Below, in pieces: positions 1-64,000 of a stretch of 64,000 nucleotides of DNA (positions within the stretch are counted from its first letter, which is position 1; each line of letters begins with the position of its first letter). Under the pieces are notes generated by a model that was given only the letters and a program-made list of their open reading frames with translations, had not been told where the DNA came from and did not search any database. Origin of the DNA: Tilletia caries. Taxonomy: Eukaryota; Basidiomycota; Exobasidiomycetes; Tilletiales; Tilletiaceae. The stretch is from contig JALUTQ010000001.1 in assembly GCA_032718865.1 (NCBI GenBank), positions 744,001 to 808,000 of the forward strand. The letters are read 5' to 3'. The position numbers and the translations under genes were made by a program.

Positions 1-1345
1 GAGTAGAGGGCGTTCAACTTGGACCGACGAGTGGTTGCCAGGACGCAAGTGTGTTGACATGAACCGATAATGGAGGCGACTTCCTTCTCGGACAAGGTGG
101 AGGAGGGACTGTATGCGTGCTCAAGCTTGCGCATGAACTTGCGCTGCTTCTGAGTAGTGAGGGAGGCTGTCTTTGCGTCGAGGTCCCAGTCGATGCCGAG
201 GAAAGTGAAACGACGGGTCCAGCTGAACTGCTTGGTCGGGTGGATGGTCCAGCCAAACTGCTTGACCACGCGAAGAAGCAGCTCGAACGGGCGACCGTGA
301 TGAGAAGAAGAAGGGGGGGCGACGTCGACGGGCAGAAAATCATCGACGTAATGCTTGAGAATGATGTCTGGAAATAGAGCCTCGATCAAGTGGCATGTAT
401 TATGTAACGTCGCAGCTCGAGCCGAAAATTCCACAAATGGACGTTAGGCCGAAAATGCCCACGAGCCAGACGTAAATCTGATCGCGGACGTTGATGCAGA
501 AGAGAGGGCGTTGCTCAGGCTTGTTTCTGAGCTGTTGGAATGCCCAAGCTAGCTCGAAACCAGCGACGCGAGCGTAAGGACTAAGGAGGGAGTTGGGAAA
601 CCTAGAAAGAAAAGGGGGAAGTGTGGAGAGATTAGCAACTGATTGCAAAGCCGGAGCCAGAGTCAAGAAAGGAAGAGGAAGGTCTGACGGCAGAGGCTCA
701 ACCTGTGAGCGTGCCAGAGCAGAGCAGGTTGCCGGAGCATGGTTGCCGGAGCAGAATGCCGGAGCATGTATGCCGAAGCAAGACCAGCCAGGACTGAGCG
801 CCGGAGCGAAGGAAAGACCGGGGCCAGATGCCGAAGCAAGAGAGTATGCCGGAGCAAGAGACCGCCGGAGCAGGACCTGTATGCTCCGAGGAGCGAGGAA
901 GGGGAGGAGAGGGGAAAGGGAGTTTCAATGCGCGAACACATACCATCATTTTGGTGTCGTTGGCCGTCATCCATTCACAAGGAAAGTCAGCCTTATCGAG
1001 CTGAGAGTTGATGGATGGAGTTGGAGGAGGTGGATCTTGGGGTCGTGTACGGGGGTATGACGCATCATAGACCACCCGATGCTTGAGAACGACTCCGTTT
1101 TCGTCTGTCTTGGTTACGATGTGTAAGGGGGAAGCATGGATTGGACCGACGGTCGCCTCGACCTCGGCAAGAGACCAAGGCCCAGCGATGAAGTCGGACT
1201 TGAGGGAGTCGGCGATCCAATCGTCAATGATGCCGATCTGATCGTGGCGGAAGTGATTGGGATGAAGACACGTAGCTGTAGGGGAGGCGAGAGCGCCCAT
1301 GGAGAATCCGTTGACGACGGAGTCGGGAATGTGAGCATGCTGAGA
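1..1345 (-). pseudogene. Reverse transcriptase domain of the DIRS-like element, truncated
   Basis: Going down the minus strand, the frame after the hAT left end shows HAHIPDSVVNGFSMG, then a block resembling SPLHIVTKTDENGVVLKHR and PSINSQLDKADFP. A GTATGT donor near 947 follows, and coding resumes near 580 with VAGFELAWAFQQLRNKPEQ and FGLTSICGIFG, so a probable intron of about 360 nt contains a minisatellite. After a one-base frame change near 410 the frame reads LIEALFPDIILKHYVDDFL and continues to the window edge without a stop. The two Asp of the palm motif are present, but the frameshift and the hAT interruption make it a pseudogene. Confidence 0.65.
712..895. repeat. Minisatellite, unit about 9-27 bp built on GCCGGAGCA
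   Basis: At least eight copies of gccggagca and close variants (tgccggagca, tgccgaagca, cgccggagca) follow each other, spaced by short variable stretches. It lies in the presumed intron of the retroelement reverse transcriptase. Confidence 0.7.
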
Positions 1346-2617
1346 TAAGGATGTCGACCATCTCCGCGGTTTTCGCGGAGCTCCGCGTCTCCGCGTCTCC
1401 GCGGAGCAAATCTCCGCGACTTTTTCTCCGCCGTCAGCCTCGGAGAAGCTCGCGAAGACGAGCCAATCTCCGCGGAGACCTCCTTTCCGCCGGTCATTCA
1501 TCGCGGAGGGAGATGTTTGTTAGGCTAAGCTGCCTGGAAAACAGCGGAGGGAGACGCTTCAGCTTGCTGCCAAAATCGCGGAGTTGCGGAGACGCTCGGT
1601 AAAAATGTCATCTCCGCGGCATCTCCGGCGTAACTCCGCGTCTCCGCTACTAAGTGATTCGTCTCCGTGGAAACCCCGTGAAACTCCATGAAACCGCATG
1701 AGACTCTGGAGTTTCAGCGGAGTTTTGGCGAGTCTCATCGATTGGAGAAAAGTCTCATGTCACGTGCGGGGGTCTCAGGTCTGGGACAGGTCGCCGATCC
1801 TGGCCCCGGGCTCATCTCCGACGCACCCTCACCGCTCACTGGTGCCGAATCTTTACCAGCTTCTCCTCCAGAACGGTCAAGGAAGGCTTCTATTAAATCT
1901 ATGATGCTCAAAAGAAAGATGCAAATGATCAGAGTAGTCGTTGGATCGTCGAACTTGAGGGTCACTTAGCAGCGGAGGAGGGGATCTGAGCGCTGGACTT
2001 TTTTTTTCGCACCGGCAACCTCGGTGGATGTCGAGCGGCTTTTCTCAAAGGCTGGGCACCATATGCCATATCACACCACTTCGTCCCCGACTGAAGGTGG
2101 TCAAACTGGGACGAGTAGTTTCGAGGAATCGGCGGCTATGGCAGGACCCTCAAAGCTTATACGGACGGATGCTGACGAGACCGAAATATGAACGAGTGGG
2201 GATTCCGATGAGGAGATTTTCCGGAACGCGAGAGGTAGATGCGTTGAAGAGACTTGTGACTGTTTAAAATTCCAAATTCAAATGATTTTCGACTGATTTT
2301 GATTCGCGGAGACGAGTCACTTAGTAGCGGAGACGCGGAGTTACGCCGGAGACGCCAAAAAAATCGCGGAGGGAGATGCTGTATGAGGAGGACAGTCTAT
2401 GGCGGCCGCGGAGGGAGACGCTCAGCCCCTACAGTTTCAAACGCGGAGACGGAGATGCCGTCAGAAGCCCCAGAAAATGGCGGAGATAGGCCGGAGCTCC
2501 GTGCAATCTCCGCAGCAAACACGGAGAGGAGACGGAGCTCCGGGAAAGTGGCACGGAGACGCCGCGGAGACGTGACGGCGGAGAAAATCTCCGCGGAGAT
2601 CTCCGTCGACATCCTTA
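1346..2617. mobile_element. hAT-derived element with TIRs and dense subterminal repeats
   Basis: The ends are inverted: taaggatgtcgac at 1346 and its complement gtcgacatcctta ending at 2617. Both flanks inside the TIRs (about 1355-1680 and 2310-2605) are packed with variants of tctccgcgg and cggagacgcgg in opposite orientation, as expected of hAT subterminal transposase-binding repeats. A hAT dimerisation-domain remnant lies between them. The 8 bp outside the ends differ (tgctgaga left, ttcgaaag right), so no target duplication is visible. It may be a recombinant of two insertions or an old copy with a flanking deletion. At 1272 bp it is far shorter than an autonomous hAT. Confidence 0.75.
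2009..2191 (+). pseudogene. hAT transposase C-terminal dimerisation remnant
   Basis: The frame reads APATSVDVERLFSKAGHHMP, matching the conserved block P-x-S-x-x-x-E-R-x-F-S-x-A-G of the hAT C-terminal dimerisation domain. It runs to a stop near 2191. Nothing recognisable of the catalytic RNase H-like core is left upstream, so this is an internally deleted relic. Confidence 0.75.
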
Positions 2618-3207
2618 TTCGAAAGATCGTCCTGGACTATGTTTTCGATTCGTTTCTTGAACGTGTTGTACGTGAAATGCTTTTGAATTGACAGGATGCG
2701 CTGAAGTCCTGCCTTGACGACTTTGCCGGAGTTTTCGTAAGGCCCACTCATCACGATGATTCCGAAGGTAAGGCAAACGTCTGTTGTAGACATAGGAAGA
2801 AGAGCCACCGAGTGGGTAGGTTATGGAAGCATGATCAGCGAAGAGGCATATTGGAGGCAAGAGCCTTCTATCTGACTCTCACCTTCATCTGCGTCCACCT
2901 GTGTACCATTTTTGTGAGCCTCGACGCTCATCTGCTGTTCTTCTTCATCGTCACCGTCATCGTCATCGTCATCGTCATCTTTGTCTTTGTCTTCTTTGAT
3001 GTTGATCTTGTTCATCGCTTTGGTACGGGCGGTCTTGCCCTTAGCGAGCGGCTCAGTCTTCGCAGCTTCGGAGGTAGCAGTGTCGAGAGATCCGGGTAGT
3101 TTCCGCTTTATGATCGTCTTGGCAGTGCTTCGGATTGATGCCTTGCCCGTGATGGCCCCTTTGCCCTTCGATGCCTTTGAAGTCGACGCTTCGCTTTTAG
3201 GAGGCAT
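2618..3207 (-). pseudogene. N-terminal part of the DIRS-like polyprotein
   Basis: The reading frame starts MPPKSEAST at 3207. It runs through a Lys/Ser-rich segment, then an Asp run encoded by a CATCGT repeat near 2950-2985, and stops about 129 codons in. A second frame (about 2808-2618) carries the block GPYENSGKVVKAGLQRIL followed by IQKHFTYNTFKKRIENIVQ, typical of the region before the RT in basidiomycete DIRS elements. An intron near 2830 or a frameshift must link the two; I cannot decide which. The frame is cut at 2617 by the hAT right end. Confidence 0.55.
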
Positions 3208-3975
3208 GACGAAAATTGATCGTTGGTTGCGAGCTGTGTCCTGTGGGCTACAAAGGGTTTAGGGGTGCAATGGCAGTCAGCAACCAGACCTCCAGGACTG
3301 CGAATCCAATAAACGAGATGTAGGATCACGGTTCCAATCTCAAGGGGTCCGAAATTCGCTGGTCTGCTCGCAGGTCGAGGCCAGAGGGCCATAGGAGGTC
3401 AAGACTACTTGCCTCATTTCGAGTAGTCAGGAAGTAGGAGACTGATGAGTGATGATAGCTGGTTGCCTGTTTATCTGGTCGACGTACAGGCGTACAAATT
3501 CACAGCTAGTATCTACTCTGTCCATGCAAAATATCACGTGAAGCGCAAGCTGAAACTCTATCTGGATTACAGTGCTTACGTGTGTACTCATTCCTTCCCA
3601 CGGTAGACTCAAGTGTCGAGGCGGCCAGAAATCACCGTCCATACTCCATCCTAACATGAATCCTATAGCTTGTAGACATACATAGCGACTTAGAGAGCTC
3701 TTATATTCAACCTCAATATTATGGCTGTTGGCCTGTTGAGGCGAACCCGCGAACCTACTGCTGAGGCCCAAGGAAACCACCAGAAAAAAATGATGAAGGG
3801 CCTGTGACCTTGTGAAATGCTCAGCACAAGAACAATGAAGTTCCTGGCGAGATAGATGGAGCACTCAGCGCAAAAACTCTAAGGTTTTCGGCGAGGTATG
3901 CAGAAGTGCTCAGCACAAGGACGATGAAATCCTGTGCGAGGGACGAAACCTGCTCAACACAAGGTCGGCAAAGAC
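3208..3975. repeat. No gene; degenerate tandem repeat of about 44 bp near the MITE
   Basis: No convincing coding frame is present. From about 3815 a degenerate unit beginning gctcagcacaagg repeats about four times with drifting length; the array resumes after the MITE near 4777-4810, so the MITE landed inside it. The rest shows nothing recognisable. Confidence 0.5.
3968..3975. repeat. Left target-site duplication of the MITE
   Basis: Sequence gcaaagac, identical to 4769-4776 directly after the right TIR. Confidence 0.92.
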
Positions 3976-4768
3976 TAAGGTTGTCCCCGGAGTAACGCGG
4001 AGAGCTCTGCCTCCGCACTTCCAAATTCCGCCGGAATTTTGACTTTCTGAGGCGAGCTCCGCCTCCGCAGACTAAGACAGAGCGGAAAAAAACCAGCTCC
4101 GCGTTCCGACGGAATTATACAAAAAGTTGAAATCCCAGCTCCGCGCTCCGCGTTTTTCTGTGCGTTTTTCATAATGCTCCTCCGTGCTCCGTGTATGCGG
4201 AGCTCGGAATTCCGCGGAATTCCGTCGCAGCGCAGTGGTGGTATAAGTTGCTCTCAGAATGACTCTAATACACTCAGAGCTATACATTCACCATCCGACA
4301 TTGTTGCGGTATTGACTCCAGTGCTATTTTTGAAGTTCTCAACGGATGATGATGCCTGTTTTTATCCCCTGCGGGTGTCTCGAGGATGCCTATTTTTCTC
4401 GGAATTCCGCACTTTCCGCGGAAATTTTTGCGGAATTCCGGCGGAGCGCACCCGAAATGAGGTCACGTGACCCTATTTTTCGACTATCACGTGACCTCAC
4501 AGCTCCGTCGGAATTCCGCGGAAATTCCGCCGCAATTTTCACACAATTTTGACGACTCCGCGCTCCGCACTTTTTGGCAAGTAGGCCCAGGATTGGGCTC
4601 CGCCTCCGCACAAATTCCGGCGGAGTCCTCCAAGCGGACTCCGTGCTTTTTTAAGATCAAAAATTTCTCGAAAGTGAGCTCCGCGCTCCGCCTCCGGCGG
4701 AGCCCTCCGTCGGAGGAGTGCGGAGTCCGCAAAACCCCAGCTCCGCGTCAACTCCGGGGACAACCTTA
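3976..4768. mobile_element. Non-autonomous hAT-like MITE, 793 bp
   Basis: The element starts taaggttgtccccggagt at 3976 and ends with the exact complement of those 18 bases at 4768; similarity continues a further 10 bp with small differences. It is flanked by a perfect 8-bp direct repeat gcaaagac (3968-3975 and 4769-4776), the target-site size of hAT elements. The interior has no transposase and is filled with variants of ggaattccgcgg and gctccgcctccg. The TIR is related to the one at 1346-2617 (taagg-tgtc), so the two probably belong to one family. Confidence 0.92.
4458..4499. repeat. Perfect 13-bp inverted repeat with CACGTG in each arm, inside the MITE
   Basis: Arm tgaggtcacgtga at 4458-4470, loop of 16 nt, arm tcacgtgacctca at 4487-4499. 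Each arm contains the palindromic E-box CACGTG. It lies near the middle of the MITE and could form a hairpin or a paired bHLH site. Confidence 0.9.
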
Positions 4769-4776
4769 GCAAAGAC
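4769..4776. repeat. Right target-site duplication of the MITE
   Basis: Sequence gcaaagac, identical to 3968-3975 directly before the left TIR. Confidence 0.92.
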
Positions 4777-5002
4777 CTTGGCGAGGAAACGTGTCTGCTC
4801 AGCGACCAAAAGGTGCGAGAATAGAGAAGCGCAGCGTCGACGAGGACGCGCGGTTGAACAGAACGAGTGTATATTGATGGGAAAAAAATTAAGAGTGAAA
4901 ATGTTTTCGAAAATGTCGAGAAGTTAATGTGGAGAGAGTTGGGAAATAGAGTAGAAAATTTTGAAAATCCGAAATTGGCGGATAAATTTTTTTGGCCTGA
5001 AA
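4777..5002. other. AT-richer stretch between the MITE and the AAA gene, no gene seen
   Basis: Base composition drops markedly compared with the flanks (runs such as aaaaaaattaagagtgaaaa). No supported coding frame; probably the 3' region of the AAA+ gene. Confidence 0.4.
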
Positions 5003-6160
5003 TTAGGCACTGGGGAGGACAGAAGCATGGAGGGAGTTACGTTTACCTCGACCCCTCTTGCGATGGGAGAAAATCCTGCTTTGGCTGTGGACAGGAAGAA
5101 TGAAGTCCCGATATCGTAGTTCTGGAAGCTTGAGGAGGGGCCGCCTGGGGGTTCGAGCGGGTTTGGTTGGAATTTGATCCGTCTGGAGCTTGTCCTTCTT
5201 CTGGTCCTTGACCCGCTTCCGGTCTTTGACTCGCTCGGCGTCCTTGACCCGCTCGGCGTTCTCATAAACGCGACGGGCGAGGTGTTGGAGGGAACAGGCG
5301 ACCGCGTTGGCAATTCCGCTGCCGCTGCATCCTTGCAGTTGGTGGGCGAGAAGTTGAAGTTGATCGTCGGAAATTTGGTGTTTGCGGCCGCCGAGAGTGA
5401 GGTGGTGCTTGAGGATTGAAAGCCGAGCCCCTACGGTAGGTAGAGGCACTTCAATGTGCTGAGGGAGACGGCGGAGAAGGGCATCATCAATCTGTGAAAG
5501 GCTGCGAAGAGAGGAGATATAAGTAGCTGTTAGTCAAAGAGGTAGGGTTGAGATGACTGACTAGTTAGTGGTTCCGATGACGACCACACGCGCGTTCTTG
5601 GCGTCGTCGAGCTCCGTGAGAAGTTGCGAGAGCATGGCCTTGTGCGCTTCCGTGGCCGTGGACGCGACGCGAGAGGGGAAGATGCACTCCAGCTCGTCGA
5701 TCAGGATGGCTGAAGGGGACTTATCCCTCGCCTCCTTGAAGATGTTGGCGAGGATCCTGAGAAAAGAGGAGGAGAAGGAGGAGGAGAAGGAGGAGGAAGA
5801 GGAGAAAGAGAAGGATGTCAGCGCATGATAGTAAAGAGAAAGTCCGTAATGAACTCACTTCTCTGATTCGCCATAGAATTTGCTGTGGACTGAGTTGGCC
5901 CTGAGGACGACGACGGGGACGCGGGCGGCGGCGGCGGCGACGAAGGAGACGATAGACGTCTTGCCGGTCCCCGGGGGTCCGAACAGGATGGCTCCGCCCG
6001 AGAGGGGGAGGTTCTTGAAGACGCCTCCTCCCTTGATAGGGCGGAACAAGCCGAACTCGAGCTCGAGCAGCTGTGATTCGACGCCGGCTGGTCGTGCCTT
6101 GGGTCGAGGGAGTAGGTCGAAGGATGAGGGCAAGGCCTTAGGAGTAATGGAACCTGTCAT
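5003..6160 (-). CDS. AAA+ ATPase, short form
   Basis: Three exons are proposed: 6160-5859, 5756-5562 and 5501-5003 (about 331 aa). Exon 1 carries a Walker A (GPPGTGKTS) followed by FYGESEK; exon 2 carries a Walker B of unusual wording (ILIDELE, not DEID) and the sensor-1 block VVVIGTTN; exon 3 continues with DDALLRRLPQHIEVPLP, the arginine-finger and pore-distal region of classic AAA proteins. Donors and acceptors keep the frame across both introns. The C-terminus is Lys/Arg-rich with a repeated ERVKD motif and no recognisable end module. The ATG at 6160 is the first in frame; the longer frame upstream starts only with TTG. The protein may have lost an N-terminal domain, because a minisatellite lies right behind it. 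Substrate unknown. Confidence 0.65.
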
Positions 6161-6329
6161 TGAAGACAAGAAGGAGGAAGTGAGATTGGCTTGACTGAAG
6201 GATGAGGAGACGGGGAGGAGTGAAGAGATCAGCAAATAGTGGGAAGAAGATTCAGCTCCCTGTATCTATAGCCGCGCCAGAGAGATGAGTCGAAATTGAA
6301 GAGCATGGACCACGATTGATTTGATTGCT

Positions 6330-6990
6330 GAGGGTGTGGAGACGGGGACAACAGCGGGGCGGTTGGTGTGGGCGCGATTGGGCGGGAGGGAGCGACAGCG
6401 AAGCGGTTGGGGTTAGCGCGGTCGGGAGCGAGGGGGAGATGGTGGGGCGATAAGGGGGTGGTTGGGGTGGGACGACGGTGGCGATGATGAGATGACGGTG
6501 CGGCGGTTGATGCGGGCGCGGGCGGTCGCACGGGGATGACGGTGAGGCGGTTAGCGTGCGCGCGCGCGCGGTCGGGCGCGGGCGGTCGCGTGGGGATGAC
6601 GGTGGGGCGAGCGGTTGGCGTGCGCACGCGTTCGCGCGGGGATGACGGTGGGGCGGTTGGCGTGCGCGCGCGCGCGGTCGTGCGCGAGGGGTGCGGTTGG
6701 CGTGGCGGTCGGTGTACGCGCAGTCGGGCGCAAGGAGTGCAGTTGGCGTGGCGGTTGGTGTGGGGGCGGTTGGCCGCGAGGGGTGCGGTTGGCGTGGGCA
6801 CGGTCAGGTACGAGGGATGCGGTGGTGGAGCGGTCGGCGTGGGCCCGCGAGTCTCGATGGGGTTGGGGATGGAGCTGTTGACGTGGGCGTGCGCGCGGAA
6901 GGATGATGGTGGGCCGGTCGACGCGGGCGCTGACGCGAGGCGGCGACGGCGGAGCGGTTTGCGTGGGCGCGGGAGTCTCTTCGCTGTGTA
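6330..6990. repeat. G-rich minisatellite, unit about 25-60 bp
   Basis: Long irregular array of the phrases ggcggttggcgtg, cgcgcgcgcgcggtcg and ggggatgacggtgggg. Purines and G dominate the plus strand; alternating CG runs (cgcgcgcgcgcg near 6558 and 6665) could adopt Z-form. Open frames on both strands here are low-complexity products of the repeat and were not called as genes. Confidence 0.8.
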
Positions 6991-7189
6991 CCCTTGGTGA
7001 GCAAGTCTCCGGCCGGCGAGCTGGTAGTGGTGCGCTGCGTTGACCCTTCTCTTCCGCGTCCGCAGACGCCGACTTCCTCATCACGACGCTCTCCGACGAA
7101 CGACACACGTCCCGTCTCGTCCATAGATGCTCGCCTGGACGGAACAGAACACAACAGTTACGATGCCAGGTTCTCGCGAGCGGACGCTC

Positions 7190-8407
7190 AGCCATGCCGG
7201 CTCCGAGCTTGGGACAGTCCCACAGCACATCGAGGTGCAAAAGGGCTTTTTTGCTCTGCCCGGAGGACCGAAGGGAAGCTTCCCTCTTGCGCGCCTGTGC
7301 ATTCGCCTACGTTCTGCTGATGCTCTTAGTCTACGTTGTTCCCCTTTTCCAGGCCCTCCTAGCCTTCGTTGTGAGCATTTGCGCATACACAGTGCAGACA
7401 TATAGCTCGCACACGTTGTGCAGTCGACGCTGGGCTACAAGAAGCCATTTCTGTCCTTGTGAGTGGAGCAGACCTCTGTCTGCGTGTGCGAATTGCGACA
7501 GTGGATCTGCAACCCAGAGCTGACCCAGGGGATCTGCTTCTTCTTTTCCAGATGGCTGGGACACTCCCTCTTCTCGATCTTACTACCCTGCCACCTGCTC
7601 CTCCTCGTTTGGAGAGAGAAGTACCCTTTCGACCCCTGGTTCAGCCTGATAGCCAAGAATCTGGACTGGCAGCTGAGTTCTCGGTCCAAGGCGGAGGCAT
7701 ACCATAGCTTGTCCGATGGCATCGAAGCGAACGAGGGGAGTTCAGACCATTTCCCAGACGTACCGGGCTGACGGGCAGGATTCAGGAGAAAGTCGGCTTC
7801 GACGTGCTCAAATCAATACGAATCTGGTCGATTCTCACGCTCGGCATCACAATTCCGTCCTTAAGCTGGTGAGTGAGAGACGAGGGGCAGATCGGAAAGG
7901 TGACGCTTCTCTCTCTTCGAATTAGGTATTCGGCAGTGCTAATGTGAGCCCTCTGAATCATCAAACTGCTCTGAGCACAGCTAACAAGTAACACGTTTGA
8001 TCATTAAAGGACAACCATGGCGGACATCAAGGCGATATATCATACTTTCAGCGGTATGTGATCCATTCTCCCCAATTAATCCAAGCTTCAGCTACCTGAA
8101 GGCTGAAATATCTCTCTTCCCTCCTCCAGTTTTTGCACTTGTTTTCTCCGTAATCTTCCTAGGCGAGACATGGGAGCGTGTGAGTTACTCTCCAGTACCC
8201 ATGACCTACTCACAGTTGTGCCTGACCGACAGCCTACTTTACACAGCGCAAGGTGTTCTCCGTTGGCCTGGCGTCTGTAGGCGTCGCCATTGTAGCATAT
8301 GGAGGGGGTCTGCAACTCATTGCGAAGCAGACGAAGGGAAGCGGAGCTGTCCTGAGCTTCCGCGTAGCGATGATCGGTCTCGAACCCTCCTATGTATCTT
8401 TCTGTAA
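7190..8407 (+). CDS. Probable multi-exon membrane protein, structure unresolved
   Basis: Several hydrophobic coding segments lie on the plus strand with plausible introns between them. One (about 7290-7380) reads FAYVLLMLLVYVVPLFQALL; another (about 7520-7770) reads SLFSILLPCHLLLLVWREK then YPFDPWFSLIAKNLDW; a third pair (about 8130-8178 and 8247-8407) reads FALVFSVIFLGETWER, intron with GTGAGT and CACAG in phase 0, then VFSVGLASVGVAIVAYGGG and a stop. I could not join the first two blocks without breaking frame, so the start and internal exons are not fixed and the gene may be decayed. Family not recognised; at least four membrane spans. Confidence 0.35.
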
Positions 8408-10593
8408 TAGCTACCATCTGTGAGAAATGCAATCTTCCTTACTTAGTAGCCTCAGACAGCTCTGATCACTTCCTGCGCCCGACCACGACCATGATGTCCG
8501 ACACAGGGGGAGACTATGTCATTTTTTTTCTTCAATCTATGAAAACGATAGCTACAGTCTCGCCGAGCATGAGAGTGAAGGTCTGAAAGAGAACGGATGA
8601 GAATTGAGCGAGTACTGTCAGTGACAAGTTGGCGAAGACTCGGGTGAGAGCGCGCTGACATGTCCTGCCTCAGCAGGATTTTAGTATTTTAGTATCATCT
8701 TTAACCAGCCAACAAGGGGCTTCTGAGCATCGACCTCGTTCGGGCCTTCGAGGAAAACCTAGCCAGAGTCGTTGTGATCTGATCGCTGAGCTATGAAGCG
8801 GCTCAAGCCGCGAGCATTACAACTTCTCATACAGATTTCTCGGGCTTACTCCTCCAAAAGACTGGACATGAAGATGGCGGAAGGGCAATCAGTTTGTCAA
8901 AAGCAGGCCAAATATTTTTGGTCCTGGTATCGAATGAAACGATGGATTCCCAAGCATTGTGCAACCGGCTGTAACCATGAAACTCAGGTTGGCGGGCGTA
9001 AAATATATATTTCCGATTCCGAAGCAATATGCAAACTGCTCTAGATAACTTGTTCCATCTCTATCCGTTAACATCTACCTCCGCGATGGCAGAGCCCCCT
9101 GGGGATGGTCCACCTGTTTTCCGAGCTGTGCTGCTTGGTCCCTTGGGTCTTGGTCCCGTCAACCAAGGTTTTGAACCCACCAAGGCTCGTTGCGGCCGGT
9201 GGAGATCACGGAGGTCATGCTGGGAGGACGCGGAGTGAGGATGCGAGGACCAGGACCAGAAGGATCCCATGCCAGCATGGTTATTCAAGCCCTTGCCGGT
9301 CGGGAGCTTGGCACTTCCCATGCACCGCCGTCCAACAGCAGAGTCCCGCACTCCCACCTCAGCACTCGGGCCTCAGCGGATGATGCATCGACGTGAGCAG
9401 GTCGCAGACTCGCAGATCTTGCCGATCCTGTCTTACTTTCGTGGGCGTGCGAGAGTGCGAGACCATTTTTGGATCACGATTCACACCTCGCAACAAAGCT
9501 TTAGTCTCTGTTTACTCAAATCGATCAAAGCTTACGCCCTTACTGCGCTTGCCGCCTCCCTTCAGCGCTTCAGCACCCGGGGTACGCCGGGCACCGCCTG
9601 CCTTCACGTCCGCCCATTATTCGACCCCCTCCCCTTCCGCCCTTTGCCTTTCCAACGGGATTGAGGTAGCTCGGAGCTCCTGATGACCTTCTCTGTTTCC
9701 TTTGGCCCCTCCAGCAGCAGGTTCCAGCTCCGTCGGCGTCGAGCCGTCGAGGACAAGGAACAGGTGAACAAGGAAGCGGGTTCCAATCGATTTGAACGAT
9801 TCTTCGAATCTCCAGCCAGCATGCAGCGCCCTTACTACGGCCTTCTCCTTCCGAAGGTCAGCCTTTATCAGGCCAGCTAGCGAGTCGAGCTAATTGCAGG
9901 CTTTCGGCTGCTTTGTGCGGGCATCCGCCCTCTCATCAAGCCCCAAGGCTGAAGCCAGCGCTTCAGCTCCACAGTCCACTACATACTGCGCCTTTGACTC
10001 ACTCACTAACTGCTGGAATTGCTCTGACATCTGACGCCCTTCATTTTCCAAAGGTTCCAATAATGAATTTGCTTATTTGCAGGTTGCTGCGACGCTGCTG
10101 TCACACAAGCGGCAAAGGAGCGCCGAGCGAGCGACGCCGGGGCCATCCAGGGCATGGCTGATGCGCCGAAGCCTGAGGCGGGCGGCGGGCGAGGAGCCTG
10201 AGGCGGGCGGCGGGCGAGGAGCCTGTTCCGCTAACACAAATTATCCCTCCCTTTTTCCTGCTCATCGCTCATAATCCTCCTTCCTTCGCCGACTGTTTCT
10301 GCTTGACACCCACTATCTCCCTTTCTTGCTGCTACCAACTGCCAACTGACCCTCCTGTTTCTTCTCCCTTCCCCCTTCCAAAAAGCTTGCACCTCTCTGC
10401 CGGATTGCAAACTCTCGCCGCTCTCTCTCTATCACACACTCAAGGAAACATATCTTCCAGCCAGACGCTGTCCCGGAATCATTCCCTCTCACATTCTTTC
10501 AACCCAACCCCCTCCTCTCCGAACACCTCCCCTCCCAACTCCCAACTCGACTCTCTTTTTTACTCCCACCTGAAGGAAACCTCCCTTACAACA
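8408..10593. other. Long stretch without a supported gene
   Basis: Only short open frames with no recognisable motif, for example an 83-codon plus-strand frame at 8793-9044. The last 350 bp before 10594 are pyrimidine-rich (ctctct, ccctcc), typical of a fungal promoter and 5' leader of the following gene. Confidence 0.4.
10150..10221. repeat. Tandem repeat, 25-bp unit, about 2.5 copies
   Basis: The unit agcctgaggcgggcggcggg plus cgagg repeats with one difference at the first copy. Confidence 0.75.
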
Positions 10594-11424
10594 ATGCAGC
10601 TCAAGAACGTCTTTTTCTCGGTCCTTGCCCTCGGCACGGTGTGCTCTGCCGCCATCGCCCACCCGAACCACGTCAGTCTCTCCCGCAAGGCGGTTGATTC
10701 CAAGTCTGCTGTGAGTACTGCAGCTATGATGTGAGACACAAAGGGAAAGAAAGAAGGAAATGGCACTGAACGCGCCAACATCTCGAATCGCAGCTCGTCG
10801 ACCCCGTCGTCAACCTGCACCTAACCCTGACAGTCCCCATCAAGGAGATCGTCGGCACCGTCGAGGCCACTCTCGCCACCGTGGGCAGCGCAGTGGATCT
10901 CACCGAGAGCGCAGTGCACCAACTCTCCGACTCCCTGAAACCCTACATCGACGATATCACCGACGCCGTCGAGTCCACGGCCGAGTACCTCGTCTCCGCC
11001 CTCCAGAAGGGCACCCTCATCCTGACGGACGACCTCAAGGCCGCCGCCCAAGCGGTGGGCGACGCGTTGGCGCTCGTGCTGAAGAAGCTCGAGATGACGG
11101 GCGAGCTGGTTATGAAGACGTTGAAGGAGGAGGTGTATGGGCTTGCGCAGGCGGGGATGTTCCTCTTTGGCCAGCTGGAGCACCTTGTGGAGGGGTTGGC
11201 GAAGGCGATCCAGGGGACCGTGGAGGAGTTGGTCGTCAGGGCCAACAAGGTCGGGGCGGATGTTGATGGGCTTTTGTTCGCTATTGGGAAGTCGTTGGGT
11301 CAGATCCTTCGTGAGTAGTGGTTTTCTGGCATTGCGTTTCTCCCACCTCTTGAGGATGGGCAACAGCGTTGGGACTGACACCGATGTGCATCCTCTTACC
11401 ACAGACGACCTTCTCTTTGGATGA
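10594..11424 (+). CDS. Small secreted protein with helical body
   Basis: Three exons: 10594-10710, 10794-11310 and 11405-11424, joining in frame to 217 aa. The N-terminus is a clear signal peptide (MQLKNVFFSVLALG then CSAAIA before HPN). The mature part is rich in Ala, Leu, Val, Lys and Glu in heptad-like order (for example LKAAAQAVGDALALVLKKLE), suggesting long amphipathic helices, with no Cys pattern of a hydrophobin. The last intron could be skipped, giving a stop right after ILRE at 11318; its donor (GTGAGT) and acceptor (CCACAG) are good, so I prefer the spliced form ending HDLLFG. Family not recognised; it could be a cell-surface or effector-like protein. Confidence 0.7.
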
Positions 11425-12195
11425 AGACCTTTTCGACCCCGCCTCTTTCCCCCCGCCTCGACTCCAACTCCACGGCCCCATCGCCCGCATCACACCTTCA
11501 CCTTCCCACCAACACCATCTCCACGGAATGGGGAACACACCCCCAACCCTCTTTTACTTTTATCCCCCCCTTCCCTTCTTCTACTTCTGTATTACCCACA
11601 CTTCCATCACCCTTTCTTCCCCTTCTTGGATTTTACTTGCATGGACCAAGTAAATCAGAACAATAGACATTTGTTTCCTTACCTCGAAGTCACCTTTGCT
11701 CTGACATGCCTTTAACTAGCCTCATGACGCGAAGGGGGAGGCGGACCTTGGACCTTCTTTTTTCGTTTTGGGTGATGGATTGCCTTTGTCGGTTCGCGAG
11801 GAAGGGGGGAACAGAGATGGTGGGACGAAGAACAAGGGGAAAAGAAAAGAGAAAAGGTGCCGGGAACAAATGGACTGCTGAAACCGGAGAGCCGTTCGTG
11901 GATTCTTGGGGGAAGGATGGTTTTGTTGAAATCAAACGGTGAGCGGGATGGCGATGGCGATGGCGGTGTGGGTAGACAAAGGCTCGAGGTGATGCCCCAT
12001 GGTCGTGTTTGGCGGGTCGCGGAGCAGCACTAGTCGCCTTTTTCGATCCGGCTTTTATGCCCTCCGCCGAACGAGATGAGGTGGCCAAGGAGACAAGGGT
12101 CGGCCCCAATCACCATCGATCGACTGAACCCTCCCGACACGCGTCGTCGTCGTTCCTCCCTCCTCCCCCCCTCCCTCCTCTCCACATCCGCCACC
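11425..12195. other. Intergenic region between convergent genes
   Basis: 3' regions of the secreted protein gene (plus) and eIF4E (minus). No supported gene. The part at about 12080-12195, just behind the eIF4E stop, recurs behind both eIF4E pseudogenes at 38440-38528 and 43986-44083. Confidence 0.6.
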
Positions 12196-13322
12196 TCAGA
12201 GCATCATCTTCTTCCCCTTCTTCTTCTCACTCTCCCTGTGCGACTGGAACTCGACCTCGGTCGCGAACCCACTCGACCCCGCACCAGCTTTACCCTCCAA
12301 CTTATAACCCAACACATTCACCTTGAACTGCTTGCCGATGTCGATGAGCCTCGTGGCCAGCTTGGTCTCGGGGGCGTCGGCGTTGGGATTGGAGGCGTGG
12401 GCCTCGAGGTCGTCGTCCGCTCTGCGGGTCCAGATCACGATTCGGTAGAAGTTCGGACGGGCGGACATGATTACGCCGGTGACGAGTTCGTCTTCGAAAC
12501 TGCCTGCTTGGTTGGGGACGTTTTCTGGGTAGGAGGCTTCGAGAGTCTCTCCAATGGCTTGGAGCATCTGTGAAGCGGATTTGAAGCGTGTCAGATTTTT
12601 GTTGAGAAGGGAAAGAGAGAGCGATAGATACTGACAGTGTGGAGCCAGAGGGTGTTGATGGACTCTCTGGACTTGTCGCGGGGGAGCTGGATGGACCACT
12701 TGCCGCCGTTAGCATTGGCAGGATCCTCCCACGCAGGCCGGATGCCATCCTTAAAGAGGTAGTAGTTGGCCCGGGCGGGGAGATCCGAGGGCGGGATGAT
12801 GTTGTTGTAGAGACCCCAGAACTCCTCAACAGACTCAATGGTGACGACCTTGACCTGGTCCTCACCCCAGGCATCTTTACCGCCCGGTGCACCTTTACCC
12901 CCACCGTGACCGCCTCCTCCTCCGCCGCCCTTGGTGGACGGGTTGTCGAACCAGAGGGTCCAGGTGTTCCAGAGCGGGTGCTTGACGTTGAAGTGGTTCT
13001 GGTCCTGGAAAACAGTGGTGATGACGTCGAGATCGGCGTCGGTGCCGGTGGAAGCGAAGGAGGCGTTGGATTGGTCGACCGAGTTGTCTGTTATTGATGA
13101 GTCGGAGGGGGCGGAGGACATGCCAGCTGTTTGCTGTTGTGTTGATGACGAGGCGGCGGCATCACTGCCTGCGTCCTTCTGCTGCTGCTGTACCTTGGAA
13201 GCGACGGAAGCCATGGCTGCGTCTACTGCTGCGCGGGAGGAAGCGAGCGGGTGTGGGGGAAGCGAAGAGATGTTGTTGTTCTTGTTGGCGGCTGTGTTTG
13301 CTGACTGTCCGTCGCTGGACAT
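12196..13322 (-). CDS. Translation initiation factor eIF4E (mRNA cap-binding protein)
   Basis: Two exons: 13322-12636 and 12567-12196, intron 65 nt with GTCAGT donor and CACAG acceptor, about 352 aa. The N-terminal 110 residues are a low-complexity Ser/Ala/Gln tail; the cap-binding fold follows with HPLWNTWTLWFDNP, then VEEFWGLYNNI, the cap-stacking and Glu block RPAWEDPANANGGKW, and IVIWTRR after the intron. All the expected Trp residues are present, so this copy should be functional. A Gly run (GGGGGGGHGGG) is inserted after the first strand. eIF4E binds the 5' cap in the eIF4F complex in the cytoplasm. This is the intact source of two pseudogenes at 38.5-39.7 and 44.1-45.2 kb. The start is the first ATG before the low-complexity tail. 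Confidence 0.95.
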
Positions 13323-14266
13323 GGGAAGGAGACGAAGAGCTGATCGAGAGAGAGAGAGACTGTCGCTGTGTGCTGTACGAATGGGTGGTAGCAAGTAGTG
13401 GAAGCCTGCGCCTTTCCGTTGTTGGATGCTGGCTGAGCGCCTGAGTGAGGTGCAGAAAAAAAGAGACGCGGGCTCGAGCGCTGGAGAGGCGTGCTGTCTG
13501 GGGACGAGAAAAAGAAAGCTGCGACGGATTGTCGATAGCGGCGAGAGCGAGACTGGGTGCGACCGACGGAAACTGCGGACTGCGAGGCGAGTGTGTATCA
13601 GAGAGAGAGAGAAGCGAGAACAGAAGAGATCGACGTCGTCTTCCTCACGCAAATGGATGAGGCGAACCCATGCCAGGCTCACACAAAAGAAAATAATCAA
13701 TAAGCCACGGAAAAGTCACGTCACGTGGTATTGTTCTCAGTCACGTGCATCTGTCGCGCTTCCACCCACTCGAAGTCGGGAAGGAGTCCAACCGAACATC
13801 GTCCCGCCCGAGTAGTCAAGGAGAGGAGCACGCTTCCTCTGCCAGCCTGGGGCCTGGACACGCGCCTGCCCGCCCTCAGCGATGGCTTGAGCTGAGAGTG
13901 ACGATATGTATAGACACGCGACTGATCGTTCTGCCGCCTGTGTGTGGTTTCTGCGAGCGATGAGATGAGGTCTGGCGGTCAGATGAAGGTGACATGGAGC
14001 TGGATGCGATGCACGTACAGAACCACGACCTCCTGTTGCAGTCATCTGGAGTCAGGGAGGTATGTACTCCTTCTCAGCGCTCACCACGTACTAGCTACTA
14101 GTAGTGACTACTGACTGCGGGTATACCTAGCGAACAAGAGAGGAGGACAGGATCCAAACGGGTGAGGTTCTCTGTTGTTACCTTGTGTTGCGCGCTCGTA
14201 GACTTCGGGGCTGAATAGCATTTGCCTGGTTCCCTCATCTTTCATGTAGCCAAGCTGCCACCCCGA
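13323..14266. promoter_or_regulatory. Divergent promoter region of eIF4E and the CDF transporter
   Basis: 944 bp between two divergent starts, no supported gene. Contains GA/CT-rich tracts next to eIF4E and two E-boxes (separate entry). Confidence 0.5.
13722..13747. promoter_or_regulatory. Pair of CACGTG E-boxes spaced 20 bp
   Basis: cacgtg at 13722-13727 and 13742-13747, about 400 bp upstream of eIF4E. Fungal bHLH factors of the Cbf1/Pho4 type bind CACGTG; use here is inferred. Confidence 0.45.
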
Positions 14267-16209
14267 ATGCGCGCCCTCCTCGCTCCTTCCACGTACGCTT
14301 TTCGTCTCTCCCCCCCGTCTCCATCCTCATCCTCCTCCGTCCTCCGAGCAGCCCTCGTCCGACGCGTATACAGCACCAACAACAACACCAACACCAAAAA
14401 GGACAGGCCAACAGCTCCCACCCTCCTCAACCCAGCACCCCCGGCACCCCTCCCTCCCTCACGACGAGGCCCGCCCACGACCCGCCTCGTACGCTGGCAG
14501 AGACCAGAAGACGAAGAAGATCAGTATCTCTCAAATAACAACCCATCAGCTCCCCTCGGTCGCTCCTTCTCTCCCCCCCACAGCAGCGCATCCACCTTCT
14601 CCTTCCACCAGCCCCAACACTACGCCTCCAAGTCGACAGCCATCAGGATCAGACAGCCTTCCAGTTCGGCCCTCTTCGCTTTCTACCCGGCCACGACTGC
14701 AACCGCTGTCTCAAGGCAGGCTTCGATCGACAATCCACCCTCTCCTGTCATCAAGAACAACAACAGCAGCGAAACGATCGCTCCTACCATGTCCGCACAG
14801 CCAGAACTCACACAGCGCAAGCCTGATTCGGCAGCAGTTGCCAAGGAAACCAACGGTGTCGCGACGCATGACCACCACGACCATTCCCACTCGCACGCGC
14901 ATTCGCACTCGCACTCGCACTCCCTGAACCCCTTCGCAGCTCACTCCCATGCCCACGGCCACGACCACGGCTCCGCCGCCGAAGCCGACGCGCTCCTCGC
15001 CGCCCTCAAAGGCCGCGGCGACCGCGGCTCCAACATCACCCTCCTCGGCCTCTTCGCCAACATCCTGCTCTCCGCCTCGAAAGGCCTCGCAGGCGTCTAC
15101 CTCAACTCCGCCGCCCTCCTCGCGGACGCAGCGCACTCCCTCTCGGACATGTTCTCGGACCTGGTCACGCTGTTCTGCTGGAAGATGAGCCAGTTGCCGG
15201 CGAGCGAGACGCACCCGCTGGGGTATGGGAAGTACGAGACTATGGGTGGGCTGGGGGTTAGTCTTGTGCTTGTTGCGGGCAGCTTGGGGATTGGCTTTCA
15301 TTCGTATGGGCTGTTGTTGGAGGCGTTGCAGCCGACGTTGGCGCATGCGCCGCATGCTATTCAGGTCTTGAGTAGCTGGACGGGCTCGTTGGCTAGTGTC
15401 GGTGCGCATTTGCATGATCATGGGGGAGGGGCTGAGGCGGGACATTCGCATTCGCATCATGGCGCCGCGGAAGGGGGGGTGTTGGATCCGAATGCGATGT
15501 GGTTCGCTCTGATGAGTATTCTTGTCAAGGAATGGCTGTACCATGCCACCCTCAAGATTGCGCGCGAGGAGAATAGCTCCGTCCTTGAGGTGCGTACCTT
15601 CCCTTCTCTTTGAGCAACGAAGTTTTGTAAACTGAAACCCTACCACCCCCCAAAAAATGGTAGGCCAACGCAATCCACCACCGCTCCGACTCCCTCTCCT
15701 CCGGCGTCACCTTCCTCGCCATCGGCGGCTCCTGGCTCGGGTTCCCCATCCTCGACCCCCTCGGCGGTCTCCTCGTCGCAGCCCTGATCGGCAAACAGGG
15801 TGCCGAACTCCTACTCTCCGCCCTGGCCGAGCTGAGCGACCGCGGCGTGGACGGGGAGACGTTGGTTGGCTTTCGGGCCGTGTTGGATGATGTCCAGGCT
15901 GAGTTCTCGCTATCGCAAACGGGGTCAGTGACATCAGGGAAGGGTGCCCATTTGCAAGGGTGGCACACCCTCCGCGCGATCAAGAGCGGGGTGAGCATCT
16001 TTATCGACGTGACGCTCGTCATGCCGCCGGAGACGACGCTGGCGGAGGCCCGCGCGGTCGAGGGTGTTGTTGTGGACCGGTTGAGGCGCAGTCGGAAGGG
16101 GGTCAAGGAGGTTAGGGTGCAGTTGTCTACTGCCTTTCCCCCTTCTTCTTCTTCTTCTTGTGGGACGGAGCCTGGTGGGAGGGGGAAGGTGGGGAATAAG
16201 GCGGAGTGA
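14267..16209 (+). CDS. Cation diffusion facilitator, mitochondrial MMT1/2-type metal transporter
   Basis: Two exons: 14267-15589 and 15664-16209, phase 0 intron (GTGCGT...GTAG), 622 aa. The N-terminus is Arg/Ser-rich without acids and ends in RRVYST, like a mitochondrial presequence. A His-rich loop (about residues 202-245, HDHHDHSHSHAHSHSHSH) precedes the CDF core. The first membrane span reads NITLLGLFANILLSASKGL, followed by the metal-site segment AALLADAAHSLSDMFSD; a second His/Asp site is NAIHHRSDSLSSG at the start of exon 2; a cytosolic C-terminal domain follows. A second His-rich loop (HDHGGGAEAGHSHSHH) lies in the middle. MMT proteins move iron (or Mn/Zn) across the inner mitochondrial membrane. 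The frame is open further upstream but only from a TTG; the first ATG fits the targeting peptide. Its 5' third is the source of many repeated fragments at 37.7-46.1 kb. Confidence 0.9.
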
Positions 16210-16551
16210 GGGGAGTAGGTGTAATTTCATCAGTCCTTACTTGTTACATATCTCAACTTCGTCTTTTTTACCATTTTCTTACACGTGTTGTGCGGGTTTC
16301 GTCTCGATGGAGGTCGCGCTCTGGAGCTTCGATTGAGCAGGGAGGATGGGAAGGGGGAGGAAATGCTACAGAACAGAAGAGGCCCCTGGCGGAAGGAAGT
16401 GTCTGGAGATGCGACCGGCGGGGGTTGCGATATGTACAGGGAAGTAACCGGTGAGGGGGGAGGAGAGAAATACCGAAAGATAGAAAAAGAGATGCAGTGT
16501 CCGTGGAATTCAAAATTGGGTGGTAGAAAGAAGTGTAGGCCGGGCCGGGTC

Positions 16552-17742
16552 TCATAGGTCGCTTGGCACCTGGCTGGCCTCGGTGAGAGAAGCTGCGCGC
16601 TCGCGCCAGTCGGAGAGAAAGTCTGCGAACTGGACATCCCGTAGAGAGAGGGACGTCGCGCCCGACTCTATGAGCTGTAACCGAGGCGCCACATCCTCCG
16701 CCTCCTCCGATCTCCTCCGTCCCGAGCCACCGACACCGAGAGCCTTGAGGATATCATCGAGCGACCCGCCCGCCTGACCGAGCAAACTCGTGATGGAGCT
16801 GGCGGGTATCGGACAGGTGAATTTGGGCGAGACGGAGAAGGAGAACGGGATGGCGAGGAAGAGTACGGAGAGATGAGCGTTCATCTTGAAGGTGAAGTCG
16901 AGCTGGGATGCCGAGCTGCCCGAGAGCCAGCCGCACTTGGTGGCAATGTCGGTGATCAGACTGCGGTCGTCGTCGGTGGAGGCGTCATATGCGACGACGA
17001 ACGGCAGACTGAAGGTCGTATTTGCGTTCTTCCCAATGGGGACATTCGTGACCTTCCCGCGTCCGATGGGCACGGTTGGTCGGACGGCGTCATAGCCCAC
17101 CGCCTCGAGCTCGGTCAACGTAGCCGAGATCGCGTTCGGGTTCGCAACCGTAATATCGACGGACATGTTGAAGGAGAGCGACGTCTTGCCCAACGTCGGG
17201 ATGGTCTGGTTCGACGAGATCGCTCCGATGGCCACGTTGGGGGGCCGGGCGAAGGTGATGATGAGCAACACGGCGGAGAGGGCTACGATGAGGCCGAGGA
17301 GGAGGACGCAGCAGAGGGAGCGGAGGATTTTGATGGGTGTGGAACGACGTTGGAAGGCGGAGCGGTGGGCGTGGGTCCAGATGCCGGATCGGCCGTAGGC
17401 TGCTGCCCCATCGGGTGCGTCTGTATAGGCTCCCTTTCTGGAGGATGTCGGGGCTGCGTTGCGGGTTGGGTAGTCGTGGGATGGATCAGCGCCGGTGTTG
17501 TTGAAAGTGTTTGAGTATAGCTCTGGGCGTTCCTTGGTCGGGGCTAGCTCGTTGGACGCGGGGGCGTGTGGCTGGCCATGGTCGTCGTTGAAGGCGCCGT
17601 GCTCGTTGGGAGGTGGTGCTGACTGTGCTGTTGCTGATGGCTGGTTCTCGTACGATGCCTGTGAGTATGGGGACTGGAAGGGGTAGTCTGCGCCTGCGCT
17701 GTCGACGCCGTGTTGCTGCTGCTGCTGCTGCTGCTGAGCCAT
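16552..17742 (-). CDS. LEA-2-type single-span membrane protein
   Basis: One exon of 396 aa from the ATG at 17742 (the open frame continues upstream only from GTG). Order: Gln run, Pro/Ser/Ala-rich N-terminal half, basic patch [16 protein letters not shown], one membrane span (about residues 140-165, [19 protein letters not shown]), then an extracytoplasmic beta-rich domain with [20 protein letters not shown] and [14 protein letters not shown], the NPN pattern typical of LEA-2 (water-stress, Hin1-like) folds. The tail is Ser/Leu-rich. Fungal members of this architecture are mostly vacuolar or secretory; the function here is not known. It is divergent from the GH5 gene. Confidence 0.65.
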
Positions 17743-18074
17743 GCTGTCTATGTGCTGCTGCTTGCTGTTGTTGTTGCTGCCGATGTCAAGATTATTATGT
17801 ATTTGCGGTGGCCGAGCGCGAGTTGGGACTTTGGGAGCCTTCGATGCTGTCACACGCAGGGCAGTGCAACTCAGGGCGAGGTGGAGGTGGTCACGTGCTC
17901 ATGACATCATCGACCCAGGCACGAAATATGGCCCCACCCCCGGGCCCCGAGCCTCGTGCCTGGTCAGCCAGCCCACGCCCCTCCCAAGCTTCCCACCCTT
18001 GCCAGTTCCCACCCTCGCTCTGTCCCTCATCCCCACGCAGACACGACCCCCCCAAGCCTGAGCAGAGCAGAGCG
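17743..18074. promoter_or_regulatory. Divergent promoter of the LEA-2 and GH5 genes with an E-box and a CRE-like site
   Basis: cacgtg at 17892-17897 is followed by tgacatca at 17902-17909, a one-mismatch form of the CRE/ATF site TGACGTCA. Both sit in the 332 bp between divergent starts. Binding is inferred. Confidence 0.4.
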
Positions 18075-21000
18075 ATGGCGCACCGCGTATCCGAGCGATC
18101 CCCGCTGACAGGCAACCCCGTCCCGCCGCACTTCCTCCACGCCTCCGACGCCTACTTCCGCGACACCGCCGGACGCGCCGTCCTCCTCCGCGGCGTCAAT
18201 CTCTCCGGCTCCTCCAAGGCTCCCGTCGACAAACCATCCCAGGAGAGAGAAGGATTCTGGGAAGATGCTGAGCATGGCACCGAGCTCTCCTTTGTCGGAC
18301 GCCCGCTTGATATCACGGACGGCTCGGCTGATGTCCATCTGGCCCGGTTGAAGAGTTGGGGCTTTAACTCCTTTCGGTATGTCTTTACCTGGGAGGCACT
18401 CGAACATGACGGCCCGGGAAAGTACGACCATGAGTTCATTCAGTACACCGTCGATGTCCTTCGCAAGATCAAGCAGTACGGCTTCCGCGTATACATGGAC
18501 CCACATCAGGATCTCGTGAGCTTCTCTCTCTCTCTCTCCCTCCCTTACAGACCTAGTCAATCGAGAGTGCGCTGACATTCGATCCTGATCATATACAGTT
18601 CTCACGCTTCACCGGCGGGTCCGGCGCACCGTTCTGGGTCCTCCCCGCCTGCGGCATGAACCCGCGCAACTTCACCCCGACCCAAGCCGCCCTCATCCAC
18701 TCCGAATGGCCGAACCAGGAAGACCCGTCGCCGATCGACTTCCCAGACATGATCTGGGCAACCAACTACACCCGTCTCGCAGCGGCCACTCTCTCCGTCC
18801 TCTTCTTTGCCGGCCGCGACTATGCGCCCAAGTGCATCATCGACGGCGTCAATATCCAGGACTGGCTCCAGTCTCATTTTATCAAGGCTGTCACTCAGCT
18901 CGCACAAGCCATCGCGGCTGCCGACGATGGTGATCTGCTCGATTCGTGTGTCGTTGGTTGGGACTCCATGAACGAGCCGAACCCGACGTACATCGGTCTG
19001 ACGGCGCTCAACAAGCTTCCCGCCCACTGGAGACTCCGCAAGGGGCCCATGCCCACCCCTCTGCAAAGCTTCATCACAGGCGTGGGGAAACCACAGGAAA
19101 TCGACAAGTATATATTCGGACCTGTCGGACCTAAAAAGCAAGGTTCTCTCGTCGTCGATTCGAAGGGGAGGAGCATCTGGATGACCGCCGCTGAGGACGA
19201 GCAGAAGGGCGGGTCCAAGTGGGGCTGGAGCCGACACCCGGATTGGCCCCTCGGCCAGTGTCTCTGGGCTGCCCATGGCGTCTGGAACGAGTCCACGAAC
19301 GAGCTGCTCGACTCGACCTACTTCAGCAAGTACGGCGGACCGAGCGGCACCCGATCCGTCGAGTTTGTCGAAGACTACTGGCTGCCTCACTGGCGGGCGT
19401 ACTCATCTGCCATCCGGCCCTTCCACCCTGAGGCGATCATGTTCATGCAGCCCCCCGTCTTTGAGCCGCCGCCGAAGGGTCTGACGGAGGACGACCTTCG
19501 CCACCGGGCCTGTGTGTCCAGTCATTTCTACGACGGCCTCACGCTTATCACCAAGCACTGGAACTGGTTCAATGCCGATGCTGTTGGCTTGCTCCGGGGT
19601 AAATATCTCGGTGTGCCCTTTGCGCTGAAGTTCGGGTACAAGGCCATCCGGCAGTGCATGCGCGACCAGCTTGGCTACCTCCGCTCCGATACACTCGACG
19701 TCGTGGGACAGTATCCGACCATCATTGGCGAGATTGGGATCCCTTTCGATCTCGACAAGCGCAAGGCGTACTATGGCGATGAGAAAGGTAAAGGGAAGGG
19801 AGACTTCTCGGCACAGTTGGCTGCGCTGGATGCGAGCATCAACGCATGCGATGGAACGAACATGCTCTCGTACTCGCTCTGGACGTACTGCCCGGACAAC
19901 ACGCACAAGTGGGGCGACGGATGGAATGGCGAGGATCTCAGTCTGTGGGGGTTGGACGATGTGAAGACGGTTTCGTCTGCGGCTGTCAACGCTGGTGGTA
20001 GGGGTGGTCATCAGATGGCGATGAGCGCACCGGGTTCGAGTTCGAATGTGGACTTGCTTTCGGCCATGACCACCCAGACGGCGGGCGACTCGGTATCCTC
20101 CCTAGACCCCGCCTCGTCCACCTTTGAGCTGAACCTCGGCGACGGCAGCAGCAGTTCGCAAGCCTTGCCAGCCCTATCGAACGGCGCGCGCTCGGCTGCT
20201 GCTTTCATCCGGCCATTCCCACGGGCGTGTAACGGGGTGCCGATCGAGATCAACTTTGACATCAAGACGTCCGAGTTTGAGTTTACGCTTGAGGTGGAGC
20301 CGGAGGATTTGGCCTCTCAGCCGGTTTCTGCTGATAAGCTTGCGTCCTTGTCGTTGTTGTCGGGTTCGACTACGGCAGCACGGGCGGCGGGGGTGTTGCC
20401 GACGGAGATCTTCTTGCCGTTCATACATTATGCGCGGGATGGGAATGGGGCGAGTGCGATGGGGAACTTTGATGTGAAGGGGGAGGGATTTGCGAGTGCG
20501 GGTGGGAAGCGGAATAAGCGGCGGGCCGCAGCGGCGGCGGCGAAAGATCTGGCCATGTCTGCTTCTGCATCGTCCTCTGCCTCTCCCATCGCCTCTGGCT
20601 CGGCGTCGACATCGACGGACCCGAGCGGCTCGGTCACGCCGAATCAGCTCGGACTGCCACCGCTGGACTCGGTCGAGTTTGATGTTGAGGTGGAGGTGTC
20701 TGCGGGGACGTGGGAGATCCGGGATCAGTACCTGTACTGGAGCCTGCCCGCTTCGGCTGGAGACGTGGATGCGGTGAAGGTGGTGCTGGAGGCTGCAGCG
20801 GCGGCTGTAGCGGCCGCGGAGGAGGAAGGGGGCAGTAGTTCGGGGCGACAGTCTTCCAGGGCTGCCAGGCGGGAGAAGCGGAATGCCAGGTCGAATGCAG
20901 CGTCAGCGGCGGCATCGGCAGCATCGGATACGGCGGCTGGAGAGGGACCTACTTCGTACCCGTTGAGTCGGACGGGGTCGAGCTCGGGCCAGCCTAAGAC

Positions 21001-21343
21001 GACGCCGGAGGGCGATGTGGTGGTTGAAGTTCGAGAGGCTGACGGGTCATTGTGGGAAGAGCGTGTGGACAGCAACGGCAACGGAAGCGAGGAAGAAGCG
21101 GAGATCCCCACGATCCTACCGACGATCACGGCCGAGGGCAAGGTTCGGCATCATATCCGCATCGTGCGGCGGACAGGCGCGGTGAGAGCAATCGGCGGGC
21201 GTTTTGCCCGTTCTGGTGTTTCATCAGCACAAGTTGGGAAGAAGAGAAGGATCCGTATGCTCATCGTTGTCGCACTCGGTTTGTTCTTGCTTGCGGCTCT
21301 TGCGCTTTTGGTTGCGCTTTTGGCTACGCTTCATCATCGTTGA
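18075..21343 (+). CDS. GH5 steryl-beta-glucosidase/glucocerebrosidase with C-terminal membrane anchor
   Basis: Two exons: 18075-18515 and 18599-21343, phase 0, 1061 aa. The catalytic domain shows [11 protein letters not shown] near the start, the acid/base in DSMNEPN (Glu about 273) and the nucleophile in [10 protein letters not shown] (Glu about 525), then [20 protein letters not shown]. This wording matches fungal EGH1/EGCrP2-type GH5 enzymes, which remove glucose from ergosteryl glucoside and some glucosylceramides. A Ser/Ala-rich linker of over 300 residues (from about 600) interrupts the beta-sandwich-like C-terminal part. The protein ends with a hydrophobic span ([18 protein letters not shown]) and HHR, so it is probably tail-anchored. 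The ATG at 18075 is the first in frame with the GH5 start. Confidence 0.88.
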
Positions 21344-21934
21344 ATTGGACGACATATCACCTCGGACGACTACCTTTTTCTCCACCCCCCTCCCCCTCGC
21401 CCTCACCCTCACCCTTTCCACGACTCGACCTTTCCCATCACGACGTCCTCGACTTACGACATCTTGGACTCGGACCTTCTTTCGACGCATATGTACATAT
21501 TCGCCCCTTTTCGCTTTTCCGATTCCTGGACTTTTCTAGATCGACTTCGGTTCGGCACAGTCGGCGTGGACGACGATGGTGGGCAATCTACTCGGGTGAC
21601 GGAGGGTGTATGTAGGAGGGAGATCTTCTTCCCGCTCGGTGGGCCTCCTCTTACCTCTAACCCGTTCTCCCCTTCCCGTTCCCTTGCTCCTGGCGTGCGC
21701 TGTTGTGCAAGTTCTTAGTTCCCTTTGTTAGAATTCACCACGGAAAACGGGGTTTGATAAGATTAGATAGAGAAGTTTAGCCGAGGTCACATGGTGATTT
21801 AAGGTTTACGCATTTTGAGCATGCCCACTGCCCAGCATGACGCGCTGGATGTAACCTGATGAGCTTGAGGCTTTGTTCGACGACCACCACTGACCACACA
21901 CGGACCATCAACGCATTCACCCGCAACCGCAAGC
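21344..21934. other. Intergenic, 3' region of GH5 and promoter of the acyltransferase
   Basis: Pyrimidine-rich (ctccccctcgccctcaccctc) then mixed sequence; no supported gene. Confidence 0.5.
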
Positions 21935-24277
21935 ATGGCCCGCACCACCGCACCGAACTCGTCCTCCGCGCCCGACGCCGGCAGCACCACCAGCGTCACT
22001 GGCGCAAGCCTGGCATCGCTCAAGCGCGGCCCACCCCACTTCGGATATGCGTTCGACTTCATGCGCTGGGTCGGCACCACCTCCATCCACCGCTTCTTCG
22101 ACCGCATCCAAGTCGTCGGCGGAGAGGACGTACCCGCGAAGGGCCCTTTGATCATGTGAGTCAGCTCACAGCTCTCTCTCTCGCCAGTTCATTATATACG
22201 CATACTCACTGCTGGAATCTCTGCGCGTCACAGCGTCGCTTCCCATCCAGCCACGATTGTGGACACCATGATCATCACCACCTACATGCCCCACCGCCGC
22301 AAGATGCACTTCTGGGCAAAGCGCGGACTCTTCAAGCATCCCATCGCTTCCTGGCTTCTCCACAACTCTGGTCAGTGCTGGAGATCTTCGCGATTCGCTC
22401 GGGTGCCGCTGTACTGATACACCTCTCTTTTATCATTTTCTTGTCTGGCAGGCAACTTGCCCGTCGATCGGAAGACGAGGAACAACCAGAAGCTCTTTGC
22501 TTCCACTTTTCTCGCTTTGAGGAAGTCTCACGCGATCTGCCTCTTTCCCGAGGGTGAGTCCTCGTCTCAGATACCAACAATAGCTTGTGAATGAATGCTC
22601 ACAGTACAGTTCTCCGGTCCACAGGCGGCTCCTTCACCGAGCCTCATCTCCACTCCATCAAGGCAGGTGCCGCATGGGCAGCTCTCGAGTATGCCCGCTA
22701 CCTCGCCATACACAATGCCCGGCACCCAGAAGTTACCAAGGTTCAAGTCGTTCCCATCGGCATCTCCTACACAGACAAGTCCCGCCTGGGATCGTCTGCA
22801 GTCATCCAGTACGTTCTGCCCCTCCTTTTTCTGGGGGAAACCCGTTTTTTAATGTGCTGAAGAGCATTTCGATTTGCTTCCATACCAGATTCGGGCGTAG
22901 CTTCTCCATCGATGCCTACACCAAAGACTTCCTCCGCGCACAGGACGCCACGGACCCGATCGCACGAGAGACCGTCAAAGCGCTCACAGACCGGATCGAG
23001 AACGATCTGCGTTCGCTCACGATCAACGCACCCGATTGGGAAACGTTCCACGCGGCGCGTATGGCGCGGGAATTGCTGTGGCCTAAGAAGAAGAGCTTGC
23101 CACTGGAGCAGTTCCTGAATGCCTCCAATGCGTGAGTTGTTCTGCTTTTGGGCCCGTTATCAGATGTGTCATCTTTGGACGTTAGTGACATTGACATCTA
23201 TACTCCCCCTTCGACAGCATTCTCGAGCTGGTCTCAGATGACCGGTACCCGGCTCAGGAAGAGTACCTCCGCAAGCGAGCGTCCAAAGCACGCGCTGCGC
23301 TCTGCCGTCTGCAATGTCTCTGCATCGCAGCCAACACCGACCTGTGGACGCTGAACGACTTCGCAGCCGGGCTGTCCAAGCGCCGTCGTCCGACGGACAG
23401 CGTGCCCACCCCGCACGGGCCTCTACGCGCGCTTACCCGCCAGTCGATTAGTCTGAGCTGGCACTCGCTCTACCTCCTCCCGCTCCTGGCTTTGCACGCG
23501 CCTGTCCTTCTCCTCACTGGATACTTGCAGGCTACCAAGGCCAGCCATGAGGAGGAGAGCATGGCGAGTGCGAAGACGCTCGTGGCTTGGACCCTTACCT
23601 TGTTCCTCTACCTCGCCCTCTCCTTCCTCGTCGCCGTTCCCTTCCTGCTCACCCCGCCCGGATGGGTGCTGGCCGTCGTCGGACTGTTCGTGATCAACCA
23701 GGCGCTCCGGTTGACCATGCTGGGCGCATATGAGCGCGTGAAGCGCTGGACGGGCTATGCGCGTCTCTTGGCTGCTAGCATTGCGGAGCCGCTCGAGGGT
23801 TTCGCACTGACGGATTCCAGCCCTTCGGTCCGGTTGGCAGTTGAGAAAGTCTCGGTTGGGCCCGCGGTGCAGGATACGATCAACAAGGCCCTCGCGCGGA
23901 AGGGGGAGCGGAGGGGTTTGGCCAGCTGGAGGAGACCCATGCGGGCCCGGTTCGTGGGTGTCTTGCTTCGCACGCGGGCCGAGGCGCGTCAGGCTTTGCA
24001 ACTCCTCTTGGACGCGCTTGAGGATCGTGCGCATGGAGGCGATGGGAACGGCGTCTCGGCTGTGAGCACGAGTGCTTCCGAGGCTGGTGGGGAGACGGAG
24101 ACCGAGGCGGCCGTTGCTGCTGTTGCCGGTGCGGAGCGGGTCACGGATGACTTTTCTGGCAAGTCGTTCCGTGTTGGTGGATTGGCGTCGCAGTTGGATG
24201 CGGTTGACCAGATCCGGAGTCTGGGGGGCCGGCTGCGGCTCGAGTATGGCAAGCAGTACGCTTCTCAGTGGAGCTAA
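21935..24277 (+). CDS. Glycerol-3-phosphate/DHAP O-acyltransferase (GAT1/SCT1 type)
   Basis: Six exons join in frame: 21935-22155, 22234-22370, 22452-22553, 22625-22808, 22889-23131 and 23218-24277; 648 aa. Acyltransferase motif I appears as ASHPATIVDT (His and Asp spaced as in yeast GPATs), then NLPVDRK, and motif III as LFPEGGSFTEPHL followed by SIKAGAAWAALEYA. Two or more C-terminal membrane spans (LYLLPLLALHAPVLLL, TLTLFLYLALSFLVAVPFLL and a third) match the topology of fungal GPATs. It catalyses the first acylation step of glycerolipid synthesis in the ER membrane. The tail after residue about 520 is Ala/Glu-rich and variable. The ATG at 21935 is the first codon of the open frame. Confident in family, less so about substrate preference. 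Confidence 0.88.
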
Positions 24278-25191
24278 AGGGTGGATCTGATACCCCCACT
24301 CCGGACCCCTTCCAACGTTGAGGGTCTCTTGCCTAAGGCTCCGCTAGGACAAGAATCGGACGACTACCTCAAAGCATTCATCTACGATATCGAGAACCGG
24401 TTTCTCTTTTCCCTTTCGCTCTTTCGCTTTCAACATTCATCGATTTATCGCTTCAATCTTCAATCTCTCGCATACCCTTCCACTCCTTTTACCTCGCTGC
24501 GCCGCCCATCCCTGCATGCCTACCCACCTGCACCTCGCTCTCGCCTTCGCTTTCGCATTCATTACGACCCCTATAGCACACAACCCTATTGCCCCATCTT
24601 CAAGAACGCTTTCCTTCGTCGGGCCCCCGGCTTTCTCTGTCGCTCGTTCTCTCGCGCGTCTCTCTCCTTTCCCTTCGGATCATGCGAATCACTTGATGAC
24701 GCCTTTCCCCTTGAACAATCTCAGATTCGTTTCCTGCTTACCTTGCCTTGCCTATGCCCAAGGTGCCAGTCTTTCCAACTGAGAATACCGCAGAGCGCAG
24801 AGCGAGGGCGAGGGCCATCTGAATGTCTGAACATAGCGACACTGACTGTGTTGCGACTTGCGAGAACAAAAAAGTGCAGAAAGGCTCCGAGCAATTGCTC
24901 ATTCGCTGTGAGAATCGTCATCCAGTGCCCGAATCACACGACGCTGGCTCCTTCCCTTTCTTCTCGACGCCCTTATAAGCAGGAATTCTGCGCGCGCCGT
25001 TCTTCTCGCCCTCGTTGTCACCTTCGCCCTCGCCCTCGCCGTCGTTGCTGCGCTGCGGTTTTGATACCCCGGTCACCATGTGCGATGCTGGCGGCCGACT
25101 CCTGCAGCAGACCTGCTTCCCATCCACCGAAGATCACCACCATCCCGCACGTCCCACCTCCTCACACTCCCACTCCCACGTAGCAAGGACC
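24278..25191. other. Intergenic region, no supported gene
   Basis: Mixed pyrimidine-rich sequence. Open frames here have no motif. An in-frame ATG at 25078 could extend the next gene by 38 residues. Confidence 0.5.
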
Positions 25192-28100
25192 ATGGACAGC
25201 AGCGCCACCCAGCCAGCCCTCTTCCACTCCCTCTCCCACCACGCCGCATCCGTCCTCGCGCTCGCTGTCGACAGCAACGCGAACATCGCCTACTCCGCCT
25301 CCCAGTCCGAATGCATCGTCGTCTGGGACCTGGCTACGCTGCAGGAGCGTACACGTCTGAAAGGGCATACCGCCTCGGTTCTTGCGCTCGAACTTGCGCT
25401 TGATAAGGGGTGGCTCTTCTCTTCGTCGGGTGATAACACGGTCAGGATTTGGGACATTCACTCTCATTTGCCTGTCGCTGTCCTTTACCCGGCCGAGGAC
25501 AATGTGGGCGACATCTTCTCCCTCCAATGGAGTCAGCATCTTCAGACACTCTACGTCGGCTGCCAAAACACTTCCATACAGGTAAGTCCTCATCCCTCCC
25601 TTTTTCCCCCTCTTAATTTCTATCTGAAAGCTCACACCTCAATGTACACAGTGGATATCGCTCGAGTCCGTCCCAGCATCGGCAGCACTACCCGTCCCCT
25701 CCAAACCACACAAATTCTTCGACTCCGTCCCCGTCGCTCTCCAGCGCAGACGACAGCGCGAAGAAGCGCACTCCATCTACGCAGCCTCGAGCAGCCAACT
25801 CGGCTCGCCAAGCTCGCAGGACGCGAACAATAATGTGAAGGAGAAGGACAGCTCCCTCTCCTCCACCGTCGTAGCCGATTCCTCCTCCTCCCGAGCTGTC
25901 ATGCTCTCTTCCAGCGCGGACAGCGAGATCTCCCATATCCATCCTCCCAGCTCCGTCTCTTTCTCATCATCCAAATCAAAGTCGATTCCGGAGGAGGACG
26001 AAGATGAGGATGAGGACGAGGACGAGGAGGAAGGGGAGAATGTGGTCCATCTTCAATTCTCAAGCAATTGTATCGTCCCCTTCGCCCACTTCGGATACGT
26101 CTACGCCCTCGTCCTCTTCTACCCAGACCATCCCCCCGGCCAACCACACTGGCCCCACCTCCGAACGCCGAGCAACGAGCACAACCAATCAAACTCGCCC
26201 GGATCAAATAACAACAAACAACTCCCGATCCTCGCCTCGGCTTCTGGAGACGAACATATCAAACTCTGGAACTGTCTACCAGACGGCTCCCTCGTCCTCC
26301 GTGCCACTTTACACAACAAGGACTCGGACGCAGGTGGGATCCTGACCCTCGCGCACCAGCCTACCACGTTGCTTGCGGGCACGCAGGCGGGGACGATTGA
26401 TATTTGGGACCTCGAGACGCTCACCACGGTGCGCACGCTGGACGCCCATGGTGGGCATGATGTTCTCAGTTTGAGCACGTTGAGGATCGGGAATCCGGAG
26501 GGCGCGGGAGGGGGCGCGGGGGAGTATGTCTGTTTTAGTAGTGGGGCCGATGGAGGGGTGCGGAGGTGGGATGCTAAATTTGGATGTACGGCGGGTTGGA
26601 GAGCGCATGAAGGGTTGAGTTTGGCTTGTGTGCCGCTCGTGTTGGGACGGGAGGGATGCGTGCGCGTTATTACGGGTGGCTCGGACGCGCTTGTGAAGGT
26701 GTGGGATTTCCCGCCGATGAATCTTGGTTCGCTCTTGCCCGTCGCGGGTGGTGGGGCGTCGTCTTCGTTTGGTGCTGTGGGGTTGGGATCGCCCGCTGGG
26801 TCTCCGGGCACGGCGTTCTTGCGCAGGTCGGCTTCGTCCGCTTCTATCACCGCGGGACTCTCGACGCAATTCTCGTACTCGAATTTACGCCCTTCGCTCC
26901 TGTCCTCCTCCTTCTCTTCGTCCACTTCCATCATCCAGCAGCAACAGCAAGAACTAGACATCCTCCTACCCGCCCTCGCCCGCTTCGTCTCTTTCCGCAC
27001 GGTGTCCTCGGACGAGGGATGTCGGGAGGAGAGTCGGCAGTGCGCGCATTGGCTTAAAGGCTGTCTTACCCAGATGGGCGCGGAGACGATGTTGGTCCCG
27101 GGCGCGAAGGGACGGAATCCGCTTGTGTTGGCTACGTTCCGCGCGAATGCGACGGAAAGCCAGGACAAAGTGAAGGGGGCCAGGAGGAAGAAGAGGTGTT
27201 TGTTTTATGGACATTATGATGTTGTTGATGATCATTCGGGGGCGGAGGGGGCTGGAAATCATCAGCATGAGCATGGACACGGCCAGGGCCAGGGCCAGGG
27301 GCACGATGGCTTGTTGAGGAACTCCCGGAGTGGCGCTTCGACGCTTGGTGCCCATCCAAATGGCTCCCCAACTTCACCCGCCTCCCCACCAACCCCAACA
27401 AACCCTTCTACGCCCAGCTCCGAACCCTGGATCCTAACCGGTCGGGACAGCTACCTCTACGGCCGCGGGGCGAGCGACAACAAGGGCCCTACGCTCGCGG
27501 TGGCGTGTGCGGCTGCGGAGTTGTTGGCCAAGAGGGCGCTGGAGATGGATGTGGTGCTGCTTGTGGAGGGGGAGGAGGAGGTGGGTAGTGTGGGGCTTGA
27601 GGAGGCTGTTAGGAGGGCGAGGGGCCAGATTGGGGATATTGTGAGTGATTTTTTGCTCCCATTCCCCCCTTTTGCACGGGAGGGGGAACTTCCTCTATCG
27701 TCTGACCTTCATTTGATGTGGTTTTTCGCAGGACGTGATCCTGCTCTCGAACTCGTACTGGCTCGGTGAGGAGACGCCGTGTATCACCATGGGTCTGCGC
27801 GGGGTCATCCATGCGACGATTGAGATGTGCGGGCCGGATAAGGATGTGCATTCTGGTGTTGAGGGCGGGGCCTTGCGTGAGCCGATGATCGATGTGAGTC
27901 TTCTTCCCCCCTTTTGATTCCCTGCCCACTCTTTTTTCTGATTGGCTCAACGCGCGTGATTGTGGGAGATGTAGATGGTCCGACTGCTGTCGACACTCTC
28001 GAACGGGGATGAGGTCCTCATCCCGCAGTTCTACGACGCCGTCCGGCCCGTGTCCTCCGAAGAGCGTTCGGCCTTCGCGACGATTGCCAAGATGGAGCGT

Positions 28101-28835
28101 CGATACGGCCGCCAGCCCACCCCGACCACCAACACAAGCACCAATTCAAACACAAACACAAGTACGGAATCCCTCATCGCGCGCTGGTGTCGCCCCTCGC
28201 TCTCGATCCACCGTCTGGGCGTTTCGGGCTCGGGGAACTCGACGGTGATCCCGAGTAAAGTGGAGGCGGCGGTGTCGTTAAGGATTGTGCCTGATATGGA
28301 TGCGGAGAGTGTGGGGAGGGCGTTTGAAGCGCATGTTTTGGGGCAGTTTGCTACGTTCCGGTCGAGTAATCGGGCGAGGGTGAGGTTTCTTCCTGTTGCT
28401 TTACTCACCTCGAGGAGAAGGTAGAGCTGATCCGTTTTTGACTTTTGTTTGTTGGGGGGATATGTAGGTCCGGATTGATCATCGCGCCGATTGGTGGTTG
28501 GGCTCGGAGAAGGATGCGTACTCGCAGGCGCTGGCAGACTCGATTGAGGCCGAATGGGGCGAGGCGCCCGTGAGCATACGCGAAGGAGGTGTACGTATTC
28601 TCCCCCCTTCTTCTCCATCATTGCCCTCCAACTCACTCACATTCCTTTCGCACTCTGACAGTCGATCCCGGCGATGGCGCTGCTGGAGAAGGAGCTCGGC
28701 GCGCCGGCTGTGCATCTTCCCATGGGACAGAGTTCGGACAATGCGCATTTGCCGGGGGAGAGGATTCGGTTGATTAATTTGCAGCGGGGGAGGGCGGTTG
28801 TTAGGCGGTTTTTGGAGGCGTTGCCTGGGATCTGA
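25192..28835 (+). CDS. DUG2: DUG2-like WD40 plus M20 metallopeptidase (glutathione degradation)
   Basis: Six exons join in frame: 25192-25581, 25652-27640, 27732-27893, 27975-28379, 28468-28590 and 28662-28835; about 1080 aa. The N-terminal half has WD40 repeats (SECIVVWDLATLQERT, DNTVRIWDIHSH, DEHIKLWNCLPDG, AGTIDIWDLETLT, SDALVKVWDF). The C-terminal half is an M20 peptidase: first metal His and Asp in LFYGHYDVVDD, GRGASDNKGP, EE pair in LLVEGEEEVGS, DVHSGVEGG, and a final His in SSDNAHLPGE. This fusion is characteristic of Dug2, part of the Dug2-Dug3 complex that cleaves glutathione in the cytosol. A His/Gly/Gln-rich insert sits between the first metal site and GRGASDN. The acidic run EDEDEDEDEDEEE lies in the WD40 half. 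An upstream in-frame ATG (25078) is possible; 25192 has the better Kozak context (A at -3, G at +4). Confidence 0.9.
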
Positions 28836-29164
28836 GGCTGAGAAGGGTGGGGAGGGGAGGAGGAGGAGGACCGAACGACGTTTACTTTGCTTTCTTGTTT
28901 ACCCCGTGTCACATGTCACCCTCCCATACACTGACTCGCGCGCGACTCGTACCAACTTTTTCCTAATTCTATACCAAAGGCTTCCTTCATTCTATCTTTC
29001 CTTGTTCTGGTTTGGTCGTAGGAAGGCCGTGTGAGAGAAACCCGTGAGCTGGATGATATTTTGAGGAGGCGATCTAAGGAGACAAATAGAGAGAGGGGGA
29101 CCCGTTTCAAGTGACAGAGAGAGAGGGAGAGAAGAGAGGAGGTTGGTGTGGAGTGGAGTCGAGG

Positions 29165-30139
29165 TCACTGGTGTCCCTCGATGGCGCGTACGATGCTCCA
29201 GGACGCGGCTGCGGCAATGCCGCCGACGCTGAGGGTGCTGACAGCGGCCCAGGTGTAAGCGCGAGCGGAGGGGGCGCCGCCGGTGAATCTGTGCTTGACC
29301 GCGCCACTACATATGAGGGGAAGCGAATGGAGTAAGTCAGTTTATCTTCTTCACCTCCCTTCCTCATGCCAAAAAATGCAAAGAACACTCACAAGACGAG
29401 GAGGACGATGCCGGTGATGATGATAGACGCGATCAGAGCCTCTCCGACGCGAGGCCAGATCATGTATGGGATCAGGGGGACAAGGCCGCCGAGGAAGTAG
29501 GAGAGTCCGATGGTGGCTGCTGAGATGTAGGCGCGCGAGGGAGAGATGGGTTCGAGGCCGTGTCCGAGTTTGAGGAGGAAAGGGGTGAGACCGTGTTCGG
29601 GCGCCACGGCTGTTGAGATCCCAGAGGCGGAAGGGGATGCGACGGCGGGAACGGGCAGACTGTCTGATGATGGATGTTGATAATGCTGCTGTTCGACGTG
29701 TGCCAATCGTTCGGCGACCTTCTCGGCTACGTCGGAGCCAAGTCCAAAGGGCTCCAGAATGGCGGCGACCTCCCTCTTCATCTCGGCCAGACACGAGCGC
29801 GTGACGCGCTCATGAGTGGAGCGCGCCTGATTATTATAATGATCCAACTCGGCGCGTGCGGACAAGAAGCCACCGACGCCCATGGAGATGGCGCCGGAGA
29901 CGAGTTCGGCAAAGCCACCGATGACGACGAGGTGTGTTGAGCCCAGGGCGGAGAGGGCTGCTGCGAGGGCGAAGGGGACGGAGAGGCCGTCGGAGAGACC
30001 GATGATGACGTCCCGGATCAGGTCCGGGTCGAGGAAGGTCGGGTGGGAGGAGGATTGTGCGATGGATTTGTTGATGTCTTGGCAGCATCGGCCTGCGAGG
30101 TGGGAGCGGTCGCATTGGGTTGGGGTGGGCGTGGAAGTG

Positions 30140-30170
<31 letters not shown>

Positions 30171-30324
30171 GGGTTGTGTGCCAGAGGAGTGGGGTTGACT
30201 CTGAGCTTGCGGTTGCGCCATAGGTAGGGGATGCTGACTTGGGGAGGGGCACTGCGTCAGATGACGCTCCCACAGCTGTCGACGCTGTGGTGCTGGGTGC
30301 GCATGAGCAGTTGTCGCAGGGCAT
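29165..30324 (-). CDS. CCC1/VIT1-family iron/manganese transporter
   Basis: Two exons: 30324-29393 and 29306-29165, joining TTT GGC to give LLVFGAVKHRFTGG; 357 aa. The Cys/Ser/Thr-rich N-terminal 100 residues precede the conserved DLIRDVIIGLSDGLSVPFAL, GGFAELVSGAISMGVGGFLSA, the cytosolic helix with RSCLAEMKREVAAILE, then IGLSYFLGGLVPLIPYMI and a last span. The Asp and Gly-rich signature of spans 1-2 and the Glu-rich cytosolic domain are as in plant VIT1 and yeast Ccc1, which load Fe or Mn into the vacuole. It is divergent from the Kar9-like gene. Confidence 0.92.
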
Positions 30325-30731
30325 GCTAGGCAGCTGAGGGAGGGGTGCAGGTCGGTGGTGGTCAGGAAAAGCAAGGGAAGGGCAGAGAGCTGTGGCCTAC
30401 TTATACCCTCTGCACCTCATTCATTTCTTCGCCGTTTCCACCTCATTTTACGACTGCAGCATCCTCACACAATTCAGCATCTTCATACGACAACAACGTC
30501 AACACGGCTGCTCGCTATCGGCGCTCCCCTCGCTGCTATCAGTAGATAAAATGATCAGTCGCGACTCGGAAGCGAGAAGAAGGTGCAAATTGGAGAGTGG
30601 CAGCCATTCGACGCCCATCCTAGCAGAACTGCAGCAGAACGGTTGGTTGTCCAGTCTCTGTTTGGCTATTTGTCAGCAGAAACCGAGGCGGCGTTTGGAG
30701 AGCAGTCGAGCCGACAAGCTCGCTTGGGAAG

Positions 30732-33700
30732 ATGGGGTGGTCCGACCGCTCGGCTCATCGCTCATTCAACAGCCATCAGCGCGCGATCAACGCATCAACA
30801 GCGACAGCACCGACGATAGCAGCGGCAGCAGCAGACACAGCAGCAGCAGCAGCAGCGATGGAGATCAGCATCACGCCAGCAACACCAGCACACGACCAGC
30901 TGCCATTCCCATCCACCACGTTCACCTTGACCCCAGTCAGCCCAGCACCACCACCATCACCACCGCAGCATGAATCACCACCGTCACCAGGTTCAATAAC
31001 ATCAGCATCGACAACCACGATCGCACACGACCCAGCAGCAATCAACACAGCCTTCAACGACATCGCAGCAGCCATCGACAACGTACGCAGCCTGCTCTTC
31101 CACATACAAGAACAGCGGCATCTGCACTCCTTCTCAACCGTAACCACAACATCATCAGCAACAGCACCAGCAACAGCACCAGCAACAGCAACAGCAACAG
31201 CAACCGACACCCGTTCACCACCCGCATCAGTAACATCATCATCACGCACCCCACAGCAGCCATCCTCAGAGCTGGACAGGTCCATCATCCGTCTCGACTC
31301 ACAGCTCGAACACATCAGCACAAACATCCTCAACGCAGAATCACAACTCAACGCTCTCCTCACCAGCGATGATCAACAGCCAGACCAGCTCAGAGCACTC
31401 ACACGCGCACGCAGGGATAGCAGGACATCCCTCTCCTCCCTCGCCTCCTTCAACGATGCACTCCTACACACCGGCACATCCGCAACCTCATTCGACTCCT
31501 TCTCCACACACACTCCCATACAGCTCCAACAGCGCTTCCACGAAATACAACAGGACTACGTCGCCGTCACCACAGACGCAGACATGCTCAAGCGCGAACT
31601 CTCCGAGGACAAGTACCTCCTCGTCTTCCGCTCCGTCTCCGACCAGGCAGACAACATGATGACCTCCCTCCACAAGGCAATCACCCTCTCACAAGACTTC
31701 ATCAATGCCTATCGCGCATCGCAGCAACAGCAACAACAGCAGCATCAGCAGATAGCCACCTCCGCATCCCGCCTCAGCTTGGACGGCAACGACGGCCAGT
31801 CCCCCGAATCACAGCTCGAAGATCTACGCGCACTCAAGAAGACCTTCGACGTAAAGACGAGCTACTACGGCCCCGCATGCGAACAAGTCTTCCACGTCCT
31901 CGAACGCGGAATCAAGGACAAGGCAACCTCAAACGGCACCATCCTGCATCGGTACGCGGACCTCAAGATGAGGTGGAAATCCACACGCGAGGCCATCCTA
32001 CGCACCGATCGCGATCTCACCAAGATGGAACGACATCTGTGCAAGGTAATGGGTATGGCCGAGTTGCCTGCCTATTCGGCTGAGGTGCAGCAGCATTTCC
32101 GATCCGCCGGCACTTCTTCTTCTTCTGGACTCGCTTCATCGCCCGCACGAGGCAGGCAGGATTCAGCTGCCTCAGGAGCAGGAGTAGCAGGTACACCGCC
32201 CCGGCTCCATCCTAAGAGCTCACAGCGCACATTGCGACATGTCACCTCGCATCAGGCCAGCAGTGCCGATGGCAGTTTCTCCTCCTCGATCAATGCCTCG
32301 CCAGGTCCTAAGAGTCCACCCGCACCTGCCAAGCCGCCGAGGAGCGAGTTGAGGAGGGCACCCAGTTCGCAGCGCATGGCCACGGCCGGAGCTGCCAATG
32401 GAGCAGGGGCAGGAAGTGCGGCCGTGCCCATTCCGGGTCGGTACACTCCGTCCAGCGGCGGCGGAGGGGGATACAACCGCAACCAACCATCATCACACTA
32501 CAACCAGCAGCCCAGCCTGAGCTCGTCGGTTGGGAACGTCGCTCGGAACGGGGGACCACATCGGCGCTCGTTCTCTGCTTCGACAAATGAGCCCATGGCT
32601 GACGTTGGCTTTCGACGGGCTAATGTCGTGCAGGGACAGGGACAGGGGCAGGGACAGCATCCGACGATCCCCGTCCGCGCGGGCAGTCGGGCGGGCTCGA
32701 GCACACCCCTCGGAACGTCCTCGTCGTTCTCCTCGAACCCCTTCAAACACACGGGCGCCGAGTACTCGTACACCGCCGTCACCTCCGGCCGGAATCTCGG
32801 CGCCGGCGGCTTTCCGAGTCCGAGGAGGGCGCACAGTCCGACGCATCCGCCGAGCAGTTATCGGTTGACGGGGTCGACCGCTGGAAGTGTGGGTTCAGGG
32901 CCGGGGACGGCGCCGGCGCCGAGGAGCAGTAAGACGCCGCAGCCGCAGTCGCAGTCGCAGCAGTCTGGCTCTACTTTGATGAGGGCGAGTTCGAGGAATG
33001 GGGAGAGGGGTGCGTCGGAGCCTCCTGAGAATGCGCGGCCGGGCAGTCGGGCGAGTGCGAGTGGGCGGATGGGGGGATATTCGTCCGGTGCGGGTGCGGG
33101 TGTGTTCCGAGGTGGTAGTGCTGGTGCTCCCGCTCCGGCACCTGCTCACCAGGGCCGCGGCCGGGCGGATAGTCGGGCCTTTGATGACGCGATGGAAGAT
33201 CTGAGTATCGGATCGTACGAGGCTCCCCCCGCTCCGCGCTCGGCCAGTCGGACCGGGTGGGGTGCGCCTTCCGGCGGTGGTGCAGGGATGACGAGGCCGC
33301 GTCCGGCGTCGAGTATGGCAGGGTACTACTACCACCCGCCCGCTGCGCATGGACACCAGGCGAGCGATAGCCATATTCCGCGCTTGGCTGTCGGTGCGGA
33401 GTCGTCTACGAATGGCTCGTCGGGGACGACGACGGGGACGTCGAATGGGCGCAGTCCTGCGAATTCGTTCTCGAGCTTGCCGGGTAGGCCTGGGTCGTCG
33501 ATGAGTCAGACGAGCAGCTCGACGACGGGCTTCGTGGGTGCTGGTCCTGCTCCTGGACCTGGTCCTTCGCGTCTGGGCGGGGGCAGTCGGACTGGCTTCC
33601 CGCCCTCTCGGAATGGAGGAGGAGGAGGAGGAGGGGGAGGGCCGAGTCGGTTGACGATGCAGACGCCCGAACCGGTCCTTGCGGCGCAGGTGAAGAGGCT

Positions 33701-34676
33701 GAGTATGTTCGCGCGTCCTTCGACGATGTCGCAACAACAACAACACCAGCAGATCCAGCAGGCGTATGCGAATGCGAATGCGAATTCGGGTGCAGGTGGG
33801 AGTGGGGTGAGGAAATCGAGTCGTCCCCCGCCGGCGCGGTTGAATAATCCGAGTCGGACGGGGAGGACGACACCGTTGTCAGCTGCTGCGCTCGCAGCTG
33901 TACCCCAAGCGAACCCTGCGCTCGCATGGATGTCCTCTGGCAGCGGTGGTGGGCCCGCAGACGTGCACTCGAGCCCGAGCCAGCAGTCCTCGTCGAGCGT
34001 GGCTGCGTATCGGGCGCAGCAGCGGGCGAATGTCGGCCACGGCGGGCACAACTATACCTCGTCTTCGCTTAACAATAACCGGCCGGGGGCGGAGACGCCG
34101 TTGAGCGAGAGCTCGTTTGGCGGGCAGAGCGTGGGTGGGTGGGGCGTTCGGCCTTCGACGGCTACTGCGGCCCGTGCGCCTGTGGGTACCATGTCCAGCG
34201 CTACGGGCGGAGCACGCGGTGGGGCGGGCCAGTTTGACGTGTACGTTCCCAATGCGCGGGATGCGCTGGACGTTGCTGTTGCGGAGGTTGTTAATGCGTT
34301 GGGTGTTGCGATTGAGCGTGTTGATGAGGGGCTGCCGAGGGGAGTTCGGACGGAGGTTGCGCCGGGGAAGGATTTGCAGGCGAGGTATTCGATTGCGGGG
34401 AAGACGGTTGCCTGCAAGTTGTTGATGCTGGTATGTTTTCCTCCTCTTCTCTCTCTCTTGCACCCCCCATTTTCAGATGTGGGTGTGTGTGGTGGATCGG
34501 AAAGCTGACCCGTTTTTTTTTTCCTCCTTATTCTCTGTACGCAGCATCGACCCGCTGGCGGGGCTGGGATGCGCGCAGGCACGAATGTGAAGAAGCTCCT
34601 CGTCCGTGTCGGGGGCGGATGGCAAGACTTCGAGGGCTGGATCAGCGCCAGTATCTTGGGCCATCTCGATTACTGA
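30732..34676 (+). CDS. Kar9-like protein with C-terminal GAS2-related (GAR) domain
   Basis: Two exons: 30732-34430 and 34545-34676, 1276 aa. The N-terminal half is helical with blocks such as LKRELSEDKYLLVFRSVSDQ, QLEDLRALKKTFDVKTSYYG and LHRYADLKMRWKSTREAILR, in the arrangement of fungal Kar9-like cortical proteins. A very long Ser/Gly/Pro/Ala-rich disordered middle follows. The C-terminus reads VAEVVNALGVAIERVDEGLP then KKLLVRVGGGWQDFEGWI, the core of the microtubule-binding GAR domain, split by the intron. It probably links microtubule plus ends to actin or EB1 for spindle positioning (inferred). CAG/CAA runs encode poly-Gln and Thr/Ala tracts. The start at 30732 is the first ATG of the frame; 30858 (MEISITP) is an alternative. 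Confidence 0.65.
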
Positions 34677-36662
34677 TCATGACCGGTTGAGGTCCGCCTC
34701 CCTGCTCTGGGTACCGTTTTCGCTCTTCACCTCGCGCGCGCGCACGCTTGGGACCTCCGGTTAATTTCGCGCGGCCCCCCCCCCCGGCTCCCTCTTCGGT
34801 CTACCTTCTAATCTCCTTCCCGTCCTTTCCCATGCTTCTCTCGGTCGCTCTTCCCTTTCTCCCTTCGCACGCACGCACCCCAGATCCCGACCCACACATA
34901 TACACAAACCAGAAACAAGAACAAGAAACCAGAACCAGCACCACGAAGGGCTTCCACCAACCAAACGAATCAATCTTTCCCACAGATACACTTTTCTCGC
35001 TTTCACCATTCATCCATCCATCCATCCATTCACATTCGTTTCGCTCTCCTTCAACGCCTCAACCAAGTGTCACTTCCCACTCATTTCTCGGCTCATCCCT
35101 TCTTCAAGTTGCCACAAGTTTCATCGAAATCCACACAAGTTAGAAAACAAAGATGCGACGCTCGATGTGAAACGGAGGCCGCTTCTGGGCTGCGTGAGTT
35201 ACATCACCATCACCCACCTCGCCAACCCGCCCGCTTCCCATCACGCTCGCAAGAAGGCCACAAGGCTGGCATCTACACTTACATTGCTGATCCTCTTGTT
35301 ATTGCAGAAGAGAGTTGGTTCGTATATGCGGCTCGGATTTGAGTATATGTAGGACGACCTGGGACAAGCGAGTGTAACCAGTGCATACATCCAAACCTGG
35401 CGCCGCTGACACTCTTTCCATCAGTTCCTTCACCCCTGTTCTTTCTCCCCCAGCGCCTTCTCTCTCTGCCCTTTGCCCTTTCCTCCTTTCCTAACCTCAC
35501 TTACAATTCTCTCTTTCCCATATCCCTACAGACAGACCCATGATTAAAAAGGAACGGCCGGTTCAAAGTCGACGCCCTCGCCACCAGTCGACTCGTAAAC
35601 ACACCAACCGACTGCCTTATCGAGCCTCGAGGGTCGTATGAACGAGAAACGGTTATCGGACAACTCCATTTCAATACCCTTGCAGATCTGGATCGTGTTC
35701 GTGTTCGAGTTTGGGAATGGATGCAGACTCAATTCTGCGCGGACATGCGGCATGCCCCAGTTGGCGTTGCGGAGGTGAGCGGCCATCGCTCATGTATAAA
35801 CGGCTCGACCGCCCTCCGAAGCCTTGACGCGCAAGGCAAGCAACCCTCGCTAAGTCCTCGTCGGCATACCCCTCCTTCCAAACTCCAACTGTGTACAAGC
35901 ACTAACAAACAAGCGCCCATCGTCTCGGCACCCCTCGGCTCCACCCTCGTCAGTCCTGCTTCGATCGGTTGCCGTCGGTCCGTTTCCGCCCAGCTGCGTT
36001 CCATGTCTGTTCAGTACGAATGAACGTGCTCGTCCTGTCATGCAAGAAATCGACCGCTGCGCTTTCCGAGGGATGATTTCTGTCAAGGATCTTCGATGCA
36101 CAAGGCGTTTGGCCAGGACTCCAGGTTCAGGCTCCAGATCGTCAATTCGAACGTCGTATCAGGCTCGGCAACCCCAAGAATCTTTGGAGGAGGTCATCAA
36201 CGGCTCAGGGAATCTGGGAACGATGGTCTGCAGTGAGTGAAGATGAAGGACATGTACATACGTTTCCCCGTGCTGACCGTTAACAGTATTCATTATCACA
36301 TTCAGCAGCTTTCGAGGACGTCATTGCCGTCATCTCCAACGACCGTGGTCGACCGACTCACCTTCGCACTCGTGCGCTATCCGATGCTTCAGGCCTTCAA
36401 GGACGGTCCAGTCAAAATTATGTGTGGTGCTTTGGGCGGCGGCGGCATCAGAGGCAAGTCTGCCGATCAAGACCTCATTGGCTCACGAAGAAGGCGAGGG
36501 ATACTACTTGGGGTTGGGGAGCAGCATGTTCATAGACAACGCTCACACCAGCCGGCAAGGATGTCTCGTTTCTCCGTATCTACAGCAAATCAGGCCCTCC
36601 AACATAACAATGGCAGTGAATCGGTCTTTTTCAGAGCGGACTGATCAATAGAAACATGTCTG
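34677..36662. other. Nearly 2 kb without a resolved gene; short conserved-looking frames
   Basis: 34750-35160 is pyrimidine-rich (leader-like). A minus-strand frame at 35786-35544 ends in IQICKGIEMELSDNRFSFI and a balanced-composition tail to PAVPF, looking like a last exon. A plus-strand frame near 36460-36651 contains EEGEGYYLGLGSSMFIDNA and LVSPYLQQIRPSNITMAV before a stop. Neither was recognised and I could not find convincing upstream exons; they may be relics of one or two genes. Confidence 0.35.
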
Positions 36663-37115
36663 TTGTGCACATCCGTCCCCGTCGTTGGCCCCGTCCACGT
36701 CGCCGTCCTCGTCCTCGTCCTCGTCCTCGCTGGCTGGACATCGGATACCAGATGTGGGACATGTCACACCTCACACGAAAAAGAGTTTGTTATGCGAAGG
36801 CCTTCAAGGGCCCCGCTTTGCGATGCGATTGCTGATGAGAGAGAGAAAGAGAAGGAGCCGAGACGCACAAGAGGACACCGGAGGAAAGTCGAGAGAGCAG
36901 GAGCGGAACGAAGCAAGGATGCGAGAACCGGGGACCGGGAACCAGAACGGAGAGATTACGAACGAATCCAGAAGCACCAGAGGATAGAGCAAAGTCGAGA
37001 GCGGGAGCGGAAAGGGAGGCCGGATCACAGAGAGGAAGGACGAAAGGATGCCGAGAGCCGAGGACTGGGAGAGAGATTGCGGTGCGATGTGAAGGGTTAT
37101 GATGGTGATGGTTGA
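36663..37115 (+). other. Arg/Glu-rich open frame, doubtful gene
   Basis: A 150-codon frame with many RER/RDR phrases in a purine-rich stretch. There is no motif and no obvious start context; probably a chance frame in repetitive DNA. Confidence 0.2.
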
Positions 37116-37189
37116 ACTGGTGATGGTTTGAACTGGTGATGGTTAAACTTGTGCGGGCGGAATGATGCAGGGATGCAGACTAAAGGCGG

Positions 37190-37700
37190 CGAGGCAAGTT
37201 GGGTAGCAAGGCGAAGGGGTTGGGCGAACAGAGAACGAGAAGAGGTCAGAAATCGAACAGTGACGCGTGGCATACCCGTGGTAGCAAAAAGGTACTCACG
37301 ATGAGAGCGCAGGAGAATCCATGGCGTTGGCGCTGGCGCTGGCCTATAGCGAGCGAGCCCCACCGCCACTGCGACTGCGACTGCAACTGGGGCAGAAGAC
37401 AGGGGCGGGATGGGCAAGAAACCTTCCTGTGAGGCAGGGACCATTCTCCTCCATGTGTCCCAACTTGGAACGGTAACGACACGGGCAATGGATGACGGGA
37501 GAAGGACGTGGCCGGAAGAGTGACGGAAACAGCGGCGAGGGCTGCAGGAACAGAGTGAGAAAAACGGCAAGACGGGCCGGGCGGTAAAGTGAACGGGTCG
37601 GACGACCGGGGGCAGGGCCGAGGCGAGAAAATCGGAGCGGGCGCCGGGATGTTCCCGTGGTAGACAAGAGGACATCTACGCTGAGAGAAAGGTGTCTTGC
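37190..37700 (-). repeat. Module M, copy 1
   Basis: Shares with 41160-41635 and 42120-42620 the phrases ggaccattctcctccatgtg, cgcaggagaatcc and a GTGAGTACC donor-like motif (minus strand). It is not found in the eIF4E or CDF source loci. Confidence 0.75.
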
Positions 37701-37734
37701 CCCGGTGCCCGTCTTCTCCACCAGGCGCAGTCAC

Positions 37735-38440
37735 AGTCGCGGCGGAGTTGAGGTAAGACGCCTGTGAGGTCCTTGGAGGTGGAGAGGGGGATGTTGGGGA
37801 GGAGGCCGAGGAGGGTGATGTTGGAGCCGCGGTCGCCGCGGCCTTTGAGGGCGGCGAGGAGGGCGTCGGCTTCGGCGGCGGAGCCGTGGTCGTGTCCGTG
37901 GGCTTGAAGATGAAGCTGTGAAGGTGTTGAGGGAGTGCGAATGCGCGTGCGAGCGGGAGTGGTCGTGGGAATGGTCGCGGTGGTCATGCGTCGTGACACC
38001 ATTGGTGTCCTTGGCAACTGCTGCCGAACCAGGCTTGCGCTGTGAGAGTTCTGGCTGCGACGACATGGTGGGAGAGATTGTTTCGCTGTTTTTCTTGATG
38101 ACCAGAAATGATGATTGTCGATAGAAGCCTGCCTTGAGAAAGCAAAGAGGGCCGAACTGGAAGGCTGTCTGATCCTGATGGCTGTCGACTTGGAGGCGTA
38201 GTGTTGGGGCTGGTGGAAGGAGAAGGTGGATGCGCTGCTCTGTGGAGGGGCGAGAAGGAGCGACCGAGGGGAGCTGATGGGTTGTTGGAGAACTCCTGAT
38301 CTTCTTCGTCTTCTGGTCTCTGCCAGCGTACGAGACGGATTGTGGGCGGGTCTCGTCTGGAGGCAGGGAGCGGTGCCGGGGGTGCTGGGTTGAGGAGGGT
38401 GGGAGCTGTTGACCCATCCTTGGCCACGAGGCAAGGATCG
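37735..38440 (-). pseudogene. CDF-transporter fragment (a)
   Basis: Matches the 5' third of the CDF gene, from the TLLNPAPPAPLP region through RLVRWQRPEDEE, the STFSFHQPQHYASKSTAIR block, the His-rich loop and ALLAALKGRGDRGSNITLLG. Reading frame is broken several times and the segment ends in the first membrane span. It is fused at its 5' side to the eIF4E 3' flank. Confidence 0.85.
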
Positions 38441-38528
38441 GCCCCAAATCACCATCGAACGCGTCGCCGACGTTCGTCCGCTCCCCCCTTATGTAACCCC
38501 CTCCTGTACGAGTACCCTAGCCGCCACC

Positions 38529-39606
38529 TCAGAGCATCATTTTCTTCCCCTTCTTCTTCTCATTCTTCCTGTGTGACTGGAACTCGACCTCGGTCGCGAA
38601 CCCACTCGACCCCGCACCAGCTTTACCCTCCAACTTATAACCCAACACATTCACCTTGAACTGCTTGCCGATGTCAATGAGCCTCGCGGCCAGCTTGGTC
38701 TCGGGGGCGTCGGCGTTGGGATTGGAGGCGTGGGCCTCGAGGTCGTCGTCCGCGCTGCGGGTCCAGATCACGATTCGGTAGAAGTTCGGACGGGCGGACG
38801 TGATTACGCCGGTGACGAGTCTCGTCTTCGAAGCTGCCTGCTTGCTTGGGGACATTTTCTGGATAGCAGGCTTCGAGGGTCTCTCCGATGGCTTGGAGCA
38901 TCTGTGAGAAGTGGAGTAAAGAGCGTGTCAGTTGAGAAGGAAGAAAGAGAGAGAAAGAGGGAGAGACTAACAGTGTGGAGCCAGAGGGTGTTGATCGACT
39001 CTCTGGACTTGTCGCGGGGGGCTGGATGGACCGCTTTCCGCCGTTGGCATTGGCGGGATCCTCCCATGCGGGCCAGATGCCATCCTTGACGAGGTAGTAG
39101 TTGGCCCGGGCGGGGAGATCCGAGGGCGGGATGTTGTTGTTGTAGAGACCCCAGAACTCCTCAACAGACTCAATTGTGACGACCTTGACCTGGTCCTCAC
39201 CCCAGGCATCTTTACCGCCCGGTGCACCTTTACCCCCACCGTGACCGCCTCCTCCTCCGCCGCCCTTGGTGGACGGGTTGTCGAACCAGAGGGTCCAGGT
39301 GTTCCAGAGCGGGCGCTTCACGTTGAAGTGGTTCTGGTCCTGGAAGACGGTGGTGATGACGTCGAGATCGGCGTCGGTGCAGGTGGAAGCGAAGGAGGCG
39401 TTGGATTGGTCGGCCGAGTTGTCTGTTATTGATGAATCGGAGGGGGCGGAGGACATGCCAGCTGTTTGCTGTTGTGTGGATGATGAGGCAGCGGCATCGC
39501 TGCACGCGTCCTTCTGCTGCTGCTGTACCTTGGAGGCGACGAAGGCCATGGCTGCGTCTACTGCTGCGCGGAAGGATGCGAGCGGGTGCGGGGGAAAGCG
39601 AAGAGA

Positions 39607-39643
<37 letters not shown>

Positions 39644-39679
39644 GGCGGCTGTGTTTGCTGACTGTCCGTCGCTGGACAT
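38529..39679 (-). pseudogene. eIF4E pseudogene, copy 1
   Basis: Near-complete copy of eIF4E including the intron (about 38904-38970), start MSSDGQ at 39679 and the 3' end KKGKKMML. Two frame errors relative to the intact gene: loss of one base in the stretch coding LPRDKSRES (reads PPATSPES), and one extra base near 38820 (TRHRRN instead of LVTGVI). The structural Trp of GGKW is also changed to Arg. The Asn/Gln tract is expanded by (GTT)n. Not functional as an eIF4E. Confidence 0.9.
39606..39651. repeat. (GTT)n microsatellite, about 12-15 units
   Basis: In eIF4E pseudogene copy 1; the intact gene has only three interrupted units at the same place and copy 2 has five more than this one. Confidence 0.85.
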
Positions 39680-39964
39680 GGGAAGGAGACGAAGAGCTGA
39701 TCGAGAGAGAGAGAACTGTCGCTGTGTGCTGTACGATGGGTGGTAGCAAGTATTGGAGCCTGCGCTCTCCCGTTGTTGGATGCTGGCTGAGTGAGGTAAA
39801 GAAAAAAGAGACGCGGGCTCGAGCGCTGGAGAGGCGTGCTGTCTGGGGACGAGCAAAAGAAAGCCGCGACAGGATGTCGGATGGCTGTCGACTTGGAGGC
39901 GTAGTGTTGAGGCTGGTGGAAAGAGAAGGTGGATGAGCTGCTATTTGAAGGGGGGGGGGGGAAG

Positions 39965-40090
39965 GCTAAGAATAGAGCCTGGAGAGCGCTTCGATTGTTA
40001 TTCTTGTGCCGGTATCGGTCAAGTTTTCGATCATCCGTGCGTCGCTCCAACCCTGCGGCCAGATCATGTCGCGGACATCTTCGGTAAGCT
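39965..40090 (-). other. Block X copy 1, unknown conserved peptide-coding segment
   Basis: Minus-strand frame with ELTEDVRDMIWPQGWSDARM and a tail IEALSRLYS. The same segment at 45535-45665 reads ELTEDVRDIIWPEGWSDARM, so most differences are conservative. It is not from eIF4E or CDF. Origin unknown. Confidence 0.55.
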
Positions 40091-40149
40091 CATAGAAATG
40101 CAGGCACGATGAGTCCCAGCGCGAGGTGGGCGATGGAGGGAAGGTAGAC

Positions 40150-40985
40150 GCCTGTGAAGCCCTTGGACGTGGAGCGGGAGGATGTTGGCGAGGAGGCCGA
40201 GGACGGTGATGTTGGAACCGCGGTGGCCGCGGCCTTTGAGGGCGGCGAGGAGGGCGTTGTCTTCGGCTTCTGCGAAGGCGTTGAGGGAGTGCGAGTGGGA
40301 GTGGTCGTGGGAATGGTCGCGGTGGTCATGCGTCGTGACACCATTGGTGTCCTTGGCAACTGCTGCCGAATCAGGCTTGCGCTATGTGAGTTCTGGCTGC
40401 GACGACATGGTGGGAGTAATCGTTCGGCTGTTGTTGTTCTTGATGACAGGAGAGGGTGGATTGTCGATAGAAGCCTGCCTTGAGACAGCGGTTGCAGTCG
40501 TGGCCGGATAGAAAGCAAAGAGGGCCGAACCGGAAGGCTGTCTGATCCTGATGGCTGTCGACTTGGAGGCGTAGTGTTGGGGCTGGTGGAAGGAGAAGGT
40601 GGATGCGCTGCTCTGTGGAGGGGCGAGAAGGAGCGACCGAGGGGAGCTGACCGGGTCTTGGTCGAGAGATCTTCTTCGTCTTCTGGTCTCTGCCAGCGTA
40701 CGAGACGGATTGTGGGCGGGCCTCGTCTTGAGGCAGGGAGCGGTGCCGGGGGTGCTGGGTTGAGGAGGGTGGGAGCTGTTGGCCTATCCTATTTGGTGTT
40801 GTTGTTGTTGTTCTTGGTGATGGATCTGCCTCGGACGAGGGCTGCTCAGAGGACAGAGGAAGAAGAGGACGGGGATGAGGGCGAGAGACGAAGGGCGTAC
40901 GTGGAACGAGCGAGGAGGGCACTCATTCGGGATGGCAGCTTGGCTACATGAAAGATGAGGGAACCAGGCAAATGCCATTCAGCCC
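40150..40985 (-). pseudogene. CDF-transporter fragment (b), includes its 5' flank
   Basis: Starts in the source gene's 5' flank (GSLIFHVAKLPSRM, matching 14228-14270), covers the start region LLARSTYALRLSPSSPSSSS, the Pro-rich part, the STFSFHQPQH block, the His loop and ALKGRGHRGSNITVLG, then ends in span 1 with GFTGVYL. Frames are broken. Confidence 0.85.
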
Positions 40986-41044
40986 CGAAGTCCACGAGCG
41001 CGTGTGAATGCGAGTGGGAGTGCGGGTGCTCATGGTCGTGGGAA

Positions 41045-41155
41045 AGGTCGTGGCCGAGGAAGGTGATGTTGGAGCCACGATCGCTGCGGCGAGGAGGGCG
41101 GCGAGAAGGGCGTCGGCGTCGGCGTCGGCGTCGGCTTCGGCGGTGGAGCCGAATT
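41045..41155 (-). pseudogene. CDF fragment (c), His-loop/ALLAAL piece
   Basis: Carries FAAHSHAKGHEFGSTAEAD followed by an expanded (GTCGGC)n run and DRGSNITFLG, then a His-rich DHEHPHSHSHSH tail joined to fragment (b). Confidence 0.75.
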
Positions 41156-41159
41156 CGTG

Positions 41160-41635
41160 ACCCTTGGCATGGGAATGGGCTGCGAAGGCGTTGGGCGAAC
41201 GGAGAAGAGAAGAGGTGAGAAATCGAACAGTGGCGTGTGGGCACACCCATGGTAGGAAAAAGGTACTCACCATGAGAGCGCAGGAGAATCCACGGCATTG
41301 GCGCTGGCGAATAGCGAGCGAGCCCCACCGCCACTGCGACTACAACTGGGGCAGAAGACAGGGGCGGGATGGGCAAGAAACCTTCTTGTGAGGCAGGGAC
41401 CATTCTCCTCCATGTGTCCCTACTTGGAATGGCAACGACACGGGCAATGGATGACGGGAGAAGGGAGTAGCCGGAACAGTGAGAGAAAGGGCGAGACGGG
41501 CGGGGCGGGGCGGTAAGGCGAACGGGTCGGACGACCGGGGGCAGGGCCGAGGCGAGAAAATCGGAGCGGGCGTGAGGATGTTCCCGTGGTAGACAAGAGG
41601 ACATCTACGCTGAGAGAAAGGTGTCTTGCCCCCCC
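41160..41635 (-). repeat. Module M, copy 2
   Basis: About 90% like 37190-37700 by eye, including ccattctcctccatgtgtcc and gagagcgcaggagaatcc; ends at a C run near 41631. Confidence 0.75.
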
Positions 41636-41639
41636 CCCC

Positions 41640-41985
41640 GTGCCCGTCTTCTCCACCAGGCGCAGTCACAGTCGCGGCGGAGTTGAGGTAGACGCCTGTG
41701 AGGTCCTTGGAGGTGGAGAGGGGGATGTTGGCGAGGAGGCCGAGGAGTGTGATGTTGAAACCGCGGTGGCCGCGGCCTTTGAGGGCGGCGAGAAGGGCGT
41801 CGGCGTCGGCGTCGGCTTCGGCAGTGGAGCCGAATTCGTGACCCTTGGCATGGGAATGGACTGCGAAGGGGTTGAGCAAGTGCAAGTGCGAGCGGGTGTG
41901 CGGCTGCGAATGCAAATGCTCGTGTGAACGGTCGTAGTGGTCGTACGTCGTTACACCGTTTGTCTCCTTGTTGACTGCTGCCGAA
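41640..41985 (-). pseudogene. CDF fragment (d), His-loop to span 1
   Basis: Covers the NKETNGVTTYDHYDRSHEH part, FAVHSHAKGHEFGSTAEAD, ALLAALKGRGHRGFNITLLG and ANIPLSTSKDLTGVYLNSA. Same layout as fragment (e). Confidence 0.8.
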
Positions 41986-41999
41986 TTCCCCTGGGCATG

Positions 42000-42120
42000 G
42001 GAATGAGCTGTGACCGAGGAGGGTGATTTGGAGCCGCGATCGCTGCGGTCTTTGAGCGCGGCGAGGAAGACGTCGGCTTCGGCTCCAGCGGCGGAGACGT
42101 GATCCTGAGCATGGAAATGG
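42000..42120 (-). pseudogene. CDF fragment, short and diverged
   Basis: Only the AEADVFLAALKDRSDRGSKSP-like piece is left, between module M (42120) and fragment (d). Confidence 0.6.
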
Positions 42121-42620
42121 CCTGCGAAGGGGTTGGGCGAACGGATTGGGCGAACGGAGAAGAAAAGAGGTGAGAAATCGAACAGTGGCGTGTGGGCATA
42201 CCCATGGTAGGAAAAAGGTACTCACGATTAGAGCGCGGGATAAACCATGGCGTTGGCGCTGGCGCTGGCGAATAGCGAGCGTCCGCCCCTGTTTCTGCCT
42301 CAGTTGCAGTCGCAGTGGCGGTGGGGCTCGCTCGTTATTCGCCAGCGCCAGCACTAATGGGCAAGAAACCTTCCTGTGAGGCAGGGTCCATTCTCCTCCA
42401 TGTGTCCCAGCTTGGAATGGTGACGCACGGGCAGTGGATGACGGGAGATGGAAGTAGCCGGAAGAGTGACGGCAGCGGCGAGGGCTGCAGAAAGAGAGTG
42501 AGAGAAACGGCAAGACGGGCCGGGCGGTAAGGTGAACGGGCGACCGGGGGCAGAGCCGAGGCGAGAAAATCGAAGCGGGCGGGGATGGACCCATGGTACT
42601 TAGACAAGAGGACATCCACG
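42120..42620 (-). repeat. Module M, copy 3 (left arm of the palindrome)
   Basis: Contains accttcctgtgaggcagggt, catgtgtcccagcttggaat and gtggatgacgggag as in copies 1 and 2, with an added inverted piece ctgcgactgcaactgaggc near 42295-42320. Confidence 0.75.
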
Positions 42621-43210
42621 ATGAGAGAACGAGAGAATCGGCGGGGAGGGCGGATGGGCTATGTTGAAAGGACGAACGGGCTTATAAATGAAAGAACCGA
42701 CGAGCGACGGATGAGAAGGGCGCTCGAAGGGGTGCCTGGCGGAAGGCGGAGTCCTAGGGGGAAAAGAAGGGTCAAAACAGCTCCGGTATCAAAAGCAGAC
42801 TCAATGAATGTGACTTCCCTGGTACTCCTGGTTCCCCCCTGGCACCCCTTCGGGCGCCCCGTTCTCATCCTTGTCGGTTCTTTCTTCGGCCGTCGTCATT
42901 CAACATCACCATCGCTGCCGTCCCCACTGATCCTCCGCTCACCATCGTGGATACCTCATGCCTACCATGGGCATCCCCACACACAAACTCCGACTTCCCA
43001 CCTCGTCCCTTTCCCCGATCGCCCTTATCGTCCACCCCCCTACCCAGACCGTCCCATCGTCCGTCCCTCTCCCTCCCTCCCTACAACCCTCTCCGCTACT
43101 CTCGTCCCTCTTCCGTCTACATCCTTCTCCCGTCGTCCATCGCCCGCTGCCACCGTTCCGAGTTAGGACACATGAAGGAGCATGATCCCGTCTCAGAGGT
43201 AGGTGTCTTG
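42360..43210. repeat. Imperfect palindrome of about 0.85 kb
   Basis: The left arm (about 42360-42765) and right arm (about 42810-43210) are inverted copies. Matching landmarks: ccatgg at 42591 and 42965; catgtgtcc at 42399 and its complement ggacacatg at 43166; gaaggggtgcc at 42726 and its complement ggcaccccttc at 42841. All give one centre near 42785. Arms are roughly 75-80% alike by eye. The arms contain module M (left arm minus sense, right arm plus sense). Confidence 0.8.
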
Positions 43211-43249
43211 TCCACCCCGTCCCCGCCATCTCCATCAGGCGCAGTCACA

Positions 43250-43985
43250 GTCGCAGTGAGGTTGCAGTAGACGCCTGCGAGGCCCTCAGAGGTGGAGAGG
43301 GGGATGTTGGCGAGGAGGCCGAGGAGGGTGATGTTGGAGCAGCGGTCGCCGCGGCCTTTGAGGGCGGCGAGAAGAGCGTCGGCGTCGGCTTCGGCAGTGG
43401 AGCCAAATTCGTGACCCTTGGCATGGAATGGGCTGCGAAGGGGTTGAGCAAGTGCGAGTGCGAGCGGGTGTGCGGCTGCGAATGCAAATGCTCGTGTGAA
43501 CGGTCGTAGTGGTCGTACGTCGTGACACCGTTCGTCTCCTTGTTGACTGCTGCCGAACCAGGCTTGCGCTGTGAGAGTTCTGGCTGCGACAACATGGTGG
43601 GAGAGATTGTTTCGCTGTCTTTCTTGATGACAAGAAATGATGATTGTCGATAGAAGACTGCCTTGAGACAGCGGTTGCAGTCGTGGCCGGATAGAAAGCA
43701 AAGAGGGCCGAACTGGAAGGCTGTCTGATCCTGATGGCTGTCGACTTGGAGGCGTAGTGTTGGGGCTGGTGGAAGGAGAAGGTGGATGCGCTGCTCTGTG
43801 GAGGGGCGAGAAGGAGCGACCGAGGGGAGCTGATGGGTTGTTGGAGAACTCCTGATCTTCTTCGTCTTCTGGTCTCTGCCAGCGTACGAGACGGATTGTG
43901 GGCGGGTCTCGTCTGGAGGCAGGGAGCGGTGCCGGGGGTGCTGGGTTGAGGAGGGTGGGAGCTGTTGACCCATCCTTGGCCACGA
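43250..43985 (-). pseudogene. CDF-transporter fragment (e)
   Basis: Same layout as fragment (a), nearly identical from 43560 to 43985, but keeps 36 bp around tgagacagcggttgcagtcg that (a) lacks. Covers TLLNPAPPAPLP to ANIPLSTSEGLAGVYCN. Confidence 0.85.
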
Positions 43986-44083
43986 GGCAAGGATCGGCCC
44001 CAAATCACCATCGAACGCGTCGCCGACGTTCGTCCGCTCCCCCTTATGTAACCCCCTCCTGTACGAGTACCCTAGCCGCCACC

Positions 44084-45161
44084 TCAGAGCATCATTTTCT
44101 TCCCCTTCTTCTTCTCATTCTTCCTGTGTGACTGGAACTCGACCTCGGTCGCGAACCCACTCGACCCCGCACCAGCTTTACCCTCCAACTTATAACCCAA
44201 CACATTCACCTTGAACTGCTTGCCGATGTCAATGAGCCTCGCGGCCAGCTTGGTCTCGGGGGCGTCGGCGTTGGGATTGGAGGCGTGGGCCTCGAGGTCG
44301 TCGTCCGCGCTGCGGGTCCAGATCACGATTCGGTAGAAGTTCGGACGGGCGGACGTGATTACGCCGGTGACGAGTCTCGTCTTCGAAGCTGCCTGCTTGC
44401 TTGGGGACATTTTCTGGATAGCAGGCTTCGAGGGTCTCTCCGATGGCTTGGAGCATCTGTGAGAAGTGGAGTAAAGAGCGTGTCAGTTGAGAAGGAAGAA
44501 AGAGAGAGAAAGAGGGAGAGACTAACAGTGTGGAGCCAGAGGGTGTTGATCGACTCTCTGGACTTGTCGCGGGGGGCTGGATGGACCGCTTTCCGCCGTT
44601 GGCATTGGCGGGATCCTCCCATGCGGGCCAGATGCCATCCTTGACGAGGTAGTAGTTGGCCCGGGCGGGGAGATCCGAGGGCGGGATGTTGTTGTTGTAG
44701 AGACCCCAGAACTCCTCAACAGACTCAATTGTGACGACCTTGACCTGGTCCTCACCCCAGGCATCTTTACCGCCCGGTGCACCTTTACCCCCACCGTGAC
44801 CGCCTCCTCCTCCGCCGCCCTTGGTGGACGGGTTGTCGAACCAGAGGGTCCAGGTGTTCCAGAGCGGGCGCTTCACGTTGAAGTGGTTCTGGTCCTGGAA
44901 GACGGTGGTGATGACGTCGAGATCGGCGTCGGTGCAGGTGGAAGCGAAGGAGGCGTTGGATTGGTCGGCCGAGTTGTCTGTTATTGATGAATCGGAGGGG
45001 GCGGAGGACATGCCAGCTGTTTGCTGTTGTGTGGATGATGAGGCAGCGGCATCGCTGCACGCGTCCTTCTGCTGCTGCTGTACCTTGGAGGCGACGAAGG
45101 CCATGGCTGCGTCTACTGCTGCGCGGAAGGATGCGAGCGGGTGCGGGGGAAAGCGAAGAGA

Positions 45162-45213
<52 letters not shown>

Positions 45214-45249
45214 GGCGGCTGTGTTTGCTGACTGTCCGTCGCTGGACAT
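44084..45249 (-). pseudogene. eIF4E pseudogene, copy 2
   Basis: Carries the same two frameshifts, the GGKW to GGKR change and the retained intron as copy 1; the two are almost identical over 1.15 kb. The main difference is a longer (GTT)n tract. The open frame fused to the CDF piece upstream is a chance read-through. Confidence 0.9.
45162..45214. repeat. (GTT)n microsatellite, about 17-18 units
   Basis: Same position as the tract at 39606 in copy 1, five units longer. Confidence 0.85.
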
Positions 45250-45534
45250 GGGAAGGAGACGAAGAGCTGATCGAGAGAGAGAGAACTGTCGCTGTGTGCT
45301 GTACGATGGGTGGTAGCAAGTATTGGAGCCTGCGCTCTCCCGTTGTTGGATGCTGGCTGAGTGAGGTAAAGAAAAAAGAGACGCGGGCTCGAGCGCTGGA
45401 GAGGCGTGCTGTCTGGGGACGAGCAAAAGAAAGCCGCGACAGGGTGTCGGATGGCTGTCGACTTGGAGGCGTAGTGTTGAGGCTGGTGGAAGGAGAAGGT
45501 GGATGAGCTGCTATTTGAAGGGGGGGGGGGAAAC

Positions 45535-45665
45535 CAAGAATAGAGCCTGGAGAGCGCTTCGATTGATGTTCTTGGGCCGGTATCGGTCCAGTCTTCGATC
45601 ATCCGTGCGTCGCTCCAACCCTCCGGCCAGATTATGTCGCGGACATCTTCGGTAAGCTCATAGGA
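45535..45665 (-). other. Block X copy 2
   Basis: Frame with WGLSWLPSYELTEDVRDIIW and PEGWSDARMIEDWTDTGP, then IEALSRLYSWF before a G tract; see 39965-40090. It overlaps the stop of the coiled-coil gene in another frame. Confidence 0.5.
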
Positions 45666-48300
45666 GGGCAGCCACGATAAGCCCCAGCGCGAGGAGGGCG
45701 ACGAAGTTGAGGTGGACGCCTGTGAAGCCCTTGGACGTGGAGCAGGAGGATGTGGGCGAGAAGGCAGAAGAGGGTGATGTTGGAACTGCGGTGGCCGCGG
45801 CCTTTGAGGGCGGCGAGAAGGGCGTCGGCTTCGGCGGTGGAGCCGTGGTCCTGACCCTGGGCACAATCGACTGTGAAGACGTTGACCAAGCGCGAGTGGT
45901 TGCGAGAAAGGTCGTGGCCAACGAGGGTGATGTCGGAGGCGCGATCGCCGCGGCCTTTGAGGGCGGTGAGGAGGGCGTGGGCTTCCGCTTCGATGGCGCA
46001 GAAGTGATCGTGCCCCTGGGCATGTAAATGGGCTGCGACGGTGTTGGGGGAGTGCGAATACCAGTGTGTGTACCGATGGTTGTGAGAATGGTCCTGGTGG
46101 TCATGGATCGAAGCGAGCGGGCGGACGTTGGACTTTGGAAGACGAAAATACCGAGCAAAATACCGATTAGCAGGGCGCAGATTCCCGTCACGAAGCACTT
46201 GTGGTAGCGTGCACGTCGGTGGTGTGCAGGCTTATCCTGACCCGGGACGCCGCGGAGAATGTCCACCGTCCCACACCAGGAGAACGTGCTCGGAAGGACA
46301 GGAGCGTCCCTCACATCCTCGTCGATGCCGTGCTCCAGGACGCTTGGGTGTTCAGCGTCCTTGAAGAGGTCGATAAGAGGACTCGACGACGTCTTGTCTT
46401 TGCGACAAGGACCGCGCTGTAGAAGAAGGGGGGAATGCAAGGGCACAAACCATCGTTCAGTACTCAAGGTTTGGGAGCATGCATGGGCAAGGGCGAATGA
46501 AAGGAAACACTCACCTTCTTCGCGACCGTGGTAGCAACCTCTTCATCTGACCGATCCATCATGTCCTGCGAGACATCACCAGCATCAGGACGTAGCAGCC
46601 TGTCCCGCATCTCCGCTTCCGCTCTCTTCCGCGCAGCAGCAGCAAGCTGACTGCCGACCGACTTCCCATGGCTCGCCCATCCGTCGGTGGCCCCCAACGA
46701 GCGCGAAGAACGAGTTCCCAATGCGAGTCGATCCGTCTGTTGAGCCTCCGCCAGCTCGCTCTCCTTAGCTGCGAGTTCGGCCTTGAGCCGGGCCACCTCG
46801 CTCCCGAGCTCATAGGTTTGGCTCTTCGCAGTCCGAAGCTCGGAGTCGGTCGCCGAAAGCTTGGCCTTCTCCTCTTGGAGCTGCGTCTTGAGCTTGTTGG
46901 AGAGGTGGTCTTCTACTTCCAAGCAAGACATCGTCCCCCTAAGTTCGTGGTTGTCTCGGTTTAGGGCCTTGGTTTCCTTGTGGAGGGCGGCTACCTTCTC
47001 TGCAAATGAGCAACGAGAAAGAGAGAGAAGAGTCAGAAGAGGAAAGCTAGGGAGGTGGGACATGGTCCGGATTTGCTGATGCTACTCACCGTTCTGTCTC
47101 TCCAAGAGCCTCTTCAATACCAGAACCCGTCTGTTCGCCTCAGCCTTCTTCTCCTCGAGCTCGTTCGCCCCCGTCTCCCACGACTCCACATCGCGAGTGA
47201 GCCGCTCGTTCTCGGCTTGTAGAGACTGGTTGTCCCTTTGAAGCTTTTGGATCTCCTTGTCCTTCTTCTCCCCGAGCTTGATCTCCTTACCACATCTTCC
47301 CCAGCCCTCATCCGCATCCTTCCTCACCCTGTCGCAGGTCTGTCGCAACGACATGATCGAGGCCTGATGCCCTTTGATCTCCTGCCGGTGCTCCTTCGCC
47401 TGGGTTTCGAGGCCTGCCTTGAGCTCCTCTATGGTGTCGTCACGCATCTGGAGGGCGTTCTCAAGCTCGAGGATGCGGCTGTTGAAGGTAGCGTCGGAGC
47501 CGAAAACGAGAGTCGTGCCAGTGGACGCACTCGCGTTGGTGATGTCTGCTGAACCGAAAGACACCGAGGCGGAGCTGGTGCGTCCCCTCGAGGGCCGTCC
47601 AGGTGGGCGTGGCACCTGGCGCAAGCGCCGGACGAGGCGGGTGTCCGAGGTGGCGGCACCGACATTGCCGGACATCCAGGAGCTGGGCAGGGGCGAAGAA
47701 ATCACCCGGCTCTGGAGCTCCCGAATCCGCTCGTTAGCCTCGGACAGCTGCTCCTCGGCCCTCTCCTTGTCGTCCTCCGCCTCGTCCTTCATTCCCTGGA
47801 GCGTTGAGAATGAGCCAATGAGCTCGGCGAAGAGCTCTGTGATTGGAAAGATTGAGAATCTGCGTTCAGCGGTGCAGTTTTGACCCCCTATGTATGCGGA
47901 TATGCAGGAAAAGAGTCTACTTACGTCGTCCAAACTCGACGTTCTGCATAATGTTCTCGAGCTCGCCTGGCTGGAGTCGTGAGGCCTGGTGCTTGCTGCC
48001 TCCTGCTGCACTGATGGCCTCCGGAGCGCCAGCCAACTCCCGGAGTCGGTCGAGGCTGATCGCTCCGGGGCCGTGATGGCTGCTCGAGGAGCCATCCCTT
48101 GTCCGGCGGCGCTTGGACCCGACGTGGTAGTCGTCGTGGCAGTCCCTGGTGGAGGAGGTGAAGGAGGAGGAGGAGGCGGAGGGAGCGAGCGAGTAGGGCT
48201 CGTATATCACGTTTCTGAGCTCGGCGAGCTTCTGAAGGAACTCGCAATGGTTGGCGGCCTGGTTGACCTGCTGGAGCTGCTGGAACTGTCTGGTGTCCAT
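45658..48300 (-). CDS. Coiled-coil protein with membrane span; C-terminus made of repeat DNA
   Basis: Four exons join in frame: 48300-47925, 47836-47090, 46999-46515 and 46416-45658; about 788 aa. Exon 1 starts MDTRQFQQLQQVNQAANHCE and has a basic KRRRTRDG patch. Exons 2-3 are long coiled coil (LQRDNQSLQAENERLTRDVE, SEVARLKAELAAKESELAEA). Exon 4 adds CRKDKTSSSPLIDLFKDAEH and one strong membrane span (about residues 608-628, CFVTGICALLIGILLGIFVF). The last 160 residues are out-of-frame products of CDF fragment (f), ending in a hydrophobic LLALGLIVAALL. Splice sites are good (GTAAGT/CACAG, GTGAGT/TGCAG, GTGAGT/CTACAG). Could be a nuclear-envelope or Golgi golgin-like tether (inferred only). The native end of the gene may have been replaced by the mosaic. 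Confidence 0.6.
45690..46100 (-). pseudogene. CDF fragment (f), two tandem His-loop pieces
   Basis: In the CDF frame: HDHQDHSHNHRYTHWYSHS, AHLHAQGHDHFCAIEAEAHA, ALLTALKGRGDRASDITLVG, then a second copy AQGQDHGSTAEADALLAALK and GRGHRSSNITLFCLLAHILL. It lies inside exon 4 of the coiled-coil gene but is read there in another frame. Confidence 0.75.
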
Positions 48301-48437
48301 CGGGAAGCTGTTCTTGATGTTGTTGTTGGAAAGGAAGGAAGTGTGGGAATGTGAGAGAGTGAGAGAGTGAGAGAGTGATGGAGGGATAGAGTGATGGAGT
48401 GTGAGAGGCGAATTGCTGTTGCTGTTGCTGTTGCTGT

Positions 48438-48497
<60 letters not shown>

Positions 48498-49383
48498 AGG
48501 GTGCAGGAAAAAGATTTGAGAAGGTCTGGCGGTCTGGGGAGCCTTGTCTTGTACCTTGACGAGGAGAATAGAGAATGACGAGCGTGTTCGGTCTGGCTGC
48601 GCTGGCCACAGTATACCTTCGTTGCCTATTGAGCCCTTGAGGGCCGGAGTTCCCATGGGTCCACACTGCTGAGGTGCGACGGTGCCAACAGAAGGAGGGA
48701 ATGAAGGACCAAGGCCTTGAACAGCGCCTCTGCTCCATAGACGATTAACGAGCAATGAGCATCGAATCGTACCGGCCTGCCAGCAAAAATCATGCGTGCC
48801 TGCCTGATTATCTGAAAAAAAAAGAGAAGGTCAGCGGAAGAGAGGCAAGAAGGAAGGAAGGAAAAAGGCAGGAGAACGGTGAGCAGTCAGCGCAAGTGCA
48901 TAATAATCGCTGGCCAAGCTTCGCCTGCATCACACCTTGGGAATGCAAACTCCACGAACGCGAGAACGGCTGCCACTTGCCAGGCCTTGAACGCCAGCGA
49001 GGCCACTGGGAAGCATCCTGGATTCCATCCGTGTCGATGCTGCGAGCGTGGAATGTGGATCGGTGGCCAGGATGGATGCGAGCGTGAGTGCAAACGGCAT
49101 GTTGGGCGAGCGAGATGTTCGAACACCAGACGCCGGCGGCAGTGAGAGGCAGGCCCGATGTGAAGTGCTCGGAGCGTTCTCGCACTTTTTTGTCCTCGCA
49201 ACACCCTGTCGCCAGGCCAACCTTCACCTCGCCAAATGAATGCTTCCCGCTTCCCGACTCCCATAGGAAAGCACGCGCTCTTCGGTATCGACCTGCCTCT
49301 GCTGATCCCCCGCCGAACGCTGCCGTCGCGCCTTTCCCTCGAGACGCGCGCGCATACGCCGTGCGGAACGGAGCGTGCCCAAC
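48301..49383. promoter_or_regulatory. Divergent intergenic region, coiled-coil gene / RPC34
   Basis: Besides the hexanucleotide repeat it has a gagagagtgag-type tract (48350-48400). No supported gene. Confidence 0.45.
48413..48497. repeat. (TTGCTG)n hexanucleotide repeat
   Basis: About 14 units with one ttgttgctgctg interruption, 115-200 bp upstream of the coiled-coil gene start, so in its promoter or 5' leader. Confidence 0.9.
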
Positions 49384-51796
49384 ATGCCGTCCGAATCCAG
49401 CTCAAAGTCGAAGAAGTCATCGTCCTCCTCCTCCTCATCCAAAAAGAAGTCATCCACAGAACCCACAGCGTCTGCGAGCTCCTCCTCCTCCTCCAAGAAG
49501 AGTTCTAAGAAGAGGAAGCTCACGCCGACTGAGGCTAAGCTTTACCAGTTCATCACCTCCAATGGTGTTGCGACACAGCTAGCCATCGACTCGGGTTTCC
49601 AGGATGTCTCTCTCGATGACAGAATCCAGGCCATCAATGGTCTCGCTCGGCTGGTACGTATATATTCTCTCCATATCTGATTGCACCTTCACTTAGAGTC
49701 GCTGAACAAATTCTTCCCTTCTCTCTCTTCTCCCCAATCACAGTCCCTCATCCGCCTTCAGACGGTTGGCGGAGAACTGCAGTATGAAGCAGCTTCACGG
49801 CAGGAGGCATCAGTGTACGTCTTCATCGTCTCCTTGGTCATTAAGCTCGCGCCATAATGCTCATCATGATTCCCTCTTTTCTGGCACATACAGAATGTCC
49901 GATCTCGAGGGCAACGACCTGCTTGTATACACTCACATCCGAGACTCTGGCAACGAAGGTAAGGGCTTTCTTTTGCGCGTTGTTATACAGGCTCGACTTC
50001 CAATGCTGAATCCTGTGCCTTTGAATTGCTAGGTATCTGGACAAAGACCATCAAAGTCCGCGCCAATCTCCACCAGACAGTAGTCAACCGCTGCCTCAAG
50101 TCGCTCGAACAGAAACATCTCATCAAGACGGTAAAAAATGTCAAGGTATGTAGCCGTCGTGATCGGTATGAGCTTGACAGGAAGCGTGACTAACGACCGA
50201 TGCTTGTGGACTTTCCAGTTCCCGACTCGAAAGATCGTCATGCTCTACAACCTCGAGCCTTCCAGTGAGCTCTCGGGTGGGCCATGGTACAGTGACACCG
50301 AGCTTGACGAGGCCTTCATCGAGGCCATTTCCAACGTCTGTCTCCGCTTCATTCAAGAGAGGGTACGTATCTGATTATTGGTTTCAATACAATCCTTGTC
50401 GAACATACTCACTCATCCGGCATTTATGACACCTCAGACCTGGCCGGACGGAGGACGGAAGCGACTGCTCTACCCAGCCTCACACGTCTTCAACCTGCCC
50501 ACCGCCCAGCAGATCCTCGACCACGCCCACTCCACCAAGGCCTTCGGGGTGACACTCTCTATCGACAACATGAACCAGCTCCTCGACACGCTCATCTACG
50601 ACGAGAAGATCGAGAAGGTGCCGATCCTGCCCGGACAGCGGCCCTCGGCCTCGACATCCGCATCCGCGTCGGCCAGCCGGAAATCGTCATCGTCCAAGAG
50701 CAAGAAGTCGAGCAAGAAGAAGAGTAGCAGTAGCAGTAGCAGCAAGAAGTCGTCTCGCCATCACAGCGAGAGCGAGAGTGAGAGTGGGAGCGAAAGTGGG
50801 AGTGAGAGTGGGGAGGAGGACAGTGATCGAGAGAACTCGATGTCGGAGGACGAGGATGGGGATGGGGACGGTCTTGATGGAGTGGGGAAGAAGGATAAAG
50901 GGAAGGGAAAATCGAAGGACCGCGACCGGAAACGCAAACGCAAGCATCGAGCCTCTTCACGCTCCTCGTCCCGATCCCGCTCAAGCAGCGGCAGCAAACG
51001 CAAGCGGTCCCGCCGGAGCTACGACACGGATTCGGACGACGGCTCCGGATCAGATGGCTCCGACGATAGCGAGGGTAGTGAGAGCGGGAGTAGTAGTGCG
51101 TCGGACTCGCATCGGCGGAGCAGTAGCAAGAAACGCAAGCGGGGCAAGTCATCCTCCTCCTCCCGCTCCAAGCGCTCCTCCTCTGTCTCCTCGTCACGGA
51201 GCAAGAAGAAGAAGCGCAAACGACGTCACCGCAGTTCGAGCGAGAGCGGGTCCTCGGACGACGACGGTTCCGGCTCGGAGAGTGACTCCTCCTCCTCCTC
51301 GGAGTCTAGCAAGAATAGCGGGCCCATTGTATCGGACGACGACGACGAAGATGCAGACCCATCCTACGGCGGTTCGGCCCTGACCGACGCCTTTCCCTTC
51401 GTCTTCCGCGCCCTGCGACCGATGCACGTCTTCAGTCCCTTCCAGACGGACCTCCTCCTCGTCCGCTCCGGCGAGTTCGGCACGGGCACGGCGGACTCGA
51501 GCTGGATGCAGACGCCCTGTGGGCAGTGTCCTGTTTTCCGGTTCTGCGAGCCGGGTGGGCCGGTCAACGCGAGTGGGTGTGAGTACTTTGATCGGTGGAT
51601 TGAGGCGGGGCTGCAGGGGAATAAGGTGGATCCTGCTGGTGAGGGAGAGGATGGGGAGGGAGGGGATGGGGATGAGAATGGGGATGTGAGTATGCTGGAT
51701 GCGGGGGAGGGGGAGGATGAGAAGAAGAGTGTGCGGAAGGGGTTGTATGTGCCGTCGGTGAAGGGGGAGGAGAGCGGGCAGGTCATGATCCATTGA
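49384..51796 (+). CDS. RPC34: RNA polymerase III subunit RPC6 (C34)
   Basis: Six exons join in frame: 49384-49653, 49744-49814, 49894-49958, 50033-50145, 50219-50362 and 50438-51796; 673 aa. After a Ser/Lys-rich N-tail, winged-helix domains follow: LTPTEAKLYQFITSNGVATQ, then MSDLEGNDLLVYTHIRDSGN, IWTKTIKVRANLHQTVVNRC, KSLEQKHLIKTVKNVK, FPTRKIVMLYNLEPS and GGPWYSDTELDEAFIEAI. The C-terminal CGQCPVFRFCEPGGPVNASG with a further Cys matches the Fe-S cluster region of C34. Between the third winged helix and this region lies a Ser/Lys/Asp-rich insert of about 235 residues (about 289-524), so the protein is twice the usual length (yeast about 317). C34 joins the C82-C34-C31 heterotrimer for Pol III initiation. 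The ATG at 49384 is the first in frame; a GTG lies 9 nt upstream. Confidence 0.93.
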
Positions 51797-52146
51797 ATCA
51801 ATCCTGCTGCCTCTCTTCTACTCACTGCTGCATTTGCTGTTACGACTCGTCCCGCACACGATACACTGCTGCTCCACGCTTTTACATCGAGCGCGTGGAT
51901 GCCCAGGCATACTTATGAACTTGCCTTCACCTCATCTCCAGTCGGTTGAGTGTGTGTGTGGGAGTGATCATTTGTGCTGAGTGTGATGTGATGATCATGC
52001 AAAGCCATCCATCCATCCACGCCAGAAGGAAGCTCGCGTTCGCAGCCGCCAAAGCACAGCAAGAAGACAACGCAACGCAAGAGACACACAGAGCGAGAAG
52101 AACGCGCGCTGCAGAGAGAGAGCAAGAGAAGAGAAGAGAAGAGAAG
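51797..52146. promoter_or_regulatory. Promoter region of U1-70K
   Basis: No gene. The last 60 bp are purine-rich (agagagagagcaagagaagag) just before the ATG. Confidence 0.4.
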
Positions 52147-53753
52147 ATGTCGCACCTGCTACCCCCAAACCTCCTCCGCCTCTTCGCACCACGCCCACCG
52201 CTCCCCTACGCGCCCCCACCGCCGCACAACACCGACCCAAACCACCTCACCCACCCATCCTCCCACCCAAAACGCAAACGACACGCCTACACCGGCATCG
52301 CGTCCTTCCTCGAGTCCACCCGCCAGGAAGCCGTCTCCCGCGGGGAGGCTACGGTCGAGGAGGATACGGAGGAGGAGCGCAAGAAGTTCACGCTTGCTGA
52401 GGTTACGAAGCAGGAGATTCGGAGGGAGGAGGCGAAGAGGAATCGGGAGAGTGAGAGGGAGAAGGCTGTTCAATCTTGTGAGTTTCTCTTTGGATGTGGT
52501 GCGCGGCTGGAGTGGATGAAGCGCAGGTTGGCTGATCGCGTCTCTTCTCCCACGCAGATAATCCGCAAGAGGACGCCAATGCGGTCGGGGATCCCTTCAA
52601 GACGCTCTTCCTCGCCAGATTAGTGCGTGTTTTTTCACTCTCCCCGCTCTTCTGGTTTCCCCTTGCTACGGCGCGCGCGTTCGTGCGCAGAGCGAATCAG
52701 TGCAGGCGCAGGGCGGAAGCTCATATTGACGCGCCCCGCCCCGCCCCGCCCTGCCGCGCACGACACACCCACCCACACGGTACGCTCCAGCGATGTTACT
52801 GACCGTCTCTCTTCCCCCACAGCCATACGAAATGACAGAGAAAGACATCAGCCGGGAATTCGACAAGTTTGGGCCCATCGAGAGTATCCGGCTCGTACGC
52901 GATCACGAGGGAAAAAGTCGGGGGTATGCGTTTGTGCTGTATGAGCGGGAACGCGATATGCGCGGTACGTGTTTTCCTTCTCCTCTTCCTTTCTTCTTCA
53001 CTTTCTTGCATAGCTGACCATACCAAATCGTTGTAAACAGCGGCGTACAAAGAAGCCGACGGACTCAAGTTTGACGGGAGGAAGATCCTCGTCGACGTCG
53101 AACGCGGCCGGACGGTCAAAGATTGGAAACCGATGCGTCTCGGTGGTGGACTGGGTGGAGCGACGCGGAAGAAGAAGGAGCCTCAACAACAAGCCATGGC
53201 GCCGCCTCGTGAGTGTTTTCTTTATTCCCTCTCTGAGCCTCGAGCAAGCCCTGATGAAAAGCTGAGAGGATTTCTTTATTTCACCTACACAGCTATGACA
53301 GGTGGTTTCCGCGGTGGCTTCCGCGGCGGTGGTTTTGGAGGAGGAGGTGGGCGCGGTGGCTTTGGTGGACGGGGTGGCTTTGGCGGTGGGGGTGGAGGGT
53401 TCGGAGGTGGAGGTGGACCTCCAGGAGGAGGGTTCGGAGGTGGAGGTGGACCTCCAGGAGGAGGGTATGGAGGCGGTGGAGGGTTTGGTGGTGGAGGCGG
53501 AGGGGGATATGGTGGTGGCGGAGGATTCAGTGGTGGAGGTGGACCACCAGGAGGAGGAGGGGGTGGGTATGGAGGAGGAGGAGGCTTCGGTGGTGGGGGT
53601 GGGCCACCAGGAGGAGGTGGTGGGTATGGAGGCGGCGGAGCTGGCGGTTACGGAGGGGGAGGTGGCGGTGGCGGCGGCGGGTATGGCGGGCCACCTGGTG
53701 GAGGATTCAACAGTGATTACGGTCCACCACCAGCCAAACGCGGGCGATATTGA
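52147..53753 (+). CDS. U1 small nuclear ribonucleoprotein 70K with a glycine-rich tail
   Basis: Five exons join in frame: 52147-52477, 52558-52622, 52823-52964, 53041-53208 and 53293-53753; 388 aa. The N-terminal U1-70K motif starts [20 protein letters not shown] and includes [16 protein letters not shown]. The RRM follows with RNP2 TLFLARLPYEMTE and RNP1 [10 protein letters not shown], then [20 protein letters not shown] and [10 protein letters not shown]. The protein binds stem-loop I of U1 snRNA and defines 5' splice sites. Instead of an RS domain the last exon codes about 150 residues of GGGFGGGGG repeats ending in [10 protein letters not shown]. The first ATG starts the conserved N-terminus. 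Exon 3 has a pyrimidine-rich acceptor (ctcttcccccacag). Confidence 0.95.
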
Positions 53754-54009
53754 AGGTAGTCCAAGCTCAAACTCCTCCCAAAATCCAACCCAAGTCAATT
53801 CTGTATACAATCCTGCCTCCCACTTCGTCAACTTATCCGTGCGTACGTTGCAACCCAGCATTTCTCCAGAATGATTGATTCATTGAGTCAAGAGTTACGA
53901 GTGGACGAACAGACGATGGATAGGCGAACAAATTGGGAAGAACGGGGAACGACGAGGACAGGCCAGGGAGGGGAAAGGGGGGGTTGAGTGGCTCTGCGAG
54001 GCCATATTA
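53754..54009. other. Short intergenic region between convergent genes
   Basis: 3' ends of U1-70K and MRC1; no further feature. Confidence 0.4.
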
Positions 54010-57001
54010 CTACCCATTCTCTTCGAACTTCAGCATCCGGTTCCTCTCCAGCAACGTCGCCAACTTCGATGTCGACCGTGCCGCAGAAGACGTCCCAGCC
54101 CGACGGGTAGAAGGGTGTCCCAGCCCAGACTTCATAACCGCAGCAGCCCCGCTACTACTACTTCCAGCCGAGCCAGACTGACCACTGCCGCCACCCGCAC
54201 GCCGATTCTGATCCTGTTTGAAATTGACTGAGCTGTTCTTCTGTCTCCCACCGCCGCCGCCACCGGACCCGAGGAAGTTTTTCCGGTTGGCCGCTTTGCT
54301 CTCGAATTCGGCAGCGTTACGCTCCAGCTTGGCCTTCTCGGCCTCGTCCCGCTTTCGTGGATTGAGGAGGGCGTCCATGGCGTGCTGTTAGTCGAAAGAG
54401 GAGGGGGAAGTCAGTTTTGGTCGCTCCCACGCACGAACTCCAAGAGTCCCTTCCAACCTGATTCTCCCAGTTCAGTAACTCACCTTTTCATCGTCCTCCT
54501 CGCGCATGTTCAGAATCGGTCTACTCTGCATATAATTCTTGATCTGCACCACCCTCCCAAACCCATCTTCATCGTCGCTTCCAGAACCAATCTGAGTCGG
54601 GTCAGCCACCTCCCCAGCACCGTCGTCCTCGTCGTCAGGGACCTGCTGTCGCTTCCTGGCTCGAGCCCTGGCAACTATCTCGGATCGGACAGAAGACGCG
54701 GACACGATGCCGGGCTTTCCCCCCTCGTTGTCGCTGTCGACGATGTCTGAGTCGGATCCGGAGTCCATGGGTTCGAGGAAGTCAGCATCGTCGGCGACGT
54801 CGTTCCGGACGCCCTCCTTGTACACTTCCGCCAGCGCCGTGTTTTCTGCAAGAGGAAAAATTCACAACTTTCACAAGTCAGCATTCTTGAAACCCATGGG
54901 TGGTGGCATGCCCCGCCCGAACCCAAAACTCACGAATCTCATCCAGACCATCCTTCTCGCCAGCAACCTTACGCTTCTGCGGACCCTGCGTAATCCTCCT
55001 CCGATCCAGATCCTCCTGCGCATCATCATCCAACTCATTGTCCAGCCCATTCCCCGGCCTCGACTTGCGCAGCTGACCCTTTGTCGCTCGCATGTGCAGG
55101 TCCTCATCCGCCTTATCCTGCTCCGCCCGGTCCTGCTTAAACTTCTCCGCAACGAGCTGGTCCTTCTCCAGATGTTCCTCGTCTTGGACGTCGTCGACGA
55201 GTCCTTCGAGATCTTTGCCGTCGTCTTCCGCATCCTCATCTTCTTCGTCAGCCGCGTCTTCATCGTCACTAAAGACGCCCCCCAAGCCGCCCTTCCGGCT
55301 CTTCTTGCCCGGGATCCGCTCGTCATCTTCAGACTCCTCGGCTTCGCCAGCAATGTACGCGCTCTTCTTCGCCTTCGTCGGCTCCGTCTGTTGGTCGTCC
55401 TTGGCCGACTTTGGTCGCGGGACATCGAAGTAGTTGGACAGCGGTGGTTGAAAGTTAGGAACACGATTGTTTGCTCCGGCAGCAGTCATGAAATTGGTCC
55501 GTTGACTTTCTTCGGCCTCTTCATCGGTGAACTCGTCGTCTGCCTCGTCCGCCCGCGCCCACGCCTTGGTGGCCTTGCCCTTCTTGATAACATCAAGCTC
55601 GTCCCCTTCATCATCTGCATCGTCATCGGCGTCGTCGTCTTCTGGCGCGCGCACTGACATATCCGCATCCTCTTCCTCGTCATCGCTCGCGTCAACCAGT
55701 GGGATTTTGCGTTGACGAGGAGACGCCGCCTTCGTGACGTTGGCCTCTTCATCTTCATCCTCACTGTCCACGATGCGACTGATGCCTTTCCGAGGGCTTG
55801 GACTTGACGACGCGGGTTGTTCATCTTCGTCGTTGCTTTCCGGGACGGGGAATGCGATCTTGCGTTTGTGCCTGATTGGCTGACTGTCGGTGGTGGCCTC
55901 TGATGCCAGAGGAGTAAGAGGAGATGAAGAGGTGAGAGCTTCGATCTTCCTCTTCCGGGTCTGGGTTGTTGGTGGCGATGAACGAACGACGGGAGCGGCT
56001 GGCTCGTCCCGATCGGAATCTTCACTAAAGATGTCGTCGACGTTCTGCACTACGGCTGGACTAGGCATATGGTTTTGTTCTTGTTGTTGAAAATCAGGGT
56101 CGGGTTGGGAGAACTGAGTGAACAGCTGAGACTGTGTGTCGTCGAACAGGAACTGTGAAGGTTCTGTCTGAGTGAACATGCCATCCCGGTTGAGGTGCAT
56201 GACGCGCGGCTTATTGTCCGCTTGCGCGTTTGCCCGTTGTCGTTCGACCTGCAGAATGAGCTGTTGCTTCTCCATCGCGCGCAGTTCGGCATCGTCCATA
56301 GCGTCCGAGTTGTCTTGTTCCATGGAAGCTTCCGGTAAAGAAGGGAGCGCGTCGAACGAGTCTGGGCTGGCATTGCGTAATAAAGCCTGGGCCCGCCGAA
56401 GCTGATCGAATCCTTGATCGTCATTGACCCGAGTCTCGTCGCCGTCCTCCTCCAGCGTGCGCGGGACGTATGTGGAAGCGGGGTTGCCGAATATGTCAAT
56501 ATCCGCCTTGGTCCCGTGCTGCTGCGCGTCAAAAGGCTGTGTGTCTTCGAAGAAGGCGCCAAAGACGTCGGGCTGGGATTCCGAGGCGGGCGCCGCGTCG
56601 GAGTGCGCTTGCGTTTCTTGCTCTTGCTCCTCGATGTCGTTGAAGATGACAGACTTCTGCCGCATTGATGGTGCTTGACATGCTGGCGGCATGGAGGCAA
56701 AGTCGTCACTGGAATGGACAGGAGCATCGCTTGACTTGGGAAGCTCAACCTCGTCCTCTTCGTCGTGGACTTCGCGTACAGTGCCGCTCGATCGTGGCGC
56801 CTCGAGAATCTCCTCTTCCTCATCATCGCTGTTTTGATCCTCCTCGTTTCGTGTTGCCTTGCTTTGAGAGCTCGTTTGCTGTGTGTTGTTGGGGAGGGTT
56901 GCCTTCCTCTGTGAGCTGCCGTACGTGAAAGTGGACGGCGGCCTGCGATCGTCTGCGTCGAAGACATCGAGCTCGCTGTCGCTCTCACTGTCGGCCATCA
57001 T
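54010..57001 (-). CDS. MRC1: Mrc1/Claspin-like replication checkpoint mediator
   Basis: Three exons join in frame: 57001-54934, 54845-54484 and 54384-54010; 934 aa. Very acidic throughout, with SQ/TQ-containing segments (FTQTEPSQFLF, DDTQSQLFTQFSQPD). The Mrc1-like domain spans the end of exon 1: GGLGGVFSDDEDAADEEDED, EEHLEKDQLVAEKFKQDRAE, ADEDLHMRATKGQLRKSRPG and LDRRRITQGPQKRK. Exon 2 has SSVRSEIVARARARKRQQVP; exon 3 ends with a basic, Ser/Gly-rich tail. Mrc1 travels with the replisome and relays Mec1/ATR signals to Rad53/Cds1. The frame is open to an ATG at 57208, but MMADSESDSELD (57001) looks like the natural start and leaves a promoter for the divergent neighbour. Confidence 0.85.
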
Positions 57002-57313
57002 GTTGCTGAGATCTTGTCTTGTGGCACGGAGAGGTCGAGGTCGAGGTCGATGGTGGTGGGTAGTGAGAATGTTGCCAGCTCGCTCCTCTCTCATGATCAG
57101 CTTCGGGACGCGTCCAGATTTTGGCAGCGCGTCCATATTTTGGGATTTTGCTGCTGAGACGCGACGCGTCAAAAACACACGCGAAGTCTTTCGGCCGAGA
57201 GAATCCATCAGCTGTCTTCAGAAGGTCCGCCTTCCGTTGCCCGTGCCCACACGACCAGCATCAGCAAGGCACAGGGCGGCGACGATAGCACAAAGCGCTT
57301 TTCGGAGCTCAAG

Positions 57314-57825
57314 ATGCCACCCAAGGGCACGGGAAAGGGCGCGACACAATCGCTGCCCGAGCTCAGCGATGTGTTCCGATACCGATCCAAGTACAAGGAG
57401 CTTAAGCGCAAGATCAGAGAAATGGAAACGGTGAGTGTCGACGCATTCAATTGTCTGCGCGGACCGACAGTACATGCTGAAGAACTTTCCTTCCTGTCCT
57501 CCTATTTGACACCAGGACAATGAGCGACTGCATTTGAAGACGCTCCGGGTGAAGCGCAACATCCAAAGAATGCGGTTAGAAAGAGCGTGAGTGACAGGTC
57601 AACTCCCAGAGTACTTGTCCAGAACACATTGCTGAACTCCCGTTTCGCCCCTTCAGTATCTTATACGAGCGCTTGGAGAGTGATCTAGCTGCTCGTCAAG
57701 GTCAGGCCGCCTCCACCGGATCGCTCGGACTCTCTGTACAATCGGGACCAGCCAGCCACGGGCAACCAATGCCGCAAGACGTGAACATGACACACGCCGG
57801 CCCAAGCGACGGGCTTGCCAGCTAG
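57314..57825 (+). CDS. Small coiled-coil protein, INO80F/TFPT-like
   Basis: Three exons join in frame: 57314-57430, 57516-57586 and 57657-57825; 118 aa. The core reads YRSKYKELKRKIREMET, DNERLHLKTLRVKRNIQRMR and LERAILYERLESDLAAR, a compact basic coiled coil of the type found in the INO80 complex subunit F (TFPT) family. The N-terminus MPPKGTGKG is basic, the C-terminus disordered. Role in chromatin remodelling is inferred from resemblance only. Alternative: a DASH- or other small kinetochore-type coiled coil. Confidence 0.5.
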
Positions 57826-58471
57826 CTTAGCACGTCCGACGAGATCTCTATCCGCAAGCTTGGGACGCTGCTCTCAGAGCGTCACCCCCCGGCCGCATCT
57901 GCGCGTCTCTTCCAACCCACTCGCCTTTCACCCTTCTCGACTCTTTTCTCTCGTATGACTTGCGCTTGTACCCTTGTATCACCACCATCTCTGCATTCTC
58001 GAACCGTTTGACTGTCAGCATCCCTCTGTTCCATCGATTCCCTGTGCCGCGAGACGGCTGTCGCTTCATCTCATCATCCTGGCTCGTGCCCAAGCCTTTG
58101 TACCCCGATCCCGAGAAGAAACGAAGTGTCATACGATGAGCTCAATCAACTGCCACTCGACGAGCATCACTCTTACCCTCACGCACCGCTCACAACTCTC
58201 TGATTCTCAGCATCAGACTGGAGCGCCTTGTACGCGCGCGAGCCCGCTGCAGCTGCATTGTCCCCAGAACCTCGCAACTCTTCGCCGTCCCAGCAGGCCG
58301 AGAATCTTGTCACATCGTGCTAGCCACAAAGGGCGGAGCAAGACGCTCAATCTACGGGGCTACGGACTTCGACCATCCAACATTCCACCAGTACGTCAAC
58401 GCATCCGGTGCGCTCTCGACGCTCCTGACAGTCCATCGCGGGCACTCCGAAGGGGCCGCTCGCTCCCGGCC
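57826..58471. other. Intergenic region before SEC59
   Basis: Open on the plus strand for a long distance but without any conserved motif; treated as 5' leader of the dolichol kinase gene. Confidence 0.4.
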
Positions 58472-60923
58472 ATGTCGTCAGCCCGCCGCCGCCCTTCGTC
58501 CACGGAGCGCCAACAACAGCAACAACTCCAACAGCAACAGCTCAGGAAGCCGCGCAACTACCTCGAGGCAGGCCTGGTCTTTGGCTGCGCTGCCATCGTC
58601 ATCTGGCGCATAGCGAACCTCCCTGCACCCTTTGCAACCGCTCTAGCATTAGGTGAGTCTTCTGATGCATGCGCTCAGCGCGCCATACGTCTACTTGCTG
58701 ACTATTTTCTGCGCACCCCCAGAAACATGTCTGCCTGTAGCGCTGGCGCTTTTTCTCTTCTTTGTGAGAAGACCGGGAGAGATGGCCGTCATTTGGGCCA
58801 CCGATGCCCGCGCTTTCCGGTGAGCATTGCGCGGCAGACGCGTCCGATTTTCGCATGCATAAACGACGGGGCGGCTAAACATGATCTGGTTTACAGACCG
58901 TCCCTGGAAGACGGCGCAGTCTTTGGCCTACTCATGGGTCCCCTCGTCACTGCTGTCCTGCTTTTAATCGCAAGCGATCAAGTCTTGCCCAACTCTTTCC
59001 GATACCCAGGTGGCGAGCCCATCTACAACCCCGCTTTCCTTGTCGAGGGCCCTCCTCAGATCCTGAAGCATTCGAACCCATTGCCAAAGGGAACCTCGAC
59101 GCGAATACTCTCTAGATGCGGTCTGCTCAACATGCAGAATTTGATCTCGACCATCTTCTTCGCACACGTCGCAGCCGCCAGATATCTGCGCAAACCCGAT
59201 ACGCTACCAAGATCGACATCAGCAAAGGTACAGAGCTTTGCGCTTTTCGCTGTCTCTGTTGCCAGTCTGCTCTCTGGGCTACATATCGCAGCCCGTAATT
59301 ACAACTTCCCGATTTGGGCAGGTACGTCCCAGATAATGTGATGCCGATTGGAGCAAGTGCCTCCGGGACTGACCCTTCTTGCGCGTCCGGCAGAACTTGA
59401 GGACTGGGAGTTCATCGTCATTGCATGCATGTACCAGGTCGACCTGTTCATTGTGACAAGATTAGCGCGGAGAAACTTTACAATCGGCGAGCTCGGCATT
59501 GTGGCCCAACTTGGAGCCACGATCGCTCTGGAAACAGTGCACCTCACAGTCTCAAAAGTAAGTTGGTTTGTATCATTTGAGGATCGAATCCGGCAGCTCG
59601 TGCTGACAGGACGTCCTTCCCTCTCCCAGCTATGGCCTATGGCCACTCCGTTCGTGAAGTCATATCGGCACCCCACTCCACTAATTATTTTCCAACTCGC
59701 GCTCACGGCCGGCGCTTTTCTGGTCGGATTCCTGTTATCGCCCATCCTCTACCTCTCAAGACACCTCGCTCAAAAGCCAACACATAGGCTTCGCTGGCCT
59801 GAGAAGCGGGATCTGCACCGGAAACTCCTCTCCACCTCCTTCTACGTGCTCGCTGCCATCTACATCCTTGGCGTGCTGGGCATGTGGGTCCGGTGGCTCC
59901 TCGTCAAGCGGGATCCGTGGTTGTGGACTTTTGGATTCCTGTTCCAAGGAACCCATCCCTTCTCTCGATTCGCCTTGATCGCATACTGGACGTCCTTGAT
60001 CGGCGCCTCTGTCTTCAGCTGGCAGATCATCGTCAGCAGCATCAAGAGACCACCGCAGCCGATCAGCAATAGAACGACGGCGAGCTTGAGCAGGCCTGTC
60101 GCATATTCGACGATGGGTTCGGAAAGCAACCCCGCTCTGCGCAGCAAAACTGTGCACTTGAGCTTGAATGCTCGTCGTAAATTCTTCCACTTCCTTGCTG
60201 TCCTCCTTTTTCTGCCCGGGATCCTTTGGGACGTGAGTCAGCTAGTACATTAGCTCGTGCTTCTGCTTGCTCTGAGAACTCGCATACTGATATGATACTC
60301 ACCTTTGATCCGTCTTCTGCAGCCTGCCTTCATGCATCTTGCCTTCTCTCTTGCATTCTCTCTCTTCATCTTCATGGAATATGTCCGATACTTCGCCTTA
60401 CTTCCCTTCGGAGCATCTTTGCACATTTTCCTCGCCCAGTTCCTCGACTCAAAGGACGCCGGTCCTGTCATCCTCAGTCATTTCTACCTACTTGCCGGCT
60501 GTGCGGCTTCCCTCTGGCTTGAAGGACCTTCGGCCATCTACGACGTGATGGGTGTTCTCGTCCTGGGCATCGGGGATGCTCTGGCTTCGATTCTGGGTCG
60601 GAAGTATGGACGACACAAGTGGCCTGGCTCACCGAAGACATTGGAGGGCTCGGCTACCTTCGTTGGGAGTATCGTACTGTGCGGATGGGGTTTGCAAGCC
60701 GTAGGACTCATTCCACCTTTCAACGTGAGTTGCACCGGTCGTCCTCTGGCCTCGACCTCGGCGTCGGCTCACTGACTCCGATTCATTATTCCTGCGGTGA
60801 CAGCTTCTGCGATTTACCATCGCGTGCGTGGCGACGGGCTTGATGGAAGGCGCGTCTGAGCAAAATGACAACCTCATCTTGCCGCTCTTCGCGTTCGTCG
60901 TCATGTATATTGTACGCGTCTAA
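58472..60923 (+). CDS. SEC59: Dolichol kinase (Sec59 type)
   Basis: Seven exons join in frame: 58472-58652, 58723-58819, 58897-59321, 59394-59557, 59630-60232, 60323-60724 and 60804-60923; 663 aa. Many membrane spans along the length. The C-terminal CTP-binding signature is complete: SLNARRKFFHFLAVLLFLPG, VLVLGIGDALASILGRKYGR, WPGSPKTLEGSATFVGSI and the final TGLMEGASEQNDNLILPL. The enzyme phosphorylates dolichol with CTP in the ER, needed for N-glycosylation, O-mannosylation and GPI anchors. A Gln run from CAA/CAG codons follows the start. All intron boundaries (GTGAGT, GTACGT, GTAAGT donors) keep frame. Confidence 0.93.
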
Positions 60924-61643
60924 ACACGGCTAAAACATTCATCCGGTTGAAGATCACATCTCCGCCTCACCGCCTCACGGTTCCTCCTCGAAACCTCCCC
61001 GAAGGAGGAGTACATACAGCGATCTTCCCTTCATACACGGCTTTGCGAGATGCCTGACGGGCAAGCAGAGGCATCACTTGACACTTCTTCGGGTTGCGGC
61101 CACAGGCCAGCATTGAAGGGCTGAATCGACATATGAACAGAGCGACCCCCGGGCCCCGATTCTCCGACCAATAGTTCACTTCATCGTGTAGCACGGCACC
61201 GAGTGACAGCAGATGGTCAGACGCTTGTCGTTCCCACCTCCCGGCACGGTTCTCTTTCGAACCCTACGCCTATAGGTGGTGTTCACTGGTCAGAATGGCG
61301 TTCAATTTTGGCCTCAATTCACACTGCAAAATGTCAACGGCGTGAGGCAAATTGGCGTGAACTTGCGCGCGGGACTTCACGCCATCTATCAATTGAACGG
61401 GTTTGGCTTGAAATGAACGGATTGAGTGAGCGCAGTCAGAAATGAGACGCGACACGTCAGTCAGTATGGGTGTCACACGTCGTCTGGCTCTCGACATGAA
61501 ATGAGGTGAAAATTCTCCCTGGTTACCTGATCTGCTGATCACCCTGGACACATACTCGTACATATATCCTCTTCTCTCGCGAGCAGCAAGTCCCACATAT
61601 CCCTCGTACCTCGACGTCGAGCTTTGAGCGTTTAGCAGGCACA
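60924..61643. other. Region between SEC59 and the Harbinger transposase
   Basis: No gene. 61280-61450 holds repeated and inverted versions of gttcaatt / aattgaac and tgaac, which may be subterminal sequence of the Harbinger element; the exact left end was not found because the right end is outside the window. Confidence 0.4.
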
Positions 61644-63304
61644 ATGCCCAGAGACATCAGCGAGAAACATAGGTTAGTAGCGCAGTGCTCACAGAGCTGA
61701 GCAGCGAGCAGTTCTGGGTTGAATTAGACTCCCGTTTTGAACCGAGCAGGTGGCTGACGATGCTCAACAATTATACTGTTTTTTCTCTTCCCTGCCTGTT
61801 TTTTCTCTTCCCTGATCCAGACGCGCATCTCGCCGCAAGAAGCTCTTGGCTATCTTGATGGGTGTCACCGCAACTGTGGCAGCAATACATGCGCGCACCT
61901 ACGTTCTCAAGAAATCCAAAGTAGGGTCCAGGACTAGCGGCTTAAAGTTTCTACGGCAGTACGCCGGCAAGGATGCTCATCCTCAGACGTGTCAGGATTT
62001 CCTTGGCTTAAAGCCCAACTCTTTTCGACGTTTGCTCCAGGTTCTCAAGGACAAGGGCAAGCTCCGCGACGGCACTCGATCACGGGCTCTGTCTGCTGAA
62101 GAGAAGCTCGGTATCTTCTTGCACATGGCTCGCAGTGGATCAGCCTGTAGAATGACAGCCAGTATCTTCGGTAGAGGCTTAGGCACTGTTGCAAAGTAGG
62201 TACTCAATACTAACCACTAGGCACCAGCACTGTCTGGCCACCCTTGGCTGCTGCGCCGGTCAACGCAATTGGAAGGCTAATTATTATTTCCTTACCCCTG
62301 GTTTTCGTTTCTTTGCTGCTTCTTTAGGTGCTTCAAAGAAGTGGTGGCTGCGCTTACGAGCCGGGAAATATACACTATGTTTGTCAAGGCACCAGGCTCC
62401 GATGCGGAAGTACCCGAGCGACTGCGAGGCGACGATCGACTGCGGCACTTCAAGGCTGTTCTCGGGGCAGTAGATGGGGTGCATGTGGCTGCACATCCCT
62501 CGGCGGTCGACGCCACTCGGTTCCGCAACCGTAAGGCTGGTTTAACATTCAATGTGCTTGCCGCTTGCGGTTTCGATCTCAGCTTCCATTACATTCTCAC
62601 TGGATGGGAAGGCAGCGCCGCCGACAGTCACGTCTTCCACGCGGCACGCACGTCTACCTGGCTCATTCCGAAAGGTCGAACGTATCTCGCAGATGCTGGC
62701 TTTCCTCTCTGTGTCGAGCTCTTGACTCCGTATCGGAACACTCGGTACCACTTGAATGAGTGGGGAGATGGATCTGAAACGTAAGTATGACTGTACACAG
62801 TTCATGGGCATACATATCTGCCGTGGCTTAGTGTCTGTGCTTCTGTGACCGTGCATGCGATTAACGCCTCAGTTCTCGATTTGTTTCAGGGTCACAAACA
62901 AGGAAGAGCTCTATAACCGCCGACACTCCGGCCTCCGCAGCGTGATAGAGCGCGCCTTCGGCATCATGAAGGCACGGTTTAAAGTGCTTCGCACGGGGTC
63001 TCAGTTTGACCTCAAGGTCCAAGCAGCAGTTTTTCCGGCATTGGCAGTGGTACACAACATGCTCATCAGCGACGATCCCGACGACCCTTACCTTCTGGAC
63101 GATTTCGCTCTGGCGGAGATGGAGATGGACGGAACAACAGACAGCACTCTGAGAGCAGCAGCAGGCCGCATCAGTGATGCAGAGAGGAAGAGTGGGCAGG
63201 ATCAGAGAGACAAGATTGCTCGGAAAAATGTGGCGGTCTTTCAAGTAGAGGTGGTGATACGTAATAACATGCAGGCTGCAGCCATCATTCTCAGTGCATC
63301 TTGA
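61644..63304 (+). CDS. PIF/Harbinger transposase (DDE_Tnp_4, HARBI1-like)
   Basis: Four exons join in frame: 61644-61672, 61821-62195, 62328-62780 and 62890-63304; 423 aa. N-terminal helix-turn-helix-like part FLGLKPNSFRRLLQVLKDKG, then EKLGIFLHMARSGSACRMTA. The catalytic triad is present: Asp 184 in GAVDGVHVAA, Asp 257 in YLADAGFPL, Glu 306 in SVIERAFGIMKARFKVL, followed by AVVHNMLI. The block HSGLRSVIERAFG is diagnostic for the nuclease of Harbinger elements. No stop or frameshift is seen, so the copy may be active or recent. The first exon codes only ten residues; the ATG at 62341-side alternatives would lose the HTH. Confidence 0.92.
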
Positions 63305-63432
63305 AAGGGTTTAAAGTGAATCAGATTGTTTTAGAAGTCAAAAAGAGGCTACGGTCTACAGCTAAGCGCAAACAAGCAGAGCAAGAAAGATTGAGGGAAG
63401 CATGGATGGGTGGAGACAAAGGAACAGAAGCA

Positions 63433-64000
63433 TCACGTCGAGAAGATCTTCTTACGAAGCCAGTCCACGCGAAGATCAGCGTTGTCCGCCTTGGACATGG
63501 CCATGTAGGTGAAGGGGCCCCTCTTGTTGTCGTTGAAGTAGTCGATGATGTCGAGCTGTTCCATGGTCGTGAAGTGGGCCTTGTCGTTAAGGTTGAAGAA
63601 CTTAATTGCGTTCTGGAGTTCGTTATCCTCGGCACTAGCGCCCTCTGACTGCTTAAAGTTGTCGGCCAGATCTTGCATTACACCGTTGAGCTTAGTAAGC
63701 TCGCCGGCCTGCGTCTTTCGGACCCGCTTGGGCTTTCCCAGCCACTCTTCGTCATCAGCGCGACGCTTGCCTTGCTTCTTGTTCTATGGACAATATATCC
63801 AAGTTTACCGTAGAAAAGATGACTGTCAGCCAAGATCAGATTGTAATTCGTAGCGCGTAGCGACTAGCGCTTAGCGTATGCAGTGGACTAACCTTTCCCT
63901 CACCACCCGTCTGTCCGTCACTGTCCTCGTGCGTTCCTTCGACTTCCTCACCGTCGGAGGCCGGAGAATCAGAAGAATCCTCGTCGGTACCAGAATCCTC
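63433..64000 (-). CDS. Harbinger partner protein, probably Myb-like, 5' end outside the window
   Basis: Visible: an exon running from the window edge to 63893 (acidic: SGTDEDSSDSPASDGEEVEG) and a last exon 63783-63433, intron with GTTAGT and CCATAG. The last exon reads KRRADDEEWLGKPKRVRKTQ then LADNFKQSEGASAEDNELQN, AIKFFNLNDKAHFTTMEQLD and ends DWLRKKIFST. In PIF/Harbinger elements the second gene carries a Myb/SANT domain followed by such an acidic-basic helical tail and helps the transposase enter the nucleus and bind DNA. The Myb part would lie beyond the edge, so the assignment rests on position and tail type. Confidence 0.55.

What the first reader, a model, noticed from the sequence alone, without database searches (positions are those of the whole stretch)
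37190..46100. Mosaic locus assembled from broken pieces of eIF4E and a CDF transporter
About 9 kb consists almost only of reordered fragments of two neighbouring genes located 25-30 kb upstream (eIF4E 12196-13322, CDF 14267-16209), joined by private sequence (module M, block X). All pieces share one orientation (the palindrome's right arm excepted) although the two source genes are divergent, so at least one was inverted. At 38440 and 43985 the CDF 5' part is fused directly to the eIF4E 3' flank, a junction not present in the source. This resembles gene-fragment capture (Helitron- or Pack-type) or a break-induced replication hot spot rather than simple tandem duplication.
Basis: partly seen in the sequence, partly recalled or inferred. 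Interest (0 to 1): 0.88.

Follow-up and report, generated by a model that had tools for sequence, protein, structure and literature searches.

The report
Gene-fragment patchwork remaking a gene's tail
In a wheat-bunt fungus, pieces of a translation-factor gene and a metal-transporter gene were copied into the end of an unrelated fungal gene a few tens of kilobases away and reshuffled there, and that gene now appears to use some of the pieces as its own new protein tail.

Summary
The patchwork is real. Of 8,921 bp (37190-46110), 3,417 match a 934-bp stretch at the CDF gene's 5' end, 2,871 match eIF4E plus flanks, 2,155 match only DNA from related loci elsewhere in the genome, and 478 match nothing. 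Module M and block X are not private: they belong to the 3' side of a coiled-coil/transmembrane gene family seen so far only in Tilletia (capped search). A paralogous C5 locus has the same CDF|M' junction but no eIF4E. The host is most likely T. caries TC1_MSG. Assembly error is unlikely: pieces differ from their sources by 3-27%, and Tilletia database proteins share a junction (P0123) and the frameshifts (P0006).

Best reading: CDF and eIF4E DNA was captured behind the C1 family gene and duplicated locally; a 1.7-kb tract was homogenised recently. The C1 gene lost its old C-terminus and stop in a 238-bp deletion; its frame now runs through CDF DNA in a non-CDF frame. The eIF4E copies share three frameshifts, but Ka/Ks 0.17 suggests earlier constraint. 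Helitrons are common in this genome, yet no convincing Helitron, TIR or retrocopy signature was found here. Ordinary in kind, unusual in detail.

The parts
12082..13534 (-). Source eIF4E with flanks (ATG 13322, stop 12196, one intron)
   Evidence: Pfam IF4E; translation identical to Tilletia laevis P0001
14191..15124 (+). Part of the source CDF gene that was copied (76 bp before ATG 14267, plus N-terminal coding part)
   Evidence: Pfam Cation_efflux
45658..48300 (-). Coiled-coil/TM gene (database protein P0123); last exon 46419-45658, transmembrane stretch about 46197-46138
   Evidence: P0123 aligns at 99.2% (residues 1-126), 93.0% (126-536, introns inside) and 99.6% (536-788)
45688..46105 (-). 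Two CDF-derived pieces (14867-15050 at 46105-45916 and 14950-15124 at 45863-45688) now forming most of the new tail, read in a non-CDF frame
45513..45687 (-). Unmatched block U, copy 1
   Evidence: only its own second copy found in the genome, 91%
45450..45512 (-). CDF 14582-14644 piece, upstream of eIF4E copy c2
43978..45449 (-). eIF4E copy c2 (pseudogene, three frameshifts)
43261..43977 (-). CDF 14399-15106 fused to eIF4E 3' flank
42954..43258 (+). M': inverted arm of the palindrome
42630..42953 (.). X: palindrome centre, also present on C5
42136..42629 (-). Module M copy (dispersed family module)
41674..42134 (-). Two CDF pieces (14927-15048 and 14826-15114)
41182..41618 (-). Module M copy, palindrome centre missing
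41006..41192 (-). Small CDF pieces (14875-14922, 14927-15050)
40120..41002 (-). CDF 14191-15124
39966..40119 (-). Unmatched block U, copy 2
39880..39965 (-). CDF 14565-14644 piece, upstream of eIF4E copy c1
38422..39879 (-). eIF4E copy c1 (pseudogene, same three frameshifts)
37739..38421 (-). CDF 14399-15114 fused to eIF4E 3' flank
35262..37690 (-). Module M plus the 3' module shared with the C5 paralogue
   Evidence: L037 5086-6712 (83%) and 6815-7452 (75%)
38179..39863 (.). Tract identical to 43735-45433 apart from two length differences: inferred recent gene conversion

Best explanation
This is a gene-fragment capture site at the 3' end of a coiled-coil/transmembrane gene known so far only from Tilletia. 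Shown by sequence: DNA matching 934 bp at the 5' end of a CDF transporter gene and the whole eIF4E gene lies behind this gene; the CDF|linker|M' junction is shared with a paralogous locus on C5, where no eIF4E was found; a block of about 2.6 kb exists twice; a 1.7-kb tract inside it is identical in the two copies apart from two length differences while DNA beyond it is clearly less alike; relative to paralogues on C4 and C5 the C1 gene lacks 238 bp with the old C-terminus and stop, so its frame continues through old 3' flank into CDF DNA. Inferred: the order (CDF first, eIF4E later); DNA-level capture from 22-34 kb away by break repair with template switching; transfer of the CDF junction between C1 and C5 by ectopic exchange through shared family DNA; recent gene conversion; use of the new tail as protein; and that the eIF4E copy was for a time under purifying selection before becoming a pseudogene.
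For: Coverage and controls. Piece map and orientation. Outside C1 the CDF stretch matched 155 bp on C5, two adjoining pieces on C7, and six short matches (35-49 bp, in the His-rich repeat) on five contigs (13 candidates scored, a lower bound). Shared CDF|linker junction in c1, the 41.6-kb copy, c2 and C5. Colinear C5 paralogue with no eIF4E match in its 10 kb; eIF4E DNA or domain elsewhere only as a different paralogue on C13. Deletion of the old C-terminus seen against both C4 and C5. P0123, a T. laevis/T. caries database protein, contains the TM-CDF tail and matches the window's last exon at 99.6%. P0121 (T. controversa) is annotated with the C5 CDF tail. P0006 (T. controversa) matches the copies at 98.4% over residues 56-237 (79-86% over 1-53, 96% over 228-301) but the source at 72% over 1-258 and 79% over 250-301. 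The intron is retained in both eIF4E copies. Ks: eIF4E copy 0.13, CDF pieces 0.19-0.25.
Against: Template switching rests on short overlaps judged by eye, not compared with chance. Ka/Ks 0.17 rests on 47 changes in one comparison; a diverged donor or conversion by the source would look similar, and the strongly diverged intron and 3' flank (61-63%) fit none of these well. The new frame is already open in the source CDF DNA over part of its length, so an open frame is weak evidence of function. P0123 and P0121 are predicted proteins. Five percent of the locus (mainly block U) has no known origin. The 1.7-kb identity could be partly an assembly or polishing effect. The Ks ordering compares a constrained gene with faster-evolving sequence.
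Confidence: 0.7

Rival explanations
1. A Helitron (rolling-circle transposon) captured the gene fragments, and M or the 3' module is its terminal part.
For: Helitron_like_N gives 60 matches (fragments included) in this genome; M-like DNA is dispersed over several contigs.
Against: None of the 60 Helitron places listed lies closer than about 20 kb to an M-like place (the nearest pair is on C19). The 3' parts of two copies of one resident Helitron show no match to the window or to L037-L043; the best 30-base match of that end is 19/30 in the locus against 18/30 in a control stretch. Only one Helitron family was tested.
Confidence: 0.08
2. A Pack-type element with terminal inverted repeats, or a foldback element built on the M'-X-M palindrome, carried the pieces.
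For: There is a large imperfect palindrome, and 22 inverted pairs of 16 nt or more lie in 36600-46700, more than in shuffles (24 diagonals of 14/16 quality against a mean of 3.7 in 20 shuffles), mostly from M and M'. One 16-nt pair has arms at the eIF4E/CDF junction and at the edge of a CDF piece.
Against: No pair bounds the whole block; that one 16-nt pair is of a quality expected by chance several times. The 12-base flanks of the eIF4E segment share no 3-base word directly, only an inverted CCATC/GATGG. At C5 the palindrome sits between CDF and the 3' module, not as a free element. Other M loci seem to have M without M' (whose output was cut).
Confidence: 0.05
3. The region is an assembly artefact (chimeric or collapsed contig).
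For: The two eIF4E copies are identical over 1.7 kb apart from two length differences, which polishing or collapse can produce.
Against: Pieces differ from the source by 3-27%, each differently. Database proteins from T. laevis/T. caries (P0123) and T. controversa (P0006) carry the TM-CDF junction and the frameshifts respectively. If the assembly is TC1_MSG it was built from 317x Nanopore reads (passage of PMC10684912). The eIF4E/CDF junctions themselves were not seen in another assembly.
Confidence: 0.03
4. The same family locus, but the eIF4E copy came from a diverged relative (introgression) rather than from the neighbouring gene.
For: Low Ka/Ks with Ks 0.13 is what an orthologue from a related species would show; intron and 3' flank are only about 61-63% alike.
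Against: CDF and eIF4E are neighbours in this genome, so a local source is simpler. No related-species DNA was available to test it.
Confidence: 0.14

Closest known systems
Chimeric genes born by partial (segmental or tandem) duplication and exon shuffling, e.g. Drosophila yakuba (PMC5460883; start of abstract in search listing only)
   Same: Pieces of other genes duplicated next to a host gene give it a new end.
   Different: Here the host gene belongs to a family with a shared 3' module, the captured DNA is read out of its own frame in C1 and (as annotated) in its own frame in C5, and one captured gene was a complete eIF4E.
Pack-TIR / Pack-MULE duplications (PMC8277862; start of abstract in search listing only)
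   Same: Gene fragments from elsewhere placed together at a new site.
   Different: No inverted repeat bounding the block and no direct repeat flanking the eIF4E segment found here.
Helitron gene-fragment capture (PMC4683698; start of abstract in search listing only; capture habit recalled)
   Same: Fragments of several genes joined together; the host genome contains many Helitrons.
   Different: No Helitron end of the one family tested, and no Rep/Hel domain in the frames scanned at the locus.
Recombination at DNA secondary structures in Plasmodium var families (PMC3936766; start of abstract in search listing only)
   Same: A gene family in which ectopic exchange makes chimeras.
   Different: No evidence here of expression switching or of a variable surface protein.

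Membership tests
Chimeric gene by DNA-level fragment capture | Part of a gene's coding end is homologous to a different gene, and relatives of the host gene lack it | tested here: met
   Tail 46105-45688 matches CDF; the C4 paralogue (P0122, L052) ends without it
Chimeric gene by DNA-level fragment capture | The chimeric reading frame is transcribed and translated | not testable with these tools
   Only predicted database proteins P0123 and P0121
Processed retrocopy | Introns removed | tested here: not met
   Both eIF4E copies keep the intron region
Helitron | Rep/Hel domain in or near the element | tested here: not met
   None in the 23 of 88 window ORFs scanned; nearest genome match to any M-like place about 20 kb away
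Helitron | Family-specific 3' end bounding the block | tested here: inconclusive
   Compared with the end of one resident family only; chance-level match
Pack-type TIR element | Terminal inverted repeats bounding the captured block | tested here: not met
   None of 22 pairs of 16 nt or more bounds the whole block; one 16-nt pair at inner junctions is at chance level
Pack-type TIR element | Target-site duplication around the captured block | tested here: inconclusive
   Only the 12-base flanks of the eIF4E segment were looked at; no shared direct word
Template-switching (MMBIR/FoSTeS) rearrangement | Several pieces joined in changed order and orientation with short-overlap junctions | tested here: inconclusive
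   Changed order and orientation shown; overlaps of about 1-4 bp judged by eye, no chance model
Gene conversion between duplicates | Sharp rise in identity inside an older duplication | tested here: met
   No mismatch over 39863-38179; next 100 columns upstream 97%, the three before that 86-91%; downstream 93 then 68-71 matches per 100 columns; polishing artefact not excluded

The most novel reading that the evidence does not exclude
The shared 3' module (M and the DNA behind it) acts as a homology anchor that lets members of this Tilletia membrane-protein family swap whatever lies between the transmembrane exon and M; the CDF-derived pieces at C1 form a small store of silent tail cassettes, so the locus is a tail-diversifying device fed by host housekeeping genes.
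Probability: 0.07. Interest if true: 0.75.

Novelty: new member of a known kind. Interest (0 to 1): 0.42.

Why it matters
It is a well-resolved example of how a lineage-specific fungal gene gets a new protein end from unrelated housekeeping DNA: donors, paralogues without the insert, loss of the old stop codon and later homogenisation can all be seen in one genome. Two paralogues (C1 and C5) carry the same captured DNA in two predicted reading frames, which makes the birth of new coding sequence directly testable with RNA data from the three wheat-bunt species. It also weakens a tempting transposon story in a genome rich in Helitrons.

Tried and rejected
Module M as private sequence: rejected. 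Block U (45513-45687) as the displaced old last exon, because of an IWPE-W motif: the similarity to C5 is only a 10-residue match (E 1.9), and C4/C5 show that the old tail was lost at another place, so I treat it as unexplained. Helitron, Pack-TIR and retrocopy: see rivals. The 110-bp piece 11737-11846 beside eIF4E as a Helitron end: the alignment ends are fuzzy and I saw no terminal signature. Mosaic ORFs as functional CDF: each of the three longer CDF pieces tested (c1, c2, c3) has 2-4 indels not divisible by three, Ka/Ks 0.39-0.44; the 155-bp C5 piece has no indel, Ka/Ks 0.38. The first coiled-coil protein search used one 228-aa exon and found nothing; full-length relatives were outside its length limits. 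A scan of viral contigs with a GH5-family protein gave nothing and was uninformative. No tRNA (ARAGORN set for the bacterial code), no Rfam family in 35000-49000. An FHA domain that I thought I saw in L041 by eye was not found by Pfam.
Full report
What was checked. Reading along the minus strand from 46105 down to 37210 the order is: CDF 14867-15050; CDF 14950-15124; an unmatched block U; CDF 14582-14644; eIF4E 13534-12082; CDF 14399-15106; M'-X-M palindrome; CDF 14927-15048; CDF 14826-15114; M; small CDF pieces; CDF 14191-15124; U again; CDF 14565-14644; eIF4E 13534-12082; CDF 14399-15114; M. Of 8,921 bases, 3,417 match CDF, 2,871 eIF4E, 2,155 only DNA of related loci (L037-L042), 478 nothing; 20 Markov-1 shuffles and an equal-length control region gave no hit. 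Of CDF only 14191-15124 was used. In the rest of the genome that stretch matched 155 bp on C5, two adjoining pieces on C7 (59 and 95 bp), and six matches of 35-49 bp on five contigs that fall in the His-rich repeat (13 candidates scored, a lower bound).

Host. The source eIF4E protein is identical to a Tilletia laevis entry, the top of 937 hits, of which 120 are listed. So the host is most likely that assembly; this is inferred.

What it sits on. At 48300-45658 on the minus strand lies a coiled-coil gene with a transmembrane stretch; its predicted protein is P0123 (T. laevis, UniRef T. caries; 788 aa; last exon 99.6% over 253 residues). An earlier search with a single exon found none. Relatives of that exon occur on C1, C4, C5 and C7 (6 matches, 19 candidates scored). 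The C5 locus (L037, 10 kb) is colinear with window 48300-35262 but has only about 155 bp of CDF and no eIF4E match. M and the DNA behind it match further places on C5, C7, C10, C19 and C39. Two of these lie within a few kb of a gene with a SUN-type domain (L040) or a RING-type domain (L041).

How the gene got its tail. The C4 and C5 relatives end, after the transmembrane stretch, in a conserved tail and stop. An alignment of C1, C4 and C5 shows that C1 lacks 238 bases with that tail and stop (L037 3942-4179), and that its frame continues through about 32 bases of the old 3' flank into CDF DNA. The new tail uses two CDF pieces in a frame other than the CDF one. That frame is open in the source CDF DNA over part of the stretch, so openness is not evidence of selection. 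In T. controversa the C5 gene is annotated with an extra spliced exon that reads CDF DNA in the CDF frame (P0121). Both are predictions.

History. The CDF|linker|M' junction is shared by c1, the 41.6-kb copy, c2 and C5, so it most likely arose once. The c1 and 41.6-kb copies both lack the palindrome centre (L037 4531-5085), so they share a later deletion. Ks against the source is 0.19-0.25 for the four CDF pieces tested and 0.13 for eIF4E; with no eIF4E at C5 this suggests CDF first, eIF4E later. The eIF4E copies share three frameshifts, and a T. controversa protein carries the same copy (98.4% over residues 56-237, 79-86% over 1-53, 96% over 228-301; against the source 72% and 79%). Copy c1 versus source has 29 synonymous and 18 non-synonymous changes, Ka/Ks 0.17. 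If the copy had been neutral from birth, with changes split evenly between branches and strong constraint on the source (assumptions), about 51 non-synonymous changes would be expected (Poisson P 8e-8). Constraint for most of its age, or a diverged donor, are the two readings. The intron (61%) and 3' flank (63%) are much more diverged than the exons (95-96%) and the upstream 212 bases (92%), which neither reading explains fully.

Recent change. The two long units show no mismatch from 39863 to 38179, apart from a 15-column CAA-repeat difference and one extra base. The next 100 columns upstream are 97% alike and the three before that 86-91%; downstream the windows hold 93 and then 68-71 matches per 100 columns. 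At a uniform 10% divergence no mismatch in 1,685 bases is out of the question (log10 P about -77). Recent gene conversion is the simplest reading; a polishing effect cannot be excluded.

Mechanism. The intron is kept, so no processed retrocopy. The 12-base flanks of the eIF4E segment share no direct 3-base word, only an inverted CCATC/GATGG. Of 22 inverted pairs of 16 nt or more in 36600-46700, none bounds the whole block. One 16-nt pair (14 of 16) has arms at the eIF4E/CDF junction and at a CDF edge; pairs of that quality turn up 0-7 times per shuffle (mean 3.7 in 20 shuffles), against 24 diagonals in the real region, mostly M against M'. Helitrons are common in this genome (60 matches), none closer than about 20 kb to an M-like place; one family's 3' part does not match the window or L037-L043, and its 30-base end scores 19/30 in the locus against 18/30 in a control stretch. 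Changed order, one inverted partner and 1-4 bp overlaps judged by eye fit break repair with template switching, which remains an inference.

Literature. PMC9172201 and PMC10684912 were seen as search listings and passages. The other papers were seen in search listings with the start of their abstracts. A search for Tilletia with 'gene duplication' and 'chimeric gene' gave 0 papers, and for Tilletia with Helitron 2 papers; in what I saw of these, nothing describes this locus.

Verdict. A real patchwork and probably no artefact; an instance of a known kind (chimeric gene by fragment capture, local duplication and conversion) with unusually legible steps.

Noticed in passing
window 11737-11846: A 110-bp stretch between eIF4E and the next gene matches two places on C5 (79-81%), both behind the C5 family modules; the source neighbourhood and the C5 loci thus share a second small piece.
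   Followed up: partly
L043 4733-4894 (C7:666233-666386): Two CDF pieces joined in changed order, about 0.6 kb from DNA resembling the upstream region of the coiled-coil/TM gene (48616-49046).
   Followed up: partly
L040 7946-9982; L041 5037-5981: M-like modules on C10 and C7 lie near a SUN-type (Sad1_UNC) gene and a RING-type gene respectively; a possible dispersed gene cluster with a common 3' module.
   Followed up: partly
G000, 60 matches on many contigs: Helitron_like_N domains are abundant, several in long open frames.
   Followed up: no
L070 about 2518-2963 (C34): One Helitron copy is interrupted within its terminal hairpin by a ~445-bp insert with inverted ends, compared with its near-identical copy on C3 (L071).
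   Followed up: no
window 39607-39644 and 45162-45214: CAA repeats in the eIF4E copies differ in length between c1 and c2 and from the T. controversa protein P0006, a possible marker of copies or species.
   Followed up: no
window 45513-45687 and 39966-40119: Block U, found nowhere else in the genome, origin unknown.
   Followed up: partly
window 43970-43985, 38414-38429 and 45912-45927: A 16-nt inverted pair sits at the eIF4E/CDF junctions and at a CDF piece edge; chance-level in quality, but oddly placed.
   Followed up: partly
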